NCBI GenBank assembly: GCA_028875245.1
Contig: JAPPEU010000045.1
Span: 1 to 42,410, forward strand
Direction of reading: 5' to 3'
Length of the DNA: 42,410 nucleotides
Source of the DNA: Chloroflexota bacterium
GTDB lineage: Bacteria > Chloroflexota > Anaerolineae > Aggregatilineales > Phototrophicaceae
Shown here: positions 1 to 42,410 of the stretch, one piece after another
Position numbering within the stretch: position 1 is the stretch's first letter
Layout of the letters: each line of letters starts with the position of its first letter
Notes under the pieces: generated by a model
What the model saw: only the letters and a program-made list of their open reading frames with translations
Database searches by the model: none
Told to the model about the DNA's origin: nothing
Made by a program: the position numbers and the translations under genes

Positions 1-66
1 TCGGTGTCCTCGGTGGTAAAGTTTTTTTGTTTCCACCGAAAGGGATACACTTCCGAACCAACAGGC

Positions 67-95
67 TTGTCAACCGACGCAGCCCATGTTACGAT
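67..95 (+). promoter_or_regulatory. Promoter of the tRNA-Gln gene
   Basis: A -35 box TTGTCA at 67-72 and a -10 box TACGAT at 90-95 are separated by 17 bases. Transcription would begin near 102, a few bases before the tRNA. The boxes match the sigma-70 consensus at 5/6 and 4/6 positions. Assignment is by consensus and position only. Confidence 0.5.
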
Positions 96-108
96 AGCGC
101 CTTAGCAT

Positions 109-180
109 TGGGAGATAGTTTAATCGGCAAAACAGCGGACTCTGGATCCGCCATTCCTGGTTCGAGTCCAGGTCTCCCAG
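109..180 (+). tRNA. tRNA-Gln (anticodon CTG)
   Basis: The 72-base stretch folds as a full cloverleaf. The 7-bp acceptor stem is TGGGAGA with TCTCCCA, followed by discriminator G. The D stem is GTTT/AAAC, the anticodon stem is GCGGA/TCCGC around loop CTCTGGA, and the T stem is CCTGG/CCAGG with loop TTCGAGT. The anticodon at loop positions 34-36 is CTG, which reads glutamine codon CAG. The 3' CCA is not encoded, since TCG follows. It stands alone, with a promoter upstream and a terminator-like hairpin downstream. Confidence 0.96.
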
Positions 181-185
181 TCGCC

Positions 186-221
186 GAAGACGGCCGTCGC
201 ATCAAGATGGCCGTTTTCTGT
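186..221 (+). terminator. Rho-independent terminator after tRNA-Gln
   Basis: ACGGCC (190-195) pairs with GGCCGT (209-214). The stem extends to about 9 bp with one mismatch (AAG against TTT), and a T-rich tail TTTTCTGTTT follows. It lies directly after the tRNA and before the 3' end of the convergent membrane-protein gene. The 13-base loop is rather long, so confidence is moderate. Confidence 0.5.
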
Positions 222-255
222 TTCCAGCCGCGCCATATATCGGCGAAAGCTGAGT

Positions 256-726
256 TCAGGAAACCGATAGAACCACCAGCTCGACCCATTTGCGAAACTC
301 TTCATGCTGCGCGTTGTAGAGCAAGCGGGTGCGCAAGGGCAGCGCCAGCCACATGTAAGAGAGTTTTCGTCGCTCTTCCCTCGAGGTACGATCGACGATT
401 TCGCGATACCAGTGCGGAAAGCGCAAGAAGACACCCGGGTGATTCAGGATGCTGTCTTTGATCCGCCAGTAGAGCATCACGAATATGACAAATGAGAAGA
501 TGCCAATGAGAATCAGGAATGACGACGGCGCCAGGACGACAAACAGAAGATAAGCCAATGCGCCGCCCCAGGCGAATGACTCAAAGAGCGGGCTGAACCC
601 CACCTCGTCGCCGTATTGCTGAAACGCCGTCAGAATCGGTTCCTTGTAGAAACCCAGGGTCACCAGGCATGCGCGCAGAAAAAGCAGCATGGTGATAAAC
701 ATAAACAACGGCAATACTGCGGACAT
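256..726 (-). CDS. Small membrane protein of unknown function
   Basis: This 156-residue protein is not recognised as a known family. It has a hydrophobic N-terminal helix (about residues 3-22) and two strong hydrophobic segments (about 53-67 and 68-87). A charged, basic and aromatic C-terminal half (about 88-156, with a TSREERRK stretch) is probably cytoplasmic. The ATG at 724-726 follows a modest purine-rich GGGATAAGA stretch. It lies 53 bases downstream of the large membrane protein on the same strand, so the two may be co-transcribed and may share a job at the membrane. No catalytic motif was seen. Confidence 0.6.
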   Translation of the reverse strand: MSAVLPLFMFITMLLFLRACLVTLGFYKEPILTAFQQYGDEVGFSPLFESFAWGGALAYLLFVVLAPSSFLILIGIFSFVIFVMLYWRIKDSILNHPGVFLRFPHWYREIVDRTSREERRKLSYMWLALPLRTRLLYNAQHEEFRKWVELVVLSVS

Positions 727-779
727 CGTCTTATCCCGCGCCGGGCTTCAGTCGGGCAGTCACTGGCGCTAACATGCAT

Positions 780-2561
780 TCAACCATCCGCCGCGCCCCT
801 TTCCCCGATTGACGTGTAGCGGAAGCCATGCCGAAGCTCTCCCTTGACGCGCGCGGAAATGCCGGCCTTGGGGTGTGGCGTACAGGGCAGCGGGATGTGC
901 CAGCATTGATTCGGTTCATCTCCAAGCGTACGATTGAGCGCGGTGCCGTCATCGGTCACGAACTCGTGATAGATTGGCAGAAAATGCGCATGGAAGCCAC
1001 CCGCGGAGCCTGCCGGTATGAAGTACTCCCCATGCCTGACGATGGCGAAAATGACATAGGCCAGGCAAAAAATGACGACAGCGAAGACAACTTGAACCCG
1101 GCGGCGCCAGGCAATCGAACGCCAGGACAATGCCGCCATCGTAAGGGAAAGCGCGGCGAAGCTCCAGAGTATATAGCGGATATATTTGTCTTCGGGTACG
1201 GAAAAGAACCAAAACAGGAGCATCACCAGCATCGGACAAAAGACCCGCCAACTCAAGGCGGGCGCGGGATTGTCGGCCCGGTTTTTTATCTTTGCGCCGC
1301 CAGACAGACAGAGCCCGACAACAGAAAGGATCGTTGGCAGCAAGGTGGGGAAGATGTTTGCTGCAAAGTCACGCAGCCAGGGACCCAGCCAATCCCAGGA
1401 TGCGAGGACGATCGCCGGGTCGCCCCCTCTCAGGCGCGTGTTCGTCGCCAGCCTCTGTTGGCGGAGTTTGATCTGGTCCTCCGGCATCGTCCAGTCCAGG
1501 TCTATTCTGCCAATCGAATGCGGATAGGCGAGGTATCCGCTGGTGACGACGCCCCGGGCCAGCCAGGGAAGCAATAGCGCCAGCGCCAGCAGGCAAATGG
1601 ATACAGCGGCGCGGGCCGCGCTCCGCGGTTTCCCGCCCAGGCCGCCGCGGCGAAGCCAGACTGTGATTGCCAGCGCGGCGGTTGCGGCGCCGTAGACGAA
1701 ATAGCTCTGCTTGATGGTGATTCCCGTAAGAATGACGATCGCCAATCGATAGACAAGATAATTGCCTTCGGCGTTCGCAGGTCGCCACTCCTGCAGAAAA
1801 TCGAGCAAATAAATCAAGGTCAGGAATCCCATCAAGTCCACAACAGTATCGGTCAGATAATGGGTGATGCCGCCCCCGCGCACCGTCTGAAACAGGATAT
1901 AAGGTATGGTCAGCGCCGCGAAAATCTTCGACCAGCGCAGGGCGCCCGCCGAAGGCGACCGATAGAATCGCAGCGCCGCTCCCAATGCGTAGCCGAGATA
2001 GACCATTAGCAGCAGGCCGGTCGCAATATAATAGGATCGCCCGGACCAGATTGAAGTATCCAGCAAGGCGTCGTAGAGATAAACCGAGTGATTGAAGGCC
2101 AGCGAAGAAAACAAATTGCCAAGACCGGGTACGATTGCGTAGGCGTCAATCCACATGACGGCTTGGATATCGCGGAAACCGGTGTCAAAGGCAATCGGCA
2201 TGCCGAGCGCGCGATTCGACATCCAAAGGGCGAGCAGGGCATACAGCAGAAGAAAGGGCTTGTTGCCCGCCAGCCGACCGGCGGTCCGCCGCAAGCTGCG
2301 TCCCCGCCATAGCAGCAAGCAAATTGAGGCGGCGGCGAATAGCAGCATGAGCGCATCGTTGATCGGAAAGACAAAATGCCAGACCTGCATAAGGCCAAGC
2401 GACAGCGCCCAACCCAGCCAGAAGCAATCCAGCCAGAGCCAGCCTGAGTCGACTGACCGCCCGATGACCCTCAATACGCCGATGCCCAATCCGCTGAAGA
2501 GCAGAAACAGCCACAGCCAACTCAACAGCACACTGCCCATGGGCTCGATGAGTTCTAGCAT
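780..2561 (-). CDS. Large polytopic membrane protein (LIC_10190-like / glycosyltransferase-C-like fold)
   Basis: The 593-residue protein has roughly 12-14 hydrophobic segments, beginning with a leucine/tryptophan-rich helix at about residues 8-35. The early region, with a GFRDIQAVMWIDAYAIVPGLGNL stretch split by short polar loops, resembles the LIC_10190 family of bacterial membrane proteins. That family looks like lipid-linked-sugar glycosyltransferases (GT-C/GT39 style). The resemblance is by eye; the substrate is unknown. An acidic residue pair in the first large loop, as in GT-C enzymes, may be present (FDTGFRD). The chosen ATG is the first in frame. A second ATG seven codons on is also possible, since neither has a strong ribosome site. 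Confidence 0.7.
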   Translation of the reverse strand: MLELIEPMGSVLLSWLWLFLLFSGLGIGVLRVIGRSVDSGWLWLDCFWLGWALSLGLMQVWHFVFPINDALMLLFAAASICLLLWRGRSLRRTAGRLAGNKPFLLLYALLALWMSNRALGMPIAFDTGFRDIQAVMWIDAYAIVPGLGNLFSSLAFNHSVYLYDALLDTSIWSGRSYYIATGLLLMVYLGYALGAALRFYRSPSAGALRWSKIFAALTIPYILFQTVRGGGITHYLTDTVVDLMGFLTLIYLLDFLQEWRPANAEGNYLVYRLAIVILTGITIKQSYFVYGAATAALAITVWLRRGGLGGKPRSAARAAVSICLLALALLLPWLARGVVTSGYLAYPHSIGRIDLDWTMPEDQIKLRQQRLATNTRLRGGDPAIVLASWDWLGPWLRDFAANIFPTLLPTILSVVGLCLSGGAKIKNRADNPAPALSWRVFCPMLVMLLFWFFSVPEDKYIRYILWSFAALSLTMAALSWRSIAWRRRVQVVFAVVIFCLAYVIFAIVRHGEYFIPAGSAGGFHAHFLPIYHEFVTDDGTALNRTLGDEPNQCWHIPLPCTPHPKAGISARVKGELRHGFRYTSIGERGAADG

Positions 2562-2617
2562 TTACGCAGCACTTTCAAATCTGACACGATATCTGCTCAG
2601 CGGCGCGTGGAATCACC

Positions 2618-2625
2618 ATTATAAT
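2618..2625. promoter_or_regulatory. Bidirectional -10-like ATTATAAT in a divergent gap
   Basis: The gap between the minus-strand membrane-protein gene and the plus-strand regulator holds a TATAAT on both strands (minus 2618-2623, plus 2620-2625). No good -35 box lies at the standard distance on either side, so this is only a candidate shared -10 region. Confidence 0.25.
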
Positions 2626-2703
2626 TACAGATAGGATATTCTGCGATTGTCACAAGCGTTTTCAGCAATTCATTTTGACGCCGATTCATTCGACTGAGAA
2701 GCC

Positions 2704-4155
2704 ATGTCACCTGCCCCAATAGCTGCGTCCGGCGAGGGACCGAGGCTCGCCTTTGTGCCGGCGGCTGATGCCAATCTCATCGCCGAAAACATGGTCGCTT
2801 TTGCCAATACCGAAGGCGGGATCATCATCGTCGGGCTGCAAGCGGACGGGGCGCCAGCCGCGACGCGGACCACGAGTCATGAAATCGATCGCGTGCTCAA
2901 ACAAGCCGATGATCTTTACAGCCCGCCCGTTGTCATAGAAAACTGGGAGAAAGCCGTCCTTGAATCAAGCAACGGGCGCGTCGAGCGCATACCGGAATTG
3001 AGCGGCAATGGCGGCCAAGCCGGCTTTGCCATTCCGCATCCGGTCCCGGTTCATGCCATTCGCGTGCCGCGCAGCACCGAGCTGCATGCCTTGGCGGACG
3101 GACGCGTGCTCATTCGAAGCGGCAAGGTCAATCGCCCCTTGGGCGGGCAAGAGATTCAACGGCTGGCCAGCGCAAAGAACACCGGCGACTTTGAAACTGA
3201 GGCGGTTCCCGGCGCGGCGATTGAGGATTTCAGCCGCGCCATGATCGACGAGTATTTGGAAAAGCGCGCTGAACGCACCAAGCGCCCGCACAGCGGCGAA
3301 GTCAACCGGTTGCTGGCGGAGATAGGCGCGATAACCGCAGACGGGAGGCCGACGGTCTGTGGGCTTCTGCTCTTCAGCGAATACCCTCAACGCTGGCTGC
3401 CGCAGAGTGCTGTGGTCTTCGCCAAGTTCGTCGGCAAGACGCCGCGCGGTGAAAGCGGTCTGGCGGGTTATTCGCGCCGCGAGGAATTGATCGGCCCAGT
3501 GCCGCGCTTGATCGAAAGCACCTGGAATCTGGTTTGGAGTGAAATGGCGATCAGCGCAGTGGTGAAAGGGCTGGAGCGCGAGGAGACATTTGAATATCCG
3601 CAATTCGCTGTGCGCGAGGCGCTGGTCAACGCTATCTGCCACCGCGATTATCGATTGCGCGGGCGCCGCATTGAAGTGCGCATGTTCTCGGACCGACTCG
3701 AGGTCATATCTCCCGGCGGTTTGCCCGGCTTTATTACGGTCGAAAATATCAAGGACGAACATTTTTCGCGCAACCCGCGTTTGGTCGGCGGCCTATTTCA
3801 TTGGGGTTACATTGAAGAGCTTGGCCTGGGCATTGACCGAATGATTGAAGTGATGGAACAGGCGGGGCACTCGCCGCCGAAATTCGACGCCCGTCCCTAC
3901 AGCTTCGCCCTCGCGCTGCACAATGAACGCGCACAGCCCGAACTCCCCGAGTGGTCGCGCGATACCAACCACCGGCAGGCGCGCGCCTTGCAGTACATCC
4001 GCGAAACCGGATCCATAACCAACCGCGAATATCGGGGTTTGATAAAGGCGGTCTCGTCAGAGACCTTGCGCCTCGACCTGGTTGACCTGGTGGAGAAGGG
4101 CATTCTCACAAGGATTGGCGCGAAAAAGGGAACGCACTACGTTCTTAGAGATTAG
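2704..4155 (+). CDS. AlbA_2 / HATPase_c_4 domain protein (putative transcriptional regulator or ATPase)
   Basis: The 483-residue protein has an N-terminal AlbA_2 (divergent AAA-4, Schlafen-like) domain, marked by IAENMVAFANTEGGIIIVGL at about residues 27-46. A C-terminal HATPase_c_4 region follows at about 295-405. It carries the helix-N motif REALVNAICHRDY and a glycine-rich stretch GYIEELGLGIDRM typical of GHKL-type folds. The last 65 residues look like a winged helix (ALQYIRETGSITNREYRGL). Such proteins are annotated as ATP-dependent DNA helicase-related or transcriptional regulators; the real function is mostly unknown. The gene stands alone. The ATG follows a GAGAAG ribosome site. The N-terminus is slightly short for the family, because the usual ExxxEFK start is replaced by GEGPRLAFVP. 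Confidence 0.8.
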   Translation: MSPAPIAASGEGPRLAFVPAADANLIAENMVAFANTEGGIIIVGLQADGAPAATRTTSHEIDRVLKQADDLYSPPVVIENWEKAVLESSNGRVERIPELSGNGGQAGFAIPHPVPVHAIRVPRSTELHALADGRVLIRSGKVNRPLGGQEIQRLASAKNTGDFETEAVPGAAIEDFSRAMIDEYLEKRAERTKRPHSGEVNRLLAEIGAITADGRPTVCGLLLFSEYPQRWLPQSAVVFAKFVGKTPRGESGLAGYSRREELIGPVPRLIESTWNLVWSEMAISAVVKGLEREETFEYPQFAVREALVNAICHRDYRLRGRRIEVRMFSDRLEVISPGGLPGFITVENIKDEHFSRNPRLVGGLFHWGYIEELGLGIDRMIEVMEQAGHSPPKFDARPYSFALALHNERAQPELPEWSRDTNHRQARALQYIRETGSITNREYRGLIKAVSSETLRLDLVDLVEKGILTRIGAKKGTHYVLRD

Positions 4156-4209
4156 CCGCCGCGACGCAAAAGGCCGCCCGGCTCAAGGTTCGCCGACTAA
4201 CAGGTCAAG

Positions 4210-4554
4210 CTAGCGGCGCTCTTTGAGCCGCGCCGATTTGCCTCGGCGGTCGCGAAGATAGTACAGTTGCGCGCGCCGCACTTTCGCCCGCCGCAAAATC
4301 TCCACTTTTTCGACCCGTGGACTGCGCAAAAGAAAGGTTCGTTCGACGCCGACGCCATGGCTGGCAATGCGGCGGACGGTAAAGTTGGCTTCGTTCCCGC
4401 CCTTTCTCGCTCGGATAACAACACCCTGAAAGACTTGCACGCGTTCGCGGGCGCCTTCAACGATCCGCATATGAACCTTGACCGTGTCGCCCGATTCGAT
4501 GGCCGGATGCTTGTGACCATCGACGACCAAGGCCTGTATCAATTCCTGGCTCAT
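4210..4554 (-). CDS. rplS: Ribosomal protein L19 (bL19)
   Basis: The 114-residue product is the 50S subunit protein bL19, which sits at the 30S-50S interface. Family hallmarks are visible: the [13 protein letters not shown] region (about residues 23-35), [16 protein letters not shown] (about 38-53), [17 protein letters not shown] (about 58-74) and a basic tail with [14 protein letters not shown]. The length matches the family norm of about 115. The open frame extends 51 codons further upstream. The ATG at 4552-4554 is preferred because it is preceded by GGAAGGAA and matches the usual L19 N-terminus. No rimM, trmD or rpsP neighbour is present, so it is separated from its common operon. Confidence 0.97.
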
Positions 4555-4570
4555 GGCTGCGTTCCTTCCA

Positions 4571-4591
4571 CAAAAATACGCCCGAAGGCGC
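4571..4591 (-). terminator. UUCG hairpin with U tract in the rplS leader (possible attenuator)
   Basis: Read on the minus strand, CGCC and GGCG enclose a TTCG tetraloop (4579-4590), and five T residues follow (4572-4576). It lies in the rplS leader, about 17 bases before the start codon, and has the layout of an intrinsic terminator. The stem is short (4 bp plus a G-U pair), so it may instead be a leader structure bound by protein. Confidence 0.35.
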
Positions 4592-4613
4592 TCGCTGTCA
4601 CAGTGAATGGCGC

Positions 4614-4643
4614 ATTTTAGCACAGCAGCCATAGGCATAGCAA
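4614..4643 (-). promoter_or_regulatory. Promoter of rplS
   Basis: On the minus strand, TTGCTA (4638-4643) and TAAAAT (4614-4619) are separated by 18 bases. The predicted start of transcription is near 4607, giving a leader of about 50 bases that contains the UUCG hairpin. Confidence 0.4.
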
Positions 4644-4735
4644 GGGCGGCTGCGCGGACTGCCTCGCCAGGCGACGAGCTTATGCGATTGAATGCAATTG
4701 GATGCAACCGGCTTCCGGCGCGATTAGTACAGCGC

Positions 4736-5617
4736 TTAGGGCGTGATCAAGACGACGCCGGCATCCAGGCTGTCGACATCGGTGATATCGTTGAGGGTTG
4801 CCAATACTTCAACTGTTGTGCCCAGCTCGACGGCAATTCCATACAGGGTGTCATACTGCTGTACCGTATAGGTTCCCGCGGGCGTTGCCAGCGGCGCCGC
4901 CTGAATGCTGAAGTCGGTTTCCACGCCCGTTTGCGCGTTATCAAGCAGGGAAGCCTGCGCCTGCTCAATCAAAGTGTCTCTTGTGTCCTCGGCGCTGGCA
5001 AGCTCAAGTTCAACTGGCACGCTCGTCGGCGGAATCGTCGCTGGATCAACAGTCGGCGGCGGGATGGAAGTAGGGGGCGGGATGAACCCGGTCGTCCCAC
5101 ATGCAGGAATGACAACGCGCTGCCCGACCGCGATGCGATCAGGGTTGCTAATCTCGCTCAAGCGGGCTATGTCGTCGACCGTGACGCCGTAGGCCAGCGA
5201 CAACTGGAACAGTGTCTCGCCTGACCGTATCTCGTGCACACAATCTTCGCCTGGCGGAATGGTGGCGCGCGCAACTGGAATCGCCGTCGCGCCCCCGCCG
5301 GTCACAGCAAGGCCTTGATCGCCCGCTGCGCCGCTTGATGTTTGCGGCCCGCTGGCCTGCTGCGTCTGCAAGGCAATCAGGGCGGTGGCCGTCAAGGCAA
5401 ACTGATCCGCTTCCTGCTCGGTAGGCACGGGCGTCTCAGTGGCAGTAGGCGGCAGGGATGTCGAAGTCGCTTCCTCCACTGCCGTAGGCGATGTAACCTG
5501 CCGCGCGACCGGCTGCTGCTGAATCGCTTCTGAAGTATCACGGAAACAAGCTGCCAATGCCAAACACAAAGCAGCGCACAACGCCAGCAACTGATATCCT
5601 CGTTGACGCTTAAACAT
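4736..5617 (-). CDS. LysM-domain lipoprotein
   Basis: The 293-residue protein is predicted to be exported and lipid-anchored. A basic N-terminus (MFKRQR) and hydrophobic core end in lipobox L21-A-A-C24. A Ser/Thr/Pro-rich linker (about 28-70) follows. The first LysM module is at about residues 124-168 ([17 protein letters not shown]). A proline-rich spacer leads to a second LysM at about 249-292 ([17 protein letters not shown]). LysM modules bind peptidoglycan or chitin-like N-acetylglucosamine polymers. No catalytic domain is seen, so a wall-binding or spacer role is likely. The frame is open 23 codons further, but the ATG at 5615-5617 is chosen because it starts the signal peptide and follows GAGGGAGAAG. 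Confidence 0.88.
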
Positions 5618-5760
5618 CAGTCGGCTTCTCCCTCGCACAAGGCTGAGCGCTTTATCATCATGCGAATGTCTCATTTGCATGGCCAAAAGGCGTCATGCCT
5701 TCCGTTCCCCGATTCGGGCAATGCAGGGCCGCGGCCGCTTCCCCGCTACTCCTTGCGTCC

Positions 5761-5789
5761 ATTATAGGTAGAGTAGAAATTATGGACAA
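5761..5789 (-). promoter_or_regulatory. Promoter of the LysM lipoprotein gene
   Basis: On the minus strand, TTGTCC (5784-5789) and a perfect TATAAT (5761-5766) are 17 bases apart. Transcription would start near 5754, giving a leader of about 135 bases. The gap also separates this gene from uppP. Confidence 0.5.
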
Positions 5790-5852
5790 ACGAGATTGCG
5801 ACTGGCTTTGCAAGTTGCTATGCGCAATGCGCCAGCGCTATTGCACAATCGT

Positions 5853-6683
5853 TCAGGAGATCAGGCCGGCGGAAACTGCCAGCAGAATCAAAATGCCGGC
5901 GGCAATCCGATAATAACCGAAAGCGACGAAGCTATGCCGTGAAATGAATTTCAACAGCAAATCAATGGCCAGCCAGGCAAAAAGCGCAGAAAGGGCCGCC
6001 CCAAGCAGCAGCAGTAGTAGTTGCTCCGAGCCCAGCGTGTTGAAGGTCGTAGCGAATTTGTACAAGGTTGCGCCGCCCAAAATCGGTATCGCCAGGAAAA
6101 ACGAAAATTCGGTAGCGGCGCGGCGGTCCAAACCGGCCAACATGCCGCCGACAATCGAGGCGCCCGAGCGCGACATGCCCGGAATCAAGGCGAGCACTTG
6201 CACAAGCCCGATCAAAGCCACCTGCCGAATCGTCACCTGCTTCAGGTCAGTCTCTTCTTTTGCGGCGCCGGGCTGCAACCGGGGCAAGCGCTCGATCACA
6301 AGAATGGCGATGCCGCCGAAAATCAGCGACGCCGCCACCACCTGAGACGAGAAATACAGTGACTCGACCTCTTTCTGGAATATGATGCCAAACAGCGCCA
6401 CCGGCGCGCAGGCCAGCGCGATCATGGCCCAGAGTCGACGCGTCTCAGGCGATGCGCTTAACTGCGCTGCCTGCCCCGCCAACTGCCGGCGGTAATAGAC
6501 GAGAACTGCCACGACCGCGCCAATCTGAATGAAAATCTCGAAAATGGGCGGAACCATCGCGTCAAAATTGAGCGCGGCAGCGCCCACAATCAGGTGCCCG
6601 GTAGATGAAATCGGCAAGAATTCAGTGACGCCTTCGATCAGCGCAAGTATGACTACCTTTGAAGCGTCTTCGATCATCTGCAT
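5853..6683 (-). CDS. uppP: Undecaprenyl-diphosphatase (BacA/UppP family)
   Basis: This integral membrane enzyme removes a phosphate from undecaprenyl diphosphate. It recycles the lipid carrier for peptidoglycan and other wall polymers, and overexpression gives bacitracin resistance. The 276-residue length fits the family. Both signature regions are present: EGVTEFLPISSTGHL (about residues 17-31) and PGMSRSGAS (about 168-176). Several hydrophobic helices are also present. The frame stays open upstream into crcB, but the ATG at 6681-6683 (or a second ATG two codons on) is the family start. It leaves a 37-base gap after the crcB stop, so the two genes are probably one transcript. Confidence 0.95.
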   Translation of the reverse strand: MQMIEDASKVVILALIEGVTEFLPISSTGHLIVGAAALNFDAMVPPIFEIFIQIGAVVAVLVYYRRQLAGQAAQLSASPETRRLWAMIALACAPVALFGIIFQKEVESLYFSSQVVAASLIFGGIAILVIERLPRLQPGAAKEETDLKQVTIRQVALIGLVQVLALIPGMSRSGASIVGGMLAGLDRRAATEFSFFLAIPILGGATLYKFATTFNTLGSEQLLLLLLGAALSALFAWLAIDLLLKFISRHSFVAFGYYRIAAGILILLAVSAGLIS

Positions 6684-6720
6684 CCCCGGTGCGTCATCAA
6701 TAAAGCCAAAAGAACTGAGT

Positions 6721-7116
6721 TCATGCCGCGCCGAAAAGCCGCTGCCCGGCGATAAGACCCAAGGCGACGCCGAGCACACAGCAGCCATTGTTCAACAGTA
6801 TATTTAGCAGGAGCAAATGATTGGCGCCAGCCTGCGTCAAGGCAAGGCTCTCGTTGGCAAAGGCGGAAAAAGTGGTAAAGGCGCCGAAAAAGCCGCTGCC
6901 CACGAGCAGACGCAAATGCGGAGACATCCCGGTTCTGGCGCTGAACCAGGCGCCGAAGAAGGCCAAACCAAAGGAACCGATGATATTCACCGCAAGCGTT
7001 CCGTAAGGGAAGGTCCCCCAGCGCGGCGTCAACATGCTATCGGTCCAAAGCGAAAGCGCATAACGCGCATTGGCGCCAAAGAAACCGCCCACTCCCACAT
7101 AAATCAGGCTTTCCAT
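6721..7116 (-). CDS. crcB: Fluoride channel CrcB/Fluc
   Basis: The 131-residue, four-helix protein belongs to the CrcB/Fluc family, which exports fluoride as a dual-topology dimer. The family signature GAFTTFSAFANE is at about residues 77-88, and the N-terminal GGFFGANARY and GTLAVNIIGSF motifs are also seen. The frame has an upstream TTG, but the ATG at 7114-7116 is chosen because GGGAG lies seven bases before it. Only one crcB copy is visible. I saw no convincing fluoride riboswitch in the 160-base gap upstream. Confidence 0.95.
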   Translation of the reverse strand: MESLIYVGVGGFFGANARYALSLWTDSMLTPRWGTFPYGTLAVNIIGSFGLAFFGAWFSARTGMSPHLRLLVGSGFFGAFTTFSAFANESLALTQAGANHLLLLNILLNNGCCVLGVALGLIAGQRLFGAA

Positions 7117-7275
7117 CTTTCGCTCCCGCAAACAATCCTAACTATTGCGGCGTTCAGCCGCTGTCGCTCTTTGATGGCCCGCGGCCGCTGCGATTTATCG
7201 CCCGCCTTCCGACCATTCTTGCCGTGCGCCGTCTCGTGTTGTGCTGTACACTACGCTTTCGCGACAGGACCGGAC

Positions 7276-8574
7276 ATGGAATATCTCAAGTTAATCAACG
7301 ACAACCCCGATTTCGCCAAACTGTGGGGGGGCCAGTTGGTCAGCCTGCTCGGCGATTGGTTCAGCACTATCGTCATCTCCGCGCTGATCGTCTCTTATAC
7401 CGAGGGCAGCGGCTACCAGGGCATCGCCGTCAGCGCCTTTCTGATTGCCCGTCTGGTCCCGCCACTGCTGATGCGTCCGCTGGCGGGCGTATTGGCCGAC
7501 CGCTTCGACCGCAAACGTCTGTTGATCGCCAGTGATATTTTACGCTCGCTGGCGGTTCTCGGCTTGCTCTTTACTACCCAAGGTCCCGAGTATTTGCCGC
7601 TGATCTACGTCTGCGTCACCATCCAGTTTTTGGTTTCGTCGATATTCGAGCCGGCCCGCAATGCGATTATGCCCAGCATTCTGTATCGGCATCAACTGAT
7701 CATTGGCAACACGCTGAGCAGCGTCACCTGGTCAGCGATGCTGGCAATTGGCGCGATCACCGGCGGCCTGGTCGCCGAGCTCCTGGGGACGCAAGCGGCG
7801 CTGCTGATCGACGCCATGACCTTCGTCGTCTCCGCCCTGCTGGTCGTCACCATTGTCATCCCCGAGACGCCCCGCTCCGAGATCGGGGGGACGACGCGCG
7901 AGGCAAAAGACAAGACCCAGCGCACCTTCGGCGATGGCATCCGATACCTCTTAAGACACCCGGAAGCGGCCGCGGCGCTTTTCGTCAAGATGGGCCTGAG
8001 CATCACCAGCTCCGATACCGTCCTGATAATCTATGGCACGCAGGTTTTTGTACTGGGCGAGCAAGGCATCACATCCATGGCGATCCTCTGGGCCGCCTTC
8101 GGCTGCGGCGCCATTATCGGCCCGCTGATCACAAATCGATTCAGCGATGACAGCGTTCGCGTGTTGCGGCGGCTGATCGTCATCGGTTTCGTCTTGATGG
8201 CGCTGGGCTGGCTGCTGTGGGGGCTGGCGCCGTCGCTGGAACTGCTCGTGCTGGCCGTCATCGTCCGCGCCATGGGCGGCTCAGTGAACTGGACTTACAG
8301 CTCGGTAATCATTCAACAGGTCGTGTCCGATGAATACTTGGGGCGGACCTTTTCGCTCGATTTTGCCGGCTTTGAACTGGTGCAAAGCGTCGGCATCATC
8401 ATCATCGGCTCCTTGATCGACGCCGTTGGCAACGAGGGCATCCAGGCCATCGTGTTTGGAGCGGCGTTGATTTCGCTGGCGCCCCTGTTGATCTGGCTGC
8501 GGATCGTTCTATTGCTGGAAAAGCGGGAGTCTAAGCCGCTTGCGGTCGCTCCCGAATTAGCCGCCGGAGGTTGA
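7276..8574 (+). CDS. MFS transporter (MFS_3 / enterobactin-exporter-like)
   Basis: The 432-residue protein has about 12 hydrophobic helices. It carries the MFS loop-2/3 motif GVLADRFDRKR (about residues 71-81) and ends in a basic tail. It resembles the EntS/MFS_3 group of drug or siderophore exporters; the substrate is not evident. The frame is open for 153 codons before this ATG, but that extension runs antisense through crcB and is not hydrophobic. The start at 7276 (MEYLKLINDNPDFAKLWGGQ) is the standard family N-terminus. The stop is one base before the next gene, so the two are probably translationally coupled. Confidence 0.9.
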   Translation: MEYLKLINDNPDFAKLWGGQLVSLLGDWFSTIVISALIVSYTEGSGYQGIAVSAFLIARLVPPLLMRPLAGVLADRFDRKRLLIASDILRSLAVLGLLFTTQGPEYLPLIYVCVTIQFLVSSIFEPARNAIMPSILYRHQLIIGNTLSSVTWSAMLAIGAITGGLVAELLGTQAALLIDAMTFVVSALLVVTIVIPETPRSEIGGTTREAKDKTQRTFGDGIRYLLRHPEAAAALFVKMGLSITSSDTVLIIYGTQVFVLGEQGITSMAILWAAFGCGAIIGPLITNRFSDDSVRVLRRLIVIGFVLMALGWLLWGLAPSLELLVLAVIVRAMGGSVNWTYSSVIIQQVVSDEYLGRTFSLDFAGFELVQSVGIIIIGSLIDAVGNEGIQAIVFGAALISLAPLLIWLRIVLLLEKRESKPLAVAPELAAGG

Positions 8575-8575
8575 T

Positions 8576-9277
8576 ATGACGAGCTTTCAATATGACGCGC
8601 GAATCATCGACAACTATCCGAATCTGGTCGCGGGCGTCGTTGTCGCGCGCGGCATGACCAATGGCCCGACGCCTGCTTCCCTGCAAGAGCTTTATCTGGC
8701 TGAACAAGCGGCCGTGAAGGCGCGCATCGGCGCTACCCCCCTGAGTGAACTCCCGTCGCTGAGCGCATGGCGCCGGGCTATCAGCGCTTTTGGCGTCTCA
8801 CCGACAAAGTATCGCAGCGCTGCAGAAGCACTGCTGCGCCGCCTGACAAAAAAGGGCGACATCCCCAGCATCAATGTGCTGGTCGATATCGGCAACTTGG
8901 TGAGCATCCGTTACGGTCTGCCGGTCGCCATCTTCGACAGGCGCCAGATCGCCGGTCCGATAACGGTGCATTACGCCGACGGCAGCGAAGAATTTGTGGA
9001 GCTTGGCAGCCAGGCGATCATCCATCCAGCGCCGGGCGAAGTGGTGTTCTCCGATGACAAGCGCATGGTCGTCGCCAGAAGATGGTGCTGGCGTCAAAGC
9101 GCCACCAGCGCCGCCAGCCAAGAGACGGCCGACGCCGTTGTCACTGTCGAAGCGCAGCACGAAGGCGGCCAGGAAGATATCGAACGCGCCCTGGAGGACT
9201 TGCTGACGCTGCTGCCTGAATATGCCGGCGGGAGCTTTGACGCCGCCGTTCTTGGCTCGGGCAGCTCTGCAATCTAG
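8576..9277 (+). CDS. Free-standing B3/B4 tRNA-binding-domain protein
   Basis: The 233-residue protein matches the B3/B4 domain of the phenylalanyl-tRNA synthetase beta subunit as it occurs in stand-alone proteins. Visible hallmarks include LSAWRRAISAFGVSPTKYRSAAEALLRR (about residues 62-89, written here by its ends), SINVLVDIGNLVSIRYGLP (about 97-115) and a late PGEVVFSDD loop. In PheRS this domain holds the editing site for mischarged tRNA; stand-alone copies may edit amino-acid or tRNA substrates, but this is unproven. The ATG follows a GGAGG site and begins one base after the MFS stop. Its TAG overlaps the stop of the convergent methyltransferase by four bases. Confidence 0.85.
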   Translation: MTSFQYDARIIDNYPNLVAGVVVARGMTNGPTPASLQELYLAEQAAVKARIGATPLSELPSLSAWRRAISAFGVSPTKYRSAAEALLRRLTKKGDIPSINVLVDIGNLVSIRYGLPVAIFDRRQIAGPITVHYADGSEEFVELGSQAIIHPAPGEVVFSDDKRMVVARRWCWRQSATSAASQETADAVVTVEAQHEGGQEDIERALEDLLTLLPEYAGGSFDAAVLGSGSSAI

Positions 9278-10074
9278 CCCAAGCGCAAACGCCCGGTCAG
9301 CACCGGCGGAATCTGCTTGAGCTTGAGCCAGGTCAATCCCTCGGATTGCGCCGCGTCCGATTCGGAAAAAGCAGGCTCGAGCAGGCCATCCAGCACAAAG
9401 CCAGCCGCAAAGGCGGCACCAAGCAATTCGCACAGCGGGCGATGGTAGTAGTAATGCGGCGCTGGTTCAGCGGGCGCCCCCGCCCCTTTCACCGGCGGCA
9501 AATCCAGATAGGCGCGCAACTTGACCGCAAGATGCTCGCTGACGACGCCATCACGGTCTTCCTTCTCCTGCACAAAGATCGGATTGTTGGAGTTGAAAGC
9601 CGGGTGCTGCGTGGCAAAGACGAAGCGCGCTCCCGCCCGCAGCAGGCGCGCCGACGCCCGAAACAAAGGCTGGATCGTCGGCAGGTCCATCAAGGTCATC
9701 GTGCAGGTGATGGCATCGAATCGTCCTGCGCCCAGCTGCAGCATCGCATCTTCGTCGGTGGCGTCGATGACGCGGTATTCAATGCCGGCCGCGTCACCTG
9801 GATGCCGCCGCTTGGCCAGGCGAATCAGCTCCTCGCTGAAATCGAAGGCGGTTACGCGAGCGCCCTGCGCAGCCAGCCGCCGGGCCAGCGCGCCATTGCC
9901 GCAGCCGATATCCAGCACCGCTTCTCCCGGCCGCAGTTGCAGCAATTGAAAGACCGTCGGTTCAACCAGCCGACGATGAAATTGATTGCCGCGGTCGCCG
10001 TGCAGATTGTCCCAAAAGGCAGCCTTTCGATTCCACAATTCACGGCCCTCATCGTTGAGTTGCTTTATGTCCAT
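9274..10074 (-). CDS. Class I SAM-dependent methyltransferase
   Basis: The 266-residue protein has the methyltransferase-11/25 fold. Motif I VLDIGCGNGALARRLA (about residues 52-67) binds S-adenosylmethionine, followed by the acidic loop AFDFSEELI (about 76-84). The post-motif region ITCTMTLMDLP (about 122-132) is also recognisable. The substrate is unknown; small molecules, lipids or quinones are possible. The ATG at 10072-10074 starts MDIKQLNDEGRELWNRKAAFWD, a typical N-terminus for this class; the open frame extends 22 codons more. It is convergent with the B3/B4 gene, and their stop codons overlap. Confidence 0.9.
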   Translation of the reverse strand: MDIKQLNDEGRELWNRKAAFWDNLHGDRGNQFHRRLVEPTVFQLLQLRPGEAVLDIGCGNGALARRLAAQGARVTAFDFSEELIRLAKRRHPGDAAGIEYRVIDATDEDAMLQLGAGRFDAITCTMTLMDLPTIQPLFRASARLLRAGARFVFATQHPAFNSNNPIFVQEKEDRDGVVSEHLAVKLRAYLDLPPVKGAGAPAEPAPHYYYHRPLCELLGAAFAAGFVLDGLLEPAFSESDAAQSEGLTWLKLKQIPPVLTGRLRLG

Positions 10075-10219
10075 CTTTGTCCTGTGCCGCTCCCTTCTCA
10101 AAGCGCAAGCGGCGATTGTAGCGCGATTGCCTGTTCGCATACAGCGGCACTTGCATCACGCCGCAGGGCAATCGCAGCAAAATCATTTCGCGCCGATCGC
10201 CACGAAAATAAAGGAAAAT

Positions 10220-10312
10220 GTAGGGGCGACAGGACCGCAGTGTTTACGCGCGGCTGTGTGTCGCCCACGAAGACAGCCTAAATTATGCGGGCGAGACAAG
10301 TCTCGCCCCTAC
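10220..10312. repeat. GTAGGGGCGA-bordered repeat, copy 1 (MITE-like, 93 bp)
   Basis: The element starts with GTAGGGGCGA (10220-10229) and ends with its exact reverse complement TCGCCCCTAC (10303-10312). The right end is also a tight hairpin: GGGCGAGAC and GTCTCGCCC around AA (10289-10308). It fills the middle of a 380-base gap (10075-10454) between divergent genes and encodes nothing visible. The rest of the gap holds the TSUP gene promoter region. Confidence 0.75.
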
Positions 10313-10394
10313 AGATTACGCAAGTTGCCGGGAAAGTAGTTGATTTCAGCGCCATTCCAATTTGGCGCGATTGCTCTGAGCATCTCGCAAGCCC

Positions 10395-10413
10395 GCCAGC
10401 GCTGGCATATAAT
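10395..10413 (+). promoter_or_regulatory. Promoter region of the TSUP gene with a palindrome
   Basis: A perfect TATAAT at 10408-10413 lies 41 bases before the ATG. The perfect 12-base palindrome GCCAGCGCTGGC (10395-10406) abuts the -10 box and sits where a repressor would block RNA polymerase. No strong -35 box is seen, which would fit an activator- or repressor-controlled promoter. Confidence 0.35.
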
Positions 10414-10454
10414 TGAGTTTATCGCCAGAATGAAGGCCGGGAAAGCAGCCAAAC

Positions 10455-11189
10455 ATGGGCGAAATGATTCTGTTTGCCATCGTTGGCGTTCTGGTCGGCT
10501 TCTCCAAGGGCGGCCTGGGCGGGCCTGTTCCTGTCGCCCTGACCGTGCCGCTGATGACATTCATCATTGATCCGCAAATCGCCGTCGCCCTGGTGCTTCC
10601 GCTGCTGATCTTCGCTGATATCTTCGCCTTGTATTTTTACTGGCGGCAATGGGACCGTCACTATATCGCCTTGATGATGGCGCCCGGCTTGATTGGGGTG
10701 GTCCTGGGCGCGCTCGTCCTTCATGCGATTGACGCTGTCACGCTAAAGCGCGTCATCGGCGGCTTGACCCTTCTTGCGCTTGCCTTCAAAGTGGCCAGCG
10801 ATCGCTTCGCGTCGCTCGCGTATCAGCCCCGGACCTGGCACGGTTATTTTGCCGGCTGGGCCTCCGGCTTCGGCTCGACGCTGGCGAACGTCGGCGCGCC
10901 GCCTTTCACTGCCTATCTGCTGCTGCAGCCGAAGATGACGCCACGACGCTTCGTGGGCACAACCACACTTTTCTTCGCCGTGATGAATCTCACGAAAGTG
11001 CCGGGTTTTATTGCCCTCGGCCTGTTCGATTACGATCGACTCTTGAGCATCGCCTGGGTCTTCTTGCTGATCCCGCCCGCCGTGTTGATCGCGCGAACCC
11101 TGATCAATCACATCAACCAGCAAGTCTTTGAGCTGCTCATGATGGTTCCGCTGGCGGTGCTGAGCATCTACCTGCTGCTATTCAGCTGA
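10455..11189 (+). CDS. TSUP family (TauE/SafE) permease
   Basis: The 244-residue membrane protein belongs to the TauE/SafE (TSUP) family. It shows the opening FSKGGLGGPVPVALTVPL (about residues 16-33) and its repeat-unit echo SGFGSTLANVGAPPF (about 136-150), with about 8 hydrophobic segments. Family members export sulfite, sulfoacetate or related organosulfur anions, so a sulfur link with the sulfatases further along is possible but not shown. The ATG at 10455 follows a GGGAAAG stretch. Its last 22 bases overlap the convergent aminotransferase. Confidence 0.88.
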   Translation: MGEMILFAIVGVLVGFSKGGLGGPVPVALTVPLMTFIIDPQIAVALVLPLLIFADIFALYFYWRQWDRHYIALMMAPGLIGVVLGALVLHAIDAVTLKRVIGGLTLLALAFKVASDRFASLAYQPRTWHGYFAGWASGFGSTLANVGAPPFTAYLLLQPKMTPRRFVGTTTLFFAVMNLTKVPGFIALGLFDYDRLLSIAWVFLLIPPAVLIARTLINHINQQVFELLMMVPLAVLSIYLLLFS

Positions 11190-12430
11190 CGCAGCCATTC
11201 GCCCAGCGCGTCGATCCCCTCCAGCATTTTGGCCGCGTGAGCCGTCGCCCGCGCCTCGATCTGATCCGCCTCCCGCAGCGCGGCGTCGCCGTCGAAATCG
11301 ACATAAGCGAGGCGTGCCGTGTACCATTCGGGCGGCATGCCAAATGCCATTCCCGGCAGCAAGGCAACACCGGCATCGGCGAGCAGCCTGTCACAGAGCT
11401 GCCTGTCATCAATGATGCCTTGCGCCGCCAGCGCGCCTGAAAAGGGACTGAAATCCAGCAGCAGGTAAAAGCCGCCTTGGGGGGCATGCACGCGCAGGCC
11501 TGAAGCGAGCAGCGCAGCGTGAACAACGGCACCGACAGCGCGCAGAATTCGCCGTTGCGCCGCCAGGAATTCATACAGCTGCTCATCAAGCTCGTATGCC
11601 CTGAGCGCCGCGGCTTGAATTGGCGCCGGCGCGCAAGAATAGGTCTCTGAACCCAAACCGACCAAGGCATTGAAGAGGGCGCTCGGCGCATCCGGCGGCA
11701 GAATGAGCGCGCCCAAACGCCAGCCGCCGGCCCCGCACCACTTCGACATGCCGGTCGTGACCAGGGTGCGCTCAGGATAGACGCTGGCCAGCGAACGGTG
11801 GCGGCCCCGATGATCCAGCAAGGCGTAAATCTCGTCCGATATCACCCAAAACCGGCGCCGGCGCAATACTTGCGTTAAGGCATCGAGTTCAGACGGGCTG
11901 TAAGTCAAACCATCCGGATTGCCGGGATAATTCAAGACAAGCAGTTTTTGACGGGCGGGGCTGCTGCTGCGCGCAACGGCCTGCTCAAGCGCATCGGGGG
12001 TTATTCGCCAGCGTCCTTCAAATGAAGTGGGAATGTTGATGACTTCGTGACCGGCCAAGCGCGCTTGCGGGCCATAGGAAATCCAGGACGGCTGCGGCAG
12101 GTAGACGGCAGCCGGTTGGAACGCGCGCATGATATTGTGAAGCAGGGGCTTCGTGCCTGGCGCAACCAGGACCTGGCCCGCGTCGATCGCATAGCCATCG
12201 ACTTCCTGGTGAAAGCTGGCGATCTTCTCGCGCAATTGGGGCAGCCCCGCAACCGCCGTGTATTCGATGCGCGGCGCGGCATTTCGCAGGGCTGCCTGCA
12301 CCGGCGCAGGCGGCGCAAAAGGCGCTTCGCCAAAACCAAACCGGTAGACTGTACGCCCAAGAGCTTCCAGCGCTTGTGTCCCTTCGTTCAGAGTAAAGGT
12401 GCTCGCTTTGGCGATGTTCAAGAACGCCAT
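11168..12430 (-). CDS. PLP-dependent aminotransferase, class I/II
   Basis: The 420-residue fold-type-I aminotransferase has its PLP lysine at K230 in TGMSKWCGAGGWRLG and the pyridine-binding aspartate at D199 (VISDEIY). R238 lies in the GWRLG phosphate-binding stretch. The NPPNPTG motif is varied to NYPGNPDG (about 167-174). It is likely an aspartate-aminotransferase-like enzyme acting on an amino acid and a 2-oxo acid; the donor is not deducible. A good promoter lies 48-76 bases upstream and is divergent from the ThDP enzyme gene. The 3' end overlaps the TSUP gene by 22 bases. Confidence 0.9.
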   Translation of the reverse strand: MAFLNIAKASTFTLNEGTQALEALGRTVYRFGFGEAPFAPPAPVQAALRNAAPRIEYTAVAGLPQLREKIASFHQEVDGYAIDAGQVLVAPGTKPLLHNIMRAFQPAAVYLPQPSWISYGPQARLAGHEVINIPTSFEGRWRITPDALEQAVARSSSPARQKLLVLNYPGNPDGLTYSPSELDALTQVLRRRRFWVISDEIYALLDHRGRHRSLASVYPERTLVTTGMSKWCGAGGWRLGALILPPDAPSALFNALVGLGSETYSCAPAPIQAAALRAYELDEQLYEFLAAQRRILRAVGAVVHAALLASGLRVHAPQGGFYLLLDFSPFSGALAAQGIIDDRQLCDRLLADAGVALLPGMAFGMPPEWYTARLAYVDFDGDAALREADQIEARATAHAAKMLEGIDALGEWLRQLNSSR

Positions 12431-12477
12431 ATCGACCCCTGTTCCGCGCCAGTTGTTCCTGGCAAATTTAAGGCTGG

Positions 12478-12527
12478 ATTGTACCCAATCCGGTTCCGTT
12501 TGACAGAATGCCGCGAAACTGCATAAT
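12478..12527. promoter_or_regulatory. Back-to-back promoters sharing a -35 region
   Basis: On the plus strand, TTGACA (12500-12505), 16 bases, then CATAAT (12522-12527) point to the ThDP gene. On the minus strand, CTGTCA (12501-12506), 17 bases, then TACAAT (12478-12483) point to the aminotransferase. The two -35 boxes occupy almost the same bases, so the polymerases would compete. Confidence 0.55.
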
Positions 12528-12561
12528 CACTCTGCCTTGCCATGCTTAGGGAAACTCGGAA

Positions 12562-14157
12562 ATGACGACAGTCGCCGATTTCATCGCCGGAAAGTTGACC
12601 CGCTCCGGCGTCGAACGGGTCTATGGCCTGCCCGGCGGTGAAAATGTCGAGATCCTCGACGCCATACGCCGCCGCGGCATGGGCTTCATGCTGGTCAGGA
12701 ACGAAAGCAGCGCCTGCTTTATGGCGGCGACCGAAGCTCGTTTGACTGGCAAGATCGGCGTCGCGCTGACCACGCTCGGGCCGGGAGCGGCCAATGCCTA
12801 TGCCGGGCTCGCCCACGCCTGGCTCGACCGGGCGCCCGTGCTGCTCATCAGCGCGGCCGACGATCCGGAAGTCCGCGGCAGGCACAGTCATCAAGCGCTT
12901 GACCTGGAAGCCGTGTTTCGACCGGTCTGCAAGCTTACAACGGAACTCACCGCCGCAAACGCCGCAGATATGGTCCAAGGAGCCATCACATTGGCGAAAG
13001 CCCCGCGTCCGGGACCGGTGCATATCAGCCTGCACAACCGAGTCGCCGCGCAAGCGATGCCCTCCCTGAACCCGCCTCGCCCGCCAAAGGCGACGGTCGC
13101 GGATAGCGGCGGCGACGTGGCCGCGCTGCGCCGCCTGCTTGCCGACAAAGTGAAACCGATCATCATCGTCGGGCTGGGTCTGGAGCCGGATCAGCCCTAT
13201 AGCCAGATCCGCCGACTCGCCGAATCGCTGAACGCGCCCGTGATTGATACGCCCAAGAGCAAAGGCGCTCTGTCTGCCGATCACCCGCTTTTCGCCGGCG
13301 CCATCGGCTTGACGCGCGCCGACCCGGTCTACGAGCTGCTGGACGAGGCGGACTGCATCCTGGCGATCGGTTTCGATGTGGTCGAATTGGTGAAGCCTTG
13401 GCAGAGCGGGAAGCCGCTTGCCTGGATCGCCAACTGGCCCAATCATGATCCAGCAATCCGCTGCGAATTGGAGTTGACGGGCGATATCGTTGAAATGCTT
13501 GAAGCGCTCGGCGAGGTTCCGGCAAATGCTGGGCGAGACTGGGGAGCTGAAAGAGTGCGCCGTTTCCGCATGGAGCAGCGCGCGCGCCCATTGCCTGAGC
13601 CGGCTGACAGGCGCATCCTGCCGCAGAGTTTCCTGGCGTCCCTGCGGGAAAACACGCCGGACGATATCATCATCAGCACTGATGTTGGCTCGCACAAGAT
13701 CTTCGCAGCCCTCGAATGGCCCGCCCGCAGAGCCAATCGCTACTTCGTATCCAACGGACTTTCGGCGATGGGCTTCGGCCTGAGCAGCGCGATCGCGGCG
13801 GCGGAAGTCACGGGGCAAGCGGGCGTCTGCATCACCGGCGACGCCGGACTGGCGATGGTCATGGGCGAACTGGGATTGCTGGTTGAGCGGCAGCTGCCGG
13901 TATTGATTGCAGTCATGAACGATTCGGCGCTGGATCTGATCCGCGCCGCCCAGCTGCGCCGTGGACGGCCCGCCTTCGGCACAGAATTTGCCAACCCGGA
14001 TTACGCATATATCGCCAAGGGCTATGGACTGGTCTACCACCGGGTCGAATCAAGAGCGGATTGCGACGCCGCCATCCGCGCCTTCATCGCCTCCAGGGCG
14101 CCGACGCTGGTCGATGTGATGATTGACCCCGTCGGCTATCCCACGACTGTGACCTGA
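12562..14157 (+). CDS. Thiamine-diphosphate enzyme, acetolactate-synthase-like
   Basis: The 531-residue protein has the three-domain layout of the acetolactate synthase/benzoylformate decarboxylase group. The N-terminal Pyr domain carries the catalytic glutamate E48 (RNESSACFMAA). A central Rossmann-like domain (about 190-330) includes PIIIVGLGLEPD. The C-terminal PP domain has GDAGLAM from G426 and N453, the Asp-X25-Asn Mg-ThDP motif, with NDS in place of the usual NN. It probably decarboxylates a 2-oxo acid or makes an acyloin; the substrate is unknown. It is divergent from the aminotransferase, which could supply a 2-oxo acid. Its stop lies 49 bases from that of the convergent lactate permease gene. 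Confidence 0.88.
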   Translation: MTTVADFIAGKLTRSGVERVYGLPGGENVEILDAIRRRGMGFMLVRNESSACFMAATEARLTGKIGVALTTLGPGAANAYAGLAHAWLDRAPVLLISAADDPEVRGRHSHQALDLEAVFRPVCKLTTELTAANAADMVQGAITLAKAPRPGPVHISLHNRVAAQAMPSLNPPRPPKATVADSGGDVAALRRLLADKVKPIIIVGLGLEPDQPYSQIRRLAESLNAPVIDTPKSKGALSADHPLFAGAIGLTRADPVYELLDEADCILAIGFDVVELVKPWQSGKPLAWIANWPNHDPAIRCELELTGDIVEMLEALGEVPANAGRDWGAERVRRFRMEQRARPLPEPADRRILPQSFLASLRENTPDDIIISTDVGSHKIFAALEWPARRANRYFVSNGLSAMGFGLSSAIAAAEVTGQAGVCITGDAGLAMVMGELGLLVERQLPVLIAVMNDSALDLIRAAQLRRGRPAFGTEFANPDYAYIAKGYGLVYHRVESRADCDAAIRAFIASRAPTLVDVMIDPVGYPTTVT

Positions 14158-14206
14158 CGAGAGGCCCGCGCCAAGTCCGCAATGAGCCTTGCCCATTGAG
14201 GCGCAG

Positions 14207-15772
14207 CTAAGCGCCGTGCAGCCGAACAAAGGTCACCAGCGCGACGAATACAACCGGGATCAAGCCCAAAATCAGCATACGCCGAATCACCGGGCCTTCC
14301 CCCCCGCCCAGCCCCACCGTGCTGCAGCCGACGATGATTTTGGCCGGCGCCAATACGCTGCCCAGCGATGCGCCCGCCGTCTGCCCCGCCAGAACTATCG
14401 GCACGCTCAAAGCCAGCAGCGTCGCCGTCTCCTGCTGCAATGCGCCAAATACGACATTGGAATTGGCATTGCTGCCGGTCATAATGGCGCCCAGCGTACC
14501 AATGAAGGGCGCGAAAAGGGGATAGATGTCGGCGCCAAAGGTCTCGCTGATGCCGCGCGCGATCATCTGGGTCATGCCGGTATGGGTCATCAGCGAGGCC
14601 ATCGCCACCAGCGCCAGTATGGAAATGGTCGACTTCAATGCCGATTGGCGAACCTTGCTCCAAATATCAAGCCAGACCGACGGGCTCTCGAAATAACCAG
14701 CGGCGCGATAGAGAAGAAAGGCGATCAACCCGGCGTAAAACAAAAGCGCGCCCGCGTGACCGAAAATGCTGATTGAACGTCCGGATTCCGCAGGAACCTC
14801 CCAGCCGAAAGCGGTCGCCACCGCCGGGAATTCAATCTGAATCAAGGCGGCATCCAGGAGTTTCTCCAGCGGGTCGATCAGATTGACCGAGAAGGCCAAA
14901 GCCAGCAAGATCCCGTAGGCCGCCAGGGCCAGAATGAGGCTGCGTCCGCCTTCATCTGATGGCGATGGAGCGCGCTGCGAGCTGCCTCTGTGCAAGGGCG
15001 ACAGCACGTACAAGACGCCGACAGCGGCGCCGGCCAATGCGCCGGAGGTCGAGCCGAGCGTCCACATGCCGTTGCTGGCGATCCACCACTGCGTCAGTCC
15101 CATCGCCGCGCCCACGATGACGAGCATGGGAATCGAACGCAAGAAACCGCTCCAGCCGGCGCTGACATAAACCACCAGCGCGCCGCTGATAAAGCAGGCC
15201 ATACTGAGGATTAGGGATGCGTCATGCGCCAAGGCCTCGCCCGGCAAGCCTGTTACCGCCGTCAAAGCGACAAAGGATGTGCCCAGCGAGCCGAATGTCA
15301 CCGCCCATCCGTGACCGAGCGAAGCCATGATGACCGATTGCGTCGCGGTGTATCCCAAGCCAACGAGCAGTGGCGCGACGACAGCCACCGGCACGCCGAA
15401 GCCGCCGACGCCCTGCATCAACGATACAAATACCCAACTGATAAGCAGGCTTTGCGCGGCGCGGTCAGCTGTGAGGCGCGGCAGGCTGCGGCCGATCAAA
15501 CCGACTGTGCCAGCTTCATTGGTGACGTTGTAAAAAAAGAGCGCCATCCACACGATGTAAAGCACATCAATCGCCAGCAGCAGGGACTTGCCGATTGCGA
15601 CCAGCGCCAGTTGTCCGTCGCCGCCGAATACAGTCAAGGCGAGCAGGAGGGCGACCAGGCAGCCGCCCGAGCCCGCGCGCCCCCCGCCCCAGCCAGCGCC
15701 CACCATGAGCGCCAGCACGGTGAGAACGGGCAGCAGCGCCAGGAACCAACTCGCGGCGTTCAGTTCCAACAT
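14207..15772 (-). CDS. L-lactate permease family transporter
   Basis: The 521-residue protein belongs to the LctP/LldP family of proton-coupled lactate or glycolate permeases. It has about 12-14 hydrophobic helices. Family motifs are visible: LMQGVGGFGVPVAVVAPLL (about residues 98-116), SLGHGWAVTFGSLG (about 133-146) and TGSNANSNVVFGALQ (about 438-452). The ATG at 15770-15772 (MLELNAASW) is preceded by GGGAGCG. An in-frame upstream extension runs into a repeat element and is not used. Whether it carries lactate, glycolate or another short hydroxy acid cannot be told from sequence. Confidence 0.92.
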   Translation of the reverse strand: MLELNAASWFLALLPVLTVLALMVGAGWGGGRAGSGGCLVALLLALTVFGGDGQLALVAIGKSLLLAIDVLYIVWMALFFYNVTNEAGTVGLIGRSLPRLTADRAAQSLLISWVFVSLMQGVGGFGVPVAVVAPLLVGLGYTATQSVIMASLGHGWAVTFGSLGTSFVALTAVTGLPGEALAHDASLILSMACFISGALVVYVSAGWSGFLRSIPMLVIVGAAMGLTQWWIASNGMWTLGSTSGALAGAAVGVLYVLSPLHRGSSQRAPSPSDEGGRSLILALAAYGILLALAFSVNLIDPLEKLLDAALIQIEFPAVATAFGWEVPAESGRSISIFGHAGALLFYAGLIAFLLYRAAGYFESPSVWLDIWSKVRQSALKSTISILALVAMASLMTHTGMTQMIARGISETFGADIYPLFAPFIGTLGAIMTGSNANSNVVFGALQQETATLLALSVPIVLAGQTAGASLGSVLAPAKIIVGCSTVGLGGGEGPVIRRMLILGLIPVVFVALVTFVRLHGA

Positions 15773-15791
15773 AACGCTCCCAGGCCAACAC

Positions 15792-15905
15792 GTATAGGAG
15801 CGAGACTTGTCTCGCCCTATTCCCATCTATATGCGAGGACGGCCCATGCATGTCCCTTACGGGCTTTCGCCTAGTGCGGCGGGCGACTCAGCGAGTCGTC
15901 CCTAC
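15792..15905. repeat. GTAGGGGCGA-type repeat, copy 2 (degenerate, touching amidase stop)
   Basis: The left end holds hairpin GCGAGAC/GTCTCGC around TT (15800-15815), preceded by TAGGAGCGA. The right end holds GACTC/GAGTC around AGC and ends TCGTCCCTAC (15896-15905), a variant of the copy 1 terminus. The element fills the gap between the amidase and lactate-permease genes. Its last bases contain the CTA (15902-15904) that serves as the amidase TAG. Confidence 0.6.
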
Positions 15906-17320
15906 ATATTGCATATTGGAGGCTTACGCTGATAAAAACGCGTCGCCTCTTGGAAGGCATAGGCCAGTTGCAGCACGGCAAAATCAGCGCGTGGCCGGCC
16001 GACAATCTGCAAGCCAATTGGCAAGCCGTCGTCGGTGAAGCCGCATGGCGTCGAAATCGCCGGCATCCCTGTGATCGTGATGAAGGCGCAGCTCATCATC
16101 CAGTCGATATAGGTCTCCATCGCGACGCCGTTAATCTGCGTCGGATACTCCCACTCGATCAAGAAGGGCGGCGCCTGCGTCGTCGGCAGCAGCAGAAATT
16201 CGTAGGTATCCAGAAACTCGCGAACGCGCTGAAACAGCTCGGTCCGCTTGGCTTCGGCCCGGCTGACCTGGGCGCCGGTCAAGCGCTTGCCCTGGGCCAC
16301 ATTCCAGCGAATTGTGTCCTTGAACCGCTCCTCGCCATGTTCAGCAAAATGCTCGGAAAATGACAATTCGAAGCTCCAGGCGCGCAAAGTCTGGAATATG
16401 TCGTAGGCGTCACGAAAGTCCGGCGCCGCTTGTTCTACCTGGCAGCCCAGGTCGCTGAAGACCGTCAACTGTTTTTCTATCGTGGCGCTGACGCTCGGCT
16501 CCACCGGCAGCAGACCGAGGTCGGGGCTCCAGGCGATCTTCACCGCGGCGAAGTCCCGTTCAAGGGGCTGGGCGAAGAGAGAGGGCGGTTCAGTCAGCGA
16601 GATCGGCGCGCGCGGATCGTAACCGGCGATCGCTTGCAGCATCAAGGCGACATCCTGCGCCGTCCGCCCCATCGGCCCGGCGACGCCCAAGGTCTCCCAG
16701 GCGTTCGCTTTGGGATAACCGGGTACGCGACCCGGCGACGGCCGCAAGCCGACGACGTTGCAAAAGCTTGCGGGGTTGCGCAGCGAGCCGCCCATGTCGC
16801 TGCCATCGGCGATTGGGATCATGCCAGCCGCCAGGGCCACGGCCGCGCCGCCGCTGCTGCCGCCGCAGGTCCTGCTCAAATCGTAGGGATTGCGCGTCGC
16901 GCCGAAGACCCGATTGAAAGTATGGGAACCAGCGCCGAACTCCGGCACGTTAGTCTTGCCCAGCGTGATGCAGCCGGCCGCCTTCAAGCGCGCGATGATC
17001 AGGTCGTCGGCTGCCGGCACGTAGTCGCTGAACACGGGCGAGCCCCAGGTGGTGCGGATGCCTGCTGTCTCGAACGCGTCCTTGTGCGCGATGGGCAGGC
17101 CATGCAAGACGCCCAGTTCTTCACCGCGCGCCTGTTTCTCGTCCGCTTGCCGCGCGCGCTCCAGCGCCAACTCCGGCAAATAGGTGACGATGGCGTTCAA
17201 CTTTGGATTCAGCGCGTCGATCTGATCCAGATGCGCTTGCAGGACTTCCGTCGCCGAGACCTCGCCCCGCTTGATCAGCGCTGCCAGTTCAACCGCCGTC
17301 ATCCATACCAGGTCGCTCAT
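15902..17320 (-). CDS. Amidase-signature-family amidase
   Basis: The 472-residue enzyme belongs to the amidase signature family (GatA/AmiE-like fold), which hydrolyses amide bonds. The Ser-cisSer-Lys triad is intact: K80 (LPIAHKDAF), S155 (TCGGSSGG) and S179 (GSDMGGS). The substrate is unknown. The ATG at 17318-17320 is preferred. It leaves four bases after the SDR stop; an earlier in-frame ATG would overlap that gene. The two genes are therefore probably co-transcribed from the promoter at 18105-18133. The stop codon lies inside the edge of a repeat element, so the native C-terminus may have been altered. Confidence 0.92.
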   Translation of the reverse strand: MSDLVWMTAVELAALIKRGEVSATEVLQAHLDQIDALNPKLNAIVTYLPELALERARQADEKQARGEELGVLHGLPIAHKDAFETAGIRTTWGSPVFSDYVPAADDLIIARLKAAGCITLGKTNVPEFGAGSHTFNRVFGATRNPYDLSRTCGGSSGGAAVALAAGMIPIADGSDMGGSLRNPASFCNVVGLRPSPGRVPGYPKANAWETLGVAGPMGRTAQDVALMLQAIAGYDPRAPISLTEPPSLFAQPLERDFAAVKIAWSPDLGLLPVEPSVSATIEKQLTVFSDLGCQVEQAAPDFRDAYDIFQTLRAWSFELSFSEHFAEHGEERFKDTIRWNVAQGKRLTGAQVSRAEAKRTELFQRVREFLDTYEFLLLPTTQAPPFLIEWEYPTQINGVAMETYIDWMMSCAFITITGMPAISTPCGFTDDGLPIGLQIVGRPRADFAVLQLAYAFQEATRFYQRKPPICNM

Positions 17321-17324
17321 TCGT

Positions 17325-18074
17325 TTACCCGCGCCCCATATAAGGCATGCCATTTGCCATCACGGTGATGAAAGGCACGTTGACCGACAGCGGCAAGCTC
17401 GCCATGTAAACTACGGCCTCCGCGATATGGCGCGCATCCATAGTTGGCTCAACCGCCACTTCGCCATTCGCCTGCAAGATGCCACGCTCCATGCGATCGG
17501 TCATTTCGGTCCGCGCGTTGCCAATGTCAATCTGCCCACAGGCGATATCGTACGCTCTGCCATCCAGCGCTGTCGATTTGGTCAAGCCAGTCATAGCATG
17601 CTTGGTAGCGGTGTAGACCGCCGAGTTCGGGCGCGGGACCTGCGCCGAGACCGAGCCGTTGTTGATGATGCGGCCGCCGCGCGGCTCCTGCGTCTTCATC
17701 AGCTTGTAGGCTTCCTGCAAGCACCAAAACGCGCCGGTCAAATTGACGGAGACCACGCTCAGCCATTGGTCTTCCGTCAAGTCCTCGGTTGGGGTAGCCG
17801 CGTTGATTCCCGCGTTGTTGAAGAGCAGATCCAGGCGACCGAAGCGCTGCTTAACGGCGGCAAAGAGGCGCAGAACCGCTTGGCGATCGGCAACATCAGT
17901 GGGCATAATCAAAGAGCGTTCTTCATCTATATCCGCCATAGCGGCGGTTTCGCGCAAGGCTTGCTCGCGCCTTCCCGCCAGCGCCAGCGTAAAGCCCGCT
18001 TCCCACAGCGCCAATGCCGAAGCCCGTCCGATGCCGGAGCCCGCGCCCGTGATGAGTCCGATCCGCCCAGCCAT
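17325..18074 (-). CDS. Short-chain dehydrogenase/reductase (SDR)
   Basis: The 249-residue protein is a classical SDR oxidoreductase. The cofactor motif [10 protein letters not shown] is at residues 9-18, NNAG at 86-89, the catalytic serine at S141/S143 and YxxxK at Y154-K158 (YTATK). An arginine pair after the second strand (AGRRE) suggests NADP preference, which is only a hint. It probably interconverts an alcohol and a ketone of unknown identity. The ATG at 18072-18074 follows a strong GGAGGGG site; 23 more in-frame codons upstream are rejected. It leads a two-gene operon with the amidase. Confidence 0.92.
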
Positions 18075-18104
18075 CGCCCCTCCTCTCCCATGAAAGCTGC
18101 GCCA

Positions 18105-18144
18105 AGTGTACGACTGCCCTCTGCCCTTGTCAAATCGTGACAAG
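18105..18144 (-). promoter_or_regulatory. SDR-amidase promoter with an operator-like inverted repeat
   Basis: On the minus strand, TTGACA (18128-18133), 17 bases and TACACT (18105-18110) form a sigma-70 promoter. The perfect inverted repeat CTTGTCA-AATCG-TGACAAG (18126-18144) covers the -35 box. A dimeric repressor bound there would block transcription. The regulator is unknown. Confidence 0.55.
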
Positions 18145-18225
18145 TTGATTTCGATGCGCTAGTATTTGTCTCGCAACTGCCGGGAGTGGCTAACTAGGTG
18201 GATATGTCTCTGCGTCGAGTGAGAC

Positions 18226-18249
18226 GGGCGAGCCAAGGCTCGCCCCTAC
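18226..18249. repeat. GTAGGGGCGA-type repeat, copy 3 (single hairpin end)
   Basis: GGGCGAGCC and GGCTCGCCC form a perfect 9-bp stem around AA (18226-18245), followed by CTAC. This matches the right end of copy 1, except for one base pair changed on both arms. No matching left end was found, so it is probably a solo remnant. Confidence 0.65.
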
Positions 18250-18365
18250 AAGGCTCCAAAATAGGAAGAACACAAAAAGCGCAGAGATTTTTGACAAGAT
18301 CGCAGGCAGCTTAAATCCTCAACAATAGACACTCCCCAACTGCCAATATGGAAGAGGTGAAGCCG

Positions 18366-19157
18366 ATGAGGATTGCCTGCTGCATCTGGGCGCTGAGCGG
18401 AAGCGAGACTGAAATCCTGCGGCAGGTCCGCGATATCGGATTCGACTGCATCGATATTCAGCCGACGCATCTACAGTCGCTGGAGAGCCGGCTCTTGGCG
18501 CAGGAACTCGGATTGCGCGTTTCTTGCGTCGGCGCTTCATTCGGTCTGCCAGCGGGCGCTTCGCTCGATCATCTGGACGAAAGCCTGCGCCTGGCCGCCA
18601 TTGACCATGTCGGGACGGCCATCGAACAGGCGGCGGAAATCGGCGCTGGCACGGTCTACGTCATTCCCGGCAATAATCCCGCGCCGGCCGCAATCGAAGA
18701 ATTTGAGAAGTCGCTCGTCAGTCTGGCTGATGTCGCCGCCGCCCATGCGGTCAAGCTCGCGATCGAGCATTTCCCGGGCACCGCATTGCCCAGCGCCGGC
18801 GAAACGCTCGAGTTGATACGCGCCCTCGGGCATGACAATCTCTACCTGCTTTACGACAGCGGGCATATCCAGATGTCAGGCGAGGAGCCGGCCTCTGTGA
18901 TCACAAATGCGGGCGATAGACTGGGCTACGTCCACTTTGACGACAACGATGGCCTCAGCGACTTGCACTGGTCCTTGCTCGACGGGGTGATGACCGAAGA
19001 ATCGCTGGCGGCGACGCTGCGCGCGCTGGATGCGGTTGACTACCAGGGCGCCGTAAGTCTCGAGTTGAGCCCGGCGCTTGCGAACCCGGCCCGGGCATTG
19101 GGCGGCAGCCGCGATATTCTCATGCGCGCCCGGCACCAAGGCTGGATGAACGGATGA
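18366..19157 (+). CDS. Xylose-isomerase-like TIM-barrel protein (sugar epimerase/isomerase family)
   Basis: The 263-residue protein has the AP-endonuclease-2/xylose-isomerase-like TIM barrel. It starts MRIACCIWAL. Likely metal ligands are in AIEHFPG (E at about 135), YDSGHIQ (D and H at about 165-168), VHFDDNDG (H at about 192) and VSLELSP near the end. Members are sugar or inositol-derivative epimerases, isomerases or dehydratases; the substrate is unknown. The ATG at 18366 is chosen because AGAGGTG lies just before it, although an in-frame ATG exists 18 bases earlier. It lies 127 bases before the LacI regulator gene and is probably part of the same catabolic island. Confidence 0.85.
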   Translation: MRIACCIWALSGSETEILRQVRDIGFDCIDIQPTHLQSLESRLLAQELGLRVSCVGASFGLPAGASLDHLDESLRLAAIDHVGTAIEQAAEIGAGTVYVIPGNNPAPAAIEEFEKSLVSLADVAAAHAVKLAIEHFPGTALPSAGETLELIRALGHDNLYLLYDSGHIQMSGEEPASVITNAGDRLGYVHFDDNDGLSDLHWSLLDGVMTEESLAATLRALDAVDYQGAVSLELSPALANPARALGGSRDILMRARHQGWMNG

Positions 19158-19224
19158 GGATCTGACAACTCGTCAGAACAAAGCCTGGTTGTTTCAATAT
19201 TTTGCAAATTTCTGGCAATTTGTT

Positions 19225-19245
19225 GAATTGTTTCTGAAACGATTC
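19225..19245. promoter_or_regulatory. LacI-type operator upstream of the LacI gene
   Basis: A 21-base palindrome has arms GAATTGTTTC and GAAACGATTC around a central T; nine of ten pairs match. It overlaps the -35 region of the LacI promoter, so the regulator probably represses itself. LacI-family operators commonly have this size and symmetry. Confidence 0.65.
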
Positions 19246-19273
19246 TACAGTTAAAAATATCGTTAGATATAAT
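19244..19273 (+). promoter_or_regulatory. Promoter of the LacI gene
   Basis: TCTACA (19244-19249) and a perfect TATAAT (19268-19273) are 18 bases apart. Only 11 bases separate the -10 box from the ATG, so the transcript would have a leader of about 4-5 bases. Confidence 0.55.
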
Positions 19274-19284
19274 ACAAGCCTCGA

Positions 19285-20325
19285 ATGAAGGAAAGACATC
19301 CTCGCTACAAGGGGCAACCCACTATACGTGACATCGCTCGTAAAGCCGATGTTTCGATATCGACTGTTTCGCGCGTATTAAACGAACATCCCTACGTCGA
19401 CTCCCACACGCGAAAGGCGGTCTGGAAAACCGCGACAGAATTGGATTATCCGATGTCGCGCTTGCGGGGGCAGGCGAGCAAACCACAGCGCACGATGGCG
19501 TTTCTGTCCGCCGTCGCCAACAGTCATTCTGAAGGGTTGCCAGCTTTAACCGGCGGTATTGAACAGTTAATCGTTCGCGGCGCGCAATCCGTCTTTGAAG
19601 ACCAGCGCATCGCAACGCATATCTACCAGTCCTGCGCCGACATTGACCAATTGCAGGCATTAATCGATACGAATCACATCAGTGGCTTGATATTCCTGGG
19701 TGGCACCTTTGACAGGGCGCTATTGGCTTGGCTTCAGGAGCAGTCTATTCCATTTGTGACGGCCGGCGGGCATGCTTATCCGCTTGCAGCAAACTCAATC
19801 ATGGCGAACTATGTGCAGGGCATGGTCTCGGCGATCGAACATCTAGTGTCTGGCGGGCGGCGGCATATCTGCCTGGTGAATGGGCCGAAGACAACCAATA
19901 CCAGCAATGAAAAATACTGGGGATTCCGCCTGGCGCTCTGCCTGCACAACTTACCCTGCGAAACTTATCAGTCGACGCGTGGATCGAGCTTTGATGTGGA
20001 GAGTGGTTTTATTGCCACGCTTCGTTTGCTTGCCCTCGGTCATCCGGTTGACGCAATCGTCTATGCTGATGACGGCATGGCGGTTGGCGGCCTAAAAGCG
20101 ATAAAGGAATCGCAGCGTAAAGTGCCAGACGATATTTCTGTGATCGGCTTTCATAATTATGATTTTGCCCGCTTCGCCGAGCCGGCGTTGACCACAATAG
20201 GTTTCGACATGCAGATGATGGGGCGGCTGGCGGCGTTGCGCTTGTGCAACTTGATGGACGGCGCGCCCGACGACCCCAATGTCATGACGGTGTCAACTCG
20301 GTTGATCGTTAGGGACTCCACGTGA
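19285..20325 (+). CDS. LacI-family transcriptional regulator
   Basis: The 346-residue protein has an N-terminal LacI helix-turn-helix (about residues 13-33, TIRDIARKADVSISTVSRVL) and a hinge region. A type-1 periplasmic-binding-protein effector domain (about 68-345) follows, with the SVIGFHNYDFARFAEPALTTI segment typical of the family. It most likely represses the adjacent sugar-transport run and is released by a sugar ligand. The operator at 19225-19245 over its own promoter suggests autorepression. The ATG has almost no leader and no Shine-Dalgarno site, but it starts at the usual distance before the HTH. Confidence 0.95.
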   Translation: MKERHPRYKGQPTIRDIARKADVSISTVSRVLNEHPYVDSHTRKAVWKTATELDYPMSRLRGQASKPQRTMAFLSAVANSHSEGLPALTGGIEQLIVRGAQSVFEDQRIATHIYQSCADIDQLQALIDTNHISGLIFLGGTFDRALLAWLQEQSIPFVTAGGHAYPLAANSIMANYVQGMVSAIEHLVSGGRRHICLVNGPKTTNTSNEKYWGFRLALCLHNLPCETYQSTRGSSFDVESGFIATLRLLALGHPVDAIVYADDGMAVGGLKAIKESQRKVPDDISVIGFHNYDFARFAEPALTTIGFDMQMMGRLAALRLCNLMDGAPDDPNVMTVSTRLIVRDST

Positions 20326-20428
20326 GAATGAATATCGTGATCAAAGCAGCGAAGGAGAAGATGGTGTAGCCAAGGGCGCAAGCATCGGTCTCACCAGCCA
20401 GATGGCGCCAGGTAATTTCGCAGACTTA

Positions 20429-20440
20429 CTGAAACTTTTC
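20429..20440 (+). promoter_or_regulatory. Possible LacI half-site before the ABC operon
   Basis: CTGAAACTTTTC at 20429-20440 shares CTGAAAC and TTC with the right half of the operator at 19225-19245, but no matching left half is present. It lies 30 bases before the start of the binding-protein gene. The 145-base gap shows no clear -35/-10 pair, so this is weak. Confidence 0.25.
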
Positions 20441-20470
20441 GTTCACAACCTCTACTGAAAGGAGAATCTT

Positions 20471-21799
20471 GTGTTTGGTAAACGGACACTCCTGTTGACA
20501 ATTCTGGCGATTATTGTTGCGCTCGTGCCCCTGTCACTGACGGCGACGGCGCAAAACCCCGACTGCGAAGGCGATGTGACTCTCACTTACTGGCATCACT
20601 GGGGCGGCAACCGCATCCCGCTGCAAGAACATCAAGTCGCCGCTTTTGAAGATGCCCACCCCGGCATCTGCGTCGACAACATCTTCCTGCCCTGGGACAA
20701 CCGCCTGCAGAATCTGCTGGCTGCCATCGCCGCCGGCAACCCGCCCGATGTAACCATGTTTGGGCGGCAGGACCTGCCCTTCTTCGCCGCAACCGAATCC
20801 ATCATCCCGCTGGACGATTACATGGCTGCCGATGGCGTCGACCCCGCCATTTTCCACCCTTCGGAATTTGCCGGCACGCAGTTCAATGGCAAGACCTGGC
20901 TGCTGCCTCTTCCCGGTGGCGGCGCTTACAACATCGTCTGGTACAACACCGACCACTTCGCCGAAGCTGGCATCGAGAGCTTCCCCGAGACTTGGGACGA
21001 AATGCTTGAGGCGGCGGAGACTCTGCGTGTAGGCGATGGCGAATTCCTGGAGCGCATCGGCTTGAATGCGCAATCAACAAGCGGCACGAGCGCTTTCCAC
21101 ACCTGGTACAATGCCAATGGCGGCGACTGGATTACGCCCGACCTGCGCACGATTACCATCAACAACGAGGCGGGCGCGCAAGCGCTTGAGTTCATGCAAG
21201 CCGTTGCCGAAATCAATTACGGCATCGAAGAAGTGAACGCCTTCTGGGAGATGGCGGGTGAGTTCGACCAGGGTCCGCTGATCCAGGGTCTGGTTTCTAT
21301 GGAGACTAACGGCTCCTGGACGCTGTTCCAAGTCGAAGATCATGCCGAGTCGCTGAACTACGATGTCGCGCCGATTCCCTATGGACCGAGCGGCAGCGCC
21401 GACCGGCGGGGTTCCGCGCACGGTGGCTGGGGCTATATGGTTCCCAAGAATGCCGCGCACCCGGATGAAGCCTGGAAGCTGGTCAAGTGGCTGACCACCG
21501 AAGTCGAAGGGGATGGCGCATGCTGGTTTATACAGCAGCAGCAGCGTCCCTCGCCGCTGGTGGAATGCAACGGCTATGAGAAGGATGGCGTTGTGCATCC
21601 GCGGGCGGAAGCGCTCCTGGGCGTAGCCGCGCTGGATTATCTGGTGCCCGTCTCGCCAGTGCAGCCCGAAGCCAACCAGATCATCAACCGCATGGTAGAA
21701 GATGTGCTCTTCGGCGATAGTTCAATCGAAGACGCCTTGGCCAGCGCCGAAGCCGAAATCCAGGCGCTGCTTGACGCCTTCTGGGAAGAATACGGCTAA
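20471..21799 (+). CDS. Sugar ABC transporter substrate-binding protein
   Basis: The 442-residue extracytoplasmic protein belongs to the type-1 sugar-binding cluster (MalE/UgpB-like). A signal peptide (basic MFGKR, hydrophobic to about residue 25) ends with an ATAQ-type cleavage site. No lipobox cysteine is seen; in a monoderm cell one would be expected, so an uncleaved anchor is possible. Hallmarks are LTYWHHWGG (about 37-45), DVTMFGRQDLPFF and WYNTDHFAEAGI. The GTG start is supported by AAAGGAG eight bases before it. It heads a run with two permeases, sulfatase and oxygenases, so the ligand is probably a (sulfated) sugar or oligosaccharide. Confidence 0.93.
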   Translation: MFGKRTLLLTILAIIVALVPLSLTATAQNPDCEGDVTLTYWHHWGGNRIPLQEHQVAAFEDAHPGICVDNIFLPWDNRLQNLLAAIAAGNPPDVTMFGRQDLPFFAATESIIPLDDYMAADGVDPAIFHPSEFAGTQFNGKTWLLPLPGGGAYNIVWYNTDHFAEAGIESFPETWDEMLEAAETLRVGDGEFLERIGLNAQSTSGTSAFHTWYNANGGDWITPDLRTITINNEAGAQALEFMQAVAEINYGIEEVNAFWEMAGEFDQGPLIQGLVSMETNGSWTLFQVEDHAESLNYDVAPIPYGPSGSADRRGSAHGGWGYMVPKNAAHPDEAWKLVKWLTTEVEGDGACWFIQQQQRPSPLVECNGYEKDGVVHPRAEALLGVAALDYLVPVSPVQPEANQIINRMVEDVLFGDSSIEDALASAEAEIQALLDAFWEEYG

Positions 21800-21816
21800 A
21801 CCCGGTGAAACTCCCT

Positions 21817-21840
21817 CCCCTTCCCGACTTTGGGAAGGGG
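21817..21840 (+). terminator. Hairpin between binding-protein and permease genes
   Basis: CCCCTTCCC and GGGAAGGGG form a perfect 9-bp stem with a 6-base loop. No T tract follows, so it is more likely an mRNA-stabilising or attenuating structure that raises binding-protein levels over permeases, as in maltose-type operons. Confidence 0.5.
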
Positions 21841-21860
21841 ATAGGGGCGGTGGAGAGAAT

Positions 21861-22823
21861 ATGGCAACAGCATTTGGTTCGCAATTCAGCGCCTTGCGCG
21901 GGCGGCGGCGAGAACGATGGAGCGATCTCTCGCCCATGCGCAAACGCGAAGCCAAGTTCGGCTTTCTATTCATCGCCCCATGGTTCATTGGCGTTTTGCT
22001 CTTTGCGCTCTTTCCTTTCGTCGCATCCTTTGTCTTGAGCTTCACCAAATACAATATCGTGGCGCCGCCAAGATGGGTGGGCGCCGAACATTACGAGCAC
22101 ATCTTCACCGATGATCCGCTGTTTCTAAAATCACTCAGAAACACCGCCGTCTATGTTGGCGGCTCGGTCGCCATACGCATTGTGCTGGGCTTTGCCCTGG
22201 CGCTCTTGCTCAACACCAAGGTGCGCTTCCTTGGTTTGTGGCGCACGCTCTTCTACGTGCCCTCGGTCGTGCCCATCGTCGCGCTCTCGATTGTCTGGCT
22301 GTATGTGCTGAATGCCCGCGCCGGCTTGCTCAACTGGTTCCTGGGCTTCTTCGGCATATCGCGCATCCGCTGGTTCGCCGACCCCGACTTCGCCATGCTC
22401 GCCTTCCTCATCATGAGCACGACCTGGGTCGGCGTGACGATGGTGATTTTCCTGGCTGGCTTGCAGGGCATCCCGGAGGAGTATTACGACGCGGCCAAGA
22501 TTGACGGCGCCAACATGGTCCAGCGCTTATGGCGCGTCACCATCCCGCTGATGACGCCAACGATCTATCTTAATGTCCTCATCAATATCATCGGGGCATT
22601 CCAGGTCTTCACGCAGGTATTCATCATGACCGGGGGCGCCCCGCGCGACGCGACGCGAACTTATGTCTTGCATCTCTTTGACCACGCGTTTCAATACCTC
22701 CCGCCACAGATGGGTTATTCATCGGCGCTCGCCTGGATCCTGTTCATGATTATTTTCGCCTTCACCGCGGTCATCGTCGCCTCATCGCAGCGCTGGGTCT
22801 TTTATCAAGGCGGGGAGGAATAG
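21861..22823 (+). CDS. Sugar ABC transporter permease (MalF/UgpA type)
   Basis: The 320-residue inner-membrane subunit has six main hydrophobic helices, and the first cytoplasmic stretch contains SPMRKREAKFGFLFIAPW. The EAA loop, which docks with the ATPase, is EYYDAAKIDGANMVQRLWRV at about residues 205-224, followed by TIPLMTP. It belongs to the carbohydrate uptake CUT1 class. The ATG at 21861 is supported by GGAGAG; the frame also extends 53 codons back into the binding-protein gene and is not used. The partner permease starts five bases after the stop. No ATP-binding subunit is encoded nearby. Confidence 0.95.
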   Translation: MATAFGSQFSALRGRRRERWSDLSPMRKREAKFGFLFIAPWFIGVLLFALFPFVASFVLSFTKYNIVAPPRWVGAEHYEHIFTDDPLFLKSLRNTAVYVGGSVAIRIVLGFALALLLNTKVRFLGLWRTLFYVPSVVPIVALSIVWLYVLNARAGLLNWFLGFFGISRIRWFADPDFAMLAFLIMSTTWVGVTMVIFLAGLQGIPEEYYDAAKIDGANMVQRLWRVTIPLMTPTIYLNVLINIIGAFQVFTQVFIMTGGAPRDATRTYVLHLFDHAFQYLPPQMGYSSALAWILFMIIFAFTAVIVASSQRWVFYQGGEE

Positions 22824-22828
22824 CAGCG

Positions 22829-23713
22829 ATGTCAGCAATTGCTACCCAAAGCGCCAACCTCCGCAGCGACGCGCTCACCCGCGCGACCCGCATCATCGGG
22901 CGCATTCTCCTCTACGGCATTCTAATTTTCATGAGCCTGTGGTTTATCGCGCCTTTGTTTTGGATGTTCATGTCCTCATTCATGCCTTTGGAACAGGTTG
23001 GCGTTTTCCCCGTTGAATGGATCCCACGCGTATGGCAGCCGGAAAACTACACCGACGCGCTGAAGTTCTGGAAGTTCGGCACGACATTTCGCAATACGAT
23101 GATCATTACGATCTTCTCGCTCGTCGGCGACATTGGCTCGTGCACGCTGGTGGCTTACGGCTTCGCCCGCTTCCGCTTCCCTTTCAGAGATACCCTCTTC
23201 TTGATTCTGCTGGCGACGCTGATGCTGCCCTTCGCCGTTCGTCTGATACCAGTATACGCCGCCTATGACGCCATCGGCTGGATCGACACCTTCTATCCTT
23301 TGATCGTCCCGAACTTCTTTGGCAACGCCTTCTACATCTTTATCTGTCGGCAATTCTTCCTGGGCATTCCGCAAGACCTGCTTGACGCGGCCAAAATCGA
23401 CGGCGCCAGCGAGTTCCGCATCTTTACTCAAGTGATGATTCCGCTCGCCAAGCCCGCCATCGTCGTGATCGCTATTCTGAGCTTCCAAAATAGCTGGAAT
23501 GATTTTCTTGGTCCGCTGATTTATTTGAAAGATCCGGACCTGCATACGCTCGCCATCGGTCTGTACAAGTTCACATCGCTGCCCGGCCAAGGCGGGATCT
23601 ACAACCAGCAGATGGCGGCCTCCGTCATGATGGTGCTGCCTGTGCTCATAGTCTTTTTCATGTTCCAAAAGCAGTTTATCCAGGGCGCCAATCTCTCCGG
23701 CATGAAAGGCTGA
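22829..23713 (+). CDS. Sugar ABC transporter permease (MalG/UgpE type)
   Basis: The 294-residue second permease subunit of the CUT1 transporter has about six hydrophobic helices. Its EAA loop is DLLDAAKIDGASEFRIFTQV at about residues 184-203, followed by MIPLAKPA. It pairs with the upstream permease and would need an ATPase such as an MsmK/UgpC homologue encoded elsewhere. The start lies five bases after the previous stop, and the sulfatase gene starts 11 bases after its own stop, giving a tightly packed operon. Confidence 0.95.
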   Translation: MSAIATQSANLRSDALTRATRIIGRILLYGILIFMSLWFIAPLFWMFMSSFMPLEQVGVFPVEWIPRVWQPENYTDALKFWKFGTTFRNTMIITIFSLVGDIGSCTLVAYGFARFRFPFRDTLFLILLATLMLPFAVRLIPVYAAYDAIGWIDTFYPLIVPNFFGNAFYIFICRQFFLGIPQDLLDAAKIDGASEFRIFTQVMIPLAKPAIVVIAILSFQNSWNDFLGPLIYLKDPDLHTLAIGLYKFTSLPGQGGIYNQQMAASVMMVLPVLIVFFMFQKQFIQGANLSGMKG

Positions 23714-23724
23714 GACGCGCGGCG

Positions 23725-25029
23725 ATGGCTTCACGACCGAACATTCTCTTTGTGCTGGTCGATCAACTTGGCGCGCGCTGGCTGCCGACTTATGGATTCA
23801 CATCGGTAAGGGCGCCACAGTTGAATCGTTTCGCCGGCGAAAGCACTGTGTTCGAGCGCGCTATCACCACCTCGCCGGTTTGTACGCCCTACCGCGGCTG
23901 CCTGCTCAGCGGGCGCTATCCCTCACAGACCGGCGTATTGCGGAATGGGCAATCGTACCCAGCTGATCACAAGAGCCTCGCCGATTATCTGAACGAAGCC
24001 GGCTACGAGACGCATTATGTCGGCAAGTGGCACTTGAGCGGCGCGCCGCAAGAGAACCGCTGGGTGCCGCCCGAGAAGCGCGCCGGCTTTCAGCATTTTG
24101 TCGGCTGGGAAAGCCATCATGTCGATCATCATGCCGGGCTTATCTGGCGCGATGATCCGGACGAGGCAATCGAAATGCCCTGCCACGAAACCGACGCGCT
24201 GACAGACATTGCGATGCGGCAATTGGCGCAGGCGGCGGCCGACGCGAATCCTTTTTTCATGCTGCTGTCATATCAAGCGCCGCACCCGCCCTGTTCGCCG
24301 CCGCGCGCTTTTCTGCAGCAATACGAATCGCGTGATCTGTTGGCCGAGCCGAACATCGATCCTGCAGCCTGGTTCAGGCATGAGGACTGGAAGGCGAATT
24401 ACGACCTGCAACGATTCCGCGAACTCTACTTTGGCGAGATCAGCCACCTGGACGCGGCCTTCGGTAGATTGCTGCGCCGGCTGGATCAACTGGATCTGCG
24501 CGAGAATACGCTTGTGATTTTCACATCCGATCACGGCGAGATGGCGGGCGCGCATGGCCTGTTTGGCAAGGGCGTCATGTACGAAGAGGCGCTGCATGTG
24601 CCGCTCATCGCGCGGGCGCCGGGGCAATCACGCGGAAGGCGGACGCGGCAGCTGGCGGCGACCATCGACCTGCTGCCCACCATGCTCGACTTCGCGGAAG
24701 GCGAAAGCGACGGGATGGCCGAGGGCATGTCGCTGCGCTCGCAGATAGACGGCGGCGCGCCTAAGGGCGAGCGAGTCGCAATAAGCGAATACCAGAATTT
24801 CTGCGCCACGACGCAGCGCTGGAAGCTGATCACGCGCGGGCGAACGCTGGAACCGGCCGCGCTGTACAACCGCGTCGATGATCCCTGCGAGCTGCGCGAT
24901 CGACTGCATGATCCGGCTTGTATGACGCCGCGGAGAAGATTGAGCAAGGCTTTGAAACGATGGCGCGAACATGCGGTCGCGCCGAACAGAAATGAAAGCG
25001 AGCATCAATGGCAGCAAGTCAAAATCTGA
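23725..25029 (+). CDS. C-type sulfatase
   Basis: The 434-residue enzyme belongs to the formylglycine-dependent sulfatase family (alkaline phosphatase fold). The active-site motif CxPxR is C53-T-P-Y-R57; C53 must be oxidised to formylglycine by an FGE or anSME, neither of which is in the window. Metal ligands are probably D13-Q14 (LVDQ) near the N-terminus and D-H in FTSDHGEMAG (about 268-277). GKWHLSG (about 98-104) is also a family motif. It would hydrolyse a sulfate ester, probably on a sugar imported by the adjacent transporter. No signal peptide is seen, so it is probably cytoplasmic. It overlaps the next gene by 22 bases. Confidence 0.95.
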   Translation: MASRPNILFVLVDQLGARWLPTYGFTSVRAPQLNRFAGESTVFERAITTSPVCTPYRGCLLSGRYPSQTGVLRNGQSYPADHKSLADYLNEAGYETHYVGKWHLSGAPQENRWVPPEKRAGFQHFVGWESHHVDHHAGLIWRDDPDEAIEMPCHETDALTDIAMRQLAQAAADANPFFMLLSYQAPHPPCSPPRAFLQQYESRDLLAEPNIDPAAWFRHEDWKANYDLQRFRELYFGEISHLDAAFGRLLRRLDQLDLRENTLVIFTSDHGEMAGAHGLFGKGVMYEEALHVPLIARAPGQSRGRRTRQLAATIDLLPTMLDFAEGESDGMAEGMSLRSQIDGGAPKGERVAISEYQNFCATTQRWKLITRGRTLEPAALYNRVDDPCELRDRLHDPACMTPRRRLSKALKRWREHAVAPNRNESEHQWQQVKI

Positions 25030-26393
25030 GCGCGGGCGGCGTTTATCCTCATCTGGCGCTGAGCGCCGGGCTGGGTCCACCACGCAGCGAATGCGGCGTC
25101 GGCGCCATGATGGCCTGGGCGGGGAAGCTCTGGCTCGTCACCTACGTCTCACATAAATCCGCCAGCGGCGTCGGCACCGGCCTCTACACCATCAACGAGC
25201 GGCTGGAGATGGAAAAACATCCCGCCAGCTATGTCGGCACCTATACCAATCGCATGGCGCACTGGGAATCCAATCAGATGATCATCGGTCCTTATGTTGT
25301 TGACTCTGAGGGAAACGCGCGCGCCGTTGAAGACCTGCTGGAAGTTCGCATTTGCTCAACCATGCGCCACCTGACAGACGCGGAGAACATGGTCTACATG
25401 CTCGGCATGGAAGGCGAATTCTATGAGATGGATGTGCGCACGCTGGAGACGCGCTTTCTGGCTGACCTCACCATCGAGCTTGGCGTGCCCGACCACAAGT
25501 ATGCGCATTTCAAAGCGGCTTACAGCAACTTCGGCCGCGTCGTCGTCGCCAACAACAGTTACGACGAACGCGACTTCACCGGCGCTGAAGCGGCGGGCAG
25601 GCTGGCGGAATGGGACGGCGAGCGCTGGACGATCATTGAGCGCAACCCCTTCATTGAGGTCAACGGCCGCGGGGACTTCGCCGGCACGATCTTCGCCATG
25701 GGCTGGGACAAGCGCTCGGCAATCCTCCAGGTTTACACTGATGCGGATGGCCAATGGAAGCGATACCGCCTGCCGAAGGCGAGCCATTGCTTTGACCACA
25801 TGTGGCAGACGGAGTGGCCCAGAATTCGCGAGGTCGACCATGAACGTTTTCTGATGGATTGCCACGGGATGTTTTATGAGCTATCGACCTGGGCCTACGA
25901 AAATCACATTTGGGGAGTGCGCCCGATATCCACGCATCTTTGGGTCCATGGCGATTTCTGCGCCTGGCGCGGGATGCTCGTTCTCGGCGCGGACAATGCC
26001 AGCCCCCATAACGGCGCCAACCACCTGGCCGGCGAGCCGCAATCGGGTTTGTATTTCGGCAAGACGGACGACCTCTGGGGCTTTGGCAAGCCGGCTGGTT
26101 GGGGCGGCGTCTGGTGGGAGGATGAAGTAAGCGCGGACGAAACCTCCGACCCCTATCTGATGACCGGCTTCGACAAGAAAGTGCTGCATCTCAGCAACGA
26201 GGGCGACTCGGCAGCGAAGTTTGTGCTGGAAGTTGATTTCCTCGGCAATGGCAAATGGAAGGCATACGACAGCTTTGAAGTGGCCGCGCAGGGATATGCG
26301 CACCATGCGTTTCCCGCCGGCTACAGCGCCCACTGGGTTCGCCTGCGCAGCGAGAATGGCTGTGTCGCTACGGCCTATTTCACGTATACTTGA
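25008..26393 (+). CDS. Conserved protein of unknown function, probably all-beta
   Basis: The 461-residue protein is not assigned to a known enzyme family. It is rich in repeating strand-turn patterns with aromatic and Asp/Gly turns (SNQMIIGPYVVDSEGN, MVYMLGMEGEFYEMDV, RFLMDCHGMFYELST), suggesting a beta-propeller of about six blades. A final 80-residue beta-sandwich (about 380-461) may follow. Several His/Asp/Glu residues are conserved-looking (HCFDHMWQTEWPRIREVDHE), so a sugar-processing active site is possible. There is no signal peptide. The start overlaps the sulfatase stop by 22 bases, indicating translational coupling and a shared pathway. Confidence 0.7.
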   Translation: MAASQNLSAGGVYPHLALSAGLGPPRSECGVGAMMAWAGKLWLVTYVSHKSASGVGTGLYTINERLEMEKHPASYVGTYTNRMAHWESNQMIIGPYVVDSEGNARAVEDLLEVRICSTMRHLTDAENMVYMLGMEGEFYEMDVRTLETRFLADLTIELGVPDHKYAHFKAAYSNFGRVVVANNSYDERDFTGAEAAGRLAEWDGERWTIIERNPFIEVNGRGDFAGTIFAMGWDKRSAILQVYTDADGQWKRYRLPKASHCFDHMWQTEWPRIREVDHERFLMDCHGMFYELSTWAYENHIWGVRPISTHLWVHGDFCAWRGMLVLGADNASPHNGANHLAGEPQSGLYFGKTDDLWGFGKPAGWGGVWWEDEVSADETSDPYLMTGFDKKVLHLSNEGDSAAKFVLEVDFLGNGKWKAYDSFEVAAQGYAHHAFPAGYSAHWVRLRSENGCVATAYFTYT

Positions 26394-26428
26394 TTTGATC
26401 AAAGCGGCGGAGATCCAGGAGGACGAAG

Positions 26429-27283
26429 ATGATTAATGGCATTAACAAGCTGACAAACGAACAACGACAACAATTCCGCGATGAAGGCTATTTGATCGTC
26501 CGCAATGCGCTCAATGAAGACAGAATCAGCCGCCTCATCGAAGCGGGCGACCGACTGATCGCAACCGATGAGCGATTCAATCGCTTTGTGCAGGGCGGCG
26601 GCATCTATGATGGCTTCCGCAATTGCATCACCATGGACGACGCCTACATCCCCCTGCTGACCAACGATATCACACTGCCGCTGGTGATTCAGTTGCTGGG
26701 CTCCAACCTGCAACTGTCGACCAGCCATCTCATTCATCGCCATCCTGATCCGCCGGGCACTTCGAATACTGTGAGGCGGCCCGGCTGGCACCGCGATGGC
26801 GGGGGCATCTCACGCGATCTTGGCGAGGCCAACTTTCCGCGCATGGGCTTGAAGTGCGCCTTCTATCTGACCGACTTGAGCGAGCCGAATTCCGGCGTCA
26901 CCATGCTGGCGCCGGGCAGCAACCAACTGACTGAACGGATCGAGATTCCCGAAGGCGAAGTTGACCCCGCCAACGCGCTGGAGCCGCTGTTGAATCCGGG
27001 CGATTGCGTCATTTTCGAATACCGCACCTGGCATGCTGGCGCGCCGAATTTCACGGACAGAACTCGCAAGGCGGTCATGATCGGTTATTGCTACCGCTGG
27101 CTGAAGCCGATGGATTATGTCAAGCAGGATTCGTCATTTGTGGACAAGCTAAGCGATATCGAAAAATACCTGGCCGGAGAAGAAGTTGATGACACACCGG
27201 AGTTTCAGCCGAGCGGCGGTTTCAATCCGCTGAACGAATGGTGCGAAAAACATGGTGTTGAACAAGACCATTTGGGGTTGTAA
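26429..27283 (+). CDS. Phytanoyl-CoA dioxygenase (PhyH) family protein
   Basis: The 284-residue protein is an Fe(II)/2-oxoglutarate oxygenase. The iron triad is complete: H121-x-D123 (GWHRDGGG) and H202 (TWHAGAPN). R211 or R213 is placed to bind 2-oxoglutarate. The FRDEGYLIVRNAL stretch (about 16-28) is the typical start of the family. Such enzymes hydroxylate small molecules; the substrate is unknown but probably belongs to the same pathway as the neighbouring sulfatase and flavoprotein. The ATG follows a strong AGGAGG site, 35 bases after the upstream stop. Confidence 0.93.
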   Translation: MINGINKLTNEQRQQFRDEGYLIVRNALNEDRISRLIEAGDRLIATDERFNRFVQGGGIYDGFRNCITMDDAYIPLLTNDITLPLVIQLLGSNLQLSTSHLIHRHPDPPGTSNTVRRPGWHRDGGGISRDLGEANFPRMGLKCAFYLTDLSEPNSGVTMLAPGSNQLTERIEIPEGEVDPANALEPLLNPGDCVIFEYRTWHAGAPNFTDRTRKAVMIGYCYRWLKPMDYVKQDSSFVDKLSDIEKYLAGEEVDDTPEFQPSGGFNPLNEWCEKHGVEQDHLGL

Positions 27284-27321
27284 TACCAAGCCAGGCCGGA
27301 GAGCAGAAAGCAGCGTGTCAG

Positions 27322-29610
27322 ATGAAGCAAGACAACCAAATCCCAAGGATGTTGAGCGAGCCATTCTCGCCCACAGTCCGTCAGCCCAAGACCCTGCGCA
27401 TAGACTCTGATCTGGTCATCGTCGGCGGCGGGCTGGCGGGCGCCTGCGCGGCGATCACCGCGGCGCGCGCCGGTATCAAGGTCGCGCTGGTGCAAGATCG
27501 GCCTGTGCTGGGCGGCAACGCCAGCAGTGAAGTTCGCCTGTGGGCATTGGGCGCGACCTCGCACATGAATAACAACAATCGCTGGGCGCGCGAAGGCGGC
27601 GTCATCGACGAAATCCTGGTCGAAAACATGTATCGCAACAAAGAAGGCAACGCGCTCATATTTGATACGATCCTGCTGGAAAAAGTCATTGACGAAGACA
27701 ACATCACCCTGCTGCTGAACACGGCCGCGGTCAGCGTCAGCAAATCCGACGGCGAAACGATCGAATCCGTCACCGCCTTTTGCAGCCAGAATTCGACGCA
27801 ATACGAGCTCTTTGCCCCGCTATTCTGTGATGCCTCCGGCGATGGCGTCGTCGCCTTTCAAGCGGGGGCCGCCTTTCGCATGGGCGCCGAATCCCGCGAA
27901 GAATTCGGCGAGAAGTTCGCGCCAAGCGAGGAATACGGCTACCTGCTGGGGCATTCGATTTACTTCTATACCAAAGATATCGGCGAACCGGTCAAGTTCG
28001 TGCCGCCGAGTTACGCGCTCGAAGACATCACGCAGATCCCGCGCTTCCGTAGTTTCAACACCGCTATTGATGGCTGCCGCTTGTGGTGGATCGAATACGG
28101 CGGCCGCCTGGATACCGTGCACGAGACCGAGACGATTAAGTGGCAGCTTTGGAAAGTCGTTTACGGCGTCTGGAATTACATCAAGAACTCGGGCAAATTC
28201 CCCGATGCCGAGACGCTGACGCTGGAATGGGTCGGGCAGATCCCGGGCAAACGCGAGAGCCGGCGCTTCGAGGGCGACGTCATGATGACCCAGCAGGATG
28301 TCATCGAGCAGCGGGGGCATTACGACGCCATCTCCTTCGGCGGCTGGTCGATTGATTTGCACCCGGCCGATGGCGTCTTCAGCGAATTGCCCGGCTGCGA
28401 TCAATGGCATGCCAAGGGTGTGTATCAGGTGCCCTATCGCACCCAGTACAGCCGGAACATAGGCAACCTTTTCATTACCGGGCGCATCATGAGCGCCTCG
28501 CATGTCGCCTTTGGCTCGACCCGCGTCATGCTGACCTTGGCTTGCGCCGCGCAATCCGTCGGCATGGCGGCCGCCCACTGCGCCAAACGAGGGCTGCTGC
28601 CGCGCGATATCGCCGCGCCGCAAAATGTCAAACTCCTGCAGCGCGACTTGCAGCGCGTCGGCGGCTACATCCCGCAATTCAGGCTGGATGACGAGGCGAA
28701 TCTCGTCCGGCAGGCGACCGTGAACGCCTCCAGCAAACTCTGCCTTGAGAGGCTGCCCGACGATGGACCGCGGCGCCCGCTCGAACGACCCTATGCCCAA
28801 ATGCTGCCCATGCGCCGAGGCCGCGTCCCGCGCCTTACAATCACGGTCGACGCTGCGGAAGAAAGCCGGCTCGAAGTACAGCTGCGTCAAAGCTCGAAAC
28901 GCGATAATCACAGCCCGGACGTCATCCTGAAGACGTTGAGCTTCGACTTGCCGGCGGGGGAGAATCAGTCGGTCCACCTTGACTTCGACCAGATGATCGA
29001 TGATTCGCGTTATATCTTCGTCTGCGTGATGGAGAACCCGGCCATTCGCTTGCATTTGAGCGATATGCGCGTCACCGGTTTGCTCGCCCTGCAATATTGG
29101 CGGGATCAATCGCCGCCCGTTGATATCGGCGTTGAGTCCTTCGAATTCTGGACGCCGCCACGTCGACCGAAAGGTCAGAATATGGCGCTGACTATTGCGC
29201 CGCCGCTGAACGGTTTCGAGCCGCAGAATATATGCAATGGCCTTGCCCGCCCGGTGGCCGAAGTGAACGCCTGGGTGGCCGACCCCGCTGATGAGGTGCC
29301 GACGCTGGACATCAAATGGATTGCGCCGCAGAGCATCAGCCGGGTAACCCTCATGTTTGACACCGACTTCGATCATGCCATGGAGACAGTCACCCGAGGC
29401 CATCCGGAAGACGTCATGCCTTTCGCAATCAAGCATTATCGGCTGCGCGACGGCGGCGGCAAAATGCTTGCCGAAGTGACCGACAATCACCAAACGGTGA
29501 ACCGGATTGAGTTTGATGAGCCAATCGAAACCGACCATCTGCGAGTCGAAATCGTCGCGAGCCAAAGCACGGCGCCGGCGGCAGTCTTTGCGGTACACTG
29601 TTACGAATAG
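27322..29610 (+). CDS. FAD-dependent oxidoreductase with C-terminal beta domains
   Basis: The 762-residue protein has an FAD_oxidored (PF12831-type) domain at about residues 25-440. The Rossmann motif VIVGGGLAGACAAITAARAG (about 32-51) and GGNASSEVR (about 64-72) are clear. A downstream FAD-contact stretch NLFITGRIMSASHVAFGSTR is at about 381-400. The remaining 320 residues form probable beta-sandwich domains. The last one (about 630-760) looks like a discoidin/F5-8 C-type carbohydrate-binding fold (ISRVTLMFDTDFDH, NRIEFDEPIETDHLRVEI). It probably oxidises a sugar-like or hydroxylated compound. It sits between two PhyH-type genes with 25-38-base gaps, so all three are likely in one transcript. 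Confidence 0.88.
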   Translation: MKQDNQIPRMLSEPFSPTVRQPKTLRIDSDLVIVGGGLAGACAAITAARAGIKVALVQDRPVLGGNASSEVRLWALGATSHMNNNNRWAREGGVIDEILVENMYRNKEGNALIFDTILLEKVIDEDNITLLLNTAAVSVSKSDGETIESVTAFCSQNSTQYELFAPLFCDASGDGVVAFQAGAAFRMGAESREEFGEKFAPSEEYGYLLGHSIYFYTKDIGEPVKFVPPSYALEDITQIPRFRSFNTAIDGCRLWWIEYGGRLDTVHETETIKWQLWKVVYGVWNYIKNSGKFPDAETLTLEWVGQIPGKRESRRFEGDVMMTQQDVIEQRGHYDAISFGGWSIDLHPADGVFSELPGCDQWHAKGVYQVPYRTQYSRNIGNLFITGRIMSASHVAFGSTRVMLTLACAAQSVGMAAAHCAKRGLLPRDIAAPQNVKLLQRDLQRVGGYIPQFRLDDEANLVRQATVNASSKLCLERLPDDGPRRPLERPYAQMLPMRRGRVPRLTITVDAAEESRLEVQLRQSSKRDNHSPDVILKTLSFDLPAGENQSVHLDFDQMIDDSRYIFVCVMENPAIRLHLSDMRVTGLLALQYWRDQSPPVDIGVESFEFWTPPRRPKGQNMALTIAPPLNGFEPQNICNGLARPVAEVNAWVADPADEVPTLDIKWIAPQSISRVTLMFDTDFDHAMETVTRGHPEDVMPFAIKHYRLRDGGGKMLAEVTDNHQTVNRIEFDEPIETDHLRVEIVASQSTAPAAVFAVHCYE

Positions 29611-29635
29611 TGGAGACGAGAAGGAACATAATCAA

Positions 29636-30472
29636 ATGCAGGTTACAGAGCGAGAACGCTACTTCTTTGATCTCAACGGTTTTCTGCTGCTGAAGGGCGC
29701 GCTGTCCAAGGAGGAAGCGGCCGAGATCAACGCCGCCATTGACGCGCTGCTGCCGATCCAGCCGGGCGAATGGAAGGGCTACGTCCATGGACACACTTAC
29801 GGCGATGACGATGGTGTGAATATGCAGCAGATCTACGAAGGCGGCGAGCCCTTCGAAAAGCTCATAGACCACCCGTCCTGGATCGAAAAAGTCAAGTGCT
29901 TTGTCGGCGGCGCCGATACCTTTGATTACAATCACGGTCCGCTCTTTATCGATGAATGTTTCGCCAACGTCCGCGGTCCCGGCGAGGCGATCGGCTTGCA
30001 TTCCGGCGGCCACGATGGCACAAAGCGCACTCAGTTTCGTTACTATAATGGTCGCTTCCACTGCGGACAGATCAACATTTTGATGGCTTTGACCGATATC
30101 GGACCCGGCGATGGCAACACAATGGTGGTGCCAGCCAGCCACAAAGCCCACTTCCCGCATCCGGACGAGGGCAAACATGGCATGCATCGCGATGTCGCGT
30201 CGGTTGACCACGTCGAAGGCGCGGTCAACGTATATATGGAAGCCGGCGATGTAATCCTCTTTGTCGACGCGCTCTGCCATGGCTCGGCGGAACGGGTCAA
30301 CGCCGGCGAGCGGCGCATCATCGTCTTCCGTTATGGGCCCTCTTGGGGCAACTTCCGGTTCGGCTACCAGGTATCGGATGAGCTAGCCGAGCGCTTGACG
30401 CCCGAGCGTTTGCAGATCGTGCGGCCGAAGCACCCGCTCGTGCCGGGGCTAGATCGCAGCCGCTACGCCTGA
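29636..30472 (+). CDS. PhyH-like protein lacking the canonical HxD motif
   Basis: The 278-residue protein resembles the PhyH dioxygenase family (FFDLNGFLLLKGALS at the start, PASHKAHFP, then DALCHGSAERVNAGERR). At the place of HxD is H122-S-G124, so the metal-binding carboxylate appears replaced by glycine. H215 and a following arginine (about 226-227) are kept. A later H184-R-D186 is too close to H215 to be the canonical site. The ATG at 29636 follows AAGGAA; a 43-codon in-frame upstream extension is rejected. It ends the plus-strand run and overlaps the 3' end of the convergent dehydratase gene by 10 bases. Confidence 0.85.
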   Translation: MQVTERERYFFDLNGFLLLKGALSKEEAAEINAAIDALLPIQPGEWKGYVHGHTYGDDDGVNMQQIYEGGEPFEKLIDHPSWIEKVKCFVGGADTFDYNHGPLFIDECFANVRGPGEAIGLHSGGHDGTKRTQFRYYNGRFHCGQINILMALTDIGPGDGNTMVVPASHKAHFPHPDEGKHGMHRDVASVDHVEGAVNVYMEAGDVILFVDALCHGSAERVNAGERRIIVFRYGPSWGNFRFGYQVSDELAERLTPERLQIVRPKHPLVPGLDRSRYA

Positions 30473-31617
30473 AGCCGCCGAAGTCCGTCTTCATCCAGTT
30501 CCACCCCGAGCCCGGCGCTTCTCGGTACCGCGTAATGCCCTTCTTCACAGGTCAGCGGTGTTTTGAGCAGCAGGTTCGCAATCTCAAATACCGGCGGCTG
30601 ATACTCAAGCAGGTACAAGTTGGGTATCGCCGCGGCGGCATGAATGGACGCGGCAATGCAGACGCCCAAGCCCACGCTGAGGTGCGGCGCCATCTTCACA
30701 TTGAAGGCTTCCGCCATCGCTGCAATCTTGACCAACTCCGAAATGCCGGCGCGCCCGACATCGGGCTGCAGGATATCGGCCGCCTTCTGCACAAGCCAGG
30801 GGCGAAATTGATAACGACTGCGTTCCGTCTCCCCGTGGGCGATCGGCACGGCAACGGCCGCTGCCAGCTGCGCATGCGACTCCACGTCCTCCGGATTGAT
30901 CGGCGCTTCAAAAAAGCCGACGTCCAGGTCGGTCAGCGCATGACCCAACTGAACCGCCTCGTCCAGCGAATAGACCCAGTGCGCGTCCAACAGCAGCGTC
31001 GCGCCCGGGCCCAGGCTGTCGCGCAGAGCCTGTACGCTATCCCTATCAGCGCGAACGCCATGGCCCGCCGCCAGCTTGAAGGCATTGAAGCCCCCCTCGA
31101 CATACTCCAGCGCCAGCTTGACCCGCTGCTCCGCCGACGGGCGCGGCAGGCCGGAGACATAGCAGGGGACGCGCTCTCGATAAGCGCCGCCGAGCAGCTT
31201 GTAAACCGGCTGACCCAGCAGCTTCCCGCGCAGGTCCCATAGCGCGATATCGCAGGCGCTGATGGCATCCAGCATGAAACCGCCGTAATAACCCCGTTCG
31301 CGCATGAGATCGTACATCAGGTTCCACAGGGCGTTGCCATCAAGCGGATCGCGACCGAGCAGCACGGGCGTCAGCAGTTGATCGATGATGGCGCAGACCA
31401 CTTCCGGCGCGACCGGCGCCAGCGCCTCGCCCCAGCCGATGACGCCGTCAGCGGTGGCGATCTTGACGAAGGCGGTCTCGAAGTACGCGGAATAGAGCGC
31501 GCGGTATGGCGGGCGGGTGAAGTAGGCCGGCGGGTCGGCCGCCGCCGGGATGCCGCCAAGGTAGGCTTCGTCGCGTTTGATCCGAACCGGAATCGCTTCG
31601 ACAGTGGTGACGCGCAT
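30463..31617 (-). CDS. Enolase-superfamily acid-sugar dehydratase (mandelate racemase subgroup)
   Basis: The 384-residue protein has the capping domain (about 1-125) and the TIM barrel of the MR/MLE family. Metal ligands are D211 (LLLDAHW), E237 (FFEAPI) and E263 (AHGE). A His-Asp dyad is present as D286 (QPDVGRAG) and H312 (MAPHLS), and H213 follows D211 in a DxH pattern. The spacing of D, H, E, E, D, H closely resembles D-galactonate dehydratase, but the substrate is not determined. It probably dehydrates an acid sugar to a 2-keto-3-deoxy acid. The start follows a strong GGAGGGAG site. The divergent gene is a DHDPS-family lyase, its logical partner. Confidence 0.92.
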   Translation of the reverse strand: MRVTTVEAIPVRIKRDEAYLGGIPAAADPPAYFTRPPYRALYSAYFETAFVKIATADGVIGWGEALAPVAPEVVCAIIDQLLTPVLLGRDPLDGNALWNLMYDLMRERGYYGGFMLDAISACDIALWDLRGKLLGQPVYKLLGGAYRERVPCYVSGLPRPSAEQRVKLALEYVEGGFNAFKLAAGHGVRADRDSVQALRDSLGPGATLLLDAHWVYSLDEAVQLGHALTDLDVGFFEAPINPEDVESHAQLAAAVAVPIAHGETERSRYQFRPWLVQKAADILQPDVGRAGISELVKIAAMAEAFNVKMAPHLSVGLGVCIAASIHAAAAIPNLYLLEYQPPVFEIANLLLKTPLTCEEGHYAVPRSAGLGVELDEDGLRRLQA

Positions 31618-31725
31618 GGCTATCTCCCTCCGCAGTGGCTGGATACAATGGATTTTGAAGGTTATAGTCTAAGAGATGCGGGAATCTTCCGCAATTAGTT
31701 GAGCAAACCGGGGAGGCGCGTCGAC

Positions 31726-32631
31726 GTGTTAGCCGGCATTTATCAGATTCTGCAGACGCCATTTAACGACGGCGGCGCGATCGATTGGGAGAGTTTTGCG
31801 GACCAAATCGAATACTGCCTGGCGGCGGGCGTACATGGATTGGTCGCGCCGGCCCTTGCCAGCGAGTTCTTTACGCTCAGCGACGCCGAGCGGCGAGAAG
31901 TGGTCGAATTCGCCAGCGGCGCAATCGCGGGGCGCCTCCCCTTCATCGTCGGCGTACAAGGGCTGAACCAGCGGCTCGCGCTTGAATTCGCCGCGCACGC
32001 TTGCGAGCAAGACGCCACCGCGCTGATGGCGATGCCGCCCTATTTGCGCAAGGCTTCAAAGGCGGAGTTGCGGCGATATTACCGGGCTCTGGCGAAATTT
32101 GACCGGCCGTTGATCATTCAGAATGCGCCCGCGCCGATTGGCACGCCGCTATCACCGCGCGAGCTGGTCGAGCTGTTGGCGGCCGAAGACAACATTCTCT
32201 ACATCAAGGAAGAGACGAATCCGATTCTGCAGCACATCAATGAGATAATCGCGCTGGATACGGGCAGTTGCGCCGGTGTGTTCGGCGGCGCCAACGGCAC
32301 CTACCTGATCGACGAACTGAAGCGGGGCGCTTGCGGCAATATGCCGGCCGGTGGCCTGGTGGATGCGCAAGTCAAGATTTACAACTTGTATCGCGCGGGC
32401 CGCGTTGAAGAGGCGGAAAGCATCAGCCACAAGCTGCTGCCACTGCTGAACTATGCGACGGTGTATGGCGTTTCCTTCCACAAGCATGTGATGTGGCGGC
32501 GCGGCGTCCTGCGCTCGCCATTCGCGCGGGACCCGCAAAAGATCAGCCTGAATGCCGATGATATCCGCGCGGTCGAAGGCCTGTGGCCGCTGGTAGCCGG
32601 GTACACGCTCGCCGAGTATCCCTTCGTTTAG
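31726..32631 (+). CDS. DHDPS/NAL-family lyase (possible 2-keto-3-deoxy-sugar-acid aldolase)
   Basis: The 301-residue TIM-barrel protein belongs to the dihydrodipicolinate synthase/N-acetylneuraminate lyase family. The Schiff-base lysine is K161 (ILYIKEETNP). The position of the usual catalytic tyrosine (YNxP) is occupied by Q132 (IIQNAPAP), and the TGE motif is ALASEFF. The GTG at 31726 is preferred over an upstream TTG because GGGGAGG precedes it. It is divergent from the acid-sugar dehydratase and plausibly cleaves the product to pyruvate and an aldehyde. Loss of the tyrosine argues for unusual chemistry or a non-aldolase role. Confidence 0.88.
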   Translation: MLAGIYQILQTPFNDGGAIDWESFADQIEYCLAAGVHGLVAPALASEFFTLSDAERREVVEFASGAIAGRLPFIVGVQGLNQRLALEFAAHACEQDATALMAMPPYLRKASKAELRRYYRALAKFDRPLIIQNAPAPIGTPLSPRELVELLAAEDNILYIKEETNPILQHINEIIALDTGSCAGVFGGANGTYLIDELKRGACGNMPAGGLVDAQVKIYNLYRAGRVEEAESISHKLLPLLNYATVYGVSFHKHVMWRRGVLRSPFARDPQKISLNADDIRAVEGLWPLVAGYTLAEYPFV

Positions 32632-32636
32632 CGACA

Positions 32637-34052
32637 CTAGTAGGTCCAGGTTCGCGGCAGCGGACGCTCCATCGCCAGCAGTCTCGTGAGCAGCAGTCTG
32701 CGGCATTCCGCAAGCGAGTCTCCGCAGCTGTCGTCTTCGGACACATCATGGTAGGCGCCGGGATCCTTCGCCAGCTCCCAAAGACATTCGCGCCCGTCAG
32801 CATGAATCAAATACTGAAAGCGGGGAGTGCGCAGGCTTTTCCAGCCCGCCGCTTCGGTCAGGGCGACGTCTTTTTTGCGCGCGCCGACGCCAGTCATCGC
32901 GCTGATCAGGCTTTCGCCCTGCATGTATGACGGCCTCTGAATGGCCGCCAGCTCCAGCAGCGTCGGCACGATATCGACAGACTCGACCAGCCTGTCATAG
33001 GTTTCAACCTGCCGGGCGCCGGGGGCGTCAATCACAAGCGGAACGCGGCTGACCGCATCGGGCGCGGGATAACCCTTGCCGAAGCGCAGATGCTCGCCCA
33101 GCCACTCGCCGTGATCCGATGTGAAGACGACGATGGTTTCATCGCGCCGTCCCGCCGCCTCCAGCGCGTCCAGGATGCGCCCGACATAATGATCAACTTC
33201 GCTGATCATCGCGTAGTAGCCGTGCTTGGCCGCGCGCAGCTGGCCATCGGAAAACAGCGCCTTTGAATCGCTCGGCCGCCGCTCGTCGACTTCCGGCGGA
33301 AACGTGGGCGTCGATAAACCGGCCGGGTCATACATATCAAGATATTTCTGGGGGACGATCCAGGGCGCGTGCGGCGAATAGAAGCCGGCGATGCAAAGGA
33401 ATGGCTCAGAGCCCGCCGCCTCAATGAAGTCAATCGTTCGCTCCGCGACGAACGCGCTGTGCGTCAGGTGATCATCAGGGGCGAAGGGAATCGCGCCTTT
33501 ATTGTCGTGCCTGCCGGTCGGCTCGCCCCGATGCGTGATGCCGTCCTTGATGCCCATTGCCCGCTGCCAGACGGCGGTGTTGGGCGGCAATCCCGCGCTG
33601 ATGTGATCCATCTGCTCCGGCGCCCCCCGCCGCACCCAGGCGCGATAGGCGTCTTCGTAGACACCGGGCTCATCGGCGATCTCCAGATGATCGAAGCCAT
33701 AGGCGGGATGCGGCAAGCTGTGATCGCGGTTGGCGTGCGGCAGAAAGTGCAGCTTGCCGATGTTGGCCGTCCGGTAGCCGTATTGCTTGAGCAGGCGCGG
33801 CAGTGTCACGAGATCTTCGGGCACTGGCACGCCCATCTGCGTGATGCCCAGCGTCGACGGATAGCGGCTGGAAAGCATACTGACGCGGCTGGGCATGCAG
33901 ACCGGATTCTGCACAAAATGATGGCTGAAGTTCGTGCCCCGCGCCGCCAGCGCATCAATATTCGGCGTGATGATTTCCGCGTTGCCATTGACGCCGAGTG
34001 CGTCCCAGCGCTGCTGATCGGTGTAGAGGATGAGCATGTTTGGACGCTTCAT
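32637..34052 (-). CDS. C-type sulfatase
   Basis: The 471-residue protein is a second formylglycine-dependent sulfatase. The site CxPxR is C52-M-P-S-R56 (PVCMPSR). Metal-binding D-Q at the N-terminus (YTDQQRWD) and FTSDHGEWLGEH (about 312-323) are clear. GKLHFLP (about 99-105) is in the place of GKWH. No signal peptide is visible. The predicted start, the ATG at 34050-34052, is preceded by GAGAAAGG. It is on the opposite strand to the first sulfatase, convergent with the DHDPS-family gene (5-base gap), and divergent from the phosphorylase. It probably removes sulfate from another position or sugar of the same polymer. Confidence 0.95.
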   Translation of the reverse strand: MKRPNMLILYTDQQRWDALGVNGNAEIITPNIDALAARGTNFSHHFVQNPVCMPSRVSMLSSRYPSTLGITQMGVPVPEDLVTLPRLLKQYGYRTANIGKLHFLPHANRDHSLPHPAYGFDHLEIADEPGVYEDAYRAWVRRGAPEQMDHISAGLPPNTAVWQRAMGIKDGITHRGEPTGRHDNKGAIPFAPDDHLTHSAFVAERTIDFIEAAGSEPFLCIAGFYSPHAPWIVPQKYLDMYDPAGLSTPTFPPEVDERRPSDSKALFSDGQLRAAKHGYYAMISEVDHYVGRILDALEAAGRRDETIVVFTSDHGEWLGEHLRFGKGYPAPDAVSRVPLVIDAPGARQVETYDRLVESVDIVPTLLELAAIQRPSYMQGESLISAMTGVGARKKDVALTEAAGWKSLRTPRFQYLIHADGRECLWELAKDPGAYHDVSEDDSCGDSLAECRRLLLTRLLAMERPLPRTWTY

Positions 34053-34100
34053 CGCTGCGCCTTTCTCGTCGATTCACCCGTGATATTCTAGCGCGATCGT

Positions 34101-34142
34101 GAATGCGGGACGAGGCATTCAGGCTGTAGGGAAATTGCAATT
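34101..34142. promoter_or_regulatory. Two palindromes in the sulfatase-glgP gap
   Basis: GAATGC and GCATTC are separated by 8 bases (34101-34120), and AATTGCAATT (34133-34142) is a perfect 10-base palindrome. They lie in the divergent control region and could be regulator sites. No strong promoter pair was found, so the role is uncertain. Confidence 0.25.
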
Positions 34143-34254
34143 GCCGTTATCATTATGAAGAGGGATGTTGAAACTGAGGCGGCGGCGCCCGCGATAGCGG
34201 AAGTGATCCCGGCGTCGATGGCCCTCGGCTACCAGGCAAAAAAGGAAGAAAATC

Positions 34255-36729
<2,475 letters not shown>

Positions 36730-36822
36730 CCCGGTTCGACGCCATGTCGCATGTCCAATCCAACAACTGTTTAACGCTGTGAACGCACTGTAAAGCGACG
36801 AAACGTCAAATTAGTGGATTAT

Positions 36823-36896
36823 GTAGGGGCGAGCCATTGGGGCGCCCGACGGACATATTCGGAATCGTCAGCGGGCGGCTTTATAAGTCGCCCCTG
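36823..36896. repeat. GTAGGGGCGA-type repeat, copy 4
   Basis: GTAGGGGCGA (36823-36832) faces TCGCCCCTG (36888-36896) in inverted orientation; nine of the ten terminal bases match. The 74-base body is non-coding. It lies in the 405-base gap between glgP and the arabinofuranosidase gene (36730-37134) and is followed 26 bases later by a second copy. Confidence 0.65.
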
Positions 36897-36922
36897 TTTT
36901 ATGCGCCAATTTGGAGTCTCCT

Positions 36923-36999
36923 GTAGGGGCGCCTCGCTGAGACCCCCTCCTTGCGGCATCCGAATTATTCCTGTGGGCGTTTCGCTGAAACTCCCCTAC
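36923..36999. repeat. GTAGGGGCGA-type repeat, copy 5
   Basis: GTAGGGGCG (36923-36931) faces CTCCCCTAC (36991-36999). The right end is a hairpin, GTTTC/GAAAC around GCT (36979-36991). The 77-base length is close to copy 4, so the pair may be a tandem duplication or two insertions. The remaining gap bases carry the arabinofuranosidase upstream region. Confidence 0.65.
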
Positions 37000-37068
37000 A
37001 ACTTTCGTTGCGTTATGGAATGCGGAATAAGGCGAATCCTTTTGCGTGGGCGGCATTTACACGCGCGT

Positions 37069-37096
37069 ATCTACAGATGTCGGTATGATTGTAGAT
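37069..37096. promoter_or_regulatory. Inverted repeat upstream of the arabinofuranosidase gene
   Basis: ATCTACA (37069-37075) and TGTAGAT (37090-37096) form a perfect inverted repeat with a 14-base spacer. A -10-like TATGAT lies inside the spacer (37084-37089), so a protein bound here could control the promoter. No good -35 box was found. Confidence 0.35.
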
Positions 37097-37134
37097 GGAC
37101 TCTTACACATCAAAAAAAGAGTGAGGAAATTGGA

Positions 37135-38643
37135 ATGAGCCAATCCGAAACTGCGCGCGTCACCATCGACACGAAACGCGTTATCAGTGAGATATCGCCG
37201 CTGCTATTCAGCGGATTCGCCGAGCACCTGGGGCGCTGCATCTACGAGGGCATTTACGACCCGGCGTCGCCACAGGCCGACGAGTACGGATTGCGGGCGG
37301 ATGTCCTGGCGGCGCTGCGCGAACTGAACTTGCGCGCCATGCGTTATCCCGGCGGCAACTTCGTCAGCGGCTACCGCTGGGAAGATGGCATCGGACCAAA
37401 AGACCAGCGGCCGCGCCGGCGCGAAATGGCTTGGCAGTCGATCGAAACCAACCAGTTCGGCACGGATGAGTTCATCCGCTTCTGCCGCGAAATCGGGACG
37501 GAGCCGATGCTGGCGGTGAACCTGGGCACGGGGACGATTCAAGACGCGGCGAATCTGGTCGAATACTGCAATGCGCAGACAGGCAGCCATTACGCCGATT
37601 TGCGCGCGGCAAACGGCAGCGCGTCGCCCTACGCGGTCAAGTACTGGTGCCTTGGCAACGAAATGGACGGAATCTGGCAGATTGGCCATCTCGATGCCGT
37701 CGACTATGCGAAGAAAGCGAGCGAGGCAGCCAAATTGATGCGCCTGCAGGACAAATCGATTGAGCTGGTCCTCTGTGGCTCGTCCAGCTCAAAAATGCCC
37801 ACCTATCCGGATTGGGATCGGATCGGCCTGGAGATCTGCTGGGACCTGGTGCAGTATCACTCGATGCACTATTACGCTGACAACAGTGACGACGACACGG
37901 GGAGTTACCTCGCGCTCAGCGCCGAGCTTGAAGATTATGTCGACACCGTCGCCGCCGTCTTGCGCACTGTCAAAGCCAAGAGGCGTTCGAAGCACGAAGT
38001 TTATCTGTCCTGGGATGAGTGGAACGTCTGGTACAAGGCGCGTGAAGCGACAGATTTGCGCGGTGGCTGGAAGGAAGCGCCCCCGCTGCTGGAAGAGGTC
38101 TACAACCTGGAGGACGCGTTGGTGGTGGCTACTTGGCTCAATGTTTTCCTGCGGCGCGCCGACGTGCTCAAGATCGCCTGCATCGCCCAGATTGTCAACG
38201 TCATCGCCCCGATTCTGACGACTAGCGACAAGCTGCTCAAGCAATCAATCTATTATCCCCTGCTGATGTTCAGCCAGATGGCCCGCGGCAACTCGCTCGA
38301 TCTGCTCGTCGAAGCGCCGCGGTATGAGACCAAGAAATTCGGCGACATGCCGTTGCTGGACGTTTCCTCAGCGCACGACGCCGAAGCCGGCGCGCACAGC
38401 CTGTTCATCGTCAATCGCAGCTTGAGCGAGCCAACCCCGCTTGAGATTCGCTGGCAGGACATTAAACCGACGCGCGTCAGAACGGCGCAGCAGCTTGCCG
38501 GCCCAGACCCAGCGGCCTTCAACAGTTGGGAGCAGCCCAATCGCCTGACGACGCGGCCGATAGACAAGCCTGAGATTGTAGATGGCGTGGCGCGGCTGAG
38601 CCTGCCGCCGCTTTCATTCACCGCTTTGGGCGTCGAGCTGTAA
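37135..38643 (+). CDS. GH51 alpha-L-arabinofuranosidase
   Basis: The 502-residue enzyme is a family 51 glycoside hydrolase that removes alpha-L-arabinofuranosyl residues from arabinan, arabinoxylan or related oligosaccharides. The acid/base is E176 (CLGNEMDG) and the nucleophile is E295 (WDEWNVWY), the same positions as in well-studied GH51 enzymes. [19 protein letters not shown] (about 65-83) is a family motif. The C-terminal beta domain (about 400-502) ends in [14 protein letters not shown]. There is no signal peptide, so it acts in the cytoplasm on imported sugars. The ATG at 37135 follows GAGG; 107 upstream in-frame codons run through the repeats and are rejected. Confidence 0.96.
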
Positions 38644-38652
38644 CGCGCGGCT

Positions 38653-39702
38653 TCAGCTGATGCGCGGCTCGGAATGGACGGCGACCCGTCGGCCTTCGTC
38701 GTTTGAGGCGACAGCGGCCAGCATGATTTCGGAGATGTGGCGCGCGGTCCACAAGTTTGATATTTGCGGCTGAGAACCGGCCAGAATGCAGCGCAGCCAC
38801 TCTTCATGCTGATTGAGCGCCGGCGCCGGCAAGATCTCATCGACGAGCGGTTCCGCCCATTCCCGTTCGTATGAGCTGGGACGAATGAAGTCGATGACAT
38901 CGCCGCGCAGAACGAGCTTGCCGGCCGTGCCATGCACACGCAGAAACGATGAGCGCGCCGGGTCACACCAGCCGGTTTCGGCCGTCGCCAGGGCGCCGTT
39001 GGCGAATTCCAATATCAAGGCGGCGGTATCTTCCAGGGCTGTTGGTTTGTCAACGGTCGTCATACGCGCGGTGACGAAATCCACCTTGCCCAATAGCGCG
39101 ACCAGATTGGCGATGGAATAGACGCCCATATCGAGCAGGGCGCCGCCGCCAGCCGTATCGACATCGAAGAACCACAGGTCGCCTTCCACCCGCGGTTCTT
39201 CGAAGGCGTCGGCGACTTCGGCGTAGTAGATTTCGGGGCCGCCGTGGCTATGCCGGGCGAGCGCGCCGGAGACCTTGCCAACAGCGCCCGCGGCCAATTG
39301 TCGCTTCATCTCGTAGACCGCCGCGTCAAATGACGGCCGGCAGTAAACGACCTGCCGCGGACGCGATTCGCTCGCCGCAACCAGCTGATCCGCCTCGTCG
39401 ATCGCCGTGCAGAGGGGCTTCTGCATGAACAGGTGCAGCCCGCGCTCCAGAACGGCCAGGCCGGCTTCGGCGTGCAAAGGATGCGGCAGGGCAACAATGA
39501 CGGCGTCCAGATCATCATCGGCGAGCAGATCCGCCCAGGACATCGAATAGCGCGGCAAATCGAAGCGTTGGCAGAGCAGGCGCAAGCGATGTTCCCGGCG
39601 CCCGCAAATGTGGGTCACGCGCATGCCGTCGACCGCGGCGATCTCGGGCAGGTGGCTGAGCGCGGCTATCCCGCCAGCGCCGAGTATGCCGACATTAATC
39701 AT
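38653..39702 (-). CDS. Gfo/Idh/MocA-family oxidoreductase
   Basis: The 349-residue protein has an N-terminal Rossmann domain (GILGAGGIAALSHLP, about residues 5-19) that binds NAD(P), and the Gfo/Idh/MocA C-terminal domain with GGGALLDMGVYSI. The usual EKP motif is Q94-K-P96, and the usual histidine after GG..LD.G is Y, so catalysis may be altered. Family members oxidise or epimerise sugars and inositols. The start ATG overlaps the stop of the upstream isomerase-like gene (ATGATTAA), a translational-coupling arrangement. It is the last gene of the S9 peptidase-isomerase-dehydrogenase operon. Confidence 0.92.
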   Translation of the reverse strand: MINVGILGAGGIAALSHLPEIAAVDGMRVTHICGRREHRLRLLCQRFDLPRYSMSWADLLADDDLDAVIVALPHPLHAEAGLAVLERGLHLFMQKPLCTAIDEADQLVAASESRPRQVVYCRPSFDAAVYEMKRQLAAGAVGKVSGALARHSHGGPEIYYAEVADAFEEPRVEGDLWFFDVDTAGGGALLDMGVYSIANLVALLGKVDFVTARMTTVDKPTALEDTAALILEFANGALATAETGWCDPARSSFLRVHGTAGKLVLRGDVIDFIRPSSYEREWAEPLVDEILPAPALNQHEEWLRCILAGSQPQISNLWTARHISEIMLAAVASNDEGRRVAVHSEPRIS

Positions 39703-40528
39703 CGAGATAAGCTCGCAGGAAGGCGTAGCTGCGCCTTATGGACCCGATCATGTCTTCATTGCCGGTTTCGTCTTCAATCGCGAGGACGCCGCTGTATCCG
39801 ATATCTTTCAGCGCTTTGATGTAGCCATCCCAGGGCACGAGCCCCTCGCCGCAGGTGGCCTGCATCGTCTCTGGATTCCAATCTTTCGCGTGGGTATGGA
39901 TGATCTTGTCACCCAGAGCATGGACGCCCCGGATAGTGCCCGCATCCGAACCGAAACGCAGCAGATTGCAGGGATCGTAATTTACTTTGAGCCAGGGGCT
40001 GCCGACCTCGTCGATGAATTCGCCGAGGGCCTGGGGCGATTCCTGCCCGGTTTCCAGCGCAAAGTATACACCCAGTTTCCCGCCATGTTCCACGATCTCG
40101 CCAACCGACGCGAGCAATGTACGATAGGCGGGGTCCGACTTGTCTTCGGGCAGGACGCCGGCGTGCGTCGTGACGATATTCCCGCCCATTTCCGCGCTGG
40201 TTTCGAGGGCCTGCTTGGTTTTGTCGATGCGCCACTGAAGCCCATCCCTCTCTTCCAAGCCGCCGTAGGTCACGGCGCCCTGCAGCTGGGCGCAGAACCC
40301 GCTGAAAGTCAAACCAAGCGATTCAGCAATCCGGCGCAGCTCGCGCCGGTCCGCATCGGAGCCGACCTCCGGATCGAGAACGCAGGGACTGAACTCGAAA
40401 TCGACGACCCAGGGCTGCACCGATGTACAGCCGATTTCGGCGGCGATCTCCATTTGCCGCGCCAGCGCAGCGACATCGGGTGTCGCCCCCAAGGTCCATA
40501 ACGCGCAGCCAATCGACATTTCGCTCAT
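39695..40528 (-). CDS. Xylose-isomerase-like sugar epimerase/isomerase family protein
   Basis: The 277-residue TIM-barrel protein belongs to the AP-endonuclease-2/xylose-isomerase-like family. Likely metal ligands are in FALETGQE (E at about 155), VNYDPCN (D at about 180), IHTHAKDW (H at about 208) and LAIEDETG (E at about 253). The ATG at 40526-40528 is chosen because AAGAGGAC precedes it; an upstream TTG is less likely. It overlaps the Gfo/Idh gene by eight bases. Isomerase plus Gfo/Idh dehydrogenase pairs are common in sugar and inositol catabolism, so the two probably act in sequence on one sugar. Confidence 0.9.
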   Translation of the reverse strand: MSEMSIGCALWTLGATPDVAALARQMEIAAEIGCTSVQPWVVDFEFSPCVLDPEVGSDADRRELRRIAESLGLTFSGFCAQLQGAVTYGGLEERDGLQWRIDKTKQALETSAEMGGNIVTTHAGVLPEDKSDPAYRTLLASVGEIVEHGGKLGVYFALETGQESPQALGEFIDEVGSPWLKVNYDPCNLLRFGSDAGTIRGVHALGDKIIHTHAKDWNPETMQATCGEGLVPWDGYIKALKDIGYSGVLAIEDETGNEDMIGSIRRSYAFLRAYLDD

Positions 40529-40578
40529 GGTTTTGTCCTCTTCTTTCGTCAATGCTGTCCGCTACCAATGTTAGCAAA

Positions 40579-42255
40579 TCAATTGCGCTCGTTCAGCAGA
40601 TACTTCAGGAACCAGGCGACGATGGCTGTCGCGGCTGTTATGCGATTCTGCTCGTTGTGGAAGCCATGCCCCTCGTCGGGAAACAGAATGTAATCCACCG
40701 GCACATCCCGCCGCCGCAGGGCCGCGACAACCTGTTCCGCCTCGCAGACCGGCACATTGGTATCGTTGGCGCCATGCAGCAGCAGAGTCGGCGCGCGGAC
40801 GCGATCCAGCCGGTGAACGGGCGATAGCGCGTCCAGCAGGTCGCCCTCGGATTCAGGATCGCCATATTCGACTTTCGATATGCTGGCCATCCAGGGTTCC
40901 GTGCCGGCAAAGAATGTCTTGAAGTTGACGACGCCATAAAGGTTGACGCCGGCGGCGAAAAGCGTCGGAAACTCGGCCAAGCCCGCCATCGTCATATAAC
41001 CGCCGTAAGACCCTCCCATGATGCCCAGCCGCCCACGCTCGGCGATGCCGGCGTCAACCAAGAATCGCGCTGTCGAGGCGATGTCTTGGATGGCATCGAA
41101 GCGCAAGGCGCCATTGTCCAGATTGACGAAGCGCAGCCCGAAACCGGATGATCCCCGCACATTGGGCGCGAAAACGGCAATCCCTTGCGCCAGCAGCGCC
41201 TGATACTCGTAACGGAAACGCGGCTGTTCCTGGCCTTCCGGCCCGCCGTGGAAGCTAACTACCGTGGGATAAGGCGCAGCGCCATGACGCGGCGCATAGT
41301 GCCAGCCCGACAGGGGCAAGCCGTCATGCGCCGTATAATTCAACAAGCGAGCTTCGGCAAGCGCCGCCAGTTCAATGCCGGCGTGAGGGCTGCGCGCAAG
41401 CTGCTTTAATTCGCCGGAATCAGTATCCAAGGCATAGATTTCTTGCGGCAGCCGCGCGCCAGTGATGCACATCGCCAATGACGACCCAGCGGGCGAAAAC
41501 CGGAGCGATTCGACAACTTCGCCCGGCAGATCAATCACTCGTCCGGGCTTGTTGCCCGGCAATTGCGTCAACTCCAGTTCATGCCTGCCGGCGATATTCC
41601 AGACGAGCGCCGCCATGGCGTCATCGCGGCAGAGGGCGAACTCGACCAGTTCAGCATCGTCGCGCGCGCGGAGGATGCGCCAATCGGCATCAGCCGCCAA
41701 ATCCAGGCGGCACAGGCAGGCCATATCCCGGTCACGATTCGAAATCGCATAGACCGCGCCTCCATCCGGAGAAAAGCGCGCGTTTTCAAAGCTGGCGGGG
41801 GCTTGGTGCGCGGTCAGCAGCTTGCTCTCGCCGTCAAGGGCATCAACCAGGTAGATGTTGGAATCGCCGCGGTGCAGGACGCGCTTGACCAAGAGTTTGC
41901 AGCCATCCGCATTCGCGTCTTCAATGGTGGCGGTACCGGCGCCACCGGTCAGTCTCCTGGAAGCGCCGGTTTCGATATTCAGGCGAAAGCAAGCCATCGA
42001 ATCGGCGGCTTCGCTATTCGACGAATACAGGAGCCCGCGCCCGTCCTTCGTCCAAGCGCCAAGCCAATTATTGCTGGACCCGCCCGCGGTCAGGCGCCGC
42101 CGATCGCCGCCATTTGGACGGAGGATGTCAATTTGCGTATTCATCCCGCCGCCGGGCGCCAGTTCGACCGCCAGCCATTCGCCATCCGGCGACCACTGCA
42201 CGCGGGTTGGCTGCTCATCACTTGCCGTCAGCGGGACAGCCAAGAGCAAGATCAC
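40579..42255 (-). CDS. S9-family (prolyl oligopeptidase-like) peptidase
   Basis: The 558-residue protein has an N-terminal beta-propeller (about residues 15-300, with repeats of the WSPDGEWLAV type) and a C-terminal alpha/beta-hydrolase domain. The triad is S416 (GGSYGGY), D498 (HGANDTNVP) and H530 (DEGHGF). It is probably a cytoplasmic aminopeptidase or acylaminoacyl-peptidase. The GTG at 42253-42255 is the start. A TTGACA-17-TATATT promoter ends eight bases before it, which predicts a leaderless or nearly leaderless mRNA. The propeller is somewhat shorter than usual for the family. The isomerase gene begins 50 bases after its stop, suggesting an operon. Confidence 0.9.
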   Translation of the reverse strand: MILLLAVPLTASDEQPTRVQWSPDGEWLAVELAPGGGMNTQIDILRPNGGDRRRLTAGGSSNNWLGAWTKDGRGLLYSSNSEAADSMACFRLNIETGASRRLTGGAGTATIEDANADGCKLLVKRVLHRGDSNIYLVDALDGESKLLTAHQAPASFENARFSPDGGAVYAISNRDRDMACLCRLDLAADADWRILRARDDAELVEFALCRDDAMAALVWNIAGRHELELTQLPGNKPGRVIDLPGEVVESLRFSPAGSSLAMCITGARLPQEIYALDTDSGELKQLARSPHAGIELAALAEARLLNYTAHDGLPLSGWHYAPRHGAAPYPTVVSFHGGPEGQEQPRFRYEYQALLAQGIAVFAPNVRGSSGFGLRFVNLDNGALRFDAIQDIASTARFLVDAGIAERGRLGIMGGSYGGYMTMAGLAEFPTLFAAGVNLYGVVNFKTFFAGTEPWMASISKVEYGDPESEGDLLDALSPVHRLDRVRAPTLLLHGANDTNVPVCEAEQVVAALRRRDVPVDYILFPDEGHGFHNEQNRITAATAIVAWFLKYLLNERN

Positions 42256-42263
42256 CGGTAGAG

Positions 42264-42292
42264 AATATACTATTTCGCCTATACCTTGTCAA
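42264..42292 (-). promoter_or_regulatory. Promoter of the S9 peptidase operon
   Basis: On the minus strand, a perfect TTGACA (42287-42292), 17 bases and TATATT (42264-42269) form a strong sigma-70 promoter. The predicted start of transcription is within about three bases of the GTG start codon. The remaining bases to the window end (42293-42410) show no gene or other element that I can support. Confidence 0.7.
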
Positions 42293-42410
42293 ACCTGCAA
42301 GTGCCTTATGAAAAGCGTCACTTCAGTTATATTCGCATCACAATAGGCTCATAATGCAGGGCAATCGCTTCAAAATTAGTGGAAAGGAAACGTCAGAAAG
42401 GCTCAATCAT

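Follow-up and report, generated by a model that had tools for sequence, protein, structure and literature searches.

Gene Organization of the Locus

The window is a stretch of 42,410 nucleotides from a Chloroflexota bacterium whose assembly counts 4.2 Mb in 88 contigs, and it carries, at positions 20471-30472, eight plus-strand genes for a sugar-type ABC importer, a sulfatase, a 461-residue uncharacterized protein, and two PhyH proteins around a flavoprotein (Table 1). As read from the sequence, neighboring genes are separated by 5-61 bases or, in one case, share 22, which bears out the eight closely spaced plus-strand genes of the initial annotation. In the 5' to 3' direction the spacings are 61 bases (from the stop of the binding protein at 21799 to the ATG of permease 1 at 21861), 5 (permease 1/permease 2), 11 (permease 2/sulfatase), -22 (sulfatase/uncharacterized gene), 35 (uncharacterized gene/PhyH1), 38 (PhyH1/FAD gene) and 25 (FAD gene/PhyH2). 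Two start sites were set differently from those of the mechanical ORF list: permease 1 begins at ATG 21861 instead of 21702, and PhyH2 at ATG 29636 instead of TTG 29507. At its other end, the PhyH2 gene overlaps the minus-strand enolase-superfamily gene by 10 bases, tail to tail.

Table 1. Genes of the locus and its flanks, in window coordinates; counts for the flanks are out of 36 related loci, with loci truncated by contig ends treated as misses
Feature	Position	Strand	Basis and remarks
Short-chain dehydrogenase	17325..18143	-	flank kept in 26/36 loci
AP_endonuc_2 (sugar isomerase/epimerase-like) protein	18348..19157	+	flank kept in 27/36 loci
LacI-type regulator, upstream	19285..20325	+	matched in 9/36 loci
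Sugar-type ABC substrate-binding protein (SBP_bac_1)	20471..21799	+	Pfam; signal-peptide-like hydrophobic stretch at the N-terminus, by hydropathy
ABC permease 1 (BPD_transp_1)	21861..22823	+	Pfam
ABC permease 2 (BPD_transp_1)	22829..23713	+	Pfam; best NCBIfam matches UgpE and GlcU, below cut-off
Formylglycine-type S1 sulfatase, C-x-P-x-R	23725..25029	+	Pfam; hydrophobic N-terminus absent
Uncharacterized 461-aa protein	25008..26393	+	no Pfam/NCBIfam family; predicted beta-propeller and C-terminal beta-sandwich
PhyH oxygenase 1 (PhyH1)	26429..27283	+	Pfam; H-x-D...H in 32/32 rows
FAD-dependent oxidoreductase	27322..29610	+	Pfam; PF12831 at residues 30-442, plus a C-terminal part without assignment
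PhyH oxygenase 2 (PhyH2), H-x-G...H type	29636..30472	+	Pfam; nearest solved fold HygX
Enolase-superfamily (MR_MLE) sugar-acid dehydratase-like protein	30463..31617	-	flank kept in 27/36 loci
DHDPS-family aldolase/dehydratase-like protein	31699..32631	+	matched in 25/36 loci
Second S1 sulfatase	32637..34052	-	flank kept in 22/36 loci

Regarding family assignments, the Pfam scores were 147 bits for SBP_bac_1, 183 bits for Sulfatase and 306 bits for FAD_oxidored (PF12831, curated cut-off 27), BPD_transp_1 was matched twice, and both PhyH proteins scored above the curated cut-off of PF05721 (53 and 70.1 bits against 22). These labels and the gene order support sugar-type import followed by oxidative enzymes, as had been proposed from the sequence at first reading. 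The importer has the parts expected of a sugar-type ABC system: a binding protein, with a strongly hydrophobic N-terminus in 28 of 30 aligned rows by a crude hydropathy measure, two permeases, and a MalK-type ATPase encoded in the genome (three OB_MalK matches). No SusC/SusD domain occurred in the 30 window proteins scanned, and the locus is accordingly not a Sus-type polysaccharide utilization locus.

On the minus strand, positions 11168-18143 hold genes for a dehydrogenase, an amidase, an L-lactate permease and an aminotransferase; of these, all but the aminotransferase were also matched next to the operon in related loci, in 26, 26 and 24 of the 36, respectively. Two long minus-strand ORFs, at 780-2561 and 12418-14040, remained without a Pfam match at E 0.01, and the latter overlaps a plus-strand ORF of 531 residues.

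Conservation of the Gene Set

A profile scan of genome contigs with a 37-row alignment of the uncharacterized protein returned 363 relatives; the loci of the best 80 were kept and compared with 20 window proteins by tblastn. One or more further core genes, at an identity of at least 50 percent, were present in 36 of these 80 loci, and 31 of the 36 had flanks sufficient for judging gene order. In all 31, the core genes present were in the same order and on one strand, with two Jiangella loci having only the uncharacterized gene and the flavoprotein gene. All eight genes, including a sulfatase covered over its full length, were matched in 17 of the 31, one of them (L017) with a sulfatase broken by a stop codon; nine more wanted only a full-length sulfatase, so that all seven other genes were matched in 26. 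In this tally the sulfatase fragments of L006, L012 and L018 did not count as full-coverage genes, and the non-sulfatase genes were counted by match, not by intact frame. In three loci (L028, L032 and L033), a PhyH gene is absent or replaced.

As for taxonomic range, the uncharacterized gene was matched in 33 of the 34 genomes of the genus (in two pieces in G470), in 4 of 64 other genomes of the family (in G449 as fragments at contig ends only), and in 37 of the 154 genomes of the order. The median identity across loci was 0.88 for the binding protein, 0.84 for PhyH2, 0.83 for both the uncharacterized protein and the flavoprotein, 0.80 for PhyH1 and the enolase-superfamily protein, 0.74 for the aldolase, 0.72 for the second sulfatase and 0.67 for the operon sulfatase, the lowest of the nine genes compared, permeases left out. 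The initial annotation had proposed synteny as the check on its operon and would have yielded to a lack of conservation elsewhere; order and strand held in every judgeable locus, and conservation extends to nearly the whole genus and to 36 loci with further core genes. The locus is real, conserved genus-wide, and more than a chance arrangement.

The spacing, the overlap and the synteny make it likely that the eight genes form one operon. Promoter-like and terminator-like sites in 19100-31700 occurred at chance level (6 against 5.1 expected, and 14 against 12.5 expected), so these scans neither show nor exclude a single transcript.

The flavoproteins beside the uncharacterized gene in the two Jiangella loci (L059 and L069) are 59-61 percent identical to that of the window; in L069, a gene like GH2 beta-galactosidases follows.

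The Operon Sulfatase

The sulfatase was followed through 35 Chloroflexota loci that contain the junction between permease 2 and the uncharacterized gene: the window, 32 named loci and two more of the genus. Its frame reaches at least 380 residues in 23 of them, and in L017 (8700-10019) the full-length gene is interrupted by a stop following codon 203, unless the assembly is wrong there. In the remaining 11 loci the sulfatase is missing, and just 127-281 bases separate permease 2 from the uncharacterized gene. Inspected by eye, this interval retains a clear sulfatase N-terminus in six (L006, L012, L013, L018, L021 and L027), a degenerate one in three, and none in two. Some stubs also seem, by eye, to retain a tail resembling the sulfatase C-terminus, which perhaps maintains translational coupling to the gene downstream. 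An expectation that every deletion stays in frame as far as the former stop codon was not upheld: five of the 11 end at an offset to the uncharacterized gene that intact loci also show, or six if L024, which has no recognizable stub, is added.

On a tree of 32 loci built from the uncharacterized protein and the flavoprotein (1223 columns), the nine sulfatase losses included require seven changes, and the well-supported branches alone force seven; the loss label is not clustered beyond what shuffling gives (126 of 500 shuffles as low). Because stubs are left behind, we argue on these sequence patterns for repeated loss rather than gain, and recombination may lie behind the distribution. In nine loci, three of which are among the nine losers on the tree, an additional gene resembling sulfatases lies between those for PhyH1 and the flavoprotein.

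Regarding the enzyme itself, the S1 assignment is backed, besides its Pfam score, by C-x-P-x-R in 24 of 24 rows and by two matches in the genome to PF03781, the formylglycine-generating-enzyme domain. None of the 24 rows has a strongly hydrophobic N-terminus by the crude hydropathy measure, which points to cytosolic action.

These data bear on the linear route first suggested for the locus, in which a sulfated sugar is imported, obligatorily desulfated by the operon sulfatase, and then oxidized. Such a route could draw on the 23 long frames, on the catalytic positions kept in every aligned row, on the nine loci with an extra sulfatase-like gene, and on the 29 sulfatase-domain matches in the genome of the window; but the gene is missing in 11 of 35 loci, the tree demands no fewer than seven changes, and its median identity is below the 0.80-0.88 of five other operon genes. 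We consider this route unlikely, and desulfation as a fixed step has to be given up, since the other genes are kept where the sulfatase is missing or, in one more locus, stop-broken. The absences, the tree changes and the low identity together indicate a swappable accessory step. Sulfate, moreover, need not belong to the substrate, given the 11 absences and given L024, where neither window sulfatase finds a match within 21 kb; and with 29 sulfatase-domain matches in the genome, desulfation could come from elsewhere. We take this to mean that the removal of sulfate fits the operon to different forms of the substrate, with the constant work left to the oxidative genes.

Flanking Genes and the Substrate

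The enolase-superfamily protein and the DHDPS-family protein were put in a sugar-acid role by superfamily, as both scored under the NCBIfam cut-off of every family matched. The closest solved relative of the DHDPS-type aldolase is L-2-keto-3-deoxyarabonate dehydratase (3e-26), and the structures closest to the enolase-superfamily protein bear generic names. Beyond the second sulfatase, the window also contains glucan phosphorylase and arabinofuranosidase genes.

A substrate of another kind, not a glycan but a small osmolyte carrying a sulfate or an N-substituent, in the manner of choline sulfate or ectoine, is suggested by the best NCBIfam matches of two operon proteins, choline sulfatase for the sulfatase (TIGR03417, 209.3 bits) and ectoine hydroxylase for PhyH1 (20.5 bits). 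Both matches fall below their cut-offs, the equivalog one of 433.45 bits and 336.5 bits, respectively; furthermore, the importer is of the sugar type, the flanks encode sugar isomerase-, enolase- and aldolase-like proteins, and the window has the phosphorylase and the arabinofuranosidase just mentioned, all of which makes an osmolyte quite improbable.

The PhyH Proteins and the Flavoprotein

PhyH1 has the iron triad of a canonical 2-oxoglutarate (2OG)-iron oxygenase, H121, D123 and H202, in 32 of 32 rows of an ortholog alignment that, like those built with it, left out matches of less than 50 percent identity or 85 percent length. In PhyH2, the site of the iron-binding carboxylate is occupied by glycine (H-x-G) in 121 of 121 rows, and the canonical H-x-D/E...H is absent; by eye, H-x-G also recurs in 29 PhyH2-type proteins of 30 wider loci, window included. 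Hence, the description of two PhyH-type oxygenases stands as far as family membership and the H-x-D of PhyH1 are concerned, but PhyH2 is not an ordinary member, its usual iron-binding aspartate being glycine throughout. Another iron ligand may serve at this site. H-x-G relatives of PhyH2 are present in several Chloroflexota families.

Among solved structures, the nearest relative of PhyH2 is HygX, an enzyme with unusual metal coordination, and EvdO2 ranks first for PhyH1. The stretches alignable between PhyH2 and HygX begin after the iron site, so that the HygX motif is not covered by the comparison. That PhyH2 is a halogenase, or that the cluster makes a modified oligosaccharide instead of consuming one, is highly improbable: PhyH2 does show the H-x-G/A...H motif of 2OG halogenases, with H-x-G in place of H-x-D as described in excerpts of PMC10947486, and the fold closest to it is that of a biosynthetic enzyme that oxygenates oligosaccharides, but its score for the chlorinating-enzyme family TIGR01762 was 16.1 bits, where the cut-off is 226.3, the hydroxylase AspH has H-x-G as well (same excerpts), the 30 window proteins scanned include no glycosyltransferase except the phosphorylase, and the importer and sugar-acid genes indicate catabolism.

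As for the flavoprotein, its profile found no close solved relative, the best structure matches being confined to the first 140 positions.

The same genome has further PhyH genes of both kinds. Contig 38 encodes a second H-x-G protein related to PhyH2 (HMGG; L099, 1946-2785). On contig 62, at 46000-62000 (L082), a sulfatase and an FAD-PhyH-FAD group on one strand lie within 16 kb of mixed strands, followed, by eye, by a sugar-type binding protein and a permease; the PhyH of this group resembles PhyH1 and has H-x-D, in a survey of PhyH copies of the fetched regions from which those of L097, L098 and L102 and one of the two copies of L085 dropped out below the cut-off. Judged from its gene content, the contig 62 cluster is a second copy of the operon logic in the same genome.

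The Uncharacterized Protein

Pfam gave nothing for the 461-residue protein, even at E 10, and neither did NCBIfam at E 0.01; of five relatives scanned alongside it, two had Pfam matches below cut-off. No solved relative was found (best E 1.3). Its family is nonetheless large, with 3208 homologues at E 1e-3 among 7997 scored, and the named ones include some from Kiritimatiellae, Brocadiia, Lentisphaerae and Phycisphaerae. Numerous polar residues are invariant across 81 rows. A metal site formed by the invariant histidines was considered and is not claimed.

The predicted model (pLDDT 79.9, below 50 at 260-286, 309-315, 329-332 and 342-358) suggests a propeller followed by a C-terminal sandwich. 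Neither profile self-comparison nor autocorrelation detected a significant internal repeat (best E 0.011), and the propeller reading therefore comes from the predicted model only. As to a propeller hydrolase of the GH43/GH32 type, the first Foldseek match was a GH43 enzyme at a TM of 0.25, for a model that is weak at 260-286 and 342-358; the Foldseek and VIA matches were generic propellers, from which no family is assigned and none is excluded.

Beyond the core set, 20 hand-picked genes near the uncharacterized gene were inspected. They include GH2 (in the two Jiangella loci), GH20, esterases, LacI and an ABC importer; outside Chloroflexota, non-carbohydrate neighbors also occur (pilus, secretin, ion exchanger, chemoreceptor and peptidases), and three of the 20 had no Pfam family at E 1e-5. 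Downstream of the uncharacterized gene in an Opitutia genome (L056, 11852-15903) lie a glycyl-radical enzyme and a gene resembling sulfatases (tblastn, 25 percent).

Proposed Pathway

The gene content and order, their conservation, the repeated absence of the sulfatase and the H-x-G site of PhyH2 are direct observations. The reading that we prefer for them, with a probability of about 0.45, is the import of a sulfated or otherwise capped oligosaccharide, its optional desulfation in the cytosol, an oxidative opening rather than hydrolysis alone, and entry into a sugar-acid route. The binding protein and the two permeases would take up the compound with the help of an ATPase whose gene lies elsewhere in the genome, and the sulfatase, presumably cytosolic, would take off a sulfate whose removal is needed in some strains only. 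PhyH1, with iron and 2-oxoglutarate, would hydroxylate the carbon that bears the capping group, so that the group leaves; the FAD enzyme would convert a sugar hydroxyl into a ketone, and PhyH2, HygX-like in fold, would perform a second oxidation at the sugar. The propeller-like protein may then bind or cleave the oxidized sugar, with the products feeding the flanking sugar-acid route through the dehydrogenase, the enolase-type dehydratase and the DHDPS-type aldolase.

A more daring version of this pathway, which we regard as rather doubtful, would have capped sugars opened or released by a carboxylate-free H-x-G sugar oxygenase together with its H-x-D partner and the flavoprotein, the sulfatase being optional, and would make the propeller-like protein the founder of a new class of cytosolic carbohydrate-active enzymes acting on the oxidized product.

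Relation to Known Systems

No description of this gene set was found in the open-access literature, most subscription journals lying outside that scope; excerpts of PMC6306507, PMC3909097 and PMC12709175 do not describe it either, in agreement with its presentation as undescribed. The locus resembles the ABC-linked glycan-utilization loci with S1 sulfatases (excerpts of PMC6306507 and PMC3909097) in bringing together a sugar importer, sulfatases, a LacI regulator and carbohydrate enzymes; unlike those, its core has no recognized glycoside hydrolase, and contains two PhyH proteins around a flavoprotein and a protein without family. We class it with the loci of this kind, set apart by its unusual oxidative core, the pathway being hypothetical.

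With regard to single enzymes, the HygX and EvdO oxygenases of orthosomycins (PDB 4xca and 4xab), the nearest solved relatives of the two PhyH proteins, are linked to the formation of orthoesters between sugars in the excerpted part of the review PMC8234114; those enzymes serve antibiotic synthesis, whereas the present genes sit in an import cluster, and at 25 percent identity over the aligned part the same reaction is not claimed. A model for PhyH1 is offered by the PhyH demethylases PHYHD1/FJS, which act on 2'-O-methyl nucleosides and use 2-oxoglutarate to take a methyl ether off a sugar (as described in excerpts of PMC12709175); the likeness is one of description, and the substrate class differs.

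The flanking dehydrogenase, enolase-superfamily and DHDPS-family genes recall the non-phosphorylative sugar-acid pathways. These pathways combine an aldonate dehydratase with a 2-keto-3-deoxy acid aldolase or dehydratase. Unlike the named enzymes of this kind, the enolase-superfamily protein and the aldolase reach no equivalog cut-off, and they are tied to the PhyH operon by neighborhood only.

Two large and poorly understood protein groups meet in this locus, namely the 3208 homologues of the 461-residue protein and the H-x-G relatives of PhyH2. Loci that have lost the sulfatase naturally offer a means of testing which step cannot be dispensed with. If true, the preferred pathway would explain how these uncultured Chloroflexota use capped, hydrolysis-resistant glycans.

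The isolate labels of many loci presumably indicate a sponge origin. Together with a G+C content near the 58-59 percent of sponge Anaerolineae (excerpt of PMC6306507), these labels suggest that many of the loci are sponge-associated. Sponge Anaerolineae and Caldilineae are carbohydrate-rich and enriched in arylsulfatases, according to the same excerpt. The pathway, if true, would also give a sugar function to part of the PhyH genes abundant in sponge symbionts, which have no general explanation; in Poribacteria, PhyH genes make up more than 1.9 percent of genes, most copies without an assigned function (excerpt of PMC3909097).
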